The notes under the pieces were generated by a model. The model was not told where the DNA came from, searched no databases, and was given only the letters and a program-made list of their open reading frames with translations. From NCBI GenBank assembly GCA_029062005.1, contig JAIDQZ010000026.1, positions 1-64,000 of the forward strand: DNA of 64,000 nucleotides, given 5' to 3'. This document shows positions 1 to 64,000 of the stretch, piece after piece; within the stretch, counting starts at the first letter, position 1; the number at the start of each line of letters is the position of its first letter. The translations under genes were made by a program, and so were the position numbers. The stretch is from Muribaculaceae bacterium (GTDB taxonomy: Bacteria > Bacteroidota > Bacteroidia > Bacteroidales > Muribaculaceae).

Positions 1-494
1 GTCTGTTCGTTTTTGCCGACTAACGAAGCGAAATCTTCCATCGGCAGTTTTGAGCTGTCGGGCAGAATATCGAAACGACGTGTGATATATACCGGCTGCC
101 CTTTGGATGTGAAGCACAATCCATTAGCTGCGGTTTGTATGCCATAGACCTGTGAGGCTATCTGCATAGTCAGATGCTCATTGGCAGGGATCAGTTTACG
201 GTCACGAAGCGTTTTATCCCAAGGCGCAGGTTTCAGGATATGCGTTGAGCGTTCATTATCACCCGCAATTCTGATTTCTCCTGATTTAATAATCGCTGGA
301 AATTTTTCTTGTACGCCTGAAACGGATATTCGGTGCATTGCCTCGGCAATCTCACCGGCATTTCTAAATTCGTCAATATCAAAATTGAGAATAGGATTTA
401 CCTTTGCTCTGTTAAAGAGCATTTTCGTAGCTTTAGGACTATATGTATCAAATCCGTCAAGAAGGGTAGAGGGACAGTTTTTAATTTCAGTCAT
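1..494 (-). CDS. hipT: HipT-like serine/threonine kinase, 3' part outside window
   Basis: This is the N-terminal 164 codons of a HipA-family kinase whose N-terminal subdomain is encoded separately by the next gene, as in HipBST systems. HipT of E. coli O127 is a toxin kinase that phosphorylates tryptophanyl-tRNA synthetase (family knowledge). Translation gives an I-S-V-S-G motif with serines at residues 57 and 59, the same positions as the autophosphorylated SIS motif of HipT. The catalytic and metal-binding motifs lie beyond the window edge and cannot be judged. The ATG overlaps the end of the HipS-like gene by 8 bases, which implies translational coupling. A conventional HipA missing its first domain would look the same, but the presence of that domain as a separate gene favours HipT. 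Confidence 0.75.
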   Translation of the reverse strand, partial: MTEIKNCPSTLLDGFDTYSPKATKMLFNRAKVNPILNFDIDEFRNAGEIAEAMHRISVSGVQEKFPAIIKSGEIRIAGDNERSTHILKPAPWDKTLRDRKLIPANEHLTMQIASQVYGIQTAANGLCFTSKGQPVYITRRFDILPDSSKLPMEDFASLVGKNEQ

Positions 495-816
495 TAGTGA
501 TCCTCCTTACATTTACAGCTCCGATGAAGTCCTTGTCTGCCATTGCTTCAAGCAGTCCGAAAAAATCATTCTCATCAATCCTCAGAGTACGGCAGATAAC
601 CTTACGATTGGCACCTTCAGGAAGCATATTAGAGAAGAATGGGAAAAGATGCTCGGAATTATAAGCGTTGCTTTGCTTAGGCAAAGTCGCTGAAATCGGA
701 GGCGTCTTTGAATTAAGATATTCCTCAGTGTATTGGAATGTGTATCCTGCTCCAGGATGTTTTTCAGTAAGTATCCCTGCTTCTATATCATTGTAATATA
801 CTGCCAACTTTCTCAT
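487..816 (-). CDS. hipS: HipS-like small protein (HipA N-terminal subdomain)
   Basis: The 109-residue protein matches the N-terminal couple_hipA subdomain of HipA: an opening LAVYYND strand, then LNSKTPPISATLPKQ, LFPFFSNMLPEG and a DENDFFGLLEAM helix. In HipBST this domain is a stand-alone antitoxin, whereas in HipA it is fused to the kinase. The gene lies between an HTH gene and the kinase gene in the order hipB-hipS-hipT, with 13 bases before it and an 8-base overlap after it. The assignment as antitoxin rests on gene order and on the E. coli precedent; no activity can be read from sequence. Confidence 0.75.
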   Translation of the reverse strand: MRKLAVYYNDIEAGILTEKHPGAGYTFQYTEEYLNSKTPPISATLPKQSNAYNSEHLFPFFSNMLPEGANRKVICRTLRIDENDFFGLLEAMADKDFIGAVNVRRITND

Positions 817-829
817 CTGTCAATGTGAA

Positions 830-1030
830 TTATATAGTCTGTCGTACCTTGTAATCAATCTCAATGCCGAGAACCTCAAGAATCTTCTTTACGGTGTTTA
901 ACGCAGGATTCCCTTTACCACGCTCAATATCTTTGATTGTGGCAACTCCGACCTGCGCCATTTCAGCGAGATCCTGTTGTGTGAGGGATAGTATTTCCCG
1001 GCGTTGCTTCATTATATCTTTCAGCTCCAT
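830..1030 (-). CDS. hipB: HipB-like XRE-family repressor
   Basis: A 66-residue helix-turn-helix protein of the XRE/Cro type, with the core SLTQQDLAEMAQVGVATIKD and the following IERGKGNPALNTVKKIL. The start was set at the ATG before ELKDIMKQRR because the upstream codons fall in the promoter region and are not conserved in style. In HipBST and HipBA systems the HTH partner binds DNA and represses the operon. It heads a three-gene operon, and a 20-base-spaced Bacteroidetes promoter and a 10-bp palindrome lie immediately upstream. HipB of HipBST also augments antitoxin action, which sequence cannot show. Confidence 0.8.
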   Translation of the reverse strand: MELKDIMKQRREILSLTQQDLAEMAQVGVATIKDIERGKGNPALNTVKKILEVLGIEIDYKVRQTI

Positions 1031-1054
1031 AGTATGACATAATAAACTTTTGTG

Positions 1055-1113
1055 CAAAGATAATAAGAAAATACGACGAAACCAAATAAAAGTATAATAA
1101 AGCATACTTTTAT
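1055..1113 (-). promoter_or_regulatory. Promoter and palindromic operator of the hipBST-like operon
   Basis: On the minus strand a -7 box TATCTTTG lies at 1055-1062 and a -33 TTTG at 1083-1086, 20 bases apart, matching the Bacteroidetes sigma-ABfr consensus. Directly upstream are two 10-base arms, ATAAAAGTAT (1086-1095) and ATACTTTTAT (1104-1113). They are exact reverse complements separated by 8 bases and touch the -33 element. This geometry suits a HipB dimer site blocking polymerase entry (inference). Confidence 0.6.
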
Positions 1114-1301
1114 AGCAGAAATTGCTTGATATAGCCCGTTATAAAGACTAAGGTATGATATATTATATTTTGAATATAATAACTTGTCGGATAAGGAGTA
1201 TTATTATTTTTTACCTTCTCTCAATCAGTTTTGTATTGCAATAAGAAAATGCAAAGGCTTAAGAATTCATGCCCACTTTCCTAAATAAATAGTATATCGT
1301 T

Positions 1302-2141
1302 TTAAATGTTTTTTTCAACTGTCGCATCACGGTGATATCCATTTCTCACATATGACTCTACAAATATAAGTTCCTTATACCAAACACCTAACGAATTCTT
1401 TTTATTTTGGAATCTAAAGAATCCCCTAACAAATATTTCATTATTATTTATAATTTTGCGAAACCATTTGGAATCCAACACAAGTACTTTTTGACCTGTT
1501 TGGTTTATTACCTTTTTCTTTTCAACATATTCTAAAGGAGTTCCATAAACTGCTGTAAACTTACCCTGTGGTATTTCAACTATTTCTACTTTTACATATT
1601 TTTTAACTGCATTGTAAAGAACAATTTCAGTAGCAATATTCTGTAAAATGGAAAGTCGATCTTCTTTACAGTTAGCAAAAATATGGTCGTCATTAAGGAG
1701 ACATTCAGCAATAACAATTTCGCGACTGTTATCATCAAAAGCTTCGATCTCGAAATAGAAACAAAGCGTACTTACATTATTTTTTTCATTAAAATACCAA
1801 AACTTAATCTTATCATTCTTAAATGTGTATATAACAGTATCTGAATGGTCTAATATGAGAATCCCACATACCCCAGCTTCTCCAAATTCATGTATCAGTT
1901 GATAATCAATCGTGCTGAAAGATTTCAAGCTTTTATGCATCACTTCTCTAAAAGAGGGCATAATTAGTTCGGGTAATCCCCATTCAGGATTTCTCTCTCT
2001 TAAATTTTCTAAGTCATCAAGAGAATCCATAAGAGCTTCGGTACTTAAAGGATTATCACCCGTTAAATATTTTATTAGAGTATTTGTTGTGATTGAATGA
2101 TTTAACAATCTATTAATTATTGTTCTTTCCTTGATAATCAT
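1302..2141 (-). CDS. Hypothetical protein, island gene
   Basis: A 279-residue soluble protein with no domain I recognise. The N-terminal 90 residues are helical and acidic. The middle part (about 95-190) alternates beta-type segments such as CGILILDHSDTVIYTF. The C-terminal 70 residues form a basic/aromatic beta-rich stretch around VLDSKWFRK and GVWYKELIFVESYVRNGYHR. There is no signal peptide or membrane segment. It follows the VbhA-like gene by 18 bases and so probably belongs to the Fic-associated transcript. AT content is high, as in its neighbours. It could be an effector or a partner of the preceding gene, but nothing in the sequence decides this. Confidence 0.6.
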   Translation of the reverse strand: MIIKERTIINRLLNHSITTNTLIKYLTGDNPLSTEALMDSLDDLENLRERNPEWGLPELIMPSFREVMHKSLKSFSTIDYQLIHEFGEAGVCGILILDHSDTVIYTFKNDKIKFWYFNEKNNVSTLCFYFEIEAFDDNSREIVIAECLLNDDHIFANCKEDRLSILQNIATEIVLYNAVKKYVKVEIVEIPQGKFTAVYGTPLEYVEKKKVINQTGQKVLVLDSKWFRKIINNNEIFVRGFFRFQNKKNSLGVWYKELIFVESYVRNGYHRDATVEKNI

Positions 2142-2159
2142 TATAAATCCTCTATTAAT

Positions 2160-2903
2160 TTATTTTCTTATATTCCAATACTTTACGCGGAAATTAGCTA
2201 AAGTGTCAAATATCTCATGTAAATCCATTCCCATATATGGTGACTCAGGTTGTTCAACTCCTTCAAATACTTTTCTTCCGGCATACACTCCAGAGGGCTC
2301 AATATAGCGATTCTTGATGACTATTACCTCAATGACTTTACCCTTATAGCAACCAAGTATATGCGTAGCGACATCAAAATTTTCCTCCTTGATTGGCCAA
2401 TACTTTCTTGTGCAATCATAAAGACTACTGCGGTATAACAGATGCTTTCTATCATTTCGTTGCATAGCCTCGTATGAGTTCTTTATGTTGACAAAAATCA
2501 GTTTGTCAGAGGATTTTCCCGAAAAAAGTTCCTCTCTTTTTCTCTTCTTATCAAGTTCTGCGTATAGAGCAGGGCGCAGTTCTCGGTTGTATTCTTCGAT
2601 TTCCTTTATTCTTGGAGAATCGGAAGGTATGACTTCATAATCTCCATCCATTCCGTGACTGCGCTTTGTCTCAGTCTTAGGAATATTGGCGTAATTGGTG
2701 TCTAACAACTGGCTAACTTCGTCAAGTGTTATTTCGCCCTTTACATTTCTGATTGCTAAATCAAGCAGAAAGGCTGAAACCTTCAGTTCCGCTGCTCCCT
2801 GAAGCCCAATGCCGATAAGCCACGCATCAGCCTTCTCTTTTATTTCAGAGTTTTCGCTATGCGACAACTCCACAAGCTCGTTATATTTTTCTTCGTATGT
2901 CAT
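2160..2903 (-). CDS. VbhA-like Fic antitoxin domain fused to a C-terminal domain
   Basis: Residues about 20-70 resemble the antitoxin-VbhA family that pairs with Fic toxins, with the run KEKADAWLIGIGLQ, then SAFLLDLAIRNVKGEITLDE. The acidic/basic linker (80-125) leads to a second domain (about 130-200). There, the pattern LYDCTRKYW, then ILGCYKGKVIEVIVI, recalls a small PUA/EVE-like domain common in nuclease and defence proteins; this is recognition by pattern only. VbhA proteins are usually 60-70 residues, so 247 is long. The gene lies downstream of the Fic gene and a 61-residue membrane protein. A role as antitoxin, or as a fusion with a nucleic-acid-sensing module, is inference. Confidence 0.55.
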   Translation of the reverse strand: MTYEEKYNELVELSHSENSEIKEKADAWLIGIGLQGAAELKVSAFLLDLAIRNVKGEITLDEVSQLLDTNYANIPKTETKRSHGMDGDYEVIPSDSPRIKEIEEYNRELRPALYAELDKKRKREELFSGKSSDKLIFVNIKNSYEAMQRNDRKHLLYRSSLYDCTRKYWPIKEENFDVATHILGCYKGKVIEVIVIKNRYIEPSGVYAGRKVFEGVEQPESPYMGMDLHEIFDTLANFRVKYWNIRK

Positions 2904-3129
2904 GGTAATTGATTAGTTACTTATCCAAATTTCGTTTGTTCTTACATATTGAATTGCCATCCCATAGCGCAGGCACTGTGCTTGTTCTCTGTGAAGCCCT
3001 GGCGATGCGAAGCAGCCCGTTGTCTTAGCATACTCGCCACAACCGAGTAATACTGCTAATTGATCATTGTAAAAATCTCTGCTCCTTTGCGCTCTCTGCG
3101 TGAGTTTTTTAGAACTTGCGAAAGTCAAG

Positions 3130-3315
3130 TTACTTAGTATTTGCTCCGTTCTTCAATGCCTCGCCAAAAAAGGCGAACAGCCCCGGAATGATGAATATTG
3201 CCGCAAAAATATATTCAATGTAGAAATATATCAACATACCTCCGATAAGCGGTAGCACAACGAGTATTAGCACATTAAGCAATATGTTAAGCCATTTGAT
3301 TCTTGAAAGATTCAT
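3130..3315 (-). CDS. Small two-span membrane protein
   Basis: A 61-residue peptide with two hydrophobic segments, about 11-33 (LLNVLILVVLPLIGGMLIYF) and 35-52, and a basic N-terminus (NLSRIKW) that predicts an inward-facing start. It sits between the truncated antitoxin ORF (18 bases upstream) and the VbhA-like gene. No family is recognised. Small hydrophobic proteins are common both in toxin loci and as accessory genes in Bacteroidales elements, so its role is open. Confidence 0.5.
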   Translation of the reverse strand: MNLSRIKWLNILLNVLILVVLPLIGGMLIYFYIEYIFAAIFIIPGLFAFFGEALKNGANTK

Positions 3316-3333
3316 ATCGTTTGGGTCTTATGG

Positions 3334-3387
3334 TTAATCCTTCTGTCCCGGTTCACCGTGAACTATATACTCGTCAAATTCGCTCAT
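3334..3387 (-). pseudogene. Truncated VbhA-type antitoxin start, copy 1
   Basis: A 17-codon ORF, MSEFDEYIVHGEPGQKD, starts 5 bases after the Fic stop codon. Its sequence matches the usual opening of Bacteroidales VbhA-type Fic antitoxins, which continue with a KADAW...GLQ helix. Here it stops after QKD. The same opening appears upstream of the Fic gene. It is either a translated leader peptide or the stump of an antitoxin gene. The clean start and conserved N-terminal codons favour a real former gene. Confidence 0.5.
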
Positions 3388-3392
3388 AACGT

Positions 3393-4436
3393 TTATTTAA
3401 GAATAACCCATCGACCGGTTTTGTCTGAACCTTTTCTTTCGATATAGCCGAGTTTTTTTAGATCTCTGGTCGCTCGCTTGGCAGTTGATTCGGAGATATT
3501 GAAGATCTCCATAAGTTGTGAATGGGTAATTCCCGGATTGTTTTGAATGGTTAAATAGATCTTTTTCAGCCCTTCCTTCAATTCATTTACAGTGTCACTC
3601 TTCAAATTTACAGTGTTATTTACAGTGTCAGATTGCAGATTTACAGTGTCATTTTCTTGATACTGTAAAGATCGACGATTGAGGTTGGCGATATGATGAC
3701 GAAGCATCATATCTTGGACTATGGTGGAATCTTCATTCTCTCGGCTGTCAACCAATGACTGGATATATTCTCCTTTATCTTCTCTTCTTACGATAGATGG
3801 AACCAATCCCAACTGCCGTTGAATCATATTCATCACTAATCGGGTAGTGCGTCCATTACCGTCGACCCAAGGGTGAATAGTTACGAGTTGGAAGTGAGCC
3901 TCAAAACTCAGACGGTAACAAGCTGCTATATCGGTCTTGTCTATATTGGCAATTTCCTCGTTTAGCCATTTGCAGAAGTCCTCCACGGCAGATGGAACCT
4001 TGTTATAGGCAAGATAGCTTCTACCTCCGATACCTGCGCTGACGTTGCACAAACGGAACTCGCCCTTGGATGAATCAAATTGTCCGGCAATGGTGGAATA
4101 TTCGCTACCAGTCCTACGCATTACGAGTGCCGATAACTGTTGCAATAGATGGGGAGTATATGTTGGATTCTCGGAGGCTATTTTGAAAGCATAAAGATAA
4201 GCGTCTTTTAGATCGACATTCATCATCTGCTCTGTCAGTGAACGCCCTTTTGCGGCAATACCCTCATCGAAAAGAAGTTGGTTCTCAATCTCAGTAACAG
4301 TAGAACCCTCAATAGCCGTAGAATGAGTAACGATAAAGTAGAGGTAGAACTTCTGATAGTCCACCTGATCCTCCACTCCCGAAGTCAAATAAGCCTTCAG
4401 AGCCTCCGCAATCTGTATGTCAAGATCCTTATCCAT
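3393..4436 (-). CDS. Fic-family AMPylase with C-terminal winged helix
   Basis: Fic proteins transfer AMP from ATP to target hydroxyls. The active-site motif HPWVDGNGRTTR occupies residues 188-199, matching HPFx(D/E)GNGRxxR with the catalytic histidine present. An N-terminal STAIEG (39-44) fits the (S/T)xxxE(G/N) inhibitory motif of self-inhibited class II Fic proteins. A linker at 263-284 carries four copies of D/N-T-V-N, followed by a winged-helix domain (about 285-347, core ITHSQLMEIFNISESTAKRA). The total length of 347 is normal for Fic-wHTH proteins. Antitoxin-like fragments flank the gene on both sides. Targets cannot be inferred. Confidence 0.9.
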   Translation of the reverse strand: MDKDLDIQIAEALKAYLTSGVEDQVDYQKFYLYFIVTHSTAIEGSTVTEIENQLLFDEGIAAKGRSLTEQMMNVDLKDAYLYAFKIASENPTYTPHLLQQLSALVMRRTGSEYSTIAGQFDSSKGEFRLCNVSAGIGGRSYLAYNKVPSAVEDFCKWLNEEIANIDKTDIAACYRLSFEAHFQLVTIHPWVDGNGRTTRLVMNMIQRQLGLVPSIVRREDKGEYIQSLVDSRENEDSTIVQDMMLRHHIANLNRRSLQYQENDTVNLQSDTVNNTVNLKSDTVNELKEGLKKIYLTIQNNPGITHSQLMEIFNISESTAKRATRDLKKLGYIERKGSDKTGRWVILK

Positions 4437-4560
4437 TACTTTATCAAAATTCTATCATTTATCAGAAGTGCCATATATTCCTATAACTTAAATACAGTTA
4501 TTGCTTATATTCCAACGGGACACCAATTAGAAAGAGCAGATTACAAGCTATCACCGCTTG

Positions 4561-4626
4561 CTAAGCATCAGCCTTCTCCTTCTGTCTCTGTTCACCGTGA
4601 ACTATATACTCGTCAAATTCGCTCAT
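4561..4626 (-). pseudogene. Truncated VbhA-type antitoxin start, copy 2
   Basis: A 21-codon ORF upstream of the Fic gene shares its first 12 residues, MSEFDEYIVHGE, with copy 1. It then runs QRQKEKADA to a TAG stop, exactly where related antitoxins, and the gene at 2160-2903, continue with Trp (ADAW). At the DNA level the two copies share about 36 identical bases from the ATG. After the stop no antitoxin homology continues in this frame. It is read here as a decayed antitoxin in the normal position ahead of its toxin. Confidence 0.5.
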
Positions 4627-4652
4627 GATTTATATCGTTTCAGTGTGTAGTC

Positions 4653-5660
4653 TTAATCTACACAAATGTCAAATACTGTGGGACGATTGACGACAAAGAT
4701 CTTATTTGTTATTCTCTTTTTCTCCTCTTCAGTAAGTTGGGTTGAATTTAAGAATGTTTCTTTCCAACGGCGTTTCATTCGGTTAATCCATTGTACTCTA
4801 TACGGAGGAATTTCATCATCATACGCATAGTATAGCAATTTAGCTTCTTTAGAAAGAAGAGTCTGTGCTATTGCATCCCACCACATGCCATCAGTCCTAC
4901 CTAGCGAAAGTCCATATACACATATAACATCGGCATTCTTTATGTACTGTAATGTATCAGAGTCAATGCGATGTCCTTGCATTTTATTAAGTAGAGGTTT
5001 TAAGAGATACTCTTGAACTTCGATCACTTCCCTTAAATCAGCATTAGCTATCTGGGACTTATCATTTAAACCAATTAGTGGGATGTCACTTTTTCCGTGA
5101 ATATGAATAATTTTAGACAAGTTTATTGCACAACTTGAATGGTGAGCCCCTATGCCAAGTCTGATTGAGGAATTCTGATAATTTAATAATTGCTCAAAGG
5201 TACTTGTATAGTTAAAGGATATAACTTTAACATCACAATCGGAACTACCCCAATTCCCATAGAATTTTAGAAGTCTGTCTCTTTCATCTCGGCAAAAACA
5301 ATTCTCGGGATGAGCAAGACTGTTTCTTAGCTTTTCAATATTAAAGTTTGACAAATCCAACTTGTTATTATCGACAGCTAAGATAAAATCTCTAAACTTA
5401 TCATTTAGATCGTTATATGCCAATTCCAACTCTTCGAGAGAGGAAAAATTAGTAGTATAGTTTCCTAATGCGACCTCCAAGTCTGACCAATATTTATCCT
5501 CGGAACTAAGTTTTGCCTTTAAATGGCTTTTCAACTTTTTAACTTGATCATTATCTGCGGTGGGATCAAGACTTAGATAATAGTCATAGAAGTCCTTATA
5601 TCGAGTCTTTAGCCCAATATTAATATCAAATCCGTTTCCAATTAAATATAATATATTCAT
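4653..5660 (-). CDS. AbiH-family abortive infection protein
   Basis: The 335-residue protein begins MNILYLIGNGFDINIGLKTR, the diagnostic N-terminus of AbiH proteins, with GNGFD at residues 8-12 in a Rossmann-like first strand and loop. It retains the C-terminal half motif CVYGLSLGRTDGMWW (about 255-269). AbiH was described as a phage abortive-infection protein of lactococci and is now seen widely in defence islands. No partner gene is needed in known examples. The gene stands alone between a small ORF remnant and the Fic module. The mechanism is not established. Confidence 0.85.
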   Translation of the reverse strand: MNILYLIGNGFDINIGLKTRYKDFYDYYLSLDPTADNDQVKKLKSHLKAKLSSEDKYWSDLEVALGNYTTNFSSLEELELAYNDLNDKFRDFILAVDNNKLDLSNFNIEKLRNSLAHPENCFCRDERDRLLKFYGNWGSSDCDVKVISFNYTSTFEQLLNYQNSSIRLGIGAHHSSCAINLSKIIHIHGKSDIPLIGLNDKSQIANADLREVIEVQEYLLKPLLNKMQGHRIDSDTLQYIKNADVICVYGLSLGRTDGMWWDAIAQTLLSKEAKLLYYAYDDEIPPYRVQWINRMKRRWKETFLNSTQLTEEEKKRITNKIFVVNRPTVFDICVD

Positions 5661-5666
5661 AATAGT

Positions 5667-5789
5667 TTAGAGTTCTGCAGCTTTTTTATATTCAGTACTA
5701 TTTATCTCATAATGTTCGGACTCACGAAAATATGTGTCATTTATATCGCTATCTGCATACAACTCGCTGTACCTAATGACGATATCTAA
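5667..5789 (-). pseudogene. Coding-like remnant upstream of abiH
   Basis: Forty codons are open in one frame between two stops and end 7 bases before the AbiH start, with coding-like composition (SELYADSDIND, then HYEINSTEYKKAAEL). There is no ATG, GTG or TTG at a plausible position upstream. It may be the 3' stump of a deleted gene. The assignment rests only on composition. Confidence 0.25.
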
Positions 5790-5860
5790 TCAGATTTCTT
5801 TTCCCTCTTTTTAATGTAATAACCGGTATGTAGAAATTACTTTAGTAATTGTATAAATAT

Positions 5861-6319
5861 TCATTCAAAATAATGAGTTAAAAATTGTTTTATAGGGTTC
5901 TCAAAATCAGATGTTAATGCCCGATTTATATTGTATTGAGACAAATTAAGTAGATAAAGCTTATTATTTATAGCGAAGATAGCAAGTTTATCATCCGGAG
6001 AAACATATTTTCGAGTAAATGGCCCAAACCAAATACGACAATCTCCTCTCGAAGAGGCTCTATAAAGAGTTGATAGTCCCTTTTCAAATGGTTTGTAAGC
6101 AAGATATTCAGTAGAAATTTCGATTTTATAATCAGGACCAAATTTCTGTTTGGAATAATCGTGAATATTAGCCTCAGATAGTATCTGCCTAAGTAAACTA
6201 TTAGCATCAGCAATACTATGAGATAGCATGTTCTCGCTCATCAGTATAATAGAGAACATACACCCCATATTGTTTAATATGGTAAGATTTTTACTTACCC
6301 TGTCTTCCTTTTCATCCAT
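5861..6319 (-). CDS. Small protein ending the methyltransferase operon
   Basis: A 152-residue protein that starts 2 bases after the methyltransferase stop, so it belongs to that operon. The N-terminal 45 residues are helical. The C-terminal half is beta-rich with the signature LYRASSRGDCRIWFG, then DDKLAIFAINNKLYLLNL. G-D-x-R-I-W patterns occur in DNA-binding or nuclease domains of some restriction enzymes (EcoRII/MvaI-like groups), which suggests a DNA reader or nuclease of the system. This is a weak pattern match; no catalytic triad can be assigned with confidence. Position next to a modification enzyme is the main argument. Confidence 0.5.
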   Translation of the reverse strand: MDEKEDRVSKNLTILNNMGCMFSIILMSENMLSHSIADANSLLRQILSEANIHDYSKQKFGPDYKIEISTEYLAYKPFEKGLSTLYRASSRGDCRIWFGPFTRKYVSPDDKLAIFAINNKLYLLNLSQYNINRALTSDFENPIKQFLTHYFE

Positions 6320-6321
6320 AT

Positions 6322-8112
6322 TTATCGAATATGATTAAGTATTTCATTTGCAATTGCCTTTGCCATTAATGGAGGCACCGCATTACCTACAAGAGAATAC
6401 TGGGGTATATCATTTTTTCGACAATCACCTCCAGTGGTACGTTTTCCCTGAAAGACGAAAGAATCATCAAAAGACTGTAAACGAGCCATCTCTCGTACCG
6501 TCATGCATCTGAAAGAAGAATAATGTATAAAGTCATCAGGCATGGTTACGACTGTTGGCGATTGTCCGTCAGGGTCCAGAACGGTGTAATTTCGCTTGGC
6601 AGATGCAAGGCCTTCTTCTTTCAATCGTTTTTTGCATTCTGCAGTATATCCTCCTTCTTCCCCAATAATTTGTAATCGACGTCTCACTGTATCCGTTTGA
6701 TAACTCGTTTGATGATTAAATAATTCTTGTTTTAACAAATTTCCTTCACTATACGCCTTATCTGATTTAGCATAAGCAGTGGGAGTTGTAATCTCAAAAC
6801 GATGATTCAATCGTCCGATTCTTGATTCAATTGCATATTTTGATAAGGGTGGTAGCTCATAGTAGGCTTTAGACTCACCATTACCTATGAAATCTAAATC
6901 TCCAATTGCATCTTTCACGCTTGGAGATGAAGCATGAGTTGCTGGAATTTCTGAAATCAAAGGCTGATCCTTTCTACATCCTATGAAAAGAACTCGCTCT
7001 CTTTTTTGAGGAACTCCATAATCCACACTATTAACAACGATAGGCTCTTGAATATTATATAAATGGATTGATTCAAATTTATCTCTGAGTGAATCTATTA
7101 ATCCGTCCTGAATAACTTCTTGTATTTCTCCAATTGTTTCCTCAATGGTCTTTGCATATAATTCCAATGCAGATGATATTTCATTATAACCCTCATAGTC
7201 ATTATCATCAATGCTAATGTTTAATGAGTTTAGCATTTCCGATAAAACAGACTCATCGCTATAAGATTCAATAAACGCATCAATTTTATCTGCAAAGTTA
7301 TCGTTATCAATATAAAACTCAGCCTTGTGATGCATCAATTCATCAATTATTTGTTGTCGAGCTTCAGAATTTTTAAGTAGAATAATTCCATGTCTTATAG
7401 TATTGATATAAGGATCACTTTTACTAATTTGATATGGCAACTCTTTAGTATATTCCTTAAATTTTGATTCTATCGCCTTTAGATATTCCTCTTTTGCTTC
7501 TGTATCATCTATAAGTTCCCATTTTAGTTTATTAATAAGGATCGAATGCATAAAGTCAGAAACTTCAGAATCGAGTGACTCTTCAACAAAAGTGATAAAT
7601 TCTTTTGCTTGATTTTTATCTATTATAGAACGAATCTCGTTTAAGATGGCAGTTTTGAATGCACCATGTTCTTTAGTAAGAATACCTCTTACATTCTCCA
7701 TTACGAAATACTTAGGTTTTAGCTCACTAATTACTTTCAGATAATGAATAAATAGATTATCTCTTCTGTCATATTTACGGCGTCGTCCCGAAAGGCTAAA
7801 AGACTGACAACTCGGTCCACCTGTGACCACATCAACATCACGACCATTAAGCTGAGCTTTTAGCTGTTCAATGAAATCCGGAGACATGATGTCTTTAGTT
7901 ATGAACTTTGTATTCATACCAAGCTGGTAGTTATAGCGAAGTTCATGTGTCAACGCACAATTCTTGTTAATATCACTAGCCAAAAGGAATTCAAAATATT
8001 TATTAGGAGTCGAAGCTTGTAAAAAACCCTCACTGAATCCTCCGGCACCGGCGAACAAGTCTATAAATGTGAATGCGTGTTTGTCTTTTATAAATTCTTC
8101 TTTCTCTGCCAT
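6322..8112 (-). CDS. DNA C5-cytosine methyltransferase with a large insertion
   Basis: The protein transfers methyl from S-adenosylmethionine to C5 of cytosine in DNA. Motif I DLFAGAGGFSEG is at 18-29, motif IV GGPSCQSFS has the catalytic Cys at 102, motif VI has ENV at 139-141, motif VIII QKRERVLFIG begins at 369, and motif X YSLVGNAVPP lies near the C-terminus. The usual P-P-C-Q is P-S-C-Q here. About 200 residues rich in acidic helices (roughly 150-350) separate motifs VI and VIII, so the 596-residue protein is longer than a typical 350-450-residue enzyme. It is the fifth gene of the GHKL operon and starts 1 base after the DUF6339 stop. Confidence 0.93.
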   Translation of the reverse strand: MAEKEEFIKDKHAFTFIDLFAGAGGFSEGFLQASTPNKYFEFLLASDINKNCALTHELRYNYQLGMNTKFITKDIMSPDFIEQLKAQLNGRDVDVVTGGPSCQSFSLSGRRRKYDRRDNLFIHYLKVISELKPKYFVMENVRGILTKEHGAFKTAILNEIRSIIDKNQAKEFITFVEESLDSEVSDFMHSILINKLKWELIDDTEAKEEYLKAIESKFKEYTKELPYQISKSDPYINTIRHGIILLKNSEARQQIIDELMHHKAEFYIDNDNFADKIDAFIESYSDESVLSEMLNSLNISIDDNDYEGYNEISSALELYAKTIEETIGEIQEVIQDGLIDSLRDKFESIHLYNIQEPIVVNSVDYGVPQKRERVLFIGCRKDQPLISEIPATHASSPSVKDAIGDLDFIGNGESKAYYELPPLSKYAIESRIGRLNHRFEITTPTAYAKSDKAYSEGNLLKQELFNHQTSYQTDTVRRRLQIIGEEGGYTAECKKRLKEEGLASAKRNYTVLDPDGQSPTVVTMPDDFIHYSSFRCMTVREMARLQSFDDSFVFQGKRTTGGDCRKNDIPQYSLVGNAVPPLMAKAIANEILNHIR

Positions 8113-8113
8113 A

Positions 8114-8935
8114 TCAATTAAGTTGTTCTCTTAAGGCTTTACGTTGCTTCTTTCTATCTTCAACCGCAAGTATGATATTTTTGCATCGTTCAAGATAGCT
8201 AAAAAAGTCGTTTTTATCCCAGACTGTCAAGTCTACCACACCCCCGGCATTATTAAGCAATTGGACGCAAGCATCTATACGATATTCCATATATTTATTG
8301 AATATATCAGATTCGTGTACAGCTAAAAAATTCATAAGTCCTTGAAGCGGTGCCCTATTACTCATTAGAAACGGAGCCGCCGCCACTCCTCTGGAACGTA
8401 TATTCTGATGAGTGAACAGTCGCTCAGTCAAAGTATAATCAAAATCAGCACCATTATTACCAACTCTTTCCACTGTCGCATAAACAGACCAGTAAAGGCC
8501 ATGAAGCCAATTACGAACAACGCCTTGCCCGTAAAGCCAATGTTCCTTTATATAGTTTGGATTTACTATTTCTTCCTCATCGATTTTCTCCCAACGTTTA
8601 CGTACATAAGGCATCAAAACGCAATGGGACAGAAAAACCCATATTTCACGTTGAGCTACTTGTAAAGGGCTTAGATTAGGAAACGCTTCAAATAAAATTT
8701 TAGCTGCTTCAAAATCATAACGGGCTTTGTTCTTGGCATCATTAGGAGGAACGGCCGTTAACATTCGATCACATAAATCTTCTGGAATTTCAATTGGAAC
8801 GTGATGCGTACCTTTCTGCTCTTCAGCAAACTCAAGCCAATTGAAATCAGGATTCTTATAATGAATCATATTATCCTCCACAGAATTTGAGAGGGTATCA
8901 ACAAAGTCTTTTGTAAAAATGCGTTGTCTACTCAT
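8114..8935 (-). CDS. DUF6339-like protein
   Basis: A 273-residue protein recognised by pattern as DUF6339: an alpha-helical protein with LFEAFPNLSPLQVAQREIWVFLSH, split by the core motif PYVRKRWEK and followed by the NWLHGLYWSVYATV and LTERLFTHQNIRSRG segments. No catalytic motif is visible. It overlaps the preceding gene by 8 bases and is followed directly by the methyltransferase, so the operon is tightly coupled. The family is uncharacterised and is seen beside DNA methyltransferases in restriction-like loci (recollection, not searched). A structural or adaptor role within the complex is inference. Confidence 0.65.
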   Translation of the reverse strand: MSRQRIFTKDFVDTLSNSVEDNMIHYKNPDFNWLEFAEEQKGTHHVPIEIPEDLCDRMLTAVPPNDAKNKARYDFEAAKILFEAFPNLSPLQVAQREIWVFLSHCVLMPYVRKRWEKIDEEEIVNPNYIKEHWLYGQGVVRNWLHGLYWSVYATVERVGNNGADFDYTLTERLFTHQNIRSRGVAAAPFLMSNRAPLQGLMNFLAVHESDIFNKYMEYRIDACVQLLNNAGGVVDLTVWDKNDFFSYLERCKNIILAVEDRKKQRKALREQLN

Positions 8936-9794
8936 GGTCTTCTGGATTTAAATAATGAGAAATATGTTTAATGGCATTCTCGCGAGGACAACGGAGCAAT
9001 ATGTCCACGATTTCGGAGGCCTGTTCGTAGAGAACAGTAATAGAATCATCCTCCAACTCAATATCAATATCGGATAAAGATTGAATGTACTCTTTTAAAA
9101 ATATACACCAATCCTTTTCTGCATAAGTGCAATCTTTAATCTTTAGCACAGCCTGCAAGAAGGCTTCCCTTACGATAAGTCCATTAGATAACCATGGATA
9201 ACCTCCATCACAGGTCTCAAAATCACGATAAATGGAGGCTGGACATTCTATTTGGATTTTATCACCATCAAATTTAAAGTTAAAATTATCAATCCCATCT
9301 TTACGAACATACGATACAAAGTCACTCAAGTTTATTAAGTTATTCACGGCGCGTAGTGAAACTCGTTTTTCATCTAAAAATGCAATCGTTGCACCTTTTT
9401 CAAAATCAACTATACCCTCATAATCATCACTAACGTTCTGAAATGGAAATCCATTGATTTTATTTACTGCAACAATTGAAGCCGTACATGTAAAAGTATT
9501 ATATACTGCAGAGGCGGGGAATGATAGTTTCAATGGAAGAGAGTCCGACTGTTCTTTTTGAGAGAAATATGTCTTTGAACATTCTACCACAATCTGGTAT
9601 TTGGCATATCCAGCATAAATCAGTTTCTCAATATCTTCGTTCGAGTTTTCCATAGAAAGCTGGATTACTATTTCTTGACCACAGTCATCAATAGTAATCT
9701 CAAGACTAGCCTTTGGTTCGTCACCAATAAAATCCTCTGTCCATCCCCATATTGGATGTGGATATACAGCGTTCTTATCGAGTTTCATATGCAT
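8928..9794 (-). CDS. Hypothetical operon protein between GHKL ATPase and DUF6339
   Basis: A 288-residue soluble, acidic protein with no recognised family. The first half is beta-rich (ASLEITIDDCGQEIVIQLSM, then KYQIVVECSKTYFS). The second half is helical, with acidic IDIELEDDSITVLYE near the end. Its start overlaps the ATPase stop by 20 bases, using MHMKLDKN; an ATG two codons later is equally possible. Genes in this slot of GHKL-containing restriction-like operons tend to be partner subunits, so a non-catalytic component of the ATPase complex is the best guess. Confidence 0.6.
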   Translation of the reverse strand: MHMKLDKNAVYPHPIWGWTEDFIGDEPKASLEITIDDCGQEIVIQLSMENSNEDIEKLIYAGYAKYQIVVECSKTYFSQKEQSDSLPLKLSFPASAVYNTFTCTASIVAVNKINGFPFQNVSDDYEGIVDFEKGATIAFLDEKRVSLRAVNNLINLSDFVSYVRKDGIDNFNFKFDGDKIQIECPASIYRDFETCDGGYPWLSNGLIVREAFLQAVLKIKDCTYAEKDWCIFLKEYIQSLSDIDIELEDDSITVLYEQASEIVDILLRCPRENAIKHISHYLNPEDHE

Positions 9795-11850
9795 TAGGTG
9801 ATAAAGAATAGTTAATAGACTTGTTTACTGGAGTAAAATATATTATGTTCGCCTGATCCTTGTACAGATTAAATCCACGAATCTCATTATTATTTTCACC
9901 ACAGATATATAATCCAGCTTCAACCTTTTCAAGTTCAAGAGGAACGTTCCCTCCACCAAGTGTGGAAATGTACAATGCAAGAGAGCATCCTACACAATCC
10001 TTAGGAGAACGAATAATCAGCTTACTTGTAAACTCCGAATCAGATAATGGTATTAGTTTGAAAGCGCTTGGTAATAATTTAAGCTCTCGAAGGTGCTTAA
10101 CCTCATTGTTTCCTACTTCACTATTATGATTACCATTTTCAGACTCGAATTCATCCTTTTCGATTCGTCCTGAGAATTTTTCAATAGGTGGTTTTGGACG
10201 TGGAGGAGTTGGAGGTGTCGGAGTAGGTGGATCTACGGGATCATCGGATTCCGTAGTCACAACTCTTCTTCCTCTTTTGGTCTTACTCGTTTGCCCTTTA
10301 CGTTTCTTTTTCTTACTTCTCCCTGTTTCCAAAATCATCATGCCACCTCTTGATCCTTTGTTTACAGATTTTATTTCATCCAATTCATTAGAAGTTGGCC
10401 ACACTGCATCCTCTTCAGTACTTTTAGGTTTGGCACCCCCGGCAAGATTAATGTCAAATGATGATAGAGATTGAAGAGAACGCTCCTCGTTTTCATTATC
10501 AGGGAAAGCTAAATTAATACAAGTTTCCACAAAATCTTTGAGTTGATTCTGTACAGATTTGATAGTCTCCTTGTCTTCTTTTGAAAGACGACGCAATTCT
10601 GCATTATCCCAATGATCATGAGTAACATCTTCGATTTTACGGAGTTCAGAACTACCTTTGTTTACGACAACAACACATTTATATCCCCTATGCTCTCTTT
10701 TACGACTCACCTCAATAGTCATGAGCTTGTCACGCATGTAGATAATCGTATCGCGAGATTTTGACTTCAGCTCGTCGCTTTTCCAAAGATAAAATGTAGC
10801 GCTAAAATTATCCCACTTCTCAGGAGTGACATCGGATGTCTTATATTTCAAATGATCATCATCTTCTCCGGCCTTTGCTACGGCTTCTGTTAAATAAGGT
10901 CTTGGACTGAAATGTACGCTAACATCGCGTTGTCTAATAGAATCAAAGACGTCATCCTCTGTATTAAAATAATGATAGATTTTATCAAGGAGATTGCTTT
11001 GAGTAAATTCTTCCTCAAAAAGATCCGCAGTAAGCTTACCCTGCCAGATAGCCATAAAGAATCCACGTAGCAGGTTTTTTTTCATTTCTATCTTTTCGTC
11101 TTCGCTGATTGCAATACCTAACACAATTGCGTCTGTTCCTGGATCAGAACGCTGTAATTCTTCGGGAATATCTTCTCCTTTTCCAGGGTGTACCCCGTTT
11201 TCCGAGTCATAAAATCCATGAGCTTTAAATCTTTGGCTTTCTATATTGTGGTCACATAACTTGACCACACCTTCGCAAAAAGCATCTCCTTTTATTGTTA
11301 GTGTGCTATATATCACAGCATTAATGGCTGAGTTGACAAAACCCACGGTTTTGCCAAGCCCATGACTGCCTCCGGATGAATTCTCTGGCTTATAGCTGGC
11401 ACAACTTTGACGAACACATGCATTAAAACCACTATTAACTCCAGTTTTAAATTCATCCATATAAGGCATACCCGTGGTGTTAAAATCGGAGAAAACCAAG
11501 GTCGGAAGTTCTCCACTTTTTATCCAATCTTTTAATGCGTTGATCTTAGGAGGATAAGGGTTCCTTCCATTATTATTTTTTTCGCAACTTTTGGAGGCGG
11601 CTTCAAGATGAGGCAGCAATTCTTTAGTGAGATTCGGAAAATTATCAATATTTAGGCTTAATGTGGAAACCTTAATCTTAACAGGATCGCTAGATTTCTC
11701 ATCATGTGCGTCCAACGAGTTTTGGGTATATTCCCTTATTAGATTGCGAAGGGCATATTTCTCAAATTGAGGGAATGACGCATCTTCACTGCCTTGGCCC
11801 ATATCTAATTCGCCTTTAGGAGCGAAAGTCCATTTATAGTTTTTCTCCAT
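9775..11850 (-). CDS. GHKL (HSP90/MORC-like) ATPase
   Basis: The N-terminal ATP-binding Bergerat fold is clear: the N box REYTQNSLDA has E40, N44 and D47, the second motif SDFNTTGM has D122, and the glycine-rich lid GGSHGLGK occupies 160-167. Such ATPases clamp as dimers on DNA or clients. MORC- and MutL-like versions are known in restriction-modification operons. Downstream come an S5-like middle part, a Lys/Arg-rich segment (about residues 515-540), a proline-rich tether and a C-terminal beta domain. At 691 residues it is the largest protein of its operon and probably its motor or gate. Confidence 0.8.
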   Translation of the reverse strand: MEKNYKWTFAPKGELDMGQGSEDASFPQFEKYALRNLIREYTQNSLDAHDEKSSDPVKIKVSTLSLNIDNFPNLTKELLPHLEAASKSCEKNNNGRNPYPPKINALKDWIKSGELPTLVFSDFNTTGMPYMDEFKTGVNSGFNACVRQSCASYKPENSSGGSHGLGKTVGFVNSAINAVIYSTLTIKGDAFCEGVVKLCDHNIESQRFKAHGFYDSENGVHPGKGEDIPEELQRSDPGTDAIVLGIAISEDEKIEMKKNLLRGFFMAIWQGKLTADLFEEEFTQSNLLDKIYHYFNTEDDVFDSIRQRDVSVHFSPRPYLTEAVAKAGEDDDHLKYKTSDVTPEKWDNFSATFYLWKSDELKSKSRDTIIYMRDKLMTIEVSRKREHRGYKCVVVVNKGSSELRKIEDVTHDHWDNAELRRLSKEDKETIKSVQNQLKDFVETCINLAFPDNENEERSLQSLSSFDINLAGGAKPKSTEEDAVWPTSNELDEIKSVNKGSRGGMMILETGRSKKKKRKGQTSKTKRGRRVVTTESDDPVDPPTPTPPTPPRPKPPIEKFSGRIEKDEFESENGNHNSEVGNNEVKHLRELKLLPSAFKLIPLSDSEFTSKLIIRSPKDCVGCSLALYISTLGGGNVPLELEKVEAGLYICGENNNEIRGFNLYKDQANIIYFTPVNKSINYSLSPNAYETR

Positions 11851-11855
11851 AATTA

Positions 11856-12089
11856 TTATTTGAAAGCAAACGTAGGTCTAGAAGCTTTGTTAAACTCCTT
11901 AATATAAGCGGCACGTGATTCCTTAAGTGCTTTGCTAATTTCATTGTACATAAATTCAACATCATGCTCATTATACTCATAGTTGCTACGATTGGCACAA
12001 TTAGCAAGAAGTGATAAGGTATCAACAATTTTCTGGACGCGTCCAGAGGCAACCTTCTCAAACCGCTGTCTTTTCTCTGATTTCTCCAT
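11856..12089 (-). CDS. Small helical protein heading the GHKL operon
   Basis: A 77-residue, mostly helical and basic protein (RQRFEKVASGRVQKIVDTL, then NCANRSNYEYNEHDVEFMYN). It resembles short conserved ORFs often found at the head of defence or mobile-element operons, but I cannot name the family. It stops 5 bases before the ATPase start and lies 27 bases downstream of a good promoter, so it is the first gene of the operon. DNA binding or complex assembly are both plausible. Confidence 0.6.
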   Translation of the reverse strand: MEKSEKRQRFEKVASGRVQKIVDTLSLLANCANRSNYEYNEHDVEFMYNEISKALKESRAAYIKEFNKASRPTFAFK

Positions 12090-12115
12090 TATTGTAATAA
12101 AAATAATTTATAGTG

Positions 12116-12147
12116 CAAATTTAGATAATATTTTTTACATTTCAAAA
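12116..12147 (-). promoter_or_regulatory. Promoter of the GHKL-methyltransferase operon
   Basis: A minus-strand -7 box TAAATTTG (12116-12123) and -33 TTTTG (12143-12147), 19 bases apart, match the Bacteroidetes consensus and stand 27 bases before the ATG of the first gene. No clear palindrome lies on the box, so regulation is not apparent. Confidence 0.55.
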
Positions 12148-12268
12148 TTATTGCCAATATTTTCAAAATATTGTGCAGAACTCTTCCGCCCGGGAAGGCG
12201 GAATATACCGAAAGGCTGCTTAGGATTTACACATTCTTCGCAGGCCTTTTGTGTTACCCCTAATTCCA

Positions 12269-12300
12269 TTTTGAACTTTAACTAAAAATTTGTAATTTTG
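12269..12300 (+). promoter_or_regulatory. Promoter of the acetyltransferase remnant, nearly leaderless
   Basis: TTTTG (12269-12273) and TAATTTTG (12293-12300) are separated by 19 bases. The ATG of the remnant follows 4 bases after the -7 box, so transcription would begin at or just inside the start codon. Confidence 0.45.
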
Positions 12301-12304
12301 CATT

Positions 12305-12528
12305 ATGATTGAAACAGACCGAATGATTCTTCGCTCATGGAAGCCGGGGATTTGCATTTGTTTACTGAGATGAATAAAGACGCTCGTGTTATGCGTTATT
12401 TCCCTGCAATCCTGACAGCAGAACAAACGGAATCATTCTACAATAGGATTCAATCGGAGTTTGAGCATCCCAACTTATCGTCCGATTCTCCTTTGCGAAC
12501 GCACGTGCTATATCAAATTGAGTTATAA
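12305..12528 (+). pseudogene. GNAT acetyltransferase, frameshifted and internally deleted
   Basis: The first codons read MIETDRMILRSWK, the start of a RimJ/RimL-type GNAT. A one-base shift near 12343 then moves the frame to one continuing DLHLFTEMNKDARVMRYFP. After about 25 more residues the sequence jumps to SPLRTHVLYQIEL, which is the normal C-terminus of this family (PLRxHVLYR-type ending). Roughly 100 central residues including the acetyl-CoA site are therefore missing. Two independent lesions make it non-functional. It stands 6 bases before the adenylate-kinase-like gene on the same strand and forms a cargo patch in a minus-strand island. Confidence 0.7.
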
Positions 12529-12534
12529 ACTGCG

Positions 12535-13020
12535 ATGAAGAGGGTTATTGTAATCGGCTGTCCCGGCGCAGGTAAGAGTACATTTACTCGCAAACTTGCG
12601 GCGAAAACGGGATTGCCGTTGCATTATCTTGACATGATTTGGCATCGGGCTGACCGCACGGTTATTGGACGTGAAGAGTTTGATAGGGAGTTAGACAAAC
12701 TCGTAACGGAAGATGAATGGATTATTGATGGTAATTACGCTCGAACACTTCCCATGCGTCTCGCTCACTGTGACACAGTGTTTTTCTTTGATTTACCGTT
12801 GGATATATGTATCGAGGGTGCTAAATCACGACTTGGAAAGAATCGTGTCGATATGCCGTGGGTGGACGATGAATTAGATCCCGAATTCTTACAGTGGATT
12901 ATAGATTTCCCTCGTGATGTTGCTCCTGAAATTGAGCGTCATCTGAAAAACTTTGATAAAACCATAATCCGTTTTCATTCAAGAGAAGAGTCTGACGAGT
13001 TCATCGAGACGTTGAAATGA
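12535..13020 (+). CDS. Adenylate-kinase-like P-loop protein (FlaR-like)
   Basis: The 161-residue protein has Walker A GCPGAGKST at residues 8-16, the LHYLDMIWHR helix and a WIIDGNYARTLPMR segment typical of the small AAA/adenylate-kinase-like group annotated as topology-modulation protein FlaR. It is complete, with family length about 165-180. Small-molecule or nucleotide phosphorylation is likely but the substrate is unknown. It is co-directional with the broken acetyltransferase and opposite to every neighbouring gene, which suggests one insertion event brought both. Confidence 0.75.
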   Translation: MKRVIVIGCPGAGKSTFTRKLAAKTGLPLHYLDMIWHRADRTVIGREEFDRELDKLVTEDEWIIDGNYARTLPMRLAHCDTVFFFDLPLDICIEGAKSRLGKNRVDMPWVDDELDPEFLQWIIDFPRDVAPEIERHLKNFDKTIIRFHSREESDEFIETLK

Positions 13021-13210
13021 AAATAGCGGATAACTCTGATTGATATGTCAGTGTAATCCGCCTATGATGTTATTGATAGGATTATTTCTTGTTTATAATT
13101 CCGGAGTTGATGTTACCGTAGCGCTGGAAGTGTGCAAGCAGTTTATCCATTTGGTCAACTGTGTGGATCGGGATTCTCTCTTTTGTTGATTTGCTTTCGC
13201 GTAATATTTG

Positions 13211-14458
13211 TTAGATAGTGCGAACATTGGTGCTCTCAAATGGTTTCTCAAACACTTTCTTAACAAAGCGGGCGATAACACCACCTTGCAAGCGTAAGAA
13301 TTTACCTACGTTGTAACCAAGGTGCTTTAAGTCTTCTTTTGTATGATGATTGCTGCGCAGATTTACAGGCGTGAATGGCGGAGTGGTATTAACAGTCCAG
13401 ATCTTTGCATTGTGGTGTAGCTTGTGCAGCTCATCGACTTCCAGATACGGCTGCATCATGTGGGTTATGTAGGCACATAGAAATTCTATCTGAGCAAGAC
13501 TGAATTTCATATCTTCCTCTTGAAGTTCCTTATGTGCGGTTTCGCATTGTTTCTTCTGAACAAGAATCTCATCGGGTATCTCACCATGCTCCTTTCGTAT
13601 TTCGTATGCTTTCAGAGCCTCTTCAAGTTCTGTAAGGAAGTAAGGCTGACCATCTGCTGATACATATACGTCGTGCTCTTCATGTTCAATGAGAAATTTT
13701 CCATTATCTTGAGGAACACGATTCTGAAAACCGATTGATGAGAAGCAGCCGACGGGAGTGCCATAATGAGGCTGCACTCTGACGTGAGTATTTCCGCATT
13801 TAATCTCCTCTTGAATATTGGCAGGCTGTAACGATAACCATTCGTGATATGCTTCCTCAATTTCATCAAATGATTTACCCTCCATGTATTCCTCAAAGGA
13901 TGGACTGTTGTCACCATGAGGAATAAAGGTTTGCCTATCTATCGAGTTTTCTTCGGGGAGATCATCTTCCGGATTGTCAAAATAGTCTTTTCCTGCTAAT
14001 ATCTCATCGTCAGAGAGCCCTTCGCCAACATAAGCTTCAGAGCCATCAGCAAAATGGACATGACACATTCCATCGCTACATTCAATAACCTCAAATTTGC
14101 GACTTGTTGATTCTTTAGCAAATTCACCATCTTCTACACGCATGTCATCTTCAACAACATAAGCGATAGGCTCACATTGCATCATTTCAACTGATTTATC
14201 ATTTACGTGTATTGCAACATGTTCACCACTTGGCGTCTCTGCAACCATAACTGAAGATGTACGCTGAGTAAACAATCTTTTGAAGATTACTTCAAATACT
14301 GGTTGGAGACTGAAATACAATCCGACAAGAAGAATAAAGAAAACGTCAAAAAGGATGTTGCCGGTAAATTCATCAGTGCCAAAACGGTAAATGGCGGCAT
14401 GTCTGCCAAGCAGAGCTATGATGCCGCATCCGGCAACTACTGCACTCCAGATAATCAT
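13211..14458 (-). CDS. Membrane-anchored hypothetical protein
   Basis: A 415-residue protein with two N-terminal hydrophobic spans (about 2-18 and 34-56, FDVFFILLVGLYFSL) followed by a large acidic soluble part: a beta-rich section near 75-130 (MCHVHFADGSEAYVGEG), a helical middle, and a basic tail. No family is recognised. It lies between the cargo patch and the helicase operon and shares the minus strand with the latter, but 370 bases separate them. It may be an independent accessory gene of a mobile element. Confidence 0.6.
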   Translation of the reverse strand: MIIWSAVVAGCGIIALLGRHAAIYRFGTDEFTGNILFDVFFILLVGLYFSLQPVFEVIFKRLFTQRTSSVMVAETPSGEHVAIHVNDKSVEMMQCEPIAYVVEDDMRVEDGEFAKESTSRKFEVIECSDGMCHVHFADGSEAYVGEGLSDDEILAGKDYFDNPEDDLPEENSIDRQTFIPHGDNSPSFEEYMEGKSFDEIEEAYHEWLSLQPANIQEEIKCGNTHVRVQPHYGTPVGCFSSIGFQNRVPQDNGKFLIEHEEHDVYVSADGQPYFLTELEEALKAYEIRKEHGEIPDEILVQKKQCETAHKELQEEDMKFSLAQIEFLCAYITHMMQPYLEVDELHKLHHNAKIWTVNTTPPFTPVNLRSNHHTKEDLKHLGYNVGKFLRLQGGVIARFVKKVFEKPFESTNVRTI

Positions 14459-14829
14459 TTTGTCCCTGGTAGGGGGGAGCGAAGCTCCTCAATCGCGGGG
14501 CGTGTCTGTCATTTTTGAATTTTATAAGTGAGAATTAAATGTTTTAACTCTCTAATAGACAATTTAACCCCGCGATTTGTTCACATTTCGAGCGGAATTG
14601 TTATTCCGAGCCTACTAATGCAATCGCACGCACAATATATCATATAATAGCTAAAACAATTAAAATTATTTATTATACGGTATATTGAGCCGTAAATAAT
14701 ATCATATAATAGTCAAGGAAATACGTCTGCCAAGTCCTCAGAAATGAGAAATAGGGTGGTGTGCTGCGCATCAGCGTTGCTGTTATGGCGTCGGTCAACA
14801 CGGTAAAGAATGCTATTTATCAGCATATC
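14459..14829. other. Non-coding spacer with inverted and direct repeats
   Basis: No supported gene fills this stretch. It holds two exact 10-base arms, AATCGCGGGG (14491-14500) and CCCCGCGATT (14568-14577), 67 bases apart, and the word ATATCATATAATAG twice (near 14638 and 14699). A 37-codon minus-strand ORF (14713-14826) starts 3 bases after the helicase stop codon. The arms could fold into a long-range hairpin or mark the ends of a lost element. The small ORF is possible but unsupported. Confidence 0.4.
14713..14826 (-). CDS. Possible 37-residue ORF after the helicase gene
   Basis: Directly after the helicase stop (TGA, three bases, ATG) a frame opens for 37 codons: LYRVDRRHNSNADAQHTT, then LFLISEDLADVFP. 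It is too short to judge and has no recognised family. Position suggests translational coupling, but it could equally be a conserved intergenic sequence read by chance. Confidence 0.2.
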   Translation of the reverse strand: MLINSILYRVDRRHNSNADAQHTTLFLISEDLADVFP

Positions 14830-17800
14830 TCATGATTTATCTTTCTTTATACGCCTAAGTGGGCAAAGGTCTATAAGTAACTTATCGGTTTCATCTGGTG
14901 TAAGTACACTTTCAAGTGCTTCTGCCAGTTCCTCTTGTCTGGGTTGTCCAAAAGTAAGGCGATAAAGTCCTAAAATCTTCATCATTTCAGAATATCGCGT
15001 TATATCCTGACTGAATTGATATAAAGGAACGATTCTCTCAATAGAGACTCCATTTGAATCAAAATGCCATCCAGGCACAATGTCACAAGGGAATTTTGCA
15101 AGTTCTTTGTCTTTACTTGCCAATTCAAACAATTTATCCCATGGTTTTTCTTCACCATTAATTGATGAAATGTATTTGTCTGCAACTCTTTGACGAATCA
15201 CTTTTCCACGAAATCTATTAATTCTTCCTTCTCGTTGCTCAAAATCTATTGAATTATTTGGAAGATTCCAATGGATTATTTTTCTGCAATACCAATGAAA
15301 ATCCAATCCTTCCTGTCCTATGCTTGTTGTAGCCAACACAAAAGGTCTGAACGGTGAATTAAAAGCCTCGCGAATATTCGTTGCACGGACTTCACTTCCT
15401 TGGTTACTTTTTGCGTTTACGCCAAAAGCCGCCGCGTAGTGAGAGCGGAGATAATGCCGAACATCATTATCATCAGGTTCTTTTTTGCAGAAACTGGCAG
15501 AATCGTCAACTTTTAGATTAGTTGTACGCATAGACAGGACATTGCATATGGATTTACCCATTTCAATTGGATTATCATATTCGTTCAAGAGCATAAAAAC
15601 ATATTCATCCAAGACAGCCTGAATATTACCGTCGATACAATATTGTATGACCTTTTGCCAGTAATCAAGAGATTTCTGCGGATATTGCAATTCCAAAATA
15701 GCTATGCTTTCAGGTTTGTTGAACAGATCTATAAAGGCAAGTCCTATCTGGAACGCTGTGGATAGAACATCATTTGAAGTGTCAAAATATCTTTTCAATG
15801 CTCTGTATGCACATATTGCAGGCGAACCTAATGATAGTTGCACCATTAGTTTAGCTTGCTTTCGGATTTCCTTAGAAGAAACCTTTCTTGGAAAGACTGG
15901 CAATTTAGGTTGCTTCTTGTCAAGGATTGAACGTAGTTCTCTAAGATATTCTTTCGTAAGTATAGTATCTATATTCCTTTTTGAGATTGGATTTTCTATT
16001 TTGTTCAACCAGCTATTCTCGAATGCCTGGTCATTAACCATAGGATATGCCCAGCTGATGTGAGTATTCTCCCTGTCATTGTCATTTCCATAGATTTCAC
16101 AGAAACTGGTAATCTGTTCGGCTTGTTTCGGGTATAGTTCTTCTATAATATCCCTCGATGACTTCTTTGAGTTGACGAAGCCCAAAGGATCGGTTATTTG
16201 TTCTATATAACGACTTGGATATGCAAGCAAGAGTGTAGTCATGTTTTTCAATTCACTTGCAAAGTTAAGGCGTCGGTATGGTTTTCTAGCTTTATCACCC
16301 TGCGAGGCAACACGCTTATCGGCGAAATACTTCGCACCTTCTTCTTTAGGCATCATTCCAATGCTTTGCTTCTCCGCTTCATACGACACCAGTGTGGCAA
16401 TCATTTTAGGCACTAACTTCCACGCAGAGAAAACTAAGGTTTTGGTGAAATCCTTTTGTCCCTTAAAAGCTCCATCCAGATTATAATAACTCATTGATGG
16501 AGGACTCCATAGGAGCCTTGAATCCCTGCGCATTCCTTTCATCAGTAGGTTGAGTTTGCCATTAGGCCAATGTCCATTTTTAGGGAATTCGTATCTGTTA
16601 ATCTCCGCCAGATTAACGAATGCATTCTTAGATAGGGGAATAGACACATCTGATGCCTTTTCCCCAACTTTATAGTCTCGAAGAAATGACATGGCGTAAG
16701 GTGCGGACTTTGCATAATCAATGGGAGATGGAGCATTCTCCTGTCTGCGTTCGTAAATGCTTTTGAATACATTGTCTAAATGCAAAAAATCCTCAATTCC
16801 CTGCTTGGTGACAGGAAGAGGACTATCTTCCTTAGGAACAATCATTGCATTGGGATCATTTGAAGCAATGATTTTCTCTGTCCTGACTATAACTCTGTAA
16901 TAGACATCCTCTACGTAATGTTTAAGTTTCTGTATTTCATCCAGGACCGGCTCCTTGTCTTCTATGTTTTTAAGCGATAGCATTCTTGAAAATATACCAC
17001 TTCTCGCTTCTTCATAACGATGCCAATCAATATCGGTTCCTTCATACAGGAATTGAAGTACTCTCTTCAATTCCTTGTAGTGTTGTTCATTATTTTTCTC
17101 ATCATGTTTGTTGGTGAAAGCCTTAAACGGTGTTGCACTGAGCATAAGCACTTTTGCATTTTGATGAGAAAACACTTTCTGTGCAATAGTTGCCTGCTCA
17201 CTGGATGACTTGGTATCCAACAGCTGACTATAGCGTTGAAACTCGTCCATGATGAAGATGTCAGCATCCATCAAAGAAAGACATACATCTGTCAGTGTCC
17301 GGCGAAGTTTCCCGATTGTCTCCGCATAAATATCCCACATTTTATCAGTTCTTCTATCAAACCGTGTCGCTACAGTTCTGATGAAATCCAACAGTGTCAT
17401 CTTCCCATCCAGTCCATAGTGTCTGTAGCACTCCGGGCACGAATACTGGTCTACATATGACTTGCCAAGAGATTCAATATAAAGTTCCGGGAAATTGTCG
17501 CGTAGCCGTTTCCTAAGGGAAGATGACTCGTACTGTGGTTGCCAAGAGCCTTCTTTTAATCTCCAGAACCCTTCCATCAATTTGCCGAAACGCACTTTAT
17601 GTTTCCTTATCTCCGGATCCTTTTCCAGGATAGCATACAGCATTAATCGTTCTTCCTTAATACCGAGTGTTGAGGCTTCATTGAAAGAAGTGTCGGGGGT
17701 CAAGGAATAGATACAAAACTCAACATTATCGTAGTATGGTTTATAAGCCAGCAGTGAAATCCTGTTCACCTGACTTACCACACAACGCTTATCTTTTGTG

Positions 17801-18081
17801 AAGTTGACCTTTTTAAGATTTTGAGCAGATAACTGTTGATTGGAGCATATATAAAAAACATTAAAACTTTTCTTTTCCCGGCATTTACACTTTTGCCATC
17901 GGTCGAATGCCTTTGCTACAAGACCTTTTGCTATCCATGTCTTTCCAAGACCAACTTCATCTGCTACAAGCATACGGTTTTGGCCTTCATCATACATCCT
18001 ATGATAAAGGTAATCTACCGTAGCACGTTGAACATCACTCAGTCTGTGTTCAACTTCAAGGATCTGTTCTTCGTATATCAT
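14830..18081 (-). CDS. SNF2-like superfamily 2 helicase
   Basis: A 1083-residue ATP-dependent DNA translocase or helicase. Motif I ADEVGLGKT ends at about residue 48, the Walker B form is DEFQ (279-282), motif III is LMLSATPF near 312-318, and motif V/VI reads ATTSIGQEGLDF followed by QREGRINRFRG near 950. ADEVGLGKT is typical of SNF2 and DISARM DrmD-type enzymes. The start was placed at the ATG that overlaps the PLD stop as ATGA, nine codons after an upstream alternative. The long central region has no other recognised domain. It is the last gene of a three-gene operon and most likely the motor that moves along DNA for the PLD nuclease. Confidence 0.88.
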   Translation of the reverse strand: MIYEEQILEVEHRLSDVQRATVDYLYHRMYDEGQNRMLVADEVGLGKTWIAKGLVAKAFDRWQKCKCREKKSFNVFYICSNQQLSAQNLKKVNFTKDKRCVVSQVNRISLLAYKPYYDNVEFCIYSLTPDTSFNEASTLGIKEERLMLYAILEKDPEIRKHKVRFGKLMEGFWRLKEGSWQPQYESSSLRKRLRDNFPELYIESLGKSYVDQYSCPECYRHYGLDGKMTLLDFIRTVATRFDRRTDKMWDIYAETIGKLRRTLTDVCLSLMDADIFIMDEFQRYSQLLDTKSSSEQATIAQKVFSHQNAKVLMLSATPFKAFTNKHDEKNNEQHYKELKRVLQFLYEGTDIDWHRYEEARSGIFSRMLSLKNIEDKEPVLDEIQKLKHYVEDVYYRVIVRTEKIIASNDPNAMIVPKEDSPLPVTKQGIEDFLHLDNVFKSIYERRQENAPSPIDYAKSAPYAMSFLRDYKVGEKASDVSIPLSKNAFVNLAEINRYEFPKNGHWPNGKLNLLMKGMRRDSRLLWSPPSMSYYNLDGAFKGQKDFTKTLVFSAWKLVPKMIATLVSYEAEKQSIGMMPKEEGAKYFADKRVASQGDKARKPYRRLNFASELKNMTTLLLAYPSRYIEQITDPLGFVNSKKSSRDIIEELYPKQAEQITSFCEIYGNDNDRENTHISWAYPMVNDQAFENSWLNKIENPISKRNIDTILTKEYLRELRSILDKKQPKLPVFPRKVSSKEIRKQAKLMVQLSLGSPAICAYRALKRYFDTSNDVLSTAFQIGLAFIDLFNKPESIAILELQYPQKSLDYWQKVIQYCIDGNIQAVLDEYVFMLLNEYDNPIEMGKSICNVLSMRTTNLKVDDSASFCKKEPDDNDVRHYLRSHYAAAFGVNAKSNQGSEVRATNIREAFNSPFRPFVLATTSIGQEGLDFHWYCRKIIHWNLPNNSIDFEQREGRINRFRGKVIRQRVADKYISSINGEEKPWDKLFELASKDKELAKFPCDIVPGWHFDSNGVSIERIVPLYQFSQDITRYSEMMKILGLYRLTFGQPRQEELAEALESVLTPDETDKLLIDLCPLRRIKKDKS

Positions 18082-19952
18082 TTTGCATAAGGAGCAAACA
18101 GGTTCCACATGTCAATAAACGCTTTGCTTAACAACGGTTTCCCATTCTTGTCTTTAGCTTTACGGAGCTTTTCAATATTGTCCCTGATGTTTTTCAATGC
18201 AGACCTATTGCGACTTGTCGCTAACAAGAGCTTTTCATAGATAGGAAGAGAACAATCCTTCCACACTGAATTGTCATTATCGCAGGAATGTACTGTTTTT
18301 AACTGCTTACCAATATTCTGTTGCCATTTATCTATTTGATCATCAAGACAAAACATCAGATAGCGCATCAGTTTTTCTTCGCTGTCCAAAATTTCAGACA
18401 TGATTTTACCATGTCTTTCAGCCGGAATCTGAACAGGCATCTGAATCAAAAAAGTCTTTTCTTCGTCTGATCCTAAACATATCTTTACGCGAAGGAACGA
18501 TGATAACTGCTGACAAAATTGTCCGCTAAACTTATGTCTGTTTTCTTTTTTAAGACACCAGATATCTATGTCTGACGAGAATAATCTTAATGAAATATTC
18601 ACATCCGGATAATTCTGCCAAAATTCACACCATGCTTTATCATCGGTATGGATATCCATGGAATATTTCCCATTTTCCTCCTGTTCTATTGTGCCATTGA
18701 AATTCAAGTGAGAGAGATCGAAAATCATCTCTCTTTGTATCCGGCGTTTCTCCTCTTCGTTGGAATCCTTTACCGGTTGTTCTTTTATTCTGTAGGGAGT
18801 GACAAGAGGTGCGTTCGGGTCTAATAATGAATTCAACACCTCTTCTACAGATGTGCCTTGTTCAAGACTCCTCAATTGTAACTGTGCTTCATAATTTGAC
18901 CTTAAGCCTGCTTGTGTGCAGTTTGTGGATCCTATGAACCAATTGTTAAAGCTATACCAATCGCCATCAAACCGGAATTTGGCTATGAATATTTTTGCGT
19001 GGAGACTGATGCCGTGGCTTATTACGGATTTGTCACCGGTTTCATTTTCCTCATAATCTAAGGCTTCCTCCAACATGCTATTCCACATATAGCAATCCCA
19101 TCGCTTTAAGGAATCAGGCGCGCATTTATCCATCTCATATTCCCGGCTGATTAAAATGGGGCGCGTAACCTTACATCTAGAAGAAAGCATATTAAGAGTG
19201 GTGTCATCAATGAATGGACTAATTACAAGAAGTTCTTCATAAACCTTATCCTGCAATAGTGGAGATTTCAATTGTCCAAAAACATGAGGCCGGAAAATAG
19301 AGGTTTTCCCTTTTCGGTCAAAAGGGAAGGGAGGCATGAATCTTACCCGTTTTAACTCTTTGGTAAATTGCCTGATTATATCTCTTCTTCCTGTTCTCTC
19401 CATCAATTCTGTCATCATCATAGTCAGGGGAACGTTATCCGAGATTTCTTTATCTGTCGGATGGCTCTCCATAGCGACAGCAATATCAAAATCTGTAGCT
19501 GCCGTGAGATTTCGGCTCATAGTTACGAGCCGATATTTGAAATTATGCCCAGATGCGGATTTGTCTCTATCGTTTTTCTTAGTATAGCGAATGAGCCATA
19601 CTTTAGGATGAAAATTTATGTTTGGAGAATCCAAGGTGATATTCCAGATATTCTGATCAAGAAATCCCATTAGCATGGAATATCCGCAATGTGATGTAAT
19701 GTTGTTTTCGTGAACAAATATAAACATCTTGTTTCTTACTTTGTCCAAGGAATCCAACATATCCGCACGAAGATTATTCTCATCCGTACTTTCCGAATGG
19801 TATTTAGCATGGAATAACGACAAAGGCACACTCATCAATACTTCAAGGTCAAGGCTGTAAGTAGTACCGATAGCCCATGAGGTTTCCCACCCGTCATCCG
19901 GCATGAGGGCTCTGCCATAGTCCATCCGATTATTATGACTCAATATATCCAT
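18078..19952 (-). CDS. Phospholipase-D-family (HKD) nuclease-like protein
   Basis: Two half-sites of a PLD active centre are visible: HPK at 115-117 with SRNLT at 146-150, and LHAKIF with H318 and K320, followed by GSTN at 341-344 and an N/E pair at 353/355. PLD-fold proteins in defence loci (for example DrmC of DISARM) are candidate nucleases. The 624-residue length includes about 260 C-terminal residues without a known domain. It is coupled to the helicase by a 4-base overlap and starts 3 bases after the DUF6361 stop. Confidence 0.85.
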   Translation of the reverse strand: MDILSHNNRMDYGRALMPDDGWETSWAIGTTYSLDLEVLMSVPLSLFHAKYHSESTDENNLRADMLDSLDKVRNKMFIFVHENNITSHCGYSMLMGFLDQNIWNITLDSPNINFHPKVWLIRYTKKNDRDKSASGHNFKYRLVTMSRNLTAATDFDIAVAMESHPTDKEISDNVPLTMMMTELMERTGRRDIIRQFTKELKRVRFMPPFPFDRKGKTSIFRPHVFGQLKSPLLQDKVYEELLVISPFIDDTTLNMLSSRCKVTRPILISREYEMDKCAPDSLKRWDCYMWNSMLEEALDYEENETGDKSVISHGISLHAKIFIAKFRFDGDWYSFNNWFIGSTNCTQAGLRSNYEAQLQLRSLEQGTSVEEVLNSLLDPNAPLVTPYRIKEQPVKDSNEEEKRRIQREMIFDLSHLNFNGTIEQEENGKYSMDIHTDDKAWCEFWQNYPDVNISLRLFSSDIDIWCLKKENRHKFSGQFCQQLSSFLRVKICLGSDEEKTFLIQMPVQIPAERHGKIMSEILDSEEKLMRYLMFCLDDQIDKWQQNIGKQLKTVHSCDNDNSVWKDCSLPIYEKLLLATSRNRSALKNIRDNIEKLRKAKDKNGKPLLSKAFIDMWNLFAPYAK

Positions 19953-19955
19953 CTG

Positions 19956-21245
19956 TTAAACCTCATTAGCGAGTCCGTCGTAAATATCTTTGATCACACT
20001 TAAAGTCGACATGTAGCGATAATTGATGAGATACAACCCTAACCATTGCTGTTTATTCATCTCTTCGATTACTTGTCCCTTTTCAATCTTGACAAATCGG
20101 CTCTTCGATTTCTTATTCCATCTTTCCTGATGTTCGGTCAGACTGCATAATTCAGATTCGATCTGAATCCAATCAGAATTGTTTTTAATCAAAATCTGAA
20201 TCTCATTCAAAAATTTTCGAGTCGGAGTCTTAAGATTTGTTCCTCTTATACAATCATCAATATGGAAACCGTCAAAGTCAATCATCCGATCCGATAGGTT
20301 GCAAAGCCAGTCAATTCCTTCAGAACGTAATTTGTCTATAAAATCAACACGAGCATTTACTTTACTCCATAATTGTATGTTGTATGCGATATGAGCGCCA
20401 TGCAGAAATAGTGCCATATCATGTGCTTTGATAAGATTCTTACGAAGTTCTTCATTTGATATCAGATCAATCGAGCTTTCAACAAAATGTATAAAGGCAT
20501 TATCTAAATACTTCGACTGCCTGGATTCTTCTAATGCGCTGCTATATTTAGTCCATAGCTTGCTATTGGCAACTAATGAGGTAGGAAGACTATCTTTTAA
20601 ATGCAATTGAAGTCTATCACGCAAGGTCTCGGCTTCTGTACGAGTAAGCCTCAACCCATTGTCTGTTATGAATTGCCGCCAATTACTGTCGTATGACACA
20701 TTTTCACATATTGTCATATGATTCTCTCCTTGCTCTTTTACGGGATCATCACCTCTGTCACTTGACAGAAGTTCATCCATAAGAGAATGCCTGTCTGAAA
20801 GAATTTGATCAATAGAACCCTCTGATTCCAGTAAATGCAGATGCTGCATACCATTCCAATAGATTTCAGATGGCTGACGTTTCAGATTGCCGTCCTTTTT
20901 ATCTTTGCCAAAATAACTTTCGCCTGATCGTTCCGGATGGTTTTCATAAAATCGAATGATGATACGATTGGTATCAACCTCAGCATTATGAAAATAATCC
21001 ATTCCGGATTGACGCTTTGTCTGTTTTTTCTCCTTCTCCAATAGAATATACGGAGTAATAAAAAAATACTTCGCCCTTGTATAGAGTGTAGAAAAACCTG
21101 GAAACAGTTTGTTTGACATTGCATCTCGAATCATGCCGATTCCCAATTCGTCAACAACGCCACCCATTCCCATTATATCCATGAATCGTTTTACCCTGTT
21201 ACGGTCTTTTGGGGAGAAATCAATCCAGCCTATTTGTGATTCCAT
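19956..21245 (-). CDS. DUF6361 family protein
   Basis: The N-terminus carries the family signature: IGWIDFSPKDRNRV, then VDELGIGMIRDAMSN and LFPGFSTLYTRAKYF. The remainder of the 429 residues is helical. No enzyme motif is visible. DUF6361 genes are uncharacterised but recur beside PLD and helicase genes (recollection). Here it is the first gene of a tight operon with both, so it is probably a core subunit of the same machine. The 117 bases upstream show no consensus promoter. Confidence 0.8.
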   Translation of the reverse strand: MESQIGWIDFSPKDRNRVKRFMDIMGMGGVVDELGIGMIRDAMSNKLFPGFSTLYTRAKYFFITPYILLEKEKKQTKRQSGMDYFHNAEVDTNRIIIRFYENHPERSGESYFGKDKKDGNLKRQPSEIYWNGMQHLHLLESEGSIDQILSDRHSLMDELLSSDRGDDPVKEQGENHMTICENVSYDSNWRQFITDNGLRLTRTEAETLRDRLQLHLKDSLPTSLVANSKLWTKYSSALEESRQSKYLDNAFIHFVESSIDLISNEELRKNLIKAHDMALFLHGAHIAYNIQLWSKVNARVDFIDKLRSEGIDWLCNLSDRMIDFDGFHIDDCIRGTNLKTPTRKFLNEIQILIKNNSDWIQIESELCSLTEHQERWNKKSKSRFVKIEKGQVIEEMNKQQWLGLYLINYRYMSTLSVIKDIYDGLANEV

Positions 21246-21362
21246 AATCTATTTGTATCTGTTAAATGTCTCACATGCACTTTAAATATATTGGTTCTAA
21301 ATAAGTAGTTAAGTGCGATACGCTCCTATTTCCAATGACTTATGATGACTTGGCTATCCATT

Positions 21363-22607
21363 TCATTTATCGAATCGTGGTGCGAACATATCAATGTCGC
21401 GTTGTGGTAATCCGAGCCTTCGCGCTTCGCTACGCCATGATTTCATTGCTGATTTTACTTCATCAATGATGGTTTTTGCTTTTTCAGTTGATAGCAAGTA
21501 GTCTCCGGCTGATGCCAAGAGGATATTCAGGTCTGATTCATTTGTCGAGCGGTTAATCAGCAGGCTTTGGTTGTCTGAAAGGGTAGGATTGATGTCGTAT
21601 GCAGGGGATAGTTCCCAACCTTTGCGCGTCAGTAGAAAACCATGATTGCGGAAGTGGTCATCGGAGTTGCCTACTATGATGTAGAAAGCTACTCTACGAT
21701 ACAGTTCCTCTAAATTATGTTCGACATTACTTCCATGCTGGATTATGAAATCAACAATATCGGTATAGCCATAGCCGGTTGACGCGTTGTCTCCATCGGT
21801 CAGCCCGAGGAGAGTCAATGCTGATGCGAAATGTATTCGTTTTCCTGTCTCGTTTCGGTCAAAGCGTTTTGAGAGCAGTATATGATAATCTTCTCCCGGT
21901 ATTGTATTGGTCTCTGCCACATTTATTCCGGCTTTTTGTCCCATGACATGACAGAAATGTTCCCATAATCCGACATCATAATCATCTTTGCGTGATGGAA
22001 ATTTTGCAACTGTCAATCTACCATCTTCATCAATTACTGACGCTTTCGGTCTGGCACCACCAAGAGATGTGCCGGGATGCAATAACTGTGCGAGCCATTT
22101 CTTTGATGGCAACAGGTACTTTTCCTCACTGGCTTCAATCTCATGGGCTGCGTGCATCAGTTCTCTGACACTTGTCAACGGTGGCACTCGCAAATTTGCC
22201 TCGCAATTTATGAACTTGCCACCGGCTGTTTCTGCAAAGCGAAATCCGCCCATGCGTGAATCGTCATCAATACCCATAAGGTAGTCAAAAGATGTAAGAC
22301 GGCGCACTGAACGTTTTTCTTCAGAAGCGGTAATCTGCTCCCGACGGTTCAGAAGTGTCCGTCCCCATCGGTCAGGTAGTGCATCAGAAAAACAGCCAAA
22401 TATATCCCTGTCTGGACGAGTATATTGTATGCCGGGATAGTTTTGTAAATCTTCACTGAGGAATACATCGCCATATTTTGCAAGCCATTCCTTGTCATAT
22501 GAAAATCCGTATGTCTCGCTACCACGTACCGAGTCACACGACAATTCTCCAATCAACTGGGAAGTATCGAGCCAATCAAAATCTGCATATACATATAACT
22601 TCTTCAT
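21363..22607 (-). CDS. hipA: HipA-family serine/threonine kinase toxin
   Basis: A full-length 414-residue HipA. The glycine-rich loop GTSLGGARPK is at 179-188, the catalytic segment GNSDDHFRNH at 313-322 contains the Asp general base, and the metal-binding D-I-N is at 338-340. HipA kinases inactivate aminoacyl-tRNA synthetases (GltX in E. coli) and cause growth arrest. The partner hipB ends 3 bases upstream. All catalytic residues are present, so it is presumably active. It is separate in type from the split system at the left edge. Confidence 0.93.
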   Translation of the reverse strand: MKKLYVYADFDWLDTSQLIGELSCDSVRGSETYGFSYDKEWLAKYGDVFLSEDLQNYPGIQYTRPDRDIFGCFSDALPDRWGRTLLNRREQITASEEKRSVRRLTSFDYLMGIDDDSRMGGFRFAETAGGKFINCEANLRVPPLTSVRELMHAAHEIEASEEKYLLPSKKWLAQLLHPGTSLGGARPKASVIDEDGRLTVAKFPSRKDDYDVGLWEHFCHVMGQKAGINVAETNTIPGEDYHILLSKRFDRNETGKRIHFASALTLLGLTDGDNASTGYGYTDIVDFIIQHGSNVEHNLEELYRRVAFYIIVGNSDDHFRNHGFLLTRKGWELSPAYDINPTLSDNQSLLINRSTNESDLNILLASAGDYLLSTEKAKTIIDEVKSAMKSWRSEARRLGLPQRDIDMFAPRFDK

Positions 22608-22610
22608 AAC

Positions 22611-22931
22611 TTATTCTTTCTTTGATGCGCGTTGACGATGTTTGAGGCTTAAATCCTGTAATGTGCGTCCGAGGGTATCCTCCTTTGCTAACAATAGAAG
22701 ATCATCGTCAAGTTGCAAGGCATAGAGAACACGGGCATAGATACCGATTGAAACGGTCGGAGAACCTTTTTCAATGCGGTTTATTGTAAGAGGCGAACAG
22801 GTTGCACGTTCAGCAACCTGAGCTATAGAGAGGTTGCGACGCAACCGGGCAAGCTTAATCTGCTCGCCCATAATCGCCATTTTTTGCTCCAGTTTTCGGG
22901 GCAAACTTGTCCCCATTGTACTCTTTGCCAT
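22611..22931 (-). CDS. hipB: HipB-type XRE antitoxin and repressor
   Basis: A helix-turn-helix protein of about 106 residues: LRRNLSIAQVAERA, then TCSPLTINRIEKGSPTVSIG. The ATG at the MAKSTMG codons was preferred to a TTG two codons earlier. It neutralises HipA and represses the operon in the known family. A 15-bp palindrome overlaps its own start codon and is repeated inverted 40 bases upstream, with the promoter in between, which is direct evidence of autoregulation. Confidence 0.85.
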   Translation of the reverse strand: MAKSTMGTSLPRKLEQKMAIMGEQIKLARLRRNLSIAQVAERATCSPLTINRIEKGSPTVSIGIYARVLYALQLDDDLLLLAKEDTLGRTLQDLSLKHRQRASKKE

Positions 22932-22997
22932 GCTCAATATATATTTTAATAGTGCAAAGATAGTAAAAATATTTATTATATGATATATTGAGCATGG
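22928..22997 (-). promoter_or_regulatory. hipBA promoter enclosed by a 15-bp inverted repeat
   Basis: Arms CCATGCTCAATATAT (22928-22942) and ATATATTGAGCATGG (22983-22997) are perfect reverse complements. The -7 box TATCTTTG (22955-22962) lies between them. One arm covers the hipB start codon and the other covers the -33 region. HipB binding at both would bury the promoter. Confidence 0.65.
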
Positions 22998-23063
22998 TAT
23001 TTGTTGATTTAATCGGTGTTTTTGCGGTTCATTTTCTGAGAATTTGACTTTTGAGGAACTTTA

Positions 23064-24166
23064 TTATTTGAGGGTGATTGAGTTGGCGGCGTCGCGTTTT
23101 TTCTGATTTACTACGTCGGCATAGATTTGAGTTTTAGCTACGTTTTTATGCGTTAGCATTTTGCTGACGGTGTAGATGTCAGTGCCGTTGCTAATCAGAA
23201 GAGTAGCGTAGGTGTGCCTCAGTCCGTGAAAGGTGATTTTCTTCTTGATTCCGGCATCTTTTAGCTATTTCTTGAATGGCTCGCGTGTATGTGCCCGGCT
23301 GAGACCTTTGAATACCATTCCTCGTCCTTGTTCACCGCAGTAGGATAGAGCTTCATCACTCAGCGGTAATGTCGCTTGCGTCTTGGTCTTTTGTGTGCGG
23401 ATTCGCATACAGTAGCCTCCATCGGGAGATAGTTCTATATTCTCCCAACGCAGTTGCAGGATGTCGCTTATTCGCAGACCTATCATGCAGGCGAAAAGAG
23501 AAGCACGTTTCAGCACGTCCACCTTGCAAGGTGTTGCCGCCAGACGTTTGACCTCTTCGATTTCAAGATAGTTGATTTTCGGTTCTTCCCAATCTATGCG
23601 GTCAAGGTGATCGTTGATGTTTTCTCTTAACCAACCTTCTTTATGGGCGAGTTTCAGCAATGCCCGAAATGTTGACCAATACCCGGCGGCAGAATTGAGG
23701 GATATGAATTTGTCGGACTGTTTCACACGGATTTTCAGGATGTATGTTCTGAAGTCATTGCACAGTCCAATCGTTACATCTTTGATGAGACAGCGACCGT
23801 TGCAGAAGTCCTTGAAGTGCTTATAGACGATTTCCCATTTCTGATATTTCACTTTGGTTTTATCATGGAAATATTCCAGAAAGTCTGCTTGCTTCTTGGT
23901 GCGATCAAGAAAGCCGTACTCCTCGTTGATGATTGCCAATTCTTGCTCGGCTCGGATGCCACGTGCTTTCAGCATGATTTCTTCATTGTAGTCACGCTCT
24001 AATCGGTCTTTCGGTTCGCCATATACAGACCGAGGAACTCCCGTCGGCTCATCTTCTTGATGTGCGGATTCCAGATGGGAGGGTGGTAGTCGAGGTAGAG
24101 CGATACTTTGCCGCTGCGCAGTTTCTCCTGTCGGAGAGTTACTTTTACAATAGTTGCTGATTCCAT
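23064..24166 (-). pseudogene. Tyrosine recombinase (integrase) with frameshift and nonsense mutation
   Basis: The gene starts with the Bacteroidales integrase arm-binding style (SGKVSLYLDYHPP, then MSRREFLGLY). A one-base deletion near 24013 closes the frame after MANRKTD, and the true frame resumes at GEPKDRLERDYNEE. The catalytic part follows with GLRISDILQL (first Arg). At 23262-23264 a TAG interrupts PFKK; downstream the frame continues with HGLRHTYATLL and the nucleophile region TQIYADVV. Every expected catalytic block can be read, but two lesions make the protein inactive. It stands with the excisionase-like gene next to the 25377 attachment-like repeat. Confidence 0.85.
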
Positions 24167-24233
24167 ACTTGTTTGTTTTTGATTTATAATGTTTATGGTA
24201 AATGGTGGTTGCCCAGTGAGCAAAATCACCGGA

Positions 24234-25175
24234 TTATAACTCTGTTTTGGGTTTGAACAAAGCCTCTAACTCTTTGGCATTCAGCTTGACATACTTTTCA
24301 CTCCTGAGCTTAGTTATTTTGTATGTCTTGACGTAGTGATAGAGCTGGTCGCGTGTGAGCGAGTATTTCTCCATAGCTTCCGCCATTGAAATAAACTCAA
24401 CGTCTTCGGCAGATTTGGCTCCTTTCGCCACATCAAAGTGATATTTGGAGTAGAATACTTTTGACCCCTCTTTACGTTTGGGGATACCAACTTTCGACAC
24501 AAGGCAGTAGATAGCTGACAGTGTCATTCCATATTTAGACTGAATATCCTCCACCGAGTACCACTCTGTAATTTCTGGATTTTCCTTTATCGCCGAGAAA
24601 AGGCGGTCGATGTGCGACTTGCTGAAATATGCCTTACCTCTGATGATAGTCTTAGGCACATTGTTCTCAGCAACCACCTTGTAAATCCACGAATCCTTAA
24701 CGCCATATTTCTCCCGGATGTCCGCACGGGTATAAAGTTCGGTGATTACAGTATGCTCCTTCGGTTGTCTATTTGTATATGGGGAACCGTCAAGCATCGT
24801 CTCTATGCTTGTCCGTTTTATTAAAGTAAGACGGGAGCTGAGTTTTGACGCAGTTAAGGAACCTCGGTGTATCAGTTTGTACACACCTTGTCTTGTCATG
24901 CCAAGAATCTGCCCGGCTTCGGCTACGGTCAGATAATCTTTCTCTTTAAGTTCAGAATTCTTAGGAGAAGGCACCGCCTTTGACAATTGGATTTTTTGCT
25001 GTCTCAGTCTTTCCTTGTAGGCGTGTTCTGAGCACCGCTTTGAACAGAAGCGGGTAACGGTGGTCTGGGCGGTAAATTGTTTTCCACACCACTCACAAAT
25101 TTTCTCAATTCTAATGTTGCTACTCATTTCTTTTTGTGGAGATTTCTCCGTTGTTTGTAAATGTTCGTAAACCAT
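24234..25175 (-). CDS. Excisionase-like multi-HTH protein with zinc-binding motif
   Basis: A protein of about 313 residues. An N-terminal CEWCGKQF with FCSKRCSEHAYKERL forms a CxxC...CxxxC metal site. It is followed by at least three MerR/excisionase-type helix-turn-helix units: LTVAEAGQILGMTRQGVYKL, then YTRADIREKYGVKDSWIYKV, and YSVEDIQSKYGMTLSAIYCL. Such proteins accompany integrases in Bacteroidales elements and direct excision or regulation. The ATG overlaps a palindrome, so self-control is likely. An alternative start lies 16 codons later, before SSNIRIEK. Unlike the integrase, it is intact. Confidence 0.75.
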   Translation of the reverse strand: MVYEHLQTTEKSPQKEMSSNIRIEKICEWCGKQFTAQTTVTRFCSKRCSEHAYKERLRQQKIQLSKAVPSPKNSELKEKDYLTVAEAGQILGMTRQGVYKLIHRGSLTASKLSSRLTLIKRTSIETMLDGSPYTNRQPKEHTVITELYTRADIREKYGVKDSWIYKVVAENNVPKTIIRGKAYFSKSHIDRLFSAIKENPEITEWYSVEDIQSKYGMTLSAIYCLVSKVGIPKRKEGSKVFYSKYHFDVAKGAKSAEDVEFISMAEAMEKYSLTRDQLYHYVKTYKITKLRSEKYVKLNAKELEALFKPKTEL

Positions 25176-25191
25176 TGACAACTATTGTCAA
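25175..25191 (-). promoter_or_regulatory. Palindrome at the excisionase-like gene start
   Basis: TTGACAACTATTGTCAA is a perfect 7-base inverted repeat around CTA and abuts the start codon. It may be an operator for the HTH protein or a recombinase-binding arm. Confidence 0.45.
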
Positions 25192-25269
25192 CTTTCTCCA
25201 CCACCTTGCTGACGCGAGGGGTGAAATGAGTCGCTGTCGTACAGAATCCGTACAAAATGGTGCATAAAA

Positions 25270-25303
25270 ACGCCTAACACTGACAGTTATCAGCATTAGG
25301 CGT
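25270..25303 (-). terminator. Intrinsic terminator
   Basis: A 14-base stem with two mismatches (ACGCCTAACACTGA and TCAGCATTAGGCGT), a 6-base loop and a following T5 run in minus-strand reading. It ends transcription coming from the OLD-like side before the excisionase-like gene. Confidence 0.7.
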
Positions 25304-25376
25304 TCTCGAATGTATTAAGTTTTATCGCTCAGTAATAGTCAATTGCTATCAATACAAATCATTGACGATCAACTGA

Positions 25377-25391
25377 TTACTTGCCGATGCA
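25377..25391. repeat. Attachment-site-like copy of the mnmE 3' end (att-1)
   Basis: TTACTTGCCGATGCA is identical to the last 15 bases of mnmE including its stop codon (minus strand TGCATCGGCAAGTAA). It lies about 200 bases from the excisionase-like gene. Flanking bases on both sides differ from the mnmE copy, as expected for a crossover core. Confidence 0.7.
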
Positions 25392-25420
25392 GTGTGGTAA
25401 ACTATCGTTGAATCAAGGAA

Positions 25421-25608
25421 TTACAGTTTAAAAGGTTCAACCTCAATTTCTGTAAGTAACTGAATTACAAATCGTGAGTGGAAACTTAGTGCATGTCGGC
25501 GAAGCCAGTACGCGTTGCCGTAGGCAAAGTTATCCACCGTCAAAGTAAAACCATTGTCTTTTTCTTTTATCCGAAGACTATCTCAGTCTCCATCTTCAAG
25601 CCACTCAT
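25421..25608 (-). pseudogene. Small frameshifted gene next to the attachment repeat
   Basis: A start MSGLKMETEIV opens at 25608 and closes after 13 codons. One frame over, 53 codons run as RIKEKDNGFTLTVDNFAYGN, then WLRRHALSFHSRFVIQLL and a stop. The composition is strongly protein-like and the two frames join at about 25570-25580, so a single-base indel split a gene of about 62 residues. I do not recognise the family. It is the last gene of block A, immediately inside the att-like repeat. Confidence 0.55.
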
Positions 25609-25705
25609 GGCTTGCTGCTTTCAGTTACAAAATTAGCAAAAATCTATAGATACACAATGGATAGATTCTATATTGTTTAGTAAAAATACTCATATATCCC
25701 ATATA

Positions 25706-27403
25706 TTAAGAATTGAAAAAATCGAGAATCTCTTTGACAAATGAAACTAATACAGGTGAAGCTTCCTTTTTATGAATTTTTTCTAAGGCAGGTACTATCC
25801 ATTTATTTTTTTGTGTAGTACCAACTGCCATCCATCCCTCCAGTTCTCCAACTGGAACTATGAAAACTCCTATGGATTTCAGTTTATCAAGCAAATATTT
25901 AACCTCATCCCTAATGTTATCATCAAATCCCGTTATTCCTTTTGATTTAATCTCACTCCAAGAGGTTATCCCTTTTCTAATTCTGTTCAAAGCTCCTTTC
26001 GCTCCATCAAGAGAATGTTCCTTTTTCTCTAATTGAACTAAAAGTGTTTTGATTTCATTCGTCAATTCCTCAAGGGCTTCATTATCAGACTTTCCTATTA
26101 CAGTAGAAGCAATTTTGTTTCGGAGATTAATAATTTCTTCAGTAATGTTTCCGGTCATGGACATAGATGCTATTAACTTGGTTAGTTGCTCCTCACTATT
26201 AAGCGCATCAATGTCGGCTATTACAGCTACTGGAATACTTGCATCTTTTAATAAAGTCGCTACGGTATGAAGAGTCTGCTTATTTTGCGAGTGGATAAAC
26301 AGCACGTCTTCGTTAGAATTGTGATTTATTGTAGCCACACTTTGATAAACAGCTCTATCCGCATCAGCTTCACATACTACAACACCTCTGTAGAAAACAC
26401 TCTCCACCACTCGTTGGCTTGAAAGCAAAGGATTTTCAAATAGGGCTTTAGTCGAATTTGATTGTAGAGCAGTAAAAGTTGTATTGTTTGCAGATCTATT
26501 TAATCTATAAATATCCACGTTATTTCCACTTGCCAAAATCCCTGACAAGAAGTTTGCATTATGTGTACTTATAAGCAACTGACCTTCAATAAGATCTTTA
26601 TGATCTCCAATCCATTTACCTAGAAATCTCGCTTGAGCTGGATGAAGAAAAGCTTCTGGTTCATCTAACAAAACAATACGACCTTTCGAAAATAGTAATC
26701 CTAGTATAATACCAACTAAACTTCTGAATCCATCGCCCTGATCTTCAATTTTGGCTAAATCTTTAGTAATGGGATATGCTTTTCTTGGATCATCTGGAAT
26801 ATCTGGCATCTTTTCAGCGACTCTTAAACTAAGTATTGTCATTGCACTATAATCTAATGCAATATCCATTTTAAAAGCATCTTTAAAGGCATTCTTAATT
26901 ATTGGATCAATTTGATTATCTAAAAATAATGATTGTAATAGGTTGGTAGGATTATTTGTTTCTGGGTTAACTGAACTAACAGAACTTGCTAATGACAACC
27001 TATTGGAAGAGCTTAAATCGGAAACAAAGAATTTTGTTAGATATCCATATATGTACTCTTTCCGACTTTGCTCAGAATTATATAACTGCGCATAATAATT
27101 ATAATCAAAATCGCAAGTGTCATTATTTAAAAGGTTGCTACACAGTCCGGATATTACTTTATGTCCAAGCGTATTTTTACTGTCTGATGTGTTCATCCTT
27201 TTTAAAAAGGAATCGAAATCATTATCCCATTCAAGTTCTATATCATTAATAATGACTGCTCTTGCCTGGGACCCTCTTTCCAAATAACTTTTAATATCTC
27301 TTAGTGTTTGAGACTTTCCTACATTATTAGGTCCAACCAAGACGGTAATGTCATTTATGTTGAGATCAATACCATTCCTGAGCTTTATTGTTTTAATTTT
27401 CAT
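25706..27403 (-). CDS. OLD-like AAA ATPase with TOPRIM nuclease domain
   Basis: A single polypeptide joins an ABC/SMC-type ATPase and a TOPRIM domain. Walker A GPNNVGKS is at 24-31, the signature-like QGDGFRSL at 222-229, Walker B LLDEPEAFLHP from 245 and the switch STHN at 279-282. The TOPRIM motifs are CEADADR with E345 and VIADIDA with D397 and D399. OLD-family nucleases, including GajA of Gabija, cut DNA in phage defence. No UvrD/GajB-type helicase is adjacent; a KAP NTPase is upstream 98 bases away. It could be a class 1 (stand-alone) OLD protein. Confidence 0.85.
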   Translation of the reverse strand: MKIKTIKLRNGIDLNINDITVLVGPNNVGKSQTLRDIKSYLERGSQARAVIINDIELEWDNDFDSFLKRMNTSDSKNTLGHKVISGLCSNLLNNDTCDFDYNYYAQLYNSEQSRKEYIYGYLTKFFVSDLSSSNRLSLASSVSSVNPETNNPTNLLQSLFLDNQIDPIIKNAFKDAFKMDIALDYSAMTILSLRVAEKMPDIPDDPRKAYPITKDLAKIEDQGDGFRSLVGIILGLLFSKGRIVLLDEPEAFLHPAQARFLGKWIGDHKDLIEGQLLISTHNANFLSGILASGNNVDIYRLNRSANNTTFTALQSNSTKALFENPLLSSQRVVESVFYRGVVVCEADADRAVYQSVATINHNSNEDVLFIHSQNKQTLHTVATLLKDASIPVAVIADIDALNSEEQLTKLIASMSMTGNITEEIINLRNKIASTVIGKSDNEALEELTNEIKTLLVQLEKKEHSLDGAKGALNRIRKGITSWSEIKSKGITGFDDNIRDEVKYLLDKLKSIGVFIVPVGELEGWMAVGTTQKNKWIVPALEKIHKKEASPVLVSFVKEILDFFNS

Positions 27404-27501
27404 AACCTTAACCTGTTGTAATTATTCGATATAAATGTTTGAGTGGATAGCCAATTTCCATAAGTATGCCGGCTATAAGAATTACTGATATTCCTCAAAT
27501 C

Positions 27502-28857
27502 TTAATTTTTAGTTATCATTGAGTATAGGTATATGTGGTCAAGAACTGTTTCAAGTCTAGGGTGGAAGTCCATAGAATCAATGGCGGTCAGTCTCATCCC
27601 GGAATATAGCATTTGGCATGCATCATCTGTCATTGTGTCTTCTTGATCAATCCATTCCTCAGGAGATTCACGTGTATTTATTAGATGCGCATATCTTCCA
27701 TATAGACCTAAGATTTGCCCTATGAAATAATTATAATCATCAAGATAATTGGGGAATATATTGATAAGATTTATGTATAGATCCTTTATACTATACTTCT
27801 TATGCTCAATCTCTGATAATATTAATGGTTTAAATTTATGAAGCAATAGGAAGAATGCCACATATTGGGCATAATCCTTTACAGAGAATGAAGAACAGAT
27901 TATGTATAAATGCCCATAGAATTTTTCAAGTTGCCTTAATGACAATCCGTTTTGGTGAGCCATATTTACAACAATCTCATTTATTTCATCCTCTTTTATT
28001 CTATCGAAATTAAAGAAAGGTTTAATTTCAAATTTTTCAGAAAGATACTCGCAATATGATTTATAATTGGGAGCGGGCAGATTGAATTCAATATCGATGA
28101 ATCTTCGAAGGTATTCTTCCGCATCAATATCTGGCGAATGGAAGTATCCTTTAACGGAGTTACGGAGATGTTTTTTATCTAAAGATAAAACGAAAACAAT
28201 ATCAGGAATTGAGAAACAGTGTTTTAGACGTTCCAGAACCTTTACAGCATAGTGCGGATTACAACGATCCAATTCATCAATAAAAAATATTATTGGTAGT
28301 TGACACATCTCATCTTTTACATATGAGCCCTCAATATACTCAGATAAAGACCGTTTGAAGTCATTTAGCCCTTGTTCCTTTTCCCTGTAAGCTTGTAATG
28401 ATTCTCCTCCGATTTTGGCACATTCATCTATTGATGCCTTTACGGCATCTTTTAAAGAGTCACTGTCAATTCCTGTTGTCTTGTGCAAAGCTCCTTTTAC
28501 AATTTCTGCTGTACCAGCTATAAGAATTCGTCCTAGATTGGATTTGATGGCTTCTGGTAATTTTTTTCTTTTTCCAAACTCTGATAATAACGCGCATAGT
28601 GGATCATCTGCATAGTCCGATTCCCAAGCATTGAAGTGCAACGTTACAAAATGTTCCTTTCGCAATAAACAGGAAAACATTTTTATAAAGGTTGTTTTAC
28701 CTGTTCCCCAAGGAGAATCTAGTGATACAACAGCACCTTTATCGAACTTCTTGAATATATTTTTCAACATTACAGCTACTTGCTTCCTGTTAAGTTTATC
28801 ATATTTGAATGGATCATTCTCTGGAATGTCTAATTGTAATGAATAAAAATCTGCCAT
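27502..28857 (-). CDS. KAP-family P-loop NTPase
   Basis: Walker A PWGTGKTT is at about 49-56, the FNAWESDYADDP segment that marks KAP NTPases near 75-86, and Walker B FFIDELDRC at 191-199. Unlike many KAP proteins, it has no transmembrane insertion. KAP NTPases occur in defence loci as sensors or switches of downstream effectors. The neighbouring OLD-like nuclease gene on the same strand is the natural candidate partner, though the 98-base spacing is wider than usual for coupled subunits. Confidence 0.85.
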   Translation of the reverse strand: MADFYSLQLDIPENDPFKYDKLNRKQVAVMLKNIFKKFDKGAVVSLDSPWGTGKTTFIKMFSCLLRKEHFVTLHFNAWESDYADDPLCALLSEFGKRKKLPEAIKSNLGRILIAGTAEIVKGALHKTTGIDSDSLKDAVKASIDECAKIGGESLQAYREKEQGLNDFKRSLSEYIEGSYVKDEMCQLPIIFFIDELDRCNPHYAVKVLERLKHCFSIPDIVFVLSLDKKHLRNSVKGYFHSPDIDAEEYLRRFIDIEFNLPAPNYKSYCEYLSEKFEIKPFFNFDRIKEDEINEIVVNMAHQNGLSLRQLEKFYGHLYIICSSFSVKDYAQYVAFFLLLHKFKPLILSEIEHKKYSIKDLYINLINIFPNYLDDYNYFIGQILGLYGRYAHLINTRESPEEWIDQEDTMTDDACQMLYSGMRLTAIDSMDFHPRLETVLDHIYLYSMITKN

Positions 28858-28920
28858 AAGAAATTTCGCTTTTTATGTAGTTTCATAGTTAAGGATTATA
28901 TCTGCCCCAAAGTGTAATTT

Positions 28921-29415
28921 TTATTTTAGGATAATCCATTTGCCATTTTTTCTAGAACCTTCTCTCTTAATAAAGCCAAGTCTCTTCAGTTCTCTTATTG
29001 AACGTGTAACTGTGGATTCAAAAATTTTAAGAATTTTCATAAGTTCTGTTGCTATAATTTCAGGTTGACTTACAATTTTATTATAAACATCTTGAAGTGT
29101 TCCGTTCAGTTGGTTTATACCGTCATTTATACTGTCACTATCAACTTTAATACCGTCATTAATTCCGTCATGAGGTCTATAAATACCACCAATTGTAGTA
29201 TTTATACGGTCATTTTGATTTTCTTTGTCGTTTTCTTTGTCGTGATTATTAATTTCTTTGTCGCTGCCTTCAGAAGTCATAAAAGTGGAAGATACGCCCT
29301 CTTCTCCTTCGTGGCAAGGAATACGGACGAGGAAGGAGAGACAATATTCGTCTGTCTCAAAAGATGCTGCCGGGGAACCGTTATGGGCTAACTCTCTCTG
29401 TATTGTGGGTATGCC
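28921..29415 (-). pseudogene. 3' remnant of a second AlbA/ATPase-type protein with winged helix
   Basis: The readable frame begins GIPTIQRELAHNGSP and FETDEYCLSFLVRIPCH, which is the C-terminal end of the HATPase part of AlbA-type (Schlafen-like) proteins. It then passes through an N/D-rich linker with repeated D-x-I-N words and ends in a winged helix (IIATELMKILKIFESTVTRS). A TGA stop precedes GIPTI. The intact winged-helix part from an internal ATG (29280) could still be expressed as a 119-residue regulator. It lies 65 bases downstream of a full-length relative, so it is probably the rest of a deleted paralogue. Confidence 0.6.
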
Positions 29416-29480
29416 TCAGCGGATCTTCAACATTTGTCGGTAGTGCAATTTGGATATTCATTTAAAGTTCTTATTAGCCT

Positions 29481-31052
29481 TTATTGTTTTCTTCGGTACT
29501 TCTGATTGGGATCATTAGGATTGTCGGGGATGGTGCGTTCCAATACAGCAATCTCTATCAATGAGGTTATATATTTTTTACGGTTCTTTGACTGATTGGT
29601 TATTCCCAATCTATCCATAATCTCCTGAGCAGTTCTTGGTACTGAACAGAAATTCCGTATATCCTGCTCCTTCTTAGTTAACTTCCGAGTAACTAAGTTA
29701 TCCTGAGGTTGGTTACTATTGTTTTCAGGTTGGTTAGTTACTTGCTCACTTGTCAAAGTATCAGGAACTAAGTTACCTTGGTTAGTTACTTGGTCAACAT
29801 TGCGAGGAATCGTGATGACGAACTCGTTGGAGGAATGGGTGATTTCCCGTTGATCGACGCCATTTGAGAAAATCGCGTTCGGATCATACTCGAGGGCTCG
29901 ACGCACTCCACTGCCTGCGCCTGTATAGGGGAGTAGGTAGTTGGCATTTGTAAAGAGGAACATATTGCGAGGCATCGATGTTCCGTTTTTTATATCCTCC
30001 ACCGTAAGTCCATTCGGTAGCGCTCCAGGGCTATGAATTTCCACGCGATTGTCAAAAATGAAGATGCGGATAGGAGCCTTGATGCTTAGTGAGCGATGCA
30101 CTAAGGCGTTGACTGTATATTCTATTAGACTTTCGTATGGAATTTCCAATTGACCAAGTGAATTGAATTCCTTTTCCACCTGTACTTTACGAAGATTGCG
30201 AGTAAAGAAATTCATGATAGTCCTGAACTGATGAAGGATATTTCCTTCTATCTCCATATCGTGCATCTTGTCTCGGAACTGAGTGCCACCGACTGAGTTA
30301 CCCAAGAAACTGATACACTTGGCAGTCATGACAGGAAGCCATCGCTGAGTGTATTTCCCGAAAAGTAGCATGGCTGCTACCGTCAGTTTTCCATCGGGAC
30401 GAATGAATCTCAGATTCTTCAACAACCTTTCGATTGTAGTTCCTGTAATGACAAACTCAGCCATCTGATCAAGCGAATAATCCTTCATATTGAGCTCGTC
30501 AATATGTTTCCCCTTAAACACAGGTGCGAACCTACTCATCAGATACAGTTTGATAGTGTCTGCATCAAGGTCGTCTAGGGTAGCACCCGGCACAGCAGCT
30601 TCATCAGGATCGAAATTCCCGCATTCACTCATCATCTCAGCAAGTTCCGAATTGTCGAACACCTTGCGCTTGTCAGCACCATTCTTAACCCATATCACAC
30701 CCTTGTTGTCGTGATACGGCTTATTCTTACCCTCTGGAACAGTGGCGATAACTACCGCTCCTCCGGTTACCGGAGTATTCTCAACCTCAATCAATACATT
30801 TGGAATAACATTCTCAGATGCGATATTTGTCAAGAGATTAGTAGTCTCCTGTAGTTCTTTATAAGATAGCGCATTAATCTCACCAGATTTGTCGTTAATG
30901 CCTATGATGAGCCTTCCGCCACGAGAATTGCTGAACGCAACCATCTCGCAGCCGATTTCATACTTATCGTCCTTGCTTACGATTCGTTCTTTGAACTGCA
31001 CCTGCCCAGCTTCTGCCAAGTCTCTCAATTGAAGTATATTTTGCTCTGTCAT
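29481..31052 (-). CDS. AlbA_2 (Schlafen-like) DNA-binding protein with HATPase and winged helix
   Basis: Residues about 1-125 form the AlbA_2/Schlafen-type module (FKERIVSKDDKYEIGCEMVA, then SNSRGGRLIIGI). The middle holds an HATPase-like fold (YESLIEYTVNALVHR) and GAGSGVRRALEYDP near 383. A repeat-rich linker with VTNQ words follows (about 418-455), then a winged helix. The family is widespread and usually annotated as ATP-binding or transcriptional regulators; members occur in defence islands. The 523-residue length is normal. Confidence 0.8.
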   Translation of the reverse strand: MTEQNILQLRDLAEAGQVQFKERIVSKDDKYEIGCEMVAFSNSRGGRLIIGINDKSGEINALSYKELQETTNLLTNIASENVIPNVLIEVENTPVTGGAVVIATVPEGKNKPYHDNKGVIWVKNGADKRKVFDNSELAEMMSECGNFDPDEAAVPGATLDDLDADTIKLYLMSRFAPVFKGKHIDELNMKDYSLDQMAEFVITGTTIERLLKNLRFIRPDGKLTVAAMLLFGKYTQRWLPVMTAKCISFLGNSVGGTQFRDKMHDMEIEGNILHQFRTIMNFFTRNLRKVQVEKEFNSLGQLEIPYESLIEYTVNALVHRSLSIKAPIRIFIFDNRVEIHSPGALPNGLTVEDIKNGTSMPRNMFLFTNANYLLPYTGAGSGVRRALEYDPNAIFSNGVDQREITHSSNEFVITIPRNVDQVTNQGNLVPDTLTSEQVTNQPENNSNQPQDNLVTRKLTKKEQDIRNFCSVPRTAQEIMDRLGITNQSKNRKKYITSLIEIAVLERTIPDNPNDPNQKYRRKQ

Positions 31053-31283
31053 GTTTGTTATTCATTGATGTATTGTTAGAAGGTATTCATTGAATGGGGT
31101 ATGATGCAGAAAAAGTGGAACTTCTGACTTTAGGATTTTCTTTGGCTCATGAGGTTAAACAGAAGTAGCGAAACGCCTTTTTATCCTTCGTCGAAGTGGA
31201 GAAGAGGATGTTTTTCATCTTTTCTTGCAGAAGGCACATCAGTCATATAAAACCACAGAAAGTCCTTTTACCACATTTTGTCT

Positions 31284-31718
31284 TTACGATCTAAGTTGTA
31301 TGGTTTCTGTTACACAGAATTCTTTCTTATTTTGCACCCATTTTATAAAAATTGACATGAAATCCGGTGCGCTTGTACAAAGAAGAACGTTAATATCAAA
31401 GCTGCCATGTCTTTTAAGGCAAGGGAAAGTCTTTGAATCATCCCAATGAACATATACTCCTTCTGTTTCGGGAATAATCACTTGAACTTTTTCAGCGTGA
31501 ATATCTGTCTCTGAAGCGTTGTAAACTCGTATTCGCCAACCTTTCCCTTGTTTAAAGAAGTTAGCTCGTATGTTTGCTGCTTGTGGGTTATACTTGTGTT
31601 TTAGCCAAAGGAATAGCTTCCTGATACCGTTAAATATCCCAAATACTACTCCACCAATGGCTATCACTGCTCCGATAGCGGCTGACCAATCTTGGATAGT
31701 CCAATTGTTCATTTCCAT
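31284..31718 (-). CDS. Membrane-anchored protein of a zinc-ribbon pair
   Basis: A 144-residue protein with one transmembrane segment (about 13-36, AAIGAVIAIGGVVFGIF), a basic stop, and a C-terminal beta-rich soluble domain (about 50-144). It overlaps the zinc-ribbon gene by 10 bases, so the two are translationally coupled. No family is recognised. Membrane anchoring with a cytosolic zinc-ribbon partner resembles effector/sensor pairs in defence islands; that reading is inference. Confidence 0.6.
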   Translation of the reverse strand: MEMNNWTIQDWSAAIGAVIAIGGVVFGIFNGIRKLFLWLKHKYNPQAANIRANFFKQGKGWRIRVYNASETDIHAEKVQVIIPETEGVYVHWDDSKTFPCLKRHGSFDINVLLCTSAPDFMSIFIKWVQNKKEFCVTETIQLRS

Positions 31719-31963
31719 TTTTTGAAAATGGAATTTAGCTCTTTTAAAAGAGCTGATTTAACTTCCTGTGCCATATCATCTTTAATTGATTCCAGTTCCT
31801 CAGAATTATAATCCAATAATTCATCTTTACCGCCGGGGTACTCACGCCCACAATTTGAACATTTAATGAAACTTTTATCCTCATTGTATTCAAACATATC
31901 CTGACACCCACATGTGGCGCATCGTGGATGGAAATCTCTTGTTATATTTTCAACTTTACTCAT
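31709..31963 (-). CDS. Zinc-ribbon protein
   Basis: An 84-residue protein with two CxxC knuckles, CATCGC and CSNCGREYPGG, spaced as a treble-clef zinc ribbon (residues about 15-43). A C-terminal amphipathic helix follows (VKSALLKELNSIFKKW). It starts 30 bases after the S-subunit stop, so it may be carried on the restriction-modification transcript. It is coupled to the membrane protein by a 10-base overlap. Confidence 0.65.
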   Translation of the reverse strand: MSKVENITRDFHPRCATCGCQDMFEYNEDKSFIKCSNCGREYPGGKDELLDYNSEELESIKDDMAQEVKSALLKELNSIFKKWK

Positions 31964-31993
31964 ATTTTAGTTTATCTCTAAGATTATTTAATT

Positions 31994-33637
31994 TTATTGA
32001 ATACCAGTAATCTTCGGTGAAGTTGTATTAGGTTCAATAAATACTGGTGCTCCATTGATATGATAGAATAAAGAAGAAAGAGTCTCCTTCACATTCAATG
32101 GGAATTGATTAAAATTACACTCATCTCCTAGGGAAAATACCATATACTCTTTTCCCGGGGATTTACGAGGATATCCCAACCCACTCAATTCTTTACTGGA
32201 CATCTTTTGAATCCCTTTAATCTCATATACTGAAACTCTGGAGTTGTCTTTAAGATTATACAGATATAGTCTGACTGCATTTGCGAAACACTCAGGTTGA
32301 TCGGAAGCTGAACCTTTACGTCCTCCTAAACGGATATTGTAAAGATGGTTACTCAGTATCCATTCAAGATGCTTCTTGTCGCGGTAACAGCCTATAATAA
32401 TAGTTTCCTTTATGGTATTCCGCTGGTAAATTTCGTAAGGTTCAGCAGCTTGTTGATAAATCTCATTATCTTCTATTGAGTATTCACTTTCATCAATAAG
32501 AGTCTGAGTAGTTGAAATTTCTAAATCTTTGTTGTTCAGAATATCTTGAATACATAGTTTAGTTTGTGAAGATATTAGATTCTCGATGAAATCATAATCT
32601 ATGCTGCCATCTTTTTTTACAGGTAGCATCAGAGAGTCTTTACAGATCTTGGATTTTGAAATAGAATCCCCCCAATGATACTTTGGCTTTAGAGACTTAT
32701 ATAAAGCGGAAACCAAAAAGAGTTGGGTATTTCGCTTAGGGACATCTATGTCTTTATAATAAAGGGCTAGATTATGGCTATCATTAGAAAAATAATCATT
32801 TTCTTGATAAGTAATAACCATCGTCTTTCCTCCAATCATAATAGAATTACCTTTTTCAAGGAAATTTGAATCGAATGAGATATACGATTGAATGGAATTA
32901 TTGGACTCACCGGCACCTACATAAGGAATATTCCCACTATCCGGCACTACCTGCGCTTTCAAAATACTGTGTGTGTTGACTACGATGAAAGCTCCATTTT
33001 CACCACTGATGGGATATTCTCTCCATTCTACACGATTTTGTCGGATGGCAACGAGCGCAGCGAGTTCGCCATCCGATAAAATCGTATCGGATAGCCCGGC
33101 TGCTTGTAAATATGCTTTGAGCGTCGCCACACGCTCCGCTTTGAGCGTCGCTATGTAGCGACGCATAAAATCAAAAGCTAGTTTCCCTTTGGTGATAGAT
33201 GGCAATATAATATAGTTGTTCTTTAAAGTTGGTTTAGTAGCCATGTTTCCATAAGAATATACTTTAGGGAGATATGACATTGCGGCTACTAAATATAATC
33301 CAACAGCTTCATCACTTAATACTCCACCAGAAAATGAAAATACATGATTATGCGTAGCTAACTTATATGGTTCTGATCTATAATAAGCATTTCCAAAGAA
33401 ATCTATTGTTATGGAATTTGCAGTGAAAATTCGAGCATTTCGATCGGTATATCCCTTAATCCCTTGATTTGTAACGCCAGAGTTAATAAACATACAACCT
33501 CTCCCATTGATATCCGAATTTTGAATATCAACGTCACCGCTTTGCGGCTCGTCAAACAAATCTCCAATTTTGAATTTTTCAAATGTGCCCCCGTCATCAA
33601 GGAATTCTTGAGTTAATTTTGAGAGACGGGGGCTCAC
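31994..33637 (-). CDS. Specificity (S) subunit of a BcgI-like restriction system
   Basis: Two target-recognition domains (about 15-150 and 205-345) of the type I/IIB S fold are seen, each with the KIGDLF/EYPI-type entry and PKVYSYGN- or PKYHWGDS-type loops. The spacer between them contains an 8-residue tandem repeat (ATLKAERV, then ATLKAYLQ). About 145 residues after the second domain (from about 400) form an extra beta-rich domain that ordinary S proteins lack. The start codon overlaps the stop of the methylase/nuclease as ATGA. The S subunit sets the DNA sequence recognised. Confidence 0.85.
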   Translation of the reverse strand: MSPRLSKLTQEFLDDGGTFEKFKIGDLFDEPQSGDVDIQNSDINGRGCMFINSGVTNQGIKGYTDRNARIFTANSITIDFFGNAYYRSEPYKLATHNHVFSFSGGVLSDEAVGLYLVAAMSYLPKVYSYGNMATKPTLKNNYIILPSITKGKLAFDFMRRYIATLKAERVATLKAYLQAAGLSDTILSDGELAALVAIRQNRVEWREYPISGENGAFIVVNTHSILKAQVVPDSGNIPYVGAGESNNSIQSYISFDSNFLEKGNSIMIGGKTMVITYQENDYFSNDSHNLALYYKDIDVPKRNTQLFLVSALYKSLKPKYHWGDSISKSKICKDSLMLPVKKDGSIDYDFIENLISSQTKLCIQDILNNKDLEISTTQTLIDESEYSIEDNEIYQQAAEPYEIYQRNTIKETIIIGCYRDKKHLEWILSNHLYNIRLGGRKGSASDQPECFANAVRLYLYNLKDNSRVSVYEIKGIQKMSSKELSGLGYPRKSPGKEYMVFSLGDECNFNQFPLNVKETLSSLFYHINGAPVFIEPNTTSPKITGIQ

Positions 33638-35679
33638 TGAAAATTTACGCCTTCGCGGTTCTGAAGAATTGTACTAACTTTCCACGAGAGATAATCAGCT
33701 ACTGTTTTACGGAAATCAGCTTCCTGAGGGATTGGATCAATCTTCTTATGCTTATCTACCGTCCAGTCATTACCATTTAGGGTAATAGTATCGAGATTAA
33801 TACAATCTTTTAGATATTCAGTTTTTGGCTTACGGTCGAGTACCAAGTCTACAACTTCGGCATATCTCTCTATGGCGTTATCCGTGTCGCGTAGATTAGT
33901 CGCAGAGTTAGCTTTTTTGCGATTCTGACGTGTATAGCCATCATTAGAGAAATCTATAAACTTAACTAGCCGTAGTGGATCATGAGGTGTACCTACTTCA
34001 AACACGTAGACGGCAGTTTGTACGCTTGCTTTCCCTTTGAATAGGTCACTCATGTGGATAGATGCAATCAACGAACTATGTTCAAGAATACGTTTTGTAA
34101 AAGGCAACCCGTTTCCGCTTCCGGCATTTTCTTGAATCAGCACAGCTGCTCGGCCGGATTTCATCTTGCTTAATGCTTTTTCGACAAAAATCATACCTTT
34201 GCCTTCTGCCGAATACGGCGGATTGAGAAGAAAGACGTTTGCGGGGAAATCTTCCCCTTTATGGCTCCCTTGCTCATATTGTCCTTCATAAGTTAGAGAA
34301 TCTTTGTAAAGAATATTGGCTGAACCATCATTCATTAATAACATATTGAGCACAGCCAACATATATATGTCTGGCAATTTTTCTATACCAAGAAGCTGTT
34401 CAGCTTTAATTTTTTGTATTTTCAAGTCACGAGCTGATGGATCACCTTTAAGTTTCTCTTGGGCGTCTGAAATCATCTGCTTCATAGCTGCTATTAGAAA
34501 TCCAGCACTACCAAGAGCATAGTCCCATACGAATGAATCCATATTTACCTTACATATAGACGCCATCATTTCACATACATAGCGCGGTGTAAGAACTACA
34601 TCATTCTGATTACCATCAGGAACTTTTACCCAAGCATTTAAAGTGTTAAACAGTTTTCCCGTAAAATCAACGTGTATTTTTTCATTGAAGAGGGGTAAAA
34701 TATTCTTATCTAAGAACGCATAAATACTTTTTAATGGACTTTCGCCGTTAACTGGTTCATAGAGTTTTGTATGAATAAATACCTTAGATAGTTCATTTAC
34801 TATCATCTCTCTCTTTTCATCCGGGAGATTCTTTTTAGATAGATAAGACTTTATTCTGTTAAGAATGATTTGACCATCGTGCGAGAATTGGTCTGATATA
34901 CTTCTGAGTTCAGAGACAGCAAGAGGTGCAACTTGATTTTTTATTCCGATACCAGCCATGATAAGACCTGAGATAAGTTTGACACGATAGTCTTCACTTA
35001 TCTGGTGCACATCATGCATCTCTTGATTAAGTTCTTTTAATTTGTCTTCAATTTGAAACTCCCATTGCTTCGTTCTTTGCTCTTGCTCTTCATCTGAAAG
35101 TTCTAGATTTTCAATTCTATCTATCAACTCGTCAATATTGGAAGAGGAGAGAAAGGAGAGCGAGGTATAATTCCCGATTTTCTTAGGAATTAATAGATTG
35201 TTTTTTGAGACATAATATACCCCATACTCGACTGTGCGATTGCCGGCCTCATCGTCATAACCATTAATACCGATTGCAATTACTTCTTCATAAGATTGAG
35301 AGTGTCGAATTATGGCTTCTGCGTAATGAACCGCGCCATTTACAGCATATTTTGTGCGATACTGGTGTAACGCTTTTCCAGAGGAGTCTGACATAGCAAC
35401 ACCTCCAAATTCATCTAATTTAATAAAATCACCCTGTGTGCCTTTAACCTCAATCATAACAGGAATCTTGCGACCAGTTGATGAGGTTAAAAAAAGCTTT
35501 ATATCCGGGAAGTTATTTCCTCGTCCTCCGCTTTTACTTGGTGCGGTAGTTAACGCATTTGAAATTTCTGGATTGATTTCCTCAGTTTTTGCGTATGCAT
35601 GAATACCGAGACGATGCAATTCCGCTTTTGCTAATGTTTCTATCTGTTCCTCTATACTTTTGGGTGATTTCTTTGCCAT
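33634..35679 (-). CDS. BcgI-like fused restriction nuclease and N6-adenine methyltransferase
   Basis: The N-terminal PD-(D/E)xK nuclease shows PD at 58-59 and EVK at 77-79. A helical connector (about 190-350) follows, then the gamma-type N6-adenine methylase domain: motif I region DYALGSAGF (386-394) and catalytic NPPY (486-489). One polypeptide with both activities plus a separate S subunit matches type IIB/IIG enzymes such as BcgI, which cut on both sides of the site. The 681-residue length agrees with BcgI-A-type proteins. Confidence 0.87.
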   Translation of the reverse strand: MAKKSPKSIEEQIETLAKAELHRLGIHAYAKTEEINPEISNALTTAPSKSGGRGNNFPDIKLFLTSSTGRKIPVMIEVKGTQGDFIKLDEFGGVAMSDSSGKALHQYRTKYAVNGAVHYAEAIIRHSQSYEEVIAIGINGYDDEAGNRTVEYGVYYVSKNNLLIPKKIGNYTSLSFLSSSNIDELIDRIENLELSDEEQEQRTKQWEFQIEDKLKELNQEMHDVHQISEDYRVKLISGLIMAGIGIKNQVAPLAVSELRSISDQFSHDGQIILNRIKSYLSKKNLPDEKREMIVNELSKVFIHTKLYEPVNGESPLKSIYAFLDKNILPLFNEKIHVDFTGKLFNTLNAWVKVPDGNQNDVVLTPRYVCEMMASICKVNMDSFVWDYALGSAGFLIAAMKQMISDAQEKLKGDPSARDLKIQKIKAEQLLGIEKLPDIYMLAVLNMLLMNDGSANILYKDSLTYEGQYEQGSHKGEDFPANVFLLNPPYSAEGKGMIFVEKALSKMKSGRAAVLIQENAGSGNGLPFTKRILEHSSLIASIHMSDLFKGKASVQTAVYVFEVGTPHDPLRLVKFIDFSNDGYTRQNRKKANSATNLRDTDNAIERYAEVVDLVLDRKPKTEYLKDCINLDTITLNGNDWTVDKHKKIDPIPQEADFRKTVADYLSWKVSTILQNREGVNFQ

Positions 35680-35682
35680 AAT

Positions 35683-35937
35683 TCAGTCATTTTTAATGCC
35701 GTAAATAATTAAAGGTTCACTTGCTAATGCATGACTTTCAGTGGGATTAAGCAGGCGACGGATGTCAATCTCTAATAGTGAGGCAATTGACTTTAATGTG
35801 TATAAATCAGGTTGTGATGTGTTAGTACACCATTTAGATACAGTTGTCGGGTTAACATTTAACTGTTCTGCCAACCATTTATTAGTTCGTTTCTTTTCAC
35901 ATAAAACTGTTTTTATGCGATTAATATCTTCATTCAT
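35683..35937 (-). CDS. XRE-type controller protein of the restriction system
   Basis: An 84-residue helix-turn-helix protein (NKWLAEQLNVNPTTVSKWCT, then SQPDLYTLKSIASLLEID) placed 3 bases before the restriction-methylase gene. Controller (C) proteins time the expression of restriction after methylation. A consensus promoter lies 24 bases upstream. It is the first gene of an operon that runs through the enzyme, the S subunit and probably the zinc-ribbon pair. Confidence 0.8.
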   Translation of the reverse strand: MNEDINRIKTVLCEKKRTNKWLAEQLNVNPTTVSKWCTNTSQPDLYTLKSIASLLEIDIRRLLNPTESHALASEPLIIYGIKND

Positions 35938-35960
35938 TTCTTAATTATTTGTTTTGAACG

Positions 35961-35991
35961 CAAATTTAGTGAAATTATCATTTGTCACCAA
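35961..35991 (-). promoter_or_regulatory. Promoter of the restriction-modification operon
   Basis: The -7 box TAAATTTG (35961-35968) and TTG (35989-35991) are 20 bases apart on the minus strand, upstream of the controller gene. Confidence 0.5.
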
Positions 35992-36018
35992 GGGTTTATG
36001 CTCAATAACATAGAAAAC

Positions 36019-36043
36019 CCGACAAAGGGCACGTCCTTGTCGG
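36019..36043 (-). terminator. Terminator at the right end of block A
   Basis: A hairpin with seven paired bases at its base (CCGACAA/TTGTCGG) and further pairing inside, flanked by AAAA and TTTT on the two strands. It can act in both directions. On the minus strand it follows the truncated membrane gene and insulates the restriction operon. Confidence 0.65.
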
Positions 36044-36064
36044 ATTTTCAGGATAAAACGATCA

Positions 36065-36475
36065 CTATTTGTCTTCATGAAGGTATTTCAGGCGGTCAAG
36101 GGAATGGGAGCGGATGAGGGAGTCGCGGAATGCTATGTCGTGCTGCCAGTGTCCGGTTTGCCATTCACGGTACTTCTTGGGGTAGTTCTCACGGTAGAAT
36201 TGCCCGAAGAAGATTGCCTCGGCATTTTCTTGATGCCAGCGGTCAAGTTCCTCTATACGCTGCTCATACTTGTGCCTTTTGTTTGTAGCAGAGTTACATA
36301 CCATAACGCTTCCTGTAAGGCAGATACCGACAAGTGCACCGATGCCGATGACAATAGGGAAATTGAGTTTGATCAGATTCTTCAACCTTATGAAATTAGT
36401 GTCAAGGCGGTTGCGGTCCTTATCGCAGAGGTGATTGTTCTGCGTGTCCACAAGATCGCGGATCCATGGTCGCAT
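36065..36475 (-). CDS. Membrane protein, probably 5'-truncated, at the island border
   Basis: A 136-residue reading with one transmembrane span (about 40-61, FPIVIGIGALVGICL) and a basic, aromatic C-terminus (FFGQFYRENYPKKYREW). The frame stays open upstream of this ATG for about 16 more codons without another start, so the original gene was longer at its N-terminus. No family is assigned with confidence. Size and layout resemble mobilization-region membrane proteins of Bacteroidales elements. Its place between two terminators and 170 bases from mnmE suggests the stump of an element gene cut at the junction. Confidence 0.5.
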   Translation of the reverse strand: MRPWIRDLVDTQNNHLCDKDRNRLDTNFIRLKNLIKLNFPIVIGIGALVGICLTGSVMVCNSATNKRHKYEQRIEELDRWHQENAEAIFFGQFYRENYPKKYREWQTGHWQHDIAFRDSLIRSHSLDRLKYLHEDK

Positions 36476-36593
36476 CTGAAGAGTATGACTTAACTCGGGT
36501 AGCAGACGAGCAACAAATGTGGTTCAAAAATGGAGTGAAAAATAGGTAGAAATGGGTTTTGCCGATTAGATTGGCAATCTTCGGGCAAAAGAA

Positions 36594-36616
36594 AAGGCGC
36601 TCAAACTGAACGCCTT
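36594..36616 (-). terminator. Terminator next to mnmE
   Basis: Arms AAGGCG and CGCCTT around CTCAAACTGAA, followed on the minus strand by CTTTTCTTTTG. It lies 42 bases beyond the mnmE stop, on the island side of the 15-base repeat, so the present mnmE terminator was brought by the element. Confidence 0.65.
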
Positions 36617-36658
36617 GACTATTATTTCAACTTATATTTACCTGTCTTTAACTGCGGG

Positions 36659-36673
36659 TTACTTGCCGATGCA
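36659..36673. repeat. mnmE 3'-end copy of the attachment repeat (att-2)
   Basis: TTACTTGCCGATGCA contains the mnmE stop codon and its last four sense codons (CIGK). It is identical to the copy beside the excisionase-like gene. The two copies are direct repeats 11.3 kb apart. Confidence 0.7.
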
Positions 36674-38074
36674 AAATTTGGAGAATATGGAATTCAGGAG
36701 GTCTGGGGTGGTGATGGCGCCGGTGAGGGAGGTGAGGGCTGCGGTGGCTTCGCGTATGTCCATGGCTATGAAGTCGGCGCTGGCGCCTATTGCCATCTGG
36801 TCGAGGGCGCGCCGTAGGGCTTTCCCTGCTTGCAGTAGGTCGCCGTAATGGCGGGCATTGGTCAATAATAGTTCCTTCTCCGGATCGAAGTCGCTTGTCG
36901 TAGCCTGTTTCAGTATCTCTCGAAGTGCGTCGAGTCCTTTACCTTCTGCTGCTGATATCTCAATTATGTTTTTTTTGTCGATCGAAAAAACACCAGATTG
37001 CAGAGATGTGCTGAGTGTGTTGCGGACTATGTCAATGGATGTTTCTGACATTCCCGGAGCAGATGTCTTGGTAATGACAGGTATGATTTTTTGATATGTG
37101 TCAAGTCCGGATAATGATTCGCTCATTTCTTCTATCTGTTCTATGAGCGGCGCTGTGGGATCGATGAGCCACAGAACTACCGATGCCTGGTTTAAGCGTT
37201 TGCGGGCTCTTTCTATCCCTATAGTCTCTATTCTGTCTGTTGATTCGCGGAGTCCTGCGGTGTCTATGAAACGGAACAGCACTCCTTCTATCTCACAAGT
37301 GTCTTCAATTATGTCGCGTGTAGTGCCCGGAATGTCGGATACTATTGCTTTCTCTTCCTGCAATATCGCGTTGAGTAATGTTGATTTACCCACATTCGGC
37401 ATCCCGGCTATTACTACCGGTACGCCTTCCTTTATCGCTCTGCCGGTGGCATAGGAGTCAGTAAGGCGGTCAATCTTCCTGAGAAGCAAAGTGGCGATCT
37501 CTATAAGGCGGCTCCGATCGGCAAACTCAACATCCTCTTCCGAGAAGTCGAGTTCGAGTTCGAGTAGAGAAGCAAGCTCTATAAGTTTGTCGCGCAATTC
37601 ATTAAATTCTTTCGAAAAGACACCACGTGTCTGCTGCATGGCGAGCCGATGGGCTGCCCTTGATGAGGAAGCGATGAGATCAGCCACTCCTTCGGCAGAT
37701 GCGAGATCCATTCTTCCGTTGAGATATGCCCGGCGTGAGAATTCCCCCGGTTCTGCGGCGTGCGCGCCCTTGCGGAGAAGGAGGTTTGTGACTTCTCGTA
37801 TAATCCATGGGGAGCCATGAAGTGAAAATTCTACTACGTCCTCACCGGTGAAAGAGTTGGGCCCACGGAAAATCGTGGCAACTGTCTGGTCGAGGACATT
37901 ATTTGACTCGTCCATTATATAGCCGAGGTGTGCGGTGTGGGATTGACAGCCGTTGAGAGTCGTGCCTTTCCATATGGAATCAGCTATGGAAAGTGCATCC
38001 GGACCTGACAGGCGAATTATGGCAAGGGCACCTTTACCTTTTGGAGTGGCGGGGGATGTTATGGTGGTGTTCAT
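36659..38074 (-). CDS. mnmE: tRNA modification GTPase MnmE
   Basis: MnmE works with MnmG to form the aminomethyl or carboxymethylaminomethyl group on wobble U34 of tRNAs. The N-terminal tetrahydrofolate-binding domain starts TPKGKGALAIIRLSGPDAL. The inserted G domain has GMPNVGKSTLLNAI, the switch TTRD and DTAGLRES. The C-terminus ends FCIGK, the invariant Cys motif. The 471-residue length is standard. The last codons double as the attachment-like repeat, and integration leaves the protein intact. It is the first chromosomal gene after the island. Confidence 0.97.
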   Translation of the reverse strand: MNTTITSPATPKGKGALAIIRLSGPDALSIADSIWKGTTLNGCQSHTAHLGYIMDESNNVLDQTVATIFRGPNSFTGEDVVEFSLHGSPWIIREVTNLLLRKGAHAAEPGEFSRRAYLNGRMDLASAEGVADLIASSSRAAHRLAMQQTRGVFSKEFNELRDKLIELASLLELELDFSEEDVEFADRSRLIEIATLLLRKIDRLTDSYATGRAIKEGVPVVIAGMPNVGKSTLLNAILQEEKAIVSDIPGTTRDIIEDTCEIEGVLFRFIDTAGLRESTDRIETIGIERARKRLNQASVVLWLIDPTAPLIEQIEEMSESLSGLDTYQKIIPVITKTSAPGMSETSIDIVRNTLSTSLQSGVFSIDKKNIIEISAAEGKGLDALREILKQATTSDFDPEKELLLTNARHYGDLLQAGKALRRALDQMAIGASADFIAMDIREATAALTSLTGAITTPDLLNSIFSKFCIGK

Positions 38075-38189
38075 TTATTGAATGTCGAATGGTGAGTTTC
38101 TTTTATGTACGCTAACTTAGTACGCTTTGCTGCAAATTTTACATCGCAGATGACGCATAAGTCTCATATGTATCAGGAGGATCCGGACT

Positions 38190-39035
38190 TTAGCGATGGT
38201 TGGAATTCCAGTCTTTGAAGGAAACTATAGATTCGATGTCGGTTTCAATATCATCCGGGAGAGCAGCAAAGAAATCCCATCCCGTCATTTCTTCCACATC
38301 GTCTACACTTACGGCATAAGCCTGCATGTTCCCGTCGCATTTCATATTGGGATATACGAAACCTATAGATCTCATTGGTTTAGCATAAGGAGCAAGAAGC
38401 ACCTTGAAGAATGCCGAGGGTACGCGAACCTTATTATGCCCTATCGTTTTAGTATCTGAAGAGTCATAAATCGGTCCTGCGACAATCACGATTGCAGAAT
38501 CCCTCTTTGCCCAAAGCCGTTCCTTGTCTTCAAGGGTTTTCCAGGCGCCTGTATTCAATTCATGGCTTTGCGGGCATATGTTAGCCATTACAAAACTATG
38601 GTGCATTGCCTCCTCACTCCATTTCTGTTCCCCGGCAGGACACATATGTCCACGGTCATATCCAGAGCGTGAATAGTCACGTGTATCAGGGCAACCTTTC
38701 AGTTCACTGTCTGTCCAGAACTTATTGCTTCTGGCAGATGCTCCTTCAGTCTCATTCCCTTGCAGAATCCATGCCACGTAATTGGGAGTTTTGTTTTCCG
38801 GATTAAAGTTAACGGTGAAACCTTCATATTCCTTTACTACCGATGCTACATTCTTCGATGAAGTCACTTTATCAAGCTCGTTAATGTCAATGGCTGACTG
38901 TGCTTGCGATTGGTTCTGTTGTGGCGTGTCAAAGTTTTTGTCTATTGCGCCGGGAGATAGTCTGTTCCAGAAATAGGCGATTCCTATGATAAGCAGGAAA
39001 ACTGCAGCGTATTTTAAAATCTTATTCTTATCCAT
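38190..39035 (-). CDS. DNA/RNA non-specific endonuclease (NUC family), membrane-anchored
   Basis: The protein starts with a hydrophobic anchor (about 5-22, YAAVFLLIIGIAYFW) and a Gln/Asn-rich linker. The beta-beta-alpha-metal nuclease motif DRGHMCPAG (about 130) contains the catalytic His, and MANICPQSHELNTGAWKTLE supplies the metal Asn. Such enzymes degrade nucleic acid outside the cytoplasm for scavenging. The ATG one base... after the miaA stop region was preferred to an upstream GTG that would overlap miaA. It probably shares the miaA transcript. Confidence 0.85.
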   Translation of the reverse strand: MDKNKILKYAAVFLLIIGIAYFWNRLSPGAIDKNFDTPQQNQSQAQSAIDINELDKVTSSKNVASVVKEYEGFTVNFNPENKTPNYVAWILQGNETEGASARSNKFWTDSELKGCPDTRDYSRSGYDRGHMCPAGEQKWSEEAMHHSFVMANICPQSHELNTGAWKTLEDKERLWAKRDSAIVIVAGPIYDSSDTKTIGHNKVRVPSAFFKVLLAPYAKPMRSIGFVYPNMKCDGNMQAYAVSVDDVEEMTGWDFFAALPDDIETDIESIVSFKDWNSNHR

Positions 39036-39036
39036 T

Positions 39037-39873
39037 TCAATCACTATATTTCTTCAGCCATGTAAGCTGTTTTTTAGCATATACCCTGGTGTTCTTCTGT
39101 ATGCGCGCAACCGCTGTCCCGAAGTCCATTATCCCGTCAAAGTATGCGAACATTTCTTTCAGTCCTACGGTATTCAAAGAATTCATATGTCGCATCGGAT
39201 ATACTCTGCGCGCCTCATCCTCCAGACCATTCTCCACCATCCTCAGCACTCTTGCGTTGATCCTTTCAAACAATATCTCACGAGGCATGTCGATTACGAT
39301 TCTCTCTATCTCAAAATCTCTTTTCTTTCTTATCCCCGTCCTTAGCAAAGTATATGTCACCCCTGCAGCGATACATATTTCCACTGCGTGAAACACCCTC
39401 TTCATATTAGCGAGGTCAACCTTGTTGTAATATTCAGGGTCAAGGATTTTCAGTCGGTCTCTTAGCCAGTCATCACCTTTTTTTCCCCATTCTTCCATAA
39501 GGGGAATCCTGATATTTTCAGGCACCGTAGGAAGTTCGTCTATTCCTTTTGTAAGCGCATCAACATACATCATTGACCCTCCGCACACTATAGCGACATC
39601 CCGGTTTTTCCAGATTTCAGCAGCTATCCGGAGTGCGTCTTCCTCAAACATGGCTGCCGAATAATAAGCGTCGAGCGGAAGAACCTCCATAAGATGATGA
39701 GTCACCCCCATTCTCTGACTCTCGTCAGGAACGGCGGTGACCACCGGAATGCCTTTATATATCTGGCGTGAATCCGCTGAAATTATTTCAGTGTCATGTT
39801 CAAGCGCAAGCCTTACGGCAAGGTCAGATTTCCCCGAAGCGGTCGGACCGGTTACAACGATAAGCTTCTTCAA
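39037..39873 (-). CDS. miaA: tRNA dimethylallyltransferase MiaA
   Basis: MiaA adds a dimethylallyl group to A37 of tRNAs that read UNN codons. The P-loop GPTASGKSDLAV is at 8-19, followed by ISADSRQIYKGI and the late TLLRTGIRKKR segment. At 278 residues it is slightly short of the usual 300-310 but no core motif is missing. It ends 1 base before the nuclease start and lies 21 bases after pepT, so the three may be co-transcribed. Confidence 0.93.
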   Translation of the reverse strand: MKKLIVVTGPTASGKSDLAVRLALEHDTEIISADSRQIYKGIPVVTAVPDESQRMGVTHHLMEVLPLDAYYSAAMFEEDALRIAAEIWKNRDVAIVCGGSMMYVDALTKGIDELPTVPENIRIPLMEEWGKKGDDWLRDRLKILDPEYYNKVDLANMKRVFHAVEICIAAGVTYTLLRTGIRKKRDFEIERIVIDMPREILFERINARVLRMVENGLEDEARRVYPMRHMNSLNTVGLKEMFAYFDGIMDFGTAVARIQKNTRVYAKKQLTWLKKYSD

Positions 39874-39894
39874 GTCGTAAAAGTCAGAACCCTA

Positions 39895-41112
39895 TTATTC
39901 GGCTACGATCCTCGCAATATTGAATATCACGTCCGTAGCCTTTTCAAGTGACTGTATTGACACAAATTCATATCTGCCGTGCATATTCTCTCCTCCGGCG
40001 AAGATATTGGGGCAGGGGAGTCCCTTGAATGAAAGCTGAGCTCCATCCGTGCCTCCACGGATCGGCTGCACCTTAGGTGTCACGCCCGCCTCTCGCATTG
40101 CCTTCTCCGCGATTTCGATAATATGCATCACAGGCTCGATCTTCTCGCGCATGTTGTAGTATTGATCCTTGATCTCTACAGAACAGCTTCCGGGATGCTC
40201 CATATTGGTTTTTCTGCAGAGGTGTTCGATCTCTCTCTTGCGGCTTTCAAAACGTGCACGGTCGTGGTCGCGTATAATGTATGTCAGCACGGTCTGTTCC
40301 ACACTTCCCTCGATGCCGATGAGATGATAGAATCCTTCATATCCCTCGGTGTGCTCGGGAGTCTCCCAGCGTGGAAGCATCTGGATAAACTGGTTTGCGA
40401 CGCGAATCGAGTTCACCATCTTATGCTTGGCGGTTCCGGGGTGTACATTACGTCCCTTTATAGTCACTTTTGCAGAGGCTGCATTGAAGTTCTCATATTC
40501 CAATTCTCCGACGGCACCTCCGTCCATAGTGTATGCAAAATCGCATCCGAAGCGTTCCACATCGAATTTATGAGCCCCTTTGCCGATTTCCTCATCCGGA
40601 TTGAATGCTATGCGGATCTTGCCGTGCTTTACTTCCGGCGAAGCCTGAAGTCTGGCAACAGCTGTGAGAATCTCTGCTATTCCCGCCTTGTCATCGGCTC
40701 CAAGCAGGGTTGTGCCGTCGGTCACGATGAGATCCTGTCCAATATAGTTCAGAAGTTCAGGAAACTCTTCAGGACTCAGGAATATGTTGAGTTTGTCATT
40801 GAGGGTGATCGAAGTTCCGTCATAATTCTCCACTATGTGTGCATTGACATGGCGTCCGCTCATGTCCGGAGCAGTGTCCATATGTGCTATGAAACCGACA
40901 GTAGGAACCTTTTGATCTGTATTTGCAGGTAATGTCGCCATCAGATAACCGTTATCATCAAGAGAGATGTCTTGCAGACCCATTTCTTCGACAAGTGTCT
41001 TAAGATGGCGGGCAAACGTCATCTGTCCTGGAGTGGAGGGTGTGAGGTTGGTCTCTTCGTCGCTTTGGGTATCGAATTTTACGAATTCCAAAAATCTGTC
41101 GGTTACTGTCAT
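39895..41112 (-). CDS. pepT: Peptidase T (tripeptide aminopeptidase)
   Basis: A zinc-dependent M20B exopeptidase that removes the N-terminal residue from tripeptides in the cytoplasm. Metal and catalytic motifs are present: [36 protein letters not shown] and [13 protein letters not shown]. The 405-residue length is standard. A promoter with 20-base spacing lies 35 bases upstream, divergent from the outer-membrane protein gene. Confidence 0.95.
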
Positions 41113-41147
41113 GGTGATGTATATGATTAGCGATTATGTTTCACGCG

Positions 41148-41179
41148 CAAAGTTACAAAAATTATACGATATTTCCAAA
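41148..41179 (-). promoter_or_regulatory. pepT promoter
   Basis: TAACTTTG at 41148-41155 and TTTG at 41176-41179 on the minus strand, 20 bases apart. Confidence 0.55.
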
Positions 41180-41213
41180 TATAAAAAAACGGTAAGAAAT
41201 ATTCTATCTTAAA

Positions 41214-41245
41214 TTTGTGGCATAACGATATTTTTTCTAATTTTG
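41214..41245 (+). promoter_or_regulatory. Promoter of the outer-membrane barrel gene
   Basis: TTTG (41214-41217) and TAATTTTG (41238-41245), 20 bases apart; divergent from the pepT promoter with 34 bases between the -33 elements. Confidence 0.55.
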
Positions 41246-41292
41246 TGCCGTAACCCGCATTGTGGAATACGATGCGGCAATATGACCGATTT

Positions 41293-42360
41293 ATGAAACT
41301 AAAGATAATCGCTGCATCTGCGATATTGTTTTCAGCAGCCATGTCGCTTTCCGCGGCAAGTTCAGACAGCATCCGGCAGAAGCCGACTGACGATCACCTC
41401 ATATCACTTGATCTTGAAGCCCGTCTCGACTGGCAGATAGTAGAACATCAGCAAAGTCTTGATCGATCGCAGACAGGTTTCTTAGGTAAATATATAGCCT
41501 TGAAGGCGTATGGAGAATTGACCGAGGGTCTTACTTATACCTGGAGGCAACGTTTTTCAAGAACTCCTAAAGACAATACATTCTGGGATCAGACCGATAT
41601 TCTTGATTTAAACTACAAATTTGGGAAATTCGATGTAGGTGCCGGTAAGCAGGTGGTATTGATCGGAGGATACGAATACGATAGAGCTCCTATCAATCTG
41701 ATGTGTCCGAATCTGTTTGTGTCAAATGTAGCTTGCTATCAGTTCGGCGTGTCAGGAGGTTATGACGTGACCGCCGACGATCATCTGGCATTCCAGATCT
41801 CGCAGAGCATCTTCGCTACCCCTCAAGACCGCAACCTATATGCCTACAACCTGATGTGGCGTGGCGCCCATGATATCACCGACAGGCTTAGGCTTGAGAC
41901 TATCTGGTCGGTCAATGAGATAGAATATCTGAAAGGGAAATTCTGCAATTACATTGCGTTAGGAAACAAGCTTCAGATCGATGACAGATTTACAGTATTG
42001 CTTGACCTTATGACACGTAGCTATCCGGATAACCGTGCATTCAAGAACAATACATTCATGGGAGAATTTGCATGGAACATACTTCCGAGATTGAAGCTTA
42101 CAGCCAAGGTATCTTATGATTGCAACCGCGGAGTTAATACTACTGACAAGTCTGAGGTGGCGAGAGGCTCACAGCTTGTTATCGGAGGTGTAGTTGCAGA
42201 GTGGTATCCTCTTGTCAAGACAAGGCATCTGCTTAAAGTGCACGCTGCAGCATTCGGATCGTTTGGCGACAACCGCAACCCGGCTGATATGATGCAAAAA
42301 AACACTATGTATGCGTCAGTAGGTCTTACCTGGCACATGAACTTATTCAATTATAAGTAA
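41293..42360 (+). CDS. Outer-membrane beta-barrel protein, porin-like
   Basis: A signal peptide (MKLKIIAASAILFSAAM, cleavage near SLSAA) leads into about 330 residues of alternating amphipathic strands typical of a barrel (LTYTWRQRFSRTPKD, then FDVGAGKQVVLIGGYEYD) ending in an aromatic strand (LTWHMNLFNYK). The pattern recalls phosphate-selective porins O and P, but the channel's substrate is unknown. The start was placed at MKLK because the 11 upstream codons would spoil the signal peptide. Confidence 0.75.
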   Translation: MKLKIIAASAILFSAAMSLSAASSDSIRQKPTDDHLISLDLEARLDWQIVEHQQSLDRSQTGFLGKYIALKAYGELTEGLTYTWRQRFSRTPKDNTFWDQTDILDLNYKFGKFDVGAGKQVVLIGGYEYDRAPINLMCPNLFVSNVACYQFGVSGGYDVTADDHLAFQISQSIFATPQDRNLYAYNLMWRGAHDITDRLRLETIWSVNEIEYLKGKFCNYIALGNKLQIDDRFTVLLDLMTRSYPDNRAFKNNTFMGEFAWNILPRLKLTAKVSYDCNRGVNTTDKSEVARGSQLVIGGVVAEWYPLVKTRHLLKVHAAAFGSFGDNRNPADMMQKNTMYASVGLTWHMNLFNYK

Positions 42361-42456
42361 GTGATTGATCAAATCTACTTTACGCCGAAGTCCGACTGAC
42401 TCGGAAATATCTTGAATTTACATGCACATCAATTTTTATTGGCTACATAACTGACA

Positions 42457-43641
42457 ATGGCGACATCTTCCGCATCAGCCGAAAGTGCTGAAAAAAATGA
42501 AAAGCAAGCTAAGAAAAAGAATCCCTATATCAGCGGCATAGTTTGTCTTCTGTGGGTATTTGTCATATTTGGAGTAATTGCAATGAAGATGGGGATTGCC
42601 CCCATGATGAAGACAATGATGGCTACCGCCCACGACCTGCTGCTCAACACATGTTTTTTCCTCATGGCTGTATGTGTACTGACAGGTGCGTTCGGCAGGA
42701 TACTCGTAGAATTCGGTGTTGTCGAGATGCTTCAGAAGATACTGCATCCCATAATGAAACCTGTTTTCAACCTTCCGGGTGTAGCTTCACTCGGAGGTGT
42801 TATGACCTTTCTTTCCGACAATCCGGCGATAATAACAATATCAAAGGATAAGGAATTTGCAAAATTCTTCAAGAAATATCAGTTTATATCACTGACAAAT
42901 TTCGGCACTGCATTCGGAATGGGTCTTCTTGTCATAATATACATGATCAGCCTTGGCTATACGATCGAACCTCTGATTGGATTTGCGGGAGCCATATGCG
43001 GCTGCATTGTCTCCACACGCTGTATGCAGCGATTCATCCTCCGCTCATATCCGGAGTATCGCGACATGGAAGCCGTAGATGAGGTGTATACGGAAATAAA
43101 ACATACCGAAAAGGAAGGAAAGAATAAGGAAGAGTCTTTGTTTACCCGGATTCTAAATGCAGTGCTCGATGGAGGCAAGGGCGGTGTGGAGGTCGGTCTT
43201 GCCATAATTCCCGGTGTGCTTGTCATTTCCACTCTCGTGATGATGCTCACATTTGGTGCAGGTGAAAATGGATATGACGGAAGTGCCTATCAGGGTGTGG
43301 AGCTGCTTCCATGGCTTGTAGGCAAAGTCAATGTGGTTTTTGAATGGCTGTTTGGTTTTCATGATCCGCATCTCATCGGTTTTCCTATCACAGCGCTCGG
43401 CGCAGTGGGAGCGGCACTCGGGCTTCTTCCTAAGTTCATGAGTGAAGGATGGGTTGATGCTAATGCGATATGTGTCTTTACAGCAATCGGTATGTGCTGG
43501 AGCGGCTACCTGAGCACCCACACCGCCATGCTTGATTCCCTTGGATACCGCAACCTTACCTCAAAGGCTATTCTGGCTCATACTATCGGTGGCCTGGTGG
43601 CTGCCGTAGTGTCGCACCTTCTCGCTTTGCTGATACTTTGA
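42457..43641 (+). CDS. Nucleoside-recognition (GATE) domain membrane protein
   Basis: A 394-residue polytopic inner-membrane protein with about nine spans. Two gate-type regions are visible: LTGAFGRILVEFGVVEML near 75, and GKGGVEVGLAIIPGVLVIST near 245. The family (spore-maturation / nucleoside-transporter gate) moves nucleosides or unknown solutes. It follows the barrel gene by 96 bases and precedes a strong terminator. Confidence 0.75.
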   Translation: MATSSASAESAEKNEKQAKKKNPYISGIVCLLWVFVIFGVIAMKMGIAPMMKTMMATAHDLLLNTCFFLMAVCVLTGAFGRILVEFGVVEMLQKILHPIMKPVFNLPGVASLGGVMTFLSDNPAIITISKDKEFAKFFKKYQFISLTNFGTAFGMGLLVIIYMISLGYTIEPLIGFAGAICGCIVSTRCMQRFILRSYPEYRDMEAVDEVYTEIKHTEKEGKNKEESLFTRILNAVLDGGKGGVEVGLAIIPGVLVISTLVMMLTFGAGENGYDGSAYQGVELLPWLVGKVNVVFEWLFGFHDPHLIGFPITALGAVGAALGLLPKFMSEGWVDANAICVFTAIGMCWSGYLSTHTAMLDSLGYRNLTSKAILAHTIGGLVAAVVSHLLALLIL

Positions 43642-43703
43642 CGTCATATGTGTTTCGCGTTTGATATTTTTTGCCTATGGTATAAAAATACATAAAAATT
43701 AAG

Positions 43704-43742
43704 ATGTCGATTCCTGAAAATTGGATTCGACATTTTTTTTTT
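43704..43742 (+). terminator. Terminator before queF
   Basis: An 11-base stem with one mismatch (ATGTCGATTCC and GGATTCGACAT), an 8-base loop and a T10 run. It ends the nucleoside-gate transcript. The queF -33 element lies inside its stem. Confidence 0.85.
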
Positions 43743-43751
43743 GTAATTTTG
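43721..43751 (+). promoter_or_regulatory. queF operon promoter
   Basis: TTG (43721-43723) and TAATTTTG (43744-43751) with a 20-base spacer; the -33 element is embedded in the upstream terminator. Confidence 0.5.
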
Positions 43752-43803
43752 CATTGGCGTTGGACTGTTTTTCCAATGGCTTCCGGATATGTCCGGATTT
43801 TTT
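43752..43803 (+). promoter_or_regulatory. Attenuator-like leader of the queFCDE operon
   Basis: Just after the promoter, CATTGG (43752-43757) or TTGG (43760-43763) can pair with the arm CCAATG (43773-43778). This is followed at once by TCCGGA-TATG-TCCGGA and six T residues, a compact intrinsic-terminator shape upstream of the start codon. Competing hairpins followed by a terminator suggest transcriptional attenuation. No known preQ1 aptamer consensus could be matched. Confidence 0.4.
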
Positions 43804-43827
43804 GATTCACCTTTGATGATCATGATT

Positions 43828-44292
43828 ATGAGAAATGAAAAAGAACTTGAGGGGGTGACGCTGCTCGGCAACCAGGGTACGAAGTATCCGACCGACTATG
43901 CCCCGCAACTGCTTGAGACCTTTGAGAACAAGCATCCTGAAAATGAATATGTAGTGCGTCTGGACTGTCCGGAATTCACTACGCTGTGTCCAAAGACAGG
44001 GCAGCCTGATTTCGGACATATAAAGATTGCGTATATACCGCGTGAGCGGATGGTGGAAAGCAAGAGCCTGAAGCTTTATCTTTTTTCTTTCAGAAACCAC
44101 GGCGATTTCCATGAAGACTGCGTAAATATCATCATGAAGGATCTTCGTGATCTTATGAATCCCCGCTATATTGAGGTAAAGGGGCTGTTTATGCCAAGAG
44201 GCGGAATATCTATACATCCGTTTGCCAACTGGGGAGATGAAGTGCATAAAGAAATGGCTGCACACAGAAGGATAACCCAACTTGAGTTCTGA
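43828..44292 (+). CDS. queF: NADPH-dependent preQ0 reductase QueF
   Basis: QueF reduces 7-cyano-7-deazaguanine to preQ1 for queuosine synthesis. The unimodular type is seen, with the catalytic Cys in [18 protein letters not shown], then [20 protein letters not shown] and [11 protein letters not shown]. The start at MRNEKELEG is preferred over ATGs at 43789-43822 because one falls in a hairpin loop and family members begin about ten residues before LLGNQG. queC follows after 1 base. Confidence 0.93.
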
Positions 44293-44293
44293 T

Positions 44294-44935
44294 ATGAAAG
44301 ATTCTGTAATTGTACTCAGCGGAGGAATGGACTCCACTACACTTCTCCATGACAGGAAAGACCAGATAGCTCTTGCGGTGACTTTCGATTATGGCTCAAA
44401 ACACAACGCCAGAGAGATAGAGTGTGCTCGCAAGAACTGCGAAATGCTCGGAATAGAGCATCTTGTGATCCCTCTGGATTTTATGGCTAAGTATTTCAAG
44501 TCATCTCTGCTGATCGGAGGAGATGATATCCCGGAAGGTCATTATGCCGATGAAAACATGAAGTCGACGGTTGTGCCGTTTAGAAACGGTATCATGCTCT
44601 CCATAGCTGCAGGCCTTGCCGAAAGCCGTGGTCTCGGAAAAGTGATGCTTGCCAATCATGGCGGCGACCATGCCATATACCCCGATTGCCGACCAGGTTT
44701 TGTAGATGCCATGAGCGAGGCGATCCGTCAGGGTACGTATGACGGTGTTGTCATTGACGCTCCATATACCGACATCACAAAGAGCGACATAGCCCGTATT
44801 GGTAAAAGGATAGGTATGGATTACAGTCTGACTTATTCATGCTATAAAGGAGGAGAAAGGCATTGCGGCAAATGTGGCACATGCGTGGAGCGGTTTGAGG
44901 CGCTTCGTGATGCCGGAATTGTTGTTGAAGATTAA
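44294..44935 (+). CDS. queC: 7-cyano-7-deazaguanine synthase QueC
   Basis: The enzyme converts 7-carboxy-7-deazaguanine and ammonia to preQ0 using ATP. The PP-loop SGGMDSTT is at residues 9-16. The zinc-binding C-terminus shows YSCYKGG, then HCGKCGTCVER. The 213-residue length is standard. The ATG one base after the queF stop is used. Confidence 0.95.
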   Translation: MKDSVIVLSGGMDSTTLLHDRKDQIALAVTFDYGSKHNAREIECARKNCEMLGIEHLVIPLDFMAKYFKSSLLIGGDDIPEGHYADENMKSTVVPFRNGIMLSIAAGLAESRGLGKVMLANHGGDHAIYPDCRPGFVDAMSEAIRQGTYDGVVIDAPYTDITKSDIARIGKRIGMDYSLTYSCYKGGERHCGKCGTCVERFEALRDAGIVVED

Positions 44936-44972
44936 CAAAGAGTATAGAATCAAGAGTCAAGAGCTGAGTTAA

Positions 44973-45305
44973 ATGTATTACGTAAAGAAAAAACTTGAGA
45001 TATCGGCTGCTCACAGGCTGTCGCTTCCATATGCAAGCAAATGCACCGCTCTTCACGGTCATAACTGGGTGATAACAGTAGAGTGCAGGGCAAGAGACCT
45101 TAATGAGGCGGGCATGGTGGTGGATTTCACTAAAATCAAGGAACTTATCAACGGCACCCTTGACCATGCCATATTGAACGATGTGCTTCCATTCAATCCT
45201 ACTGCTGAAAATATTGCACGATGGATCGTGGATTCCATACCTGAATGCTACCGGTGCGAGGTTCAGGAATCGGAGGGTAACATTGCCATCTACGAAGAAG
45301 ACTGA
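44973..45305 (+). CDS. queD: 6-carboxytetrahydropterin synthase QueD
   Basis: QueD turns dihydroneopterin triphosphate into 6-carboxytetrahydropterin. The zinc ligands are SAAHRL and HGHNW, the catalytic Cys is in SKCTALHGH, and the LDHAILND and QESEGN segments complete the site. The 110-residue length fits. It is followed by queE after 1 base. Confidence 0.95.
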   Translation: MYYVKKKLEISAAHRLSLPYASKCTALHGHNWVITVECRARDLNEAGMVVDFTKIKELINGTLDHAILNDVLPFNPTAENIARWIVDSIPECYRCEVQESEGNIAIYEED

Positions 45306-45306
45306 A

Positions 45307-45909
45307 ATGAGAAAGATCAACGAGATATTCTATTCCCTGCAGGGGGAGGGACATCATACGGGCTATCCGTCTGTCTTCATCCGTTTCTCAGGATGCAACC
45401 TGCAATGTCCCTTCTGCGACACTCATCACAACTCAGGAGTCGTGATGAATGATACCGATATCATCCATGCAGTGAATCTATACAATGCAGACTGGGTGGT
45501 GCTTACAGGCGGTGAGCCGTCATTGTGGATCGACAAGGATTTTATCCGTCTCCTTCGTCATGCCACCGGAAAGAGGATAGCCATAGAGACCAATGGTACC
45601 AATCCTTTGCCGGAAGGAATCGACTGGATCACGGTATCACCAAAGACCGGTATTGATGAAATGATAGGAGAGTCATCGGTCAAGGTAGAACGTGCAGATG
45701 AGATAAAGGTGGTGGATGTCGGTCAGGATCTTGAACAATATTTTGATTTGCCTTGCCGAGGAGACAAGACTCTGATGTATCTTCAGCCTTGCTACGTGGC
45801 TGACAGTAAGACAAGGGAGTCCAACACCATGCGTACAGTCAGGCGCGTGCTTCAGGATCCGCGATGGACTCTAAGCCTGCAGATCCACCGCTATCTTGGA
45901 ATACCTTAA
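45307..45909 (+). CDS. queE: 7-carboxy-7-deazaguanine synthase QueE
   Basis: A radical-SAM enzyme that contracts the pterin ring to 7-carboxy-7-deazaguanine. The cluster motif CNLQCPFC is CxxxCxxC, after FYSLQGEGHHTGYPSVFIR. LTGGEPSLW is the glycine-rich SAM motif. At 200 residues it is complete. It is last in queF-C-D-E, a full set for preQ1 from the pterin precursor apart from FolE. No DNA-modifying dpd genes are present, so the product most likely serves tRNA. Confidence 0.95.
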   Translation: MRKINEIFYSLQGEGHHTGYPSVFIRFSGCNLQCPFCDTHHNSGVVMNDTDIIHAVNLYNADWVVLTGGEPSLWIDKDFIRLLRHATGKRIAIETNGTNPLPEGIDWITVSPKTGIDEMIGESSVKVERADEIKVVDVGQDLEQYFDLPCRGDKTLMYLQPCYVADSKTRESNTMRTVRRVLQDPRWTLSLQIHRYLGIP

Positions 45910-45953
45910 ATAAAAAGAATTCAGCGAAAAGAAAATCGCTGAATTCTTTTTAT
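45910..45953. terminator. Bidirectional terminator
   Basis: An 18-base perfect stem around AAAGAAAA, with A and T runs on both sides. It serves queE on the plus strand and the DUF1460 gene on the minus strand. Confidence 0.9.
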
Positions 45954-46001
45954 TTATATTATATAAGTCAGTTTTAAGCTACATTTTCATGAGACTGGGT
46001 C

Positions 46002-46883
46002 TTACTTTGTAATCCGTATGATTCTCGCTCCTTGAATACGCTTTATGTTTCTCTTCACGTAATTGTCAAAAGGTAATTCTTCAAGTGTCACCTGACCTTT
46101 CGACGGGGACATGTGGATCATCATGAGTTTGTCGCCGTCCCATGTAAGTATTCCCATTTCGCGGCTATCAAGATTGAAGTCAGGAGTGAGAAGGAAAAAA
46201 ATATCGCCCTCTTTTGCCACTGTCTTATATCTTGCGGGATTAGTGATGTTGCCGTTTGATATGAAAGGTATCTGATGATTTCTGAAGCCCATTTCGAGCA
46301 TTTTCAGTCTGTCGTAGTTCCTTTGATTAGCAAACGCCTTGAAAGCATCCCTGTGGTCGGAGATATAGTCAATGGATTTTTCTTTTTTTCTCGGTTCTAT
46401 TCCATCAAGACGCTGGGTCGCGTCTGTCACGTTTCCTCTGAAAATATTGTCCGCTATCCAGTCTGAAGGATATAGAAATCTTGACATGAAATCAGTAGAT
46501 TTCCCTCCTTTGTACATGATGGCTTCATATTTATCCGCAAAATCTCTCCAGTTGGGTGATGCCGATGTCTCATAAGCCTGAGCAAGGGCAATGCAGGTTG
46601 AAATAAAGCTTAATGGCGTGAATGAGTGTATATTGACTGTAAACAGCAATGTATCGGCATCCAAAATTTCCTCTCTTATTGCAGACGGACCGCCGACCAG
46701 ATTTTTAGCAAAAAACGCCAATCTGTTTTCAGGTGTCATCTCCTTCAGCTCCGGAGCATGTAGGAGGGTGTTGATGTCAGTGGTGTCTGAATCGCAATGA
46801 AAGGCGATGCTGTCATAAGCTCTGGCGGAGAAAAGCGCCATGACTGTCATGAATATAGTAAGGGCAGACCGGTAAAGTTTCAT
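46002..46883 (-). CDS. DUF1460-like secreted protein lacking the catalytic Cys and His
   Basis: A signal peptide (MKLYRSALTIFMTVMALFS) precedes a fold matching DUF1460, a group of NlpC/amidase-like peptidoglycan enzymes. Where active members read DCxTFVE, this one reads TPLSFIS. Where they have DISHVG, it has DSREMG. Other landmarks remain, such as FMSRFLYPSDWI, KSIDYISDHRDAF and GDIFFLL. Both catalytic positions are thus replaced, and the protein is likely a non-catalytic relative. The start with the signal peptide was preferred over an ATG 24 codons upstream. Confidence 0.7.
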   Translation of the reverse strand: MKLYRSALTIFMTVMALFSARAYDSIAFHCDSDTTDINTLLHAPELKEMTPENRLAFFAKNLVGGPSAIREEILDADTLLFTVNIHSFTPLSFISTCIALAQAYETSASPNWRDFADKYEAIMYKGGKSTDFMSRFLYPSDWIADNIFRGNVTDATQRLDGIEPRKKEKSIDYISDHRDAFKAFANQRNYDRLKMLEMGFRNHQIPFISNGNITNPARYKTVAKEGDIFFLLTPDFNLDSREMGILTWDGDKLMMIHMSPSKGQVTLEELPFDNYVKRNIKRIQGARIIRITK

Positions 46884-46906
46884 AGTCGATTGTTTTATTC
46901 CAATCA

Positions 46907-46938
46907 CAAAATTAAGAAAAAAAGTTGGATTGAGCAAA
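46907..46938 (-). promoter_or_regulatory. Promoter of the DUF1460 gene
   Basis: TAATTTTG (46907-46914) and TTTG (46935-46938), 20 bases apart, 24 bases ahead of the chosen start. This supports that start, since the longer reading would contain the promoter. Confidence 0.55.
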
Positions 46939-46965
46939 TGAGTTTTGACTGTCATATATAGTTAG

Positions 46966-46998
46966 AAGCCGGAAGCGCAGATTTGTCGCTCCCGGCTT
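46966..46998 (-). terminator. Terminator-like hairpin after rhaD
   Basis: AAGCCGG and CCGGCTT pair, with a further AGCG/CGCT extension. The following T run is weak, so termination efficiency is uncertain. Confidence 0.55.
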
Positions 46999-47035
46999 TA
47001 TAAATTTGGTTATAGACGTTTTCCTGTCGTTTTTC

Positions 47036-47848
47036 TTACTTTGGAAGGTTGAAGACAGTGGATATTTCTGTCATCTGGGCGTCTGACATGCCTTCCGGTT
47101 CGAAGCCCATATTGCATGCGCACATATAGATATTGGCGCTCTTGTTGAGTACATCCACCTGATCGAATGCCGACATAATGTCTGTCTCCACAGCAAACAC
47201 ACCATGCTTTTCCCACATCACTACGTCATAGTTGTCGTCAATAGCCTTTATTGTGGCGTCGGCGAGTTCGTTTGATGAAGGAAGCATGTAAGGCACGATT
47301 CCGAGTCCGCGCGGAGCGAATGCCTTGGTCTCCGGTATCATGGACCAGAGGATCTTGGTGAGAACATCTTTCTTCAGATATTCCGGATTGTGGCTCATCG
47401 CCACGAGTTCTATCGGGTGTGTATGCAGGCTTGCCTTATAGTTTGATCCCTTTCCTATCAGATAGTTGTGAACCGCCAGGTGAGAGGGAAGCTCTGAAGT
47501 CGGCTTCACAGGTTTGTCGGCTACTATCTCGTAGCTTGCGCAGTCGTCGCAGATACGTATTATAGAGCCGTTGTCCATCGGCCACCTTGCGAGATCGCGC
47601 ATACGCATCTGGGTTCCTTTGCAGTAGAACCAACATCCTTTCAGGTTGGGAAGCGTGATTCCGATTGGGAAAGGACCGGCGATAGAAGGCATCGCCTTCA
47701 TTTCGTCTGAAATGTGTTCGGTGACGTTTACGGTGATATTTCCACCGTTACGTTCAGCCCAGCCTTTCTGCCAAAGGTAGCCTGCAGCCTCTGCCACCTG
47801 TCCTACCTGATGGGCAAGTCCGGGATTATTGTCTAAAACTGATGACAT
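47036..47848 (-). CDS. rhaD: Rhamnulose-1-phosphate aldolase
   Basis: A class II zinc aldolase that splits L-rhamnulose-1-phosphate into dihydroxyacetone phosphate and lactaldehyde. The ERNGGNITVNV loop, the zinc ligands SLHTHPIELVAMSH and MWEKHGVFAVE are visible. The 270-residue length is standard. It is the last gene of the rha operon and is followed by a hairpin. Confidence 0.95.
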   Translation of the reverse strand: MSSVLDNNPGLAHQVGQVAEAAGYLWQKGWAERNGGNITVNVTEHISDEMKAMPSIAGPFPIGITLPNLKGCWFYCKGTQMRMRDLARWPMDNGSIIRICDDCASYEIVADKPVKPTSELPSHLAVHNYLIGKGSNYKASLHTHPIELVAMSHNPEYLKKDVLTKILWSMIPETKAFAPRGLGIVPYMLPSSNELADATIKAIDDNYDVVMWEKHGVFAVETDIMSAFDQVDVLNKSANIYMCACNMGFEPEGMSDAQMTEISTVFNLPK

Positions 47849-47907
47849 ATATTTGGGTTTATGAGTTTATTTGTTGATGGTTTAAAATTCTATCAGTCAG
47901 GTTTATT

Positions 47908-48939
47908 TCAGATTAGCTGTGGGAGGAAGCAGGATATGACCAGAACGACAATTCCCACTACAAGAACGGCAATGGTCTTTTGCGAGCAACCTTTCCACTC
48001 TTTCAGAATAATACCCCATAGATTTGAAAATACCACATTGAGCGCCATCAGGATGCAGAAAGAAAGCGTCATGAGTGTCGGCGACTCGATGAGGTAGCCC
48101 TTGCCGATTGAAAGACCGAAGAACTGGCTATACCACAAGGCTCCGGCAAGGATGCAGAAGAGAACGTTGTTGACGAGGACATCTGTCTTGGCATAGTCTC
48201 CCCATGAATGATTTTTCTGATTCTGATAGAAGCAGTAGACGGCGTTGGTCACGAATCCTCCGAGAGTCACAAGGAAAGTGGCTGGGAGGGTCTTGTAGCT
48301 GTCAGGGGTAAGTTCACCGAAATTAATGTCGGCTCCAAAAGCGAGACCCACATTGAAACAGCCGCTCATGAATCCGCATAGAAGTGCGATCATGATGCCT
48401 TTCGGGAAGTTGAAGTCTTTTACGGCTGCTTTCTTTTCCTCTTCGCTGAGAGCGCTTGCCTTCATGCCTCCCGCTATTCCGATGATAGCTATTCCTATCA
48501 GCGTCACGATCACTCCTATTATGACGGAGAAGGTCAGCTGTGAAAGAGGATCGTTTTCAGGGAAGAATATCTGCAGTAGCACCGGACCCATGATTGTGCC
48601 GAGTCCTGCGCATGTCCCGAGCGCAATCGATTGTCCGAGAGCGACTCCGAGATAGCGCATCGAAAGTCCGAAAGTCAGACCTCCGACACCCCACAGCATG
48701 CCGAAGAGAATCGTCATCCATAGGCTGAAGGGTGAAGTGGAAGAGAAAAGTTCGCATAGTGTATGCCCCTCCGGCACAGCCAGCATGGCGCCGAGCAAAG
48801 GAAGTAGGAAGAATGCGAACACCGCCTGCACCATCCAGTAGGATTCCCAGCTCCAGTTCTTTATCTTATTGATGGGAACATAGCAGCTCGACTGGAAGAA
48901 TGAGCCGATCGCAATTATTAGTAATCCGAGGAAAATCAT
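47908..48939 (-). CDS. rhaT: L-rhamnose/proton symporter RhaT
   Basis: A polytopic inner-membrane protein of 343 residues with about ten spans, first GLLIIAIGSFFQSSCYVPI. Family features include WMVQAVFAFFLLPLL and GALWYSQFFGLSIGKG. It imports L-rhamnose for the neighbouring enzymes. It is separated from rhaA by 88 bases that contain a perfect 12-bp hairpin. Confidence 0.92.
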   Translation of the reverse strand: MIFLGLLIIAIGSFFQSSCYVPINKIKNWSWESYWMVQAVFAFFLLPLLGAMLAVPEGHTLCELFSSTSPFSLWMTILFGMLWGVGGLTFGLSMRYLGVALGQSIALGTCAGLGTIMGPVLLQIFFPENDPLSQLTFSVIIGVIVTLIGIAIIGIAGGMKASALSEEEKKAAVKDFNFPKGIMIALLCGFMSGCFNVGLAFGADINFGELTPDSYKTLPATFLVTLGGFVTNAVYCFYQNQKNHSWGDYAKTDVLVNNVLFCILAGALWYSQFFGLSIGKGYLIESPTLMTLSFCILMALNVVFSNLWGIILKEWKGCSQKTIAVLVVGIVVLVISCFLPQLI

Positions 48940-48967
48940 TTATAAGATTATTATTCATTAATAATTT

Positions 48968-49005
48968 CATAAGGTATGGAAGCTTGAAAAGCCCCATACC
49001 TTATG
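48968..49005 (-). promoter_or_regulatory. 12-bp perfect hairpin between rhaA and rhaT
   Basis: CATAAGGTATGG and CCATACCTTATG pair perfectly around 14 bases. A and T, but no strong T run, follow on the transcribed strand. It could be a partial terminator or a 3' stabiliser that sets different levels for rhaA and rhaT. Confidence 0.55.
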
Positions 49006-49027
49006 ATTATAGACATTATCCGGATGC

Positions 49028-50281
49028 TTAACGCTTTGAAGTCACGTCAGCCTCGTATTTTTCGATTTCCTTGATGTAAGATTCGCCCACCGGGACATTA
49101 TTGTTGAGACAGAACATGTCGTATACAGCGTTCCATGGAAGGTTCTTGCATTCTTCGAGCAGGGCGAGGCGCTGGAAATATTTGCCTTCGAGCTCATAGT
49201 TGCGGAGTGTGGTGACGGGCTCAAGCAGAGCGCGGAGCATACACTTCTGTGCAGCACGGCTGCCGATCACATACGCGCCGATACGGTTAAGGGTTGCATC
49301 GAAGTAGTCAAGACCGTAGTGTACGCGGTTAAGTCCTCCGGCGCGTACGATTTCGCTGAAGAGATCCATTGTCGGATCGTCCATGATGGTGACATGGTCG
49401 GAGTCCCAGCGGATCGGGCGGGACACGTGGAGCATGAGTTCGGGCACGAACAGAAGCATTGCGCTCACCTTGTCTGCCACGCTTTCAGTCGGGTGGAAGT
49501 GACCGGTGTCAAGGGTTATCATCATATTGCGCTGAGCGGCGTAGGCGGTATAGAAGTCATTGCTGCCCACTGTATAGCTTTCGAGACCGATTCCGAAGAC
49601 TTTTGATTCCACGCAGTCTTTCATCATATCATATCTGTGTTCGAAGATCTGGTCGAGAGAGTCCTTGAGGAGCTCGCGATAGAGAGAGCGGTTGAGGGTG
49701 ATGTCCTTGCTGCCGTCATGCACCCATGTGTTCATGATGCAGGGATCATTCTGAGCCTCACCGATAGCTTGAGATATGGCGCGGCAACGCTTTGAGTGCT
49801 CGATCCAGAAATCGCGGATACTCTTGTCGGGATTGGAAAGCGAGAGGTCGCCGCTCTTTGAGTGAGAGAAAGAAGTAGAGTTGAAGTCAAGCTTGATATC
49901 GTGTTCCTTTGCCCATTCAATCCAGCTCTGGAAATATTCGGGTGTCACTTCATCGCGGTCTACATATTTGCCCTGGAAGTCGCCGTAGATCTCGTGGAGG
50001 TTAAGGCGGTGCTTGCCCGGGATAAGGCTCATGGCATAGAGGACGTCGTCGCGGAGTTCCTCAATATTGCGTGCTTTGCCCGGATAGTTGCCGTTGACCT
50101 GAATACCACCGGTCAGACCACCTTCACGGGGTTCAAAGCCAGTCACGTCATCAGCCTGCCAGCAGTGCATGCTGAGATGGAAATCCTGCATCTGCTGGAG
50201 CACTTTGTCTGTGTCTACGCCGATCGCGGCATACCTTTCCTTAGCCACTTCATAGGCTTTGCGGATAAGTTCTTCTTTCAT
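49028..50281 (-). CDS. rhaA: L-rhamnose isomerase
   Basis: The enzyme interconverts L-rhamnose and L-rhamnulose in the cytoplasm. Landmarks include HCWQADDVTGFE near residue 40, the metal-site regions MNTWVHDGSKD and LDTGHFHPTE, and HVSRPIRWDSDHV. The 417-residue length is standard. It sits between rhaB and rhaT on the same strand. Confidence 0.96.
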   Translation of the reverse strand: MKEELIRKAYEVAKERYAAIGVDTDKVLQQMQDFHLSMHCWQADDVTGFEPREGGLTGGIQVNGNYPGKARNIEELRDDVLYAMSLIPGKHRLNLHEIYGDFQGKYVDRDEVTPEYFQSWIEWAKEHDIKLDFNSTSFSHSKSGDLSLSNPDKSIRDFWIEHSKRCRAISQAIGEAQNDPCIMNTWVHDGSKDITLNRSLYRELLKDSLDQIFEHRYDMMKDCVESKVFGIGLESYTVGSNDFYTAYAAQRNMMITLDTGHFHPTESVADKVSAMLLFVPELMLHVSRPIRWDSDHVTIMDDPTMDLFSEIVRAGGLNRVHYGLDYFDATLNRIGAYVIGSRAAQKCMLRALLEPVTTLRNYELEGKYFQRLALLEECKNLPWNAVYDMFCLNNNVPVGESYIKEIEKYEADVTSKR

Positions 50282-50325
50282 AATGTGGTTATAGTTTTTA
50301 GTTGATGGTTTATCAGTTTTGGAAA

Positions 50326-51759
50326 TTATTTTGAGGGAGTGTAGGTGATGGTCTCAGTTGAGTTGATTGCAACCCTGCGCATATCCTTCAGAGAGGAAAG
50401 GTCTTTAGATGCACGGAGCTGCATGAGTACATTGCCGAGAGCTGTGCACTCAGCCGGTCCAGCTACGACCGGTATGCCGAGACTGTCGGCTGCCATCTGC
50501 ATGAGGTGCTTGTTGCGTGAACCGCCTCCTATCACGTGGAGACGTTTGATTTCCACAGGAGAAAGCTCGCGCAGCCATTCGGTGATCTCGCCGTATCTGT
50601 GAGCGAGGCTTCGGTATACTACCCTTATGTAATCTGCAGGAGTCTCAGGTTTTACCTGTCCGGTCTTCTCGCAATATTCATCGATTGCTTTTGTCATGCT
50701 CACCGGGTTGGCGAATGATGGATCGTCAGGATTCACGATGCTCGGGCAGTCGCTTTCGAGATAAAGGGCAGCCAGTTCAGCTATATCCTGAGGTGCATCC
50801 TTAAATTCCTCTCGGCATCTTTCGAAAAGCCAGAGTCCAGTGATGTTCTTCAGTACCCTTATGGTGCCGTCTACACCGCCTTCGTTGGTGAAGTTATATT
50901 CCAGACTTTTATCGGTAATGATAGGACCCTCGTTCTCAATGCCCAGCAGCGACCATGTGCCGCAGCTGAGATATGCATAATCCTTGTCGGGAGTAGGCAC
51001 GGCAGCCACGGCAGAAGCAGTGTCATGTCCCGCAACTGCCACTACAGGCACTTCTCCAAGTCCTGTAAGGTCGGCAAGACGCGGGATCAGCGTTCCGATA
51101 GTCTCACCCGGCTCGATCATCGGTCCGAATTTGTCGCGTGTCAGTCCTACTTTTGCAAGAAGCACGTCGTCAAGTTCTCCGGTGTTGGGATTAAGAATCT
51201 GCGATGTGGATGCGACAGTGCGTTCGGTGACTGCCTTGCCCGTCAGCATGTAGGAGAGGGCATCAGGAATAAACAGTATCTTATCTGCGTTGTCAAGGAC
51301 TTCCGGATTGTTCCTGCGGATTGTGTCAAGTTGGAAAAGGGTATTGAAATCCATAAACTGGATTCCTGTCTTTGCATACACCTCCTCTTTAGGCATCTCC
51401 TTGCAGAATCTTTCCACTGCTCCTGCAGTGTGGGTGTCGCGGTAGCAGTAGGGAAGGCTCGCAATGCTTCCGTCTTTAAGGAAATACGCCACGTCGCATC
51501 CCCATGTGTCGATGCCTATGCTTTTGAGTGTCGGCTTGTCGCTCATGTCTGCAAGGATGCCGGCACATTTTTTCATCGACTCAATAATATGCTGATATAT
51601 CAGCGGAAGATTCCAATATTGATGGTTGCCGATGGGAAGCATCGGATAATGATAGCGGGCTATTTCCTGCATATCAACCTTTTCTCCATCGAAAGAAGCG
51701 AGTATCGTGCGTCCGGAAGTAGCGCCGAGATCTACGGCAAGATGATAAGACTTAGTCAT
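50326..51759 (-). CDS. rhaB: Rhamnulokinase
   Basis: A FGGY-family kinase that phosphorylates L-rhamnulose. The phosphate-1 motif AVDLGATSGRTILASFD starts at residue 7, with the GIDTWGCDVAYF segment, the catalytic-region GHDTASAVAAVP near 235 and the adenosine motif HVIGGGSRN. At 477 residues it is complete. rhaM stops 9 bases upstream. Confidence 0.95.
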   Translation of the reverse strand: MTKSYHLAVDLGATSGRTILASFDGEKVDMQEIARYHYPMLPIGNHQYWNLPLIYQHIIESMKKCAGILADMSDKPTLKSIGIDTWGCDVAYFLKDGSIASLPYCYRDTHTAGAVERFCKEMPKEEVYAKTGIQFMDFNTLFQLDTIRRNNPEVLDNADKILFIPDALSYMLTGKAVTERTVASTSQILNPNTGELDDVLLAKVGLTRDKFGPMIEPGETIGTLIPRLADLTGLGEVPVVAVAGHDTASAVAAVPTPDKDYAYLSCGTWSLLGIENEGPIITDKSLEYNFTNEGGVDGTIRVLKNITGLWLFERCREEFKDAPQDIAELAALYLESDCPSIVNPDDPSFANPVSMTKAIDEYCEKTGQVKPETPADYIRVVYRSLAHRYGEITEWLRELSPVEIKRLHVIGGGSRNKHLMQMAADSLGIPVVAGPAECTALGNVLMQLRASKDLSSLKDMRRVAINSTETITYTPSK

Positions 51760-51768
51760 ATTTCAGGA

Positions 51769-52086
51769 TCAGTCAAGATGGAACACTTCTTTAATAGGCA
51801 CTGTGACGGGTGAATTATCCGGATTTACCTCCATGATGTCAGCCATGAAGTCCCACCATTTGCGTGTGATTTCGTCTGCTGCCTCTGCATCCTGTGAGTT
51901 AGAATCTCCGATCACCTCCTGATATCCGAAAAGAATGTTTGTGTCCTTATCCCAATATATGGAATAGTTGCGCACTCCTGAGTCTGCTATCTGTTTTTTG
52001 AGTTCGGGCCAAAGCTGAGCATGGCGTTTTTCATACTCGGCTTCGTAACCGGGTTTGAGAAACATTTTGAATGCAAATCTTTTCAT
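51769..52086 (-). CDS. rhaM: L-rhamnose mutarotase
   Basis: A 105-residue protein that interconverts the alpha and beta anomers of L-rhamnose. FAFKMFLKPGYEAEYEKRH and the catalytic-region SIYWDKDTNILFGYQE are seen. It heads the operon rhaM-B-A-T-D, with a promoter about 90 bases upstream. No RhaR/RhaS-type regulator gene is found in the window. Confidence 0.93.
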   Translation of the reverse strand: MKRFAFKMFLKPGYEAEYEKRHAQLWPELKKQIADSGVRNYSIYWDKDTNILFGYQEVIGDSNSQDAEAADEITRKWWDFMADIMEVNPDNSPVTVPIKEVFHLD

Positions 52087-52130
52087 GGTGTTTCTGATGA
52101 GTTTTCGTTAGTATGATATGGTTTGTTATT

Positions 52131-52206
52131 AAGAGAAGTATGAATGTGAATAAGCCACAAACCCGCTTCTCTTGCAAAGTTAATAAAATTTATTGAGAAT
52201 ATGCAA
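52131..52206 (-). promoter_or_regulatory. rha operon promoter with an inverted repeat in the leader
   Basis: TAACTTTG (52175-52182) and TTG (52204-52206) are 21 bases apart. Just downstream on the transcript, AAGAGAAG and CTTCTCTT (52131-52138, 52166-52173) form an 8-base inverted repeat, a possible operator or hairpin near the start of transcription. Confidence 0.45.
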
Positions 52207-52275
52207 AAAAAGTGATAAAAATTATAAATTTGTCATGGAGGTATGCATCAGTAGAATGCTCACGGCATAAGCCAT

Positions 52276-54693
52276 TCAATTGAAGAAGAATTCACGGGTT
52301 TCTGTCTGCCCTGCTGTAAGTTTTACCGGAACCGAAGCGCCATTGACATTAAGCGTTATTTCTCCCTCGGCGTTGGGATGAATCCTGACTGTCGATACCT
52401 TGCCGTTGTTCCATTCCAGATCGACTGTGGCACCGCATCTGGTTCTGAGTCCGGTGAAAGATCCGTCGTTCCATTGTGAGGGGAGAGCCGGCAGAAGGGT
52501 TATTGATTTGGGAGTGGACTGTATCAGCATTTCCGCCACGCCGGCAGTGCCGCCGAAGTTTCCGTCGATCTGGAATGGGGAATGCGCGTCAAGAAGATTA
52601 GGATATGTGCCGCCACCTTTCCTCTTGTCGGGTCCATTGTACTTGTCCGGACTCACATATTTCAGCAACCTGCGGTACATGGCATATGCCTTGTCCGCGT
52701 CTGCGAGGCGGGCGAGAAGGTTTACTCGCCATCCGGTGCTCCATCCTGTAGTGTTTTCACCTTTGATCTCAAGTGTCCTGGCAGCGGCAGCGGCGAGTTC
52801 AGGAGTTTCAGAGATGGATATATGGTGTCCGGGATATAGTCCGAAAAGGTGCGATTGATGACGGTGCTGAGGATCCTGCTCCATGAAATCCTCAGCCCAT
52901 TCCTGGAGCTGACCGGCTTTGCCGATCTTATATGGAGCAATTTTAGCCATTGCAGAGTCAATTTCCTTCACGAGTTCATCATCCGTATTCAAAGTCATGG
53001 CAGCCGCCTTGGTGTCTGAAAGGCATTGGCGAATCATGGCGAGGTCTGCGGTTCCTCCGGCAGATGTCGCAGCCGGTTTTCCGTCGTGAGCTATAAAATT
53101 GTTTTCCGGAGATGTGGAAGGCGATGTTATCAGGTTGCCGTCCTTGTCCGCTGTCATCCATCCGAGGCAGAATTCAGCGGCTCCTTTTAGGGTCGGGTAA
53201 TACTCCCTCAGGAAATCAATGTCGCGGGTGAAAAGATAGTGTTCCCATATGTGTGATGCGATCCATGCGCCTCCCATGTTCCAGTTTGCCCATTGAGGAT
53301 CTCCGCTGTTGAGTCCGACAGGATTGGTTATCGCCCATATGTCTGAGTTGTGACCGAGACACCATCCGCGGTCAACTCCGTAGTATTCACGTGCGGTTTC
53401 CCTTCCGGTTGCCGGTAATTGTTTGATAAAGGAGAGAAGAGGCATATGTAGCTCGCTCAGGTTGGTCACTTCTGCCGGCCAGTAATTTTCCTCCACATTT
53501 ATGTTTGTGGTGTAATTTGAGCTCCATGGCGGAAGTAGATACTCGTTCCATAGTCCCTGGAGGTTGGCAGGTACTCCCGGAGTGCGCGAACAGCTTATCA
53601 GAAGATATCTTCCATAATCGAAGTACAGTTCTTCCAGGTCAGGGTCATAAGCAGTGTTGTCATGATAATTTTTCAGCCGTATGTCTGTAGGCATTTCATT
53701 GAGGGTCGGGTCCGATTCCCCCAGATTGATATTCACGCGTGAAAAAAATCCTGCATAGTCGTCGATGTGTCTTTTCAGCAATCGGGTGAATGATTTTTGT
53801 TCTCCGTTGTCAGCTTTTCGGGTTGCGGCAGTCCTGAAGTCGCTGCCATTGATTGCCGGGTTCTTGTCAGCACCGTTAAAGCTTGTGGCTATGGCAGCGA
53901 TAATCATTGTCTCAGTGGCGTCTTTCACCTTTAGGGTGCCGTTTTCTGATGAAAGAATGGAAGCACCCGGTGATATGACGCGGATATCGGTGCGGAAGCT
54001 TATACCTCGGCTCTTGTCATACAGCATCTTCTCATCTTCAGGAGCCTTGACATAACTCGGAAGAGAAGAGTATGAGGCTGTTCCTTCAGCCGTTATTCTA
54101 TTGCCCTCGGAATAAACCTCATAAATTTTTATCGGAGAATCGAAAGAGAGTGCGAAATCTATAGGCGCTTCAGAAGAAATCCTTATTGCCAATATGCTGT
54201 CAGGAGCTGATGCGAAATATTCTGTAGTTATTTCATTGCCTCTCTTAGAGTAAGAAACTTTAGCTGTCGCGTCAGCGATATTAAGCCTTCTTGAATAGTT
54301 TTTAGCCTCGGTCTTGTCAGCGAAGTCAATATATAGGTTGCCTATCGGTTGGTAATTATTTGTGTAATGTCCCTGTACGTTCTTCTGAAGTTTCTGGGCA
54401 AGCTGATAGTCGCCGGCATCGAGGGCTGCCCTTATTTCGGGAATTACTTTATAAGCGCCCGGATTATATACAGCGGTGTCAGGTTCTCCGGTCCAGAAAG
54501 TTATGTCGTTGAGCGATATTCGTTCCTTTGACGGATTTCCGTATATGATGCCTCCTTGTGTGCCGTTGCCGATCACAAAAGTCTCTTCAAAGTATTTGGC
54601 AGGACGATCGAAATATAAGACTGGAGTTGCGGCATATCCGGCAAATCCAGAAAGTGCGAGTGCAATTGAAATTGTCTTATTTAAGAATTTCAT
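52276..54693 (-). CDS. GH95 glycosidase (alpha-L-fucosidase/galactosidase type), secreted
   Basis: A signal peptide ([20 protein letters not shown]) precedes a full GH95 enzyme of 805 residues. The N-terminal [13 protein letters not shown] strand, the (alpha/alpha)6 barrel landmarks [19 protein letters not shown] and [11 protein letters not shown] (general acid Glu region), and [15 protein letters not shown] (catalytic Asp region) are present. Known members remove alpha-1,2-fucose or alpha-L-galactose from glycans. Its gene precedes the rha operon on the same strand with its own 190-base gap, so joint use of deoxy-sugar glycans is possible. Confidence 0.92.
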
Positions 54694-54726
54694 AGTCTGT
54701 TTTACTTATGGTGCTTTGTCGAGTTC

Positions 54727-55230
54727 TTATTTTGCTGACTTGACAGCTGCCGGAGTCCAAGACTCAAAGAAACGCGTCACTTTCTCCTTGTCATATCCTT
54801 CGCCTGATTCAAGCAGTGCGGAGTCCTGGGTATGCAGGATATTCCCGTTCTCATCAAGTATAATCAATACTGGAAATCCGAACCTTACCGGATTGCCAAG
54901 TTTCCTGAGTGCGGCAGCAGTAGCCTCCTTGTCTGCATTATCTTCCTCATTACGGGGATTGTAGTTGACATGAATAAACTCATAATTGTCATCGACCAGT
55001 TTTTTCAGCTCCGGGTCAGCATTAACGAATTTTGCAAAACGGATGCACCATTTACACCAGTTTCCACCGAGCTGCGCCACAACATATTTGCCATTTGAGG
55101 CCGCCTTGGATATGGCTTCAGTGATCTGTGTATCCGGGTTGATAGATTCGTCATATATTTTAGCCGGGTTCTGAGCATTGGCGCAAAGAAAAACCATCGA
55201 CAACGCGATTATTGAAAAAAATCTTTTCAT
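54727..55230 (-). CDS. Secreted thioredoxin-like protein
   Basis: A signal peptide (MKRFFSIIALSMVFLCANA) is followed by a thioredoxin fold with active site NWCKWCIRF near residue 57 and the cis-proline region GFPVLIILDENG. Periplasmic proteins of this type reduce or isomerise disulfides, or carry reducing power. The GH95 gene follows after 33 bases, so the two may be co-transcribed. Confidence 0.85.
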   Translation of the reverse strand: MKRFFSIIALSMVFLCANAQNPAKIYDESINPDTQITEAISKAASNGKYVVAQLGGNWCKWCIRFAKFVNADPELKKLVDDNYEFIHVNYNPRNEEDNADKEATAAALRKLGNPVRFGFPVLIILDENGNILHTQDSALLESGEGYDKEKVTRFFESWTPAAVKSAK

Positions 55231-55260
55231 TTGTTTGAATATTTACTGTAGTATTGTAAA

Positions 55261-55482
55261 TTAAAAGTCGTCCATCATGTCGAAATCCTCCTCCTCATCA
55301 TCATAATCGTCGAAAGATTCGTTATTTCTGTCATGCTTATAATTGCCGTAAGAATTAGATGAATACCCATGAAAATCTTTTGATCTTCTAATTGGGGGAA
55401 AATTATTATCGGAATGTTGGCGTTTATCACACAACCAACGGAATAATAAAAATTCACTGATGAAATTCCAGAATTTTTTCAT
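55261..55482 (-). CDS. Small Bacteroidales protein with acidic tail
   Basis: A 73-residue protein with an amphipathic N-terminus (MKKFWNFISEFLLFRWLC) and a very acidic end (DDYDDEEEDFDMMDDF). Similar short proteins with an EFLLFRWL core and acidic tail are familiar from Bacteroidales, without a known role. The ATG at MKKFW was chosen over a TTG three codons upstream. It lies 30 bases ahead of the thioredoxin gene. Confidence 0.6.
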   Translation of the reverse strand: MKKFWNFISEFLLFRWLCDKRQHSDNNFPPIRRSKDFHGYSSNSYGNYKHDRNNESFDDYDDEEEDFDMMDDF

Positions 55483-55793
55483 ATGAAACAATTATACGAA
55501 TTTACAATATATCCAACATTGAAAATTATGTCAAGGTTATAGTAAGGTATTTATCGTTACACCTGACGTTTGCCCTCAGTTTGAACTTGTGCAAAAGATG
55601 AACAAGCTCAATGGCGCTTAAATTCTCCCTACTCGAATATCATTTAACATCGTTATAAGTGAACAATCCTCTTCCTCTTATGGATACTGATTGATTAACT
55701 TAAAATTATCAACTTCTGCCATACCGTCATTATTTTCGGTATTCCAGGACTAATACTGATAATCTTTTCTTCTTCCATATTTATCAGTATGCT
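55483..55793. other. Spacer without an intact gene
   Basis: On the minus strand a stretch near 55640-55745 reads coding-like (DGMAEVDNFKLINQYP, stop, EEEDCSLITMLNDIRVG) but is interrupted and has no plausible full gene. It may be decayed element sequence. Confidence 0.3.
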
Positions 55794-56189
55794 TCAAATC
55801 AAAGCTCTTCTCAATCCTTTACATAAATAGCTATCCCGGCATAAGGAGTGGAGAAGCATTTTGAACCACTCTACATACTCCGGATCATTGCCCTTGCCAA
55901 TTTCAAGAAGCCGTGGGTTTTCATTCATAAAGGTCTTTACCAAAGGCTTTATATCTTCGCCGGTTGTCATTGTTCCTATTGATGTACACCATATTTCATT
56001 CGGGTCGCCGCCAATGACAATTTCCCGATCGGCACAGATATGGTCCTGTGTTGTGATATGACAGCGCAGACTAAGTCCAGAGGGCGCCATGTATGACATC
56101 CAGCGGAGTTTCTGATAACCCAACTTATGAAGTTCGTGCAGAACCTTCATAAGTTCATAAACACCTAAACTATGGAGATGCTGACTCAT
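55794..56189 (-). CDS. Hypothetical protein downstream of the GIY-YIG gene
   Basis: A 131-residue soluble protein with no recognised family. It contains an alpha/beta mix (VYELMKVLHELHKLGYQKLR, then GLSLRCHITTQ) and ends in a helical, Cys-containing segment. It starts 11 bases after the GIY-YIG stop, so the two form an operon. A partner role with the nuclease-like protein is possible. Confidence 0.55.
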   Translation of the reverse strand: MSQHLHSLGVYELMKVLHELHKLGYQKLRWMSYMAPSGLSLRCHITTQDHICADREIVIGGDPNEIWCTSIGTMTTGEDIKPLVKTFMNENPRLLEIGKGNDPEYVEWFKMLLHSLCRDSYLCKGLRRALI

Positions 56190-56200
56190 TCAAAAATATT

Positions 56201-56839
56201 TTATTCTTCGATAGGATAGGTAGCATCGTATATTTCTTGCAGATTTACTCCATTGTAGCTCCAACGTGGTGTCGGCTGCACTCCATATTTGGAATTAAGG
56301 AGTTTGGTCGTAACGGCAGTTAGAGATGTTTCTTCTCCGAGATACTCCACCTTTTTATCGCTGATTACGGTAACTGAAACTGATGGATCTGCATTATATG
56401 TCAATATACTTCCAGTGGGAATACTCATCTGGCTGAAATTAAGCGGAGGACGGTGTTTTGTTGCCTTACTTTTGGACGCTATATCATCAGCATTGAGGTC
56501 ATTGTTCATTTCATCGCTGACCTCAGAAGTAATCTCTTTCTCGTTGAATATTTCAAGAATGGCGATAGCCTGTTCCTTTTTAATTTGGAAAAACTCACGG
56601 TTGACATTCAGACGATTGGGCTCAAATGCTTTATGTAGAGCCTTCTCCAATTTTGCGCAGTTGGAAGCCTTAACTTCGCATGCATACTCCACATCAAACG
56701 GCACTGGCACACCGGTTGTATATAATTCTTTGAGTCGCGCATCAAGTTCAGGTCGGGTTGTCATGCCTATCTTTACGAGTCCGGGCATAGCTCGATTTGA
56801 TAATACATACACAATTCCTATATTATTTTCTTTAGCCAT
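56201..56839 (-). CDS. GIY-YIG (T5orf172-type) protein with DUF4357-like C-terminus
   Basis: Residues about 8-95 match the T5orf172 branch of GIY-YIG nucleases: IVYVLSNRAMPGLVKIGMTT with the K-I-G motif, then LEKALHKAFEP and NREFFQI. Residues about 130-205 resemble DUF4357/RAMA-type domains (IPTGSILTYNADPSVSV, then LNSKYGVQPTPRWSY) seen in restriction-like proteins. Together this suggests a DNA-reading nuclease. It lies outside the defence island proper, with the decayed small gene and promoter upstream. Confidence 0.75.
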   Translation of the reverse strand: MAKENNIGIVYVLSNRAMPGLVKIGMTTRPELDARLKELYTTGVPVPFDVEYACEVKASNCAKLEKALHKAFEPNRLNVNREFFQIKKEQAIAILEIFNEKEITSEVSDEMNNDLNADDIASKSKATKHRPPLNFSQMSIPTGSILTYNADPSVSVTVISDKKVEYLGEETSLTAVTTKLLNSKYGVQPTPRWSYNGVNLQEIYDATYPIEE

Positions 56840-56865
56840 AATTATTTAATCCTTGTATTGTTATG

Positions 56866-57049
56866 CTACTTTACCGGTTTCAATTTCGGATTTGAGGAAT
56901 TGGAAGATATATTGTGTACGAGTTCGTTCTCAATTTGAATGTAGCTGAATAGCAAGTTAATCATGCGTAAATGATCTATATTACGGTTATCGTAACTTGC
57001 CCCATACACATATCGTAGATCCTCAGCCAATCCCGCAATTAGACTGGAG
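56866..57049 (-). pseudogene. Small gene frameshifted just after its start codon
   Basis: A frame of about 60 codons, LIAGLAEDLRYVYGASYDNR, then LRMINLLFSYIQIENELV, runs to a stop before the GIY-YIG gene but has no start in frame. One frame over, an ATG stands exactly at its head and closes after four codons. A single missing base right after that ATG would restore MxSSLIAGL. A consensus promoter lies about 40 bases upstream. The family is not recognised. Confidence 0.5.
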
Positions 57050-57090
57050 TCATTTAAGCGCGGATGTTTTTATTTTCTTTATTTTTATTG

Positions 57091-57121
57091 CAAAGTTAAG
57101 AAAAATTATGGAGATTTCAAA
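57091..57121 (-). promoter_or_regulatory. Promoter of the small gene / GIY-YIG operon
   Basis: TAACTTTG (57091-57098) and TTTG (57118-57121), 19 bases apart on the minus strand. Confidence 0.5.
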
Positions 57122-57256
57122 TGTTTTGAGAGGGATCTTTGAGTTCTTTAGATTATTGGTATAGACTATTTAAGAATGTATGATGTGTTGTGTAGAAGAA
57201 ATGAGAGATCTTAGTGGATATAAGGCTGATGTGTGGTCGGAGTAGGAAGGTGTTTT
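57122..57256. other. Spacer between divergent promoters
   Basis: No gene is seen. The whole gap between the GIY-YIG and SGNH genes is 541 bases and holds the frameshifted small gene and two divergent promoters, listed separately. Confidence 0.4.
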
Positions 57257-57287
57257 TTTGATAATTCAGAAAAATTAGTTAATTTTG
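57257..57287 (+). promoter_or_regulatory. Promoter of the SGNH hydrolase gene
   Basis: TTTG (57257-57260) and TAATTTTG (57280-57287) with a 19-base spacer; a 5' leader of about 85 bases follows. Confidence 0.55.
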
Positions 57288-57380
57288 TGGTGTAAGAATC
57301 ATAGAATGACACGGTGTGGCAGATTTTTAGCAACTGGTGACAAAAAGAATAATTCTTGAGAAACTTAAATCGAATATAAC

Positions 57381-58562
57381 ATGAAAAGATTATTTTTTTC
57401 TTTATTATCATTTGGATGCATATTGGGAGCGACGGCGCAGAATGCAGAAAATGCTTGGACAGGCACATGGGCTACTGCCGTTGAGTTTACCGGTCCCGGC
57501 GATATGCCTAAATCGAGTCTGTCGGGTCGGGCGCTGCGCGAGATCGTTCAGGTATCCATTCCGGGCGATGTATTGCGAATGCAATTCAGCAATATTCACA
57601 GCAAGGAGCCTGTTGAGATAAAATCTGTATTTATTGCGAATGCAGCCGATTCCTGCGACATAGACGTCAAGTCAGCTAAATATCTTACATTCAACGGCAA
57701 GAAATCCGTGACCATAGCTCCCGGCGAAGATATCTATTGCGACGAGATAAAATATAATCTGCAGCCGTTGCAGAAGTTGGCTATAACGGTTAATTACGGC
57801 GATAATACGCCTGTAAACGCTTCTTCTCACAGGGGATCGCGCACCACTTCATATATTATTGACGGAGAGGCAAAGCCCAAGACCAAGTTTACAGATGCTG
57901 AGAAACTGGACCACTGGTATAATATCTCCTGCATCGACGTGCAGACCGAGAAGCCGACTGAATGCATTGCAATTATCGGTAATTCCATTACTGACGGACG
58001 CGGAAGCACGACCAATATGCAGAACCGTTGGCCGGACTTCCTTGCAAAGGCACTTGGCGGCAATGTAGGAGTGCTCAATCTCGGTATAGGTGGAAATGCC
58101 GTAGTTAACGGCGGTCTGAGCGAACCGGCTGTGGTGCGTTTCGACCGTGATGTCCTCGGTCAGACAGGCGTGACTTCTGTGGTGATTTTTGAAGGTGTAA
58201 ACGATATTGGGGGTAAGCGCCCTAATCATCAGGAAATAGTGAATAATATAATCGATGCTTACACTTCTTTCATAGCGAAGAGCAAAGAAGCAGGAAAAAA
58301 GGTTTATCTTGCTACCATCACTCCATATAAGAAAAGCTTTTATGAGGATCATTTCAGCGAAGCTGCGCGGCTCACTCTTAACGATTGGATCCGGGCAAAC
58401 AAGGATGTGGATGGTATTATCGATTTCGATGAAGCCGTCAGAGATCCTCAGAATCCTTCGGCACTGCGTCCTGAGTATTCTGATGACTGGCTGCATCTTA
58501 ATCCTGCCGGCTATGAAGTAATGGGGAATTATGCTGCAAAAGTTTTGAGTAACGGTCTTTGA
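57381..58562 (+). CDS. Secreted SGNH/GDSL hydrolase
   Basis: A signal peptide (MKRLFFSLLSFGCILGATA) precedes an N-terminal beta domain (about 25-190) and an SGNH esterase domain. The catalytic blocks are IIGNSITDGRG (Ser), GIGGNAV (Gly), FEGVNDIGG (Asn) and DDWLHLNPAGYEV (Asp/His). Relatives de-acetylate or de-acylate glycans in the periplasm. The 393-residue length is normal for the two-domain type. Confidence 0.9.
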   Translation: MKRLFFSLLSFGCILGATAQNAENAWTGTWATAVEFTGPGDMPKSSLSGRALREIVQVSIPGDVLRMQFSNIHSKEPVEIKSVFIANAADSCDIDVKSAKYLTFNGKKSVTIAPGEDIYCDEIKYNLQPLQKLAITVNYGDNTPVNASSHRGSRTTSYIIDGEAKPKTKFTDAEKLDHWYNISCIDVQTEKPTECIAIIGNSITDGRGSTTNMQNRWPDFLAKALGGNVGVLNLGIGGNAVVNGGLSEPAVVRFDRDVLGQTGVTSVVIFEGVNDIGGKRPNHQEIVNNIIDAYTSFIAKSKEAGKKVYLATITPYKKSFYEDHFSEAARLTLNDWIRANKDVDGIIDFDEAVRDPQNPSALRPEYSDDWLHLNPAGYEVMGNYAAKVLSNGL

Positions 58563-58582
58563 TCGATGTTCTGCTATTCAGG

Positions 58583-59089
58583 ATGAAGAAGGATAATAGT
58601 GAGGAGTTGTTTCCGGTAGTTGATGAAGCCGGGAATGTGATAGGAAAGGCTACGAGAGGGGAGTGCCATGGGGGAAGTAAGCTTCTTCATCCTGTGGTGC
58701 ATTTGCATGTGTTTGATGCTGAGGGAAGAATATTCCTTCAGCATCGTCCCGCATGGAAGGATATTCAGCCTGATAAATGGGATACTGCTGTAGGAGGTCA
58801 TGTGGATTTCGGGGAGAATGTAGAGGCTGCCCTGCGTCGGGAGGCGCTTGAGGAATTGGGGCTAACCGAATTTACCCCGATCCATGTCAAGAGCTATGTC
58901 TTTGAGTCTGACAGGGAACGGGAATTAGTAAACAGTTTCAAGGCAGTTGTGGATCCTGCCAAGGTGCATCCGAGTGAAGAACTTGATGGTGGCAGATGGT
59001 GGACAGCGGATGAACTTAAGGCTGCCACTTCTCAGTTGACTCCTAATCTGCAGCATGAGCTTGGGCTTTTATCAATGATAAATGATTAA
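58583..59089 (+). CDS. NUDIX hydrolase
   Basis: The NUDIX box is complete, GHVDFGE followed by REALEELGL, near residues 77-99. The N-terminus (EELFPVVDEAGNVIGKATRG) and VVHLHVFDAEGRIFLQHRP resemble the isopentenyl-diphosphate-isomerase-like group. The substrate is unknown. It starts 20 bases after the SGNH stop and may share its transcript; an earlier TTG overlaps that stop codon and was rejected. Confidence 0.88.
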   Translation: MKKDNSEELFPVVDEAGNVIGKATRGECHGGSKLLHPVVHLHVFDAEGRIFLQHRPAWKDIQPDKWDTAVGGHVDFGENVEAALRREALEELGLTEFTPIHVKSYVFESDRERELVNSFKAVVDPAKVHPSEELDGGRWWTADELKAATSQLTPNLQHELGLLSMIND

Positions 59090-59193
59090 ATATCAATGAT
59101 CAATTGAGGTTGTTAAGAATTTGTGTAAATTATTTTGAAGGATGAATTGTCACTAAATACGTGATTTGATAAAATAAGTCTAATTACCTTATC

Positions 59194-60189
59194 ATGAAAT
59201 TCAGCGAAGAGGAAGTATATCTATTAGGGACCGCAATTGCATTGATTGTCTCAGCTTTGATCTGGATTCCTTTTAGCAAACGACAGTTGAGATGGTTCTG
59301 GAGTCACAAGAGCAATAATTCATTCAACGACATAGTTCCAGTATCTGTTTTTGTGTGTCTGGTAAGCGGAATCTTATTTTACTATGTTGTCAGGAAGTTC
59401 CTATGTTATCCATCTGTCATATGGTGCTCAATTATCGGTACTCTGCTGGAATGCATTGCTTTTTATATATATCTTAAGCCAGTCAACCGCCATTATATGG
59501 AAGCAAATCTTCAGTCTTTCAATGCAGATGAAGTGTCTTCCATAAGAGGGAAAGGTGGCTTTATGGTTTATTTTGTAATGGTAGGTATTCTGCTTTTGAA
59601 CAGCAACTTTTGTATGGGTGGTATAGCATTTACCCGTTGGATGATGCCGGATGTGGTCGAGATCAAAAATGGATCTAAAAGAGCGTGGTATGGATATAAG
59701 GTGAATGAATATTACGGATTGCCATTTGAAAGAGGAATGCATCCGGGAGGAAGTTATATTCACAATCTTTCAAATGATACCGTATATCGATTAGTGATAA
59801 ATTATGGTTATCCCGGTGAAGAACTGTATAATTTTTATTCAGTTCAGGGGAAATATGCTCCCGGATCCTTTTCAAGACTGCCGAGCCGGACACCACACGT
59901 CATGGACACTATAGCCCCCATTATGCCACCTTCGCATGGCAGAAATGGAAGATATCGCACACAGAGGATTTATCTGACAGATTTTGAACATATGTGGGAT
60001 TTTAAGATGGTGAAAATGCGGAAATTCGGTCTCCTTCGCAATAAACAGGTTGATTCAATTAAGGAAGACCGCAATCATCTAATCAGGGAAAGTCATGAAA
60101 TGTATAGGGCATACAAGCAAATAGATTCGTTGCCATACTCACGGCTTCGCCCTATTCCTGAAAGAATAAGCAATATTAGCCATGAGTAG
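59194..60189 (+). CDS. Membrane protein of unknown function
   Basis: A 331-residue protein with four predicted spans in the first 150 residues (for example LLGTAIALIVSALIWIPF and VPVSVFVCLVSGILFYYV). A soluble C-terminal half follows, rich in Tyr and Arg (GYKVNEYYGLPFERGMHPGG). No family is recognised. Codon style matches the chromosomal neighbours. It is not obviously tied to adjacent genes. Confidence 0.6.
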   Translation: MKFSEEEVYLLGTAIALIVSALIWIPFSKRQLRWFWSHKSNNSFNDIVPVSVFVCLVSGILFYYVVRKFLCYPSVIWCSIIGTLLECIAFYIYLKPVNRHYMEANLQSFNADEVSSIRGKGGFMVYFVMVGILLLNSNFCMGGIAFTRWMMPDVVEIKNGSKRAWYGYKVNEYYGLPFERGMHPGGSYIHNLSNDTVYRLVINYGYPGEELYNFYSVQGKYAPGSFSRLPSRTPHVMDTIAPIMPPSHGRNGRYRTQRIYLTDFEHMWDFKMVKMRKFGLLRNKQVDSIKEDRNHLIRESHEMYRAYKQIDSLPYSRLRPIPERISNISHE

Positions 60190-60274
60190 TGTAAGATTAA
60201 ATTAAAGAAAGATAAGTTTAATCTTTTAAACTTTAACTTGAGCTAAAATTGAGTGTTAATTTGCATATTGAGAT

Positions 60275-61426
60275 ATGAAGAATGTGGTGGTAGCAATGGA
60301 TTCGATGAAAGGATGTCTTGATTCGCTTTCGGCATCAATGGCTCTTTCTGATGGAATTGCAGAACATTCATCCGGCATTCAGACTTATTGTGTGCCGGTA
60401 GCTGATGGGGGAGAAGGAACCGCAGTGGCTCTTACATATGGCGACAGCAAATTTATAAAAAAAACATCTAAAGTGACAGGACCTGTCGGTGAGAGAATTA
60501 GCGCGGAATGGTATATTGATAAAGAATCCGGAACTGCTTTCATAGACATGGCTTCCGCTGCCGGAATTGCACTTATTTCAGAGGATGAGAGAAATCCGCT
60601 TAATACTACGTCATTCGGAGTGGGGGAGCTTATATTTGAAGCTGTCGAAGCCGGTGCTAAGAAGATTCTGCTTGGATTGGGTGGATCCGCAACAGTTGAT
60701 GCAGGATTGGGAGCATGTCAGGCTCTGGGCGTAAAATTTTTTGATATGCAAGGCAATGAAATCCGAAATGAGATCACTGGTATTTCGCTTGTAAAAGTCA
60801 ATGATTTTGATTCTGAATCATTATCGGCGAATCTGAAGCATATTGAATTGTCACTGCTCTGTGATGTTACATCTCCATTCACCGGATTCTGCGGAGCTGC
60901 TCGTGTGTTTGGTCCGCAGAAGGGGGCTTCACCCGAAGATGTTGAGATTCTGGAGCTGGGAATGGAGAATGTGCGCGATTTGATAAAGTCTAAAACAGGA
61001 CTTGATCTGAATGATATCGCAGGTAGCGGAGCTGCCGGTGGAATGGGAGGAGGATTGATGTCATTAGCTGGAGGAAAAATAACAAAGGGCGCATCTACAA
61101 TTCTTGACCTTATAGGTTTCGATAAAGTTATTGAAAGAGCTGATCTTATAATCACGGGTGAAGGAAGTTCTGACAGTCAAACCCTTATGGGGAAGATCCC
61201 CTATGAGATATTACAGAGGGGTAAGCGAAAAAATATCCCGGTTTGGCTTGTAGCGGGGCGTGTTAAGGATCAGGAGTCCCTTTTTAATGCTGGTTTTGAA
61301 AAGATCATATGCATAAACTCTCCCGAAATCGTGGCGCGAAGCAAGACAGAGGGGCAGAATCCCATGGATCCGGACGTCGCCGCAAAAAGACTATTTTCAA
61401 TTATTCGGAATTCCCAGTTTTCCTAA
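60275..61426 (+). CDS. Glycerate kinase (GlxK/GarK family)
   Basis: The enzyme phosphorylates D-glycerate using ATP. Signatures are MDSMKGCLDSLSASMALSDG at the N-terminus, VADGGEGTAVALTYG, LGLGGSATVDAGLGACQALG and GSGAAGGMGGGL. The 383-residue length is standard. It is convergent with the AspT-like gene, 10 bases apart. Confidence 0.93.
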   Translation: MKNVVVAMDSMKGCLDSLSASMALSDGIAEHSSGIQTYCVPVADGGEGTAVALTYGDSKFIKKTSKVTGPVGERISAEWYIDKESGTAFIDMASAAGIALISEDERNPLNTTSFGVGELIFEAVEAGAKKILLGLGGSATVDAGLGACQALGVKFFDMQGNEIRNEITGISLVKVNDFDSESLSANLKHIELSLLCDVTSPFTGFCGAARVFGPQKGASPEDVEILELGMENVRDLIKSKTGLDLNDIAGSGAAGGMGGGLMSLAGGKITKGASTILDLIGFDKVIERADLIITGEGSSDSQTLMGKIPYEILQRGKRKNIPVWLVAGRVKDQESLFNAGFEKIICINSPEIVARSKTEGQNPMDPDVAAKRLFSIIRNSQFS

Positions 61427-61450
61427 ATTCAAAATGCTAAATTAGGAAAA
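61418..61450. terminator. Possible convergent terminator overlapping both gene ends
   Basis: TTTTCCTAA and TTAGGAAAA are perfect inverted arms that include the glycerate kinase stop codon and the end of the opposing transporter gene. There is little GC in the stem, so it is a weak call. Confidence 0.3.
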
Positions 61451-63125
61451 GTACAATGAGTGAGGAGAAGACAAGGGTGATGTTGGCGACTGCGTAGGTG
61501 ATGGTGAAAGAGAGGTTGGGTACATCAGAGCCGAGGGCGTTCTGAATAGCTCCGATAGATGCTACGCTGCATCTCGCTCCCGCCACGCATCCCAACACTT
61601 CAGGAGTTGAGAACCTGAACAGGCGATGAGCAATGAATACATTTATAACTATGCTCAGGCAAGTCAGAAGTAACCCAATGCCGACTATTGCTATTCCGGC
61701 TTCATGGAGACCTGCCATCAATGCACTTCCCGCTGAAAGACCTAATACTGAAATAAACATATTCACACCGAGATTATTGAGGATCCATAATGCTGAGGAT
61801 GGTATATGACCGAAAGATGGTCTTTTAGAACGGAGCCATCCGAGCACGAGTCCGGAGAATAGTGCACCCACACTTACACCTAATGCCATGGGAATGCCGT
61901 TTATTTTTATCGACAATGCTCCTACCAGGCATCCTACAGCAATACCTAATCCGACAAATACCATATCTGTGACATTTGTGTCTCGATCGGCATAACCGAT
62001 GTGATCGGCGGCAGCCTCTACGTCGCAAGGCCAACCCACGAGAGTGATTATATCTCCCCCGCATAGCTCTGTATTGTTCTTTACAGGAATAGAAAGACCG
62101 TTTCGTTTTAATGATGAAACCGCTATTCGGTCCATATAATCCTGAGAGCGTAATTGCCCGAGTGTCATTCCGTCTACATCCTTAGCTGAAATTGTCACCG
62201 GTGTGCGTTCTGCACCAAAGTTAAGCAGTTCTTGATCAGCTATCTCAGGTCCTGGCGGATTCGGTAGCGCTGCCATCTCTTCAGAGCGTCCTCCGATCAC
62301 TATATGATCACCACGTGTGATTCGTACATCTGGCGATGGATCGGTGATGACTCCATTTATGCGTGCCCTTACAAACACGACACGCACATTCATTGCCTTA
62401 TAGTGATCCCTTATTTCAGCGGGAGAACGGGAAGTATCGAAAAAACTGTCCGTGACTTCATATGCCCGATACACTACGGGTCGACGTGCCGGAATCATAC
62501 CAGGTCCGAGCGGAGTGTCAGATCCTTCAAGCTTCTGTTCCATATCTGCCACTTCAGCCTGTACTTTCTTCAGGCCGCCGATCATCTTAGGTGCAATCGA
62601 TGATAGAAACCATGCTGTGAAGACTGTACCAAGCACATATGTGGCGGCGTAACATGCAGGAATAAGTTTCAGGATATGAGTCCGAGCCGAATCATCCATC
62701 GGCATTCCTTTTAAAGTGTCTGTCATCAAACCCAGTGACGCGGATGCGTTCTGGGATCCTGCAAAAAGCCCGGCTGCCACACCTTTGGTGTAGCCAAGCA
62801 GCTTTGCTGCCAGAACTACGATCCCTGCACTTACAAGGGCTGCCACCGCGGCAAATACTACAATCTTCAATCCATTTCCTTTAAAAGCGCGAAAGAACTG
62901 GGGTCCTACTCCGTAACCCACCGAGAATAGGAAGAAAAGAAAGAAAACCGTCTTGACCATATCAGGAATGACAATATCGAACTGCCCAATTATTACTCCT
63001 ACTATCAAGGTAGCAGCTACAGAGCCAAGAGAAAAGGAGCCGAATCTTAGTTTTCCGAGCCAGAAACCGAGACCCAGAGTGAGGAAAAGAGGTATAAGGG
63101 GGTGGGATTGGAGAAATGCTGTCAT
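61437..63125 (-). CDS. AspT/YidE-family putative exchanger
   Basis: A membrane protein of 562 residues from the start at MTAFLQSHPLI, arranged as five or six spans, two TrkA-C-type regulatory domains (about 220-380, with the GDHIVIGG and GGDIITLVG blocks) and a second membrane half. This layout is that of the aspartate:alanine exchanger family (YbjL/YidE). The transported solute is not known. A longer reading frame upstream is rejected because it runs through a low-complexity C/A-rich stretch. Confidence 0.83.
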   Translation of the reverse strand: MTAFLQSHPLIPLFLTLGLGFWLGKLRFGSFSLGSVAATLIVGVIIGQFDIVIPDMVKTVFFLFFLFSVGYGVGPQFFRAFKGNGLKIVVFAAVAALVSAGIVVLAAKLLGYTKGVAAGLFAGSQNASASLGLMTDTLKGMPMDDSARTHILKLIPACYAATYVLGTVFTAWFLSSIAPKMIGGLKKVQAEVADMEQKLEGSDTPLGPGMIPARRPVVYRAYEVTDSFFDTSRSPAEIRDHYKAMNVRVVFVRARINGVITDPSPDVRITRGDHIVIGGRSEEMAALPNPPGPEIADQELLNFGAERTPVTISAKDVDGMTLGQLRSQDYMDRIAVSSLKRNGLSIPVKNNTELCGGDIITLVGWPCDVEAAADHIGYADRDTNVTDMVFVGLGIAVGCLVGALSIKINGIPMALGVSVGALFSGLVLGWLRSKRPSFGHIPSSALWILNNLGVNMFISVLGLSAGSALMAGLHEAGIAIVGIGLLLTCLSIVINVFIAHRLFRFSTPEVLGCVAGARCSVASIGAIQNALGSDVPNLSFTITYAVANITLVFSSLIVLFLI

Positions 63126-63200
63126 GGGTTGTGGGTTTGTGAGGTTGTGGAGTTTTGTGGTTGTGGGGTTGTGTGGTTGTTGAGTTTTTTTGGAGGTATC
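63126..63200. repeat. Low-complexity G/T repeat between two transporter genes
   Basis: The plus strand is built of degenerate GGTTGTG words (about eight in 70 bases), giving a C/A-rich leader on the transcribed minus strand just before the AspT-like start codon. Confidence 0.6.
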
Positions 63201-63211
63201 GGGTTTGGGAG

Positions 63212-64000
63212 TTATGAGGGTAGTGATAAGAAACTTGAGAGGAGGATGTATGCGGAGATCAATGAGGCGATGCATAGGGCAGCGAAACACACTTTCTCAA
63301 CTTTGGTGAAGAGCGGAGCGACGGAAGACTGACGTTCTTTGTGAGCTTTGATGTAAAAGCCGGTACCCATTATGTAGAAGAGCGAGGTGAGCAACATATT
63401 GAGCAATCCTCCTGAATATGCCATCCAGATGCAAAATAGGGTGGTGACTACTGCAATGGTCATGATTTTCCAATTGTCAGCTTTTTTGATAAGGAAAAGA
63501 CCGGTAAAGAAATATCCGGGAATGATCATGAGGCCTGTGATATGCAGGGCTGCGAGATAGACATCGTCTGCCATCACCACCATAATGAGGAAAAGTTCCA
63601 TTACAATGCTTGAGGCAAAAAGTCCGAAAGTTGGCATATTGTGGCTGTTGACTTTGCTGAAAGCCTTCGGAAGAATCTTGACAAGCGACGCTTCATATGG
63701 CACCTGCGCCACTACAAGGGTCCATGCTACCCAACCGCCGAGAAGCGAAATAATTACAGCCGCGATCACAAACCAATAAGCCCATGCTCCACAGGTTTCC
63801 CTAAGGATATATGCTATGGAAGGATCGGGTAGTCCGGCAAGTCTGGCACGTGCCAACAACCCGTAGCTTAGCAGGGAGACAGCCATATATAGAACCAGGG
63901 AGATCAGGAATCCTGCAATTCCGGCTTTTCCTACGTCAGAGCTTTTTTTAGCACGTGCTGACATCATTACTGCGCCCTCGACACCGAAGAAGCAGAATAG
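63212..64000 (-). CDS. APC-superfamily amino-acid antiporter, 5' part outside window
   Basis: The C-terminal 262 residues of a 12-span transporter. The frame is open to the window edge with FFGVEGAVMMSARAKKSSDV, a motif of arginine/ornithine or agmatine antiporters (ArcD/AdiC-type), and later GGWVAWTLVVAQVPYEAS. It precedes the AspT-like gene by 86 bases on the same strand. Two exchangers together suggest an amino-acid decarboxylation or acid-stress role, which is inference. Confidence 0.8.
   Translation of the reverse strand, partial: LFCFFGVEGAVMMSARAKKSSDVGKAGIAGFLISLVLYMAVSLLSYGLLARARLAGLPDPSIAYILRETCGAWAYWFVIAAVIISLLGGWVAWTLVVAQVPYEASLVKILPKAFSKVNSHNMPTFGLFASSIVMELFLIMVVMADDVYLAALHITGLMIIPGYFFTGLFLIKKADNWKIMTIAVVTTLFCIWMAYSGGLLNMLLTSLFYIMGTGFYIKAHKERQSSVAPLFTKVEKVCFAALCIASLISAYILLSSFLSLPS

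Follow-up and report, generated by a model that had tools for sequence, protein, structure and literature searches.

A 64,000-nucleotide stretch of contig JAIDQZ010000026.1 from a Muribaculaceae bacterium (the window) carries the last bases of mnmE twice, once at the gene itself and once 11.3 kb away beside an excisionase-like gene. The questions were what kind of DNA lies between the two copies, and how it came to stand there. Coordinates are those of the window, which starts at base 1 of its contig; the genes, arms, hairpins, and cores described below lie on its minus strand.

An Exact Repeat of the mnmE 3′ End

The target gene mnmE (36659–38074; 471 aa, ending C-I-G-K) was assigned from its ORF and translation; of 101 genomes of the genus, 83 gave one best match to it and the other 18 gave none at E 1e-60. 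The sequence TTACTTGCCGATGCA, which is the reverse complement of the last four MnmE codons (C-I-G-K) and the stop, is present exactly at the gene end (36659–36673, attR-like) and again at 25377–25391, where the block between the copies (block A, 25392–36658) meets a second block (block B). Both exact copies, placed by the original prediction at the mnmE stop and beside the excisionase-like gene, were found there in mnmE orientation. The genome (3,061,004 bases in 152 contigs) holds the 15-mer exactly twice, with no copy besides this pair and about 0.006 expected by simple arithmetic, and 100 dinucleotide shuffles of the window gave none against two in the window itself. These counts agree with the earlier view that a chance origin is unlikely, and they answer the concern that the 15-mer might be common in the genome. 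When up to three mismatches were allowed, five core matches were found in the window, a number equalled in 8 of 100 shuffles, so the loose pattern is not special. A candidate third core at 15113, with two mismatches and inside the zacC ORF, was rejected on the same count. Block A has a G+C content of 37.5%; the value is 39% in the sequence left of it and 45.7% in mnmE and the part to the right. An Rfam scan of 11000–40000 gave no match at the gathering threshold. We take the 15-mer repeat to be a genuine attachment core.

Both Ends of Block A Recur in Other Species

The ends of block A were compared with those of other genomes of the genus. Its S2-type arm (36488–36658), adjoining mnmE, is similar from the core onward to G031 over 186 bp (95% identity) and to G014 and G033 over 169 and 188 bp (about 95%). 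In all three genomes the S2-like sequence stands directly behind mnmE, and arms of this type, with varying completeness, start 6 of the 56 loci read. At the other end, the 266 bp of block A that run into the core (25378–25643) match the far end in G033 at 90% identity, and the final 84 of these match that of the S2 element in G031 at 98%. The G033 element is also flanked by two cores, 18.6 kb apart. The G031 element abuts a changed core at its far end; beyond this core begins an arm of a third type, which has an HTH gene and an integrase of its own. Since the same two ends enclose different contents, beside different neighbours, block A appears to be a discrete element. Elements of other species that lie between cores match it at either end, which argues that it is integrated.

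Block A Resembles an IME Reduced to Its Cargo

The relative in G031 reads from the core inwards as an excisionase-like HTH gene, a tyrosine integrase, a VapE-like gene, a relaxase (PF03432), MobC (PF21983/PF05713), and a conserved small gene. Like it, the G033 element has the same ends as block A, lies at mnmE, and carries relaxase and MobC genes, indicating that block A probably derives from an IME at the same site. Directly after the S2 arm, block A shows 51 bp of mobC-like sequence (80%; region 36433–36483) fused to a 342-bp part of the small gene (94%), two pieces that match separate places of the G031 element. The resulting fusion ORF (36065–36475) would thus be the scar of at least two deletions. 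Nine IME proteins of G031 were searched at E 0.01, and within block A only the small gene gave a match, in the scar ORF; the HTH and integrase matches fell in block B. No recombinase was found between the core copies, either by Pfam on ten block A proteins or with the integrases of relatives, which matched block B alone, so the 11.3-kb block is recombinase-free as first supposed. The same Pfam search, together with the G031 IME proteins, showed no integration or transfer genes left in block A, and both att ends are retained, the cores and both arms matching relatives.

The remaining genes are mostly defence-like. From the scar inwards they encode an XRE-type regulator (35683–35937; Pfam HTH_3), a type IIG-like restriction-methylation protein (33634–35679; PADLOC REase_MTase_IIG, E 1.6e-174; PF02384), a specificity subunit (31994–33637; PF01420; PADLOC Specificity_II), a Schlafen/AlbA_2 domain protein (29481–31052; PF04326), a KAP NTPase that is a candidate defence gene of PADLOC group PDC-S20 (27502–28857; Pfam and PADLOC), and an OLD-like ATPase/TOPRIM protein (25706–27403; PF13304, PF20469; PADLOC Old). 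These results suggest that block A is a deletion derivative, the eroded remnant of a relaxase-bearing IME whose arm type differs from that of block B and of which the scar and the defence-like cargo remain.

Another explanation is that block A never had its own integrase and relaxase and evolved as a satellite, borrowing the S2-type integrases of helpers through their att ends. Its retained att ends and open cargo ORFs would suit such a life, as would the own genome, where no S1- or S2-type integrase was found at E 1e-30 besides the broken one of block B. We consider this improbable, because a fusion of mobC to a neighbouring gene is what a deletion leaves. Moreover, the S2 element of G033 is likewise partly decayed, with a shortened integrase, and no integrase-free layout like that of block A was present in the 101 genus genomes, where pieces alone matched.

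Block B Carries a Broken Integrase

Behind the second core lies an S1-type arm (25182–25376), recognized by arm comparison and with a predicted terminator-like hairpin at 25268–25305. It is followed by an excisionase-like HTH protein with a full open frame (24234–25181; PF12728, TIGR01764; 93% to G069) and by a tyrosine integrase gene (23070–24166) identified by domain search and by alignment to a relative. The integrase is 93–94% identical to an intact relative of 368 aa, residues 1–49 and 49–367 of which match in two different frames. The second of these frames closes at 23265 and the match extends to 23070, so the 3′ part is present beyond an in-frame stop and simple loss of the C-terminal part was ruled out. 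A frameshift and an in-frame stop therefore separate this gene from the intact form, in keeping with the earlier reading of a second element with a broken integrase left of the repeat. As judged by what an IME should carry, block B has its own integrase in broken form only. A local misassembly or base error is possible in a genome of 152 contigs, and the two lesions of the integrase may be of this kind.

The cargo of block B includes an XRE and HipA-like pair (21363–22937; domain search), 96% and 91% identical to a pair behind the second core in G032, where closely related XRE and HipA genes are followed by the start of ZacA, and the ZacABC genes (14830–21245; PADLOC). A genus search showed that a 415-aa protein (13211–14458) recurs in S1-type elements, and it is probably a block B gene. 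It was found in 6 of 101 genus genomes at E 1e-20; of these, G086 and G059 have it behind mnmE, and in G033 it comes after a second core. With so few carriers, the gene was rejected as native flank. The leftmost 12 kb of the window encode PDC-M33A/B/C-like proteins, a C5 methylase, and AbiH and Fic domain proteins. The outer (left) end of block B was not found within the window, and it may lie outside; the relaxase and MobC of G031, sought as mobilisation genes of block B, gave no match in the window.

Stacking and Empty Sites in Relatives

Tandem arrangements at mnmE were found in several relatives. In D. muris DSM 103720 an S1 element adjoins mnmE, and a second core follows after 32.8 kb, then an S5-type HTH gene and integrase. 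In Isolate-104, S5 comes first, next to mnmE, and S1 stands after a core 31 kb further, so that these two isolates show stacking in both orders. Isolate-013 carries S3 first and S1 20.3 kb further, and G031 carries S2 and then S3 plus a third core. In G078 the place next to mnmE is occupied by a family-2 integrase, and a core 51 kb from there precedes an S1 unit. These junctions bear on the possibility that the joint between blocks A and B is an artefact of metagenome assembly, made when the islands of two strains were joined at their common core. The 152 contigs of the genome, and genus assemblies that often break just behind mnmE, leave some room for such a join. Like junctions nevertheless stand in the contigs of isolates (D. 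muris DSM 103720, Isolate-104, and Isolate-013), and a repeat of 15 bp is short for a false join; we regard this possibility as very unlikely.

Empty sites, which the original prediction had proposed as a check, were sought among the relatives of the Draconibacterium record. The native flank was strongly matched in 8 of 41 genomes, the starting genome included, of which two are empty and six carry inserts. The Draconibacterium relatives G118 and G133 show the empty site, consisting of mnmE, one core, and the native flank. G111 and G116 have a second core, 35.3 and 30.5 kb away from mnmE, respectively, and the native flank adjoins it, so that the insert is placed exactly at the core; other insertions at the same base had also been proposed for inspection. 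The distance from mnmE to the flank is about 94.6 kb in G121, 43.3 kb in G122, 42.4 kb in G114, and 30 kb in G106. Cores were found 1.7 and 5.1 kb short of the flank in G106 and G114, respectively, and the core beside the flank in G121 carries a change. For G122, no core was seen near the flank in the stretch examined, nor any integrase of either type in the part read behind mnmE. Type-1 integrases stand behind mnmE in G111 and G121, and family-2-like ones in G114 and G116. In G140 the native flank gave a weaker match, with mnmE at a contig end.

A downstream region running on without a break in relatives had been named as evidence against insertion; the empty sites and core-exact inserts are what integration predicts. 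The empty sites belong to another family; the search within the window's own genus gave no clean one. Within that genus, a flank of mnmE common to G054 and G089 was considered as the native empty site, and sequence related to it occurs elsewhere in 27 of 101 genomes, so it settles nothing; a related remnant lies in the window at 12310–12494. Taken together, the arms and far ends of relatives, the tandem junctions, and the empty sites uphold the view that attachment sites lie at the mnmE 3′ end. The notion that the repeat arose by chance or duplication and marks no element boundary, which its shortness and the common three-mismatch near matches might invite, can be dismissed, given that no exact copy arose in the shuffles, that the sequence of relatives changes exactly at the core, and that the matching ends in G031 and G033 already contradict it.

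The mnmE Locus Within the Genus

Arms were read at 56 of the 82 loci of relatives, and the other 26 loci contributed contig-end distances only. An S1 arm stands directly behind mnmE in 13 of the 56, and a type-1 HTH gene and/or integrase in 20. Five loci carry a distant integrase (28–31% identity to the block B piece) with no HTH match. A degenerate core was searched in 22 genus stretches and the window (330 kb) and was found twice again behind mnmE in the orientation of the gene, and never in the opposite orientation. At some junctions the core copies have up to four differences from the mnmE copy.

Contig ends were counted in 79 of the 83 genomes, leaving out the own genome and G009, G011, and G055, where mnmE is cut by a contig end; for 18 rows the mnmE 3′ end was taken from separate searches. 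In 45 of the 79 the contig breaks off less than 1 kb beyond the mnmE 3′ end, and in 1 of 79 it does so as close on the upstream side. These downstream ends fit strain-to-strain variation at one point.

Gene Tail, Terminators, and Cargo at the Site

Each element brings the last mnmE codons and a stop. The S2 arm of block A also has a predicted terminator-like hairpin at 36590–36620. The terminator test was first run over 110 bases, when 21 of 49 arms and 2 of 98 shuffles reached −8 kcal/mol or lower and the S1 hairpin was cut off. With the stretch then lengthened to 140 bases and the tail rule loosened, 18 of 19 testable type-1 loci showed a hairpin and T tract at −8 kcal/mol or lower, compared with none of the 5 family-2 loci and 1 of 90 mononucleotide shuffles. 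The hairpin sequences differ between arm types. The C-terminal cysteine motif of MnmE is needed for its function, which would give hosts a reason to retain the site.

Cargo elsewhere at the site was sampled as 19 proteins of relatives' elements, chosen by size. Nine of these large proteins matched PADLOC at E 1e-20 and ten had no match. The matches were BrxC, BrxP, type I restriction and methylation, ThsA, PDC-S68, TmtA, and MkoA.

A Proposed Course of Events

The whole explanation, to which we give a probability of roughly 87%, is that the mnmE 3′ end is the attB of a Bacteroidota tyrosine integrase family, that an S2 IME was stacked there on block B, and that both then decayed, leaving block A as a CIME. 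Block B, with its S1 arm, excisionase and integrase genes beside the core, XRE/HipA pair, and ZacABC, would have integrated first at mnmE. An S2-type IME would then have recombined into the mnmE core, displacing block B and leaving a core at each boundary. The gene would remain intact because every element brings with it the final codons and the stop, in most cases with a terminator behind them. Decay probably took place where the elements now stand. The integrase of block B would have gained its frameshift and stop, and the S2 IME would have lost its excisionase, integrase, VapE-like gene, relaxase, and most of mobC through at least two deletions. The product would be two att ends around defence cargo, which is a CIME. 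Block A may still be mobilisable in cis, as originally suggested, and could move if an S2-type integrase were supplied.

Comparison With Known Elements

PMC5704250 describes CIMEs as elements without integration or transfer genes that keep both att ends and are stacked with another element at the 3′ end of a gene. Block A is alike in all these respects and fits the tandem accretion of CIMEs and IMEs described there. It differs from the described cases in its site, mnmE, in its host phylum, Bacteroidota, and in its phage-defence-like cargo. A table of the same source lists the trmE 3′ end (mnmE was formerly called trmE) as the insertion site of SGI1 and MGIVchHai6, both of Gammaproteobacteria, and so agrees with the integration site that the original prediction had named for the SGI1 family. 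The elements here share that site. They belong to another phylum, their integrase is of the Bacteroidetes type (PF17293, PF13102, PF00589) and stands next to an excisionase-like HTH gene, and, compared with SGI1 by description only, they are not classed as members of its family.

NBU1 integrates at a tRNA-Leu gene. It shares with the other Bacteroides IMEs NBU2 and Tn4555 an integrase-plus-relaxase anatomy like that of the G031 relative, whereas block A has neither gene and occupies a different site. The site of NBU2 is a tRNA-Ser gene and Tn4555 has two preferred sites, according to PMC5704250; the island treated in PMC6764341 is placed at an Arg tRNA gene. Among the matches listed in the open-access literature (titles and beginnings of abstracts), no description of the mnmE site in Bacteroidota was found. 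Accretion of IMEs and CIMEs is thus known, as is mnmE/trmE as the SGI1 site; the Bacteroidota version appears to be undescribed. In a dominant gut order it offers one predictable place to search for variable anti-phage genes, also in metagenome assemblies, whose contigs often end there. It further supplies matched cores, arms, and integrases for testing how defence islands grow by accretion, and shows a gene end used by SGI1 in Gammaproteobacteria to be used in another phylum as well.

Integrase Relatives Beyond the Genus

A scan for integrase relatives in the genomes of named species yielded the best 80 of 251 for study, a selection and not a census. The best 48 of these show 44–100% identity. 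Among them, 34 stand behind mnmE (33 by tblastn and one by a visible gene tail), seven behind a core without mnmE, as at tandem junctions, five are cut by a contig start, and two are unresolved. Two of the 34 have a more changed core, and one (L156) has no core in the stretch examined. The remaining 32 (42–44% identity) form one clade, with neither mnmE nor core in the stretch examined. On the integrase tree, built by a quick method and with long branches flagged, one change of the site label suffices.

Record titles of the relatives include Muribaculaceae, Barnesiella, Alistipes, Prevotellaceae, Draconibacterium, and Marinifilum. Such wide use by related elements makes the mnmE 3′ end in Bacteroidota a likely hotspot for the swapping of defence genes. 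We also lean, by a small margin over even odds, toward a broader view in which this gene end serves as a Bacteroidota-wide landing and stacking site for elements with defence genes, in which two distantly related integrase families and at least five arm types use one core. The host could hardly lose such a site by mutation, because the core encodes the conserved C-terminus of MnmE, and gene tails would be restored at each insertion, mostly with a terminator. As arm types stack in any order, eroded defence cargo such as block A would stay bounded by usable cores and could be mobilised again when a matching integrase arrives.

The integrases L123–L129 are separated by short branches, and their hosts are titled Alistipes, Prevotellaceae, or Bacteroidales. 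The MnmE proteins of these hosts are 40–54% identical to that of the window. Integrases so little separated in such divergent hosts speak for transfer between families. Two relatives are titled Clostridia and may be binning errors.

Other sequence features of the window and related loci

An inverted-repeat-like sequence of about 75 bp was observed close to the far end of block A, the eroded element behind mnmE (window 25470-25544; G000, contig C142, 170-245). Sequences with 80-83% identity to it were found at no fewer than eight further locations in the genus, and elements with the S2 arm type carry a weaker relative of it between the HTH gene and the integrase gene. Window 12310-12494 is a remnant of a gene which stands behind mnmE in the related genomes G054 and G089 and is present again in many genomes of the genus. 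Additional defence-like genes were seen at window 1302-11850, namely a PDC-M33A/B/C-like set, a C5 methylase, AbiH and Fic.

Contig C7 of genome G107 (L231-L233) contained three attachment cores, spaced 59-61 kb apart, with arm types S3, S1-like and S5; this arrangement is possibly a longer array. The elements carrying the distant integrase family-2 behind mnmE (L031, L036 and L074) have a conserved block in common; its six genes probably make up a prophage or plasmid-like replication module. Among the best 80 of 251 integrase relatives, one clade (L157-L188), chiefly from Prevotella and its relatives, showed near-identical sequences in many species, and mnmE was not adjacent to these integrases.
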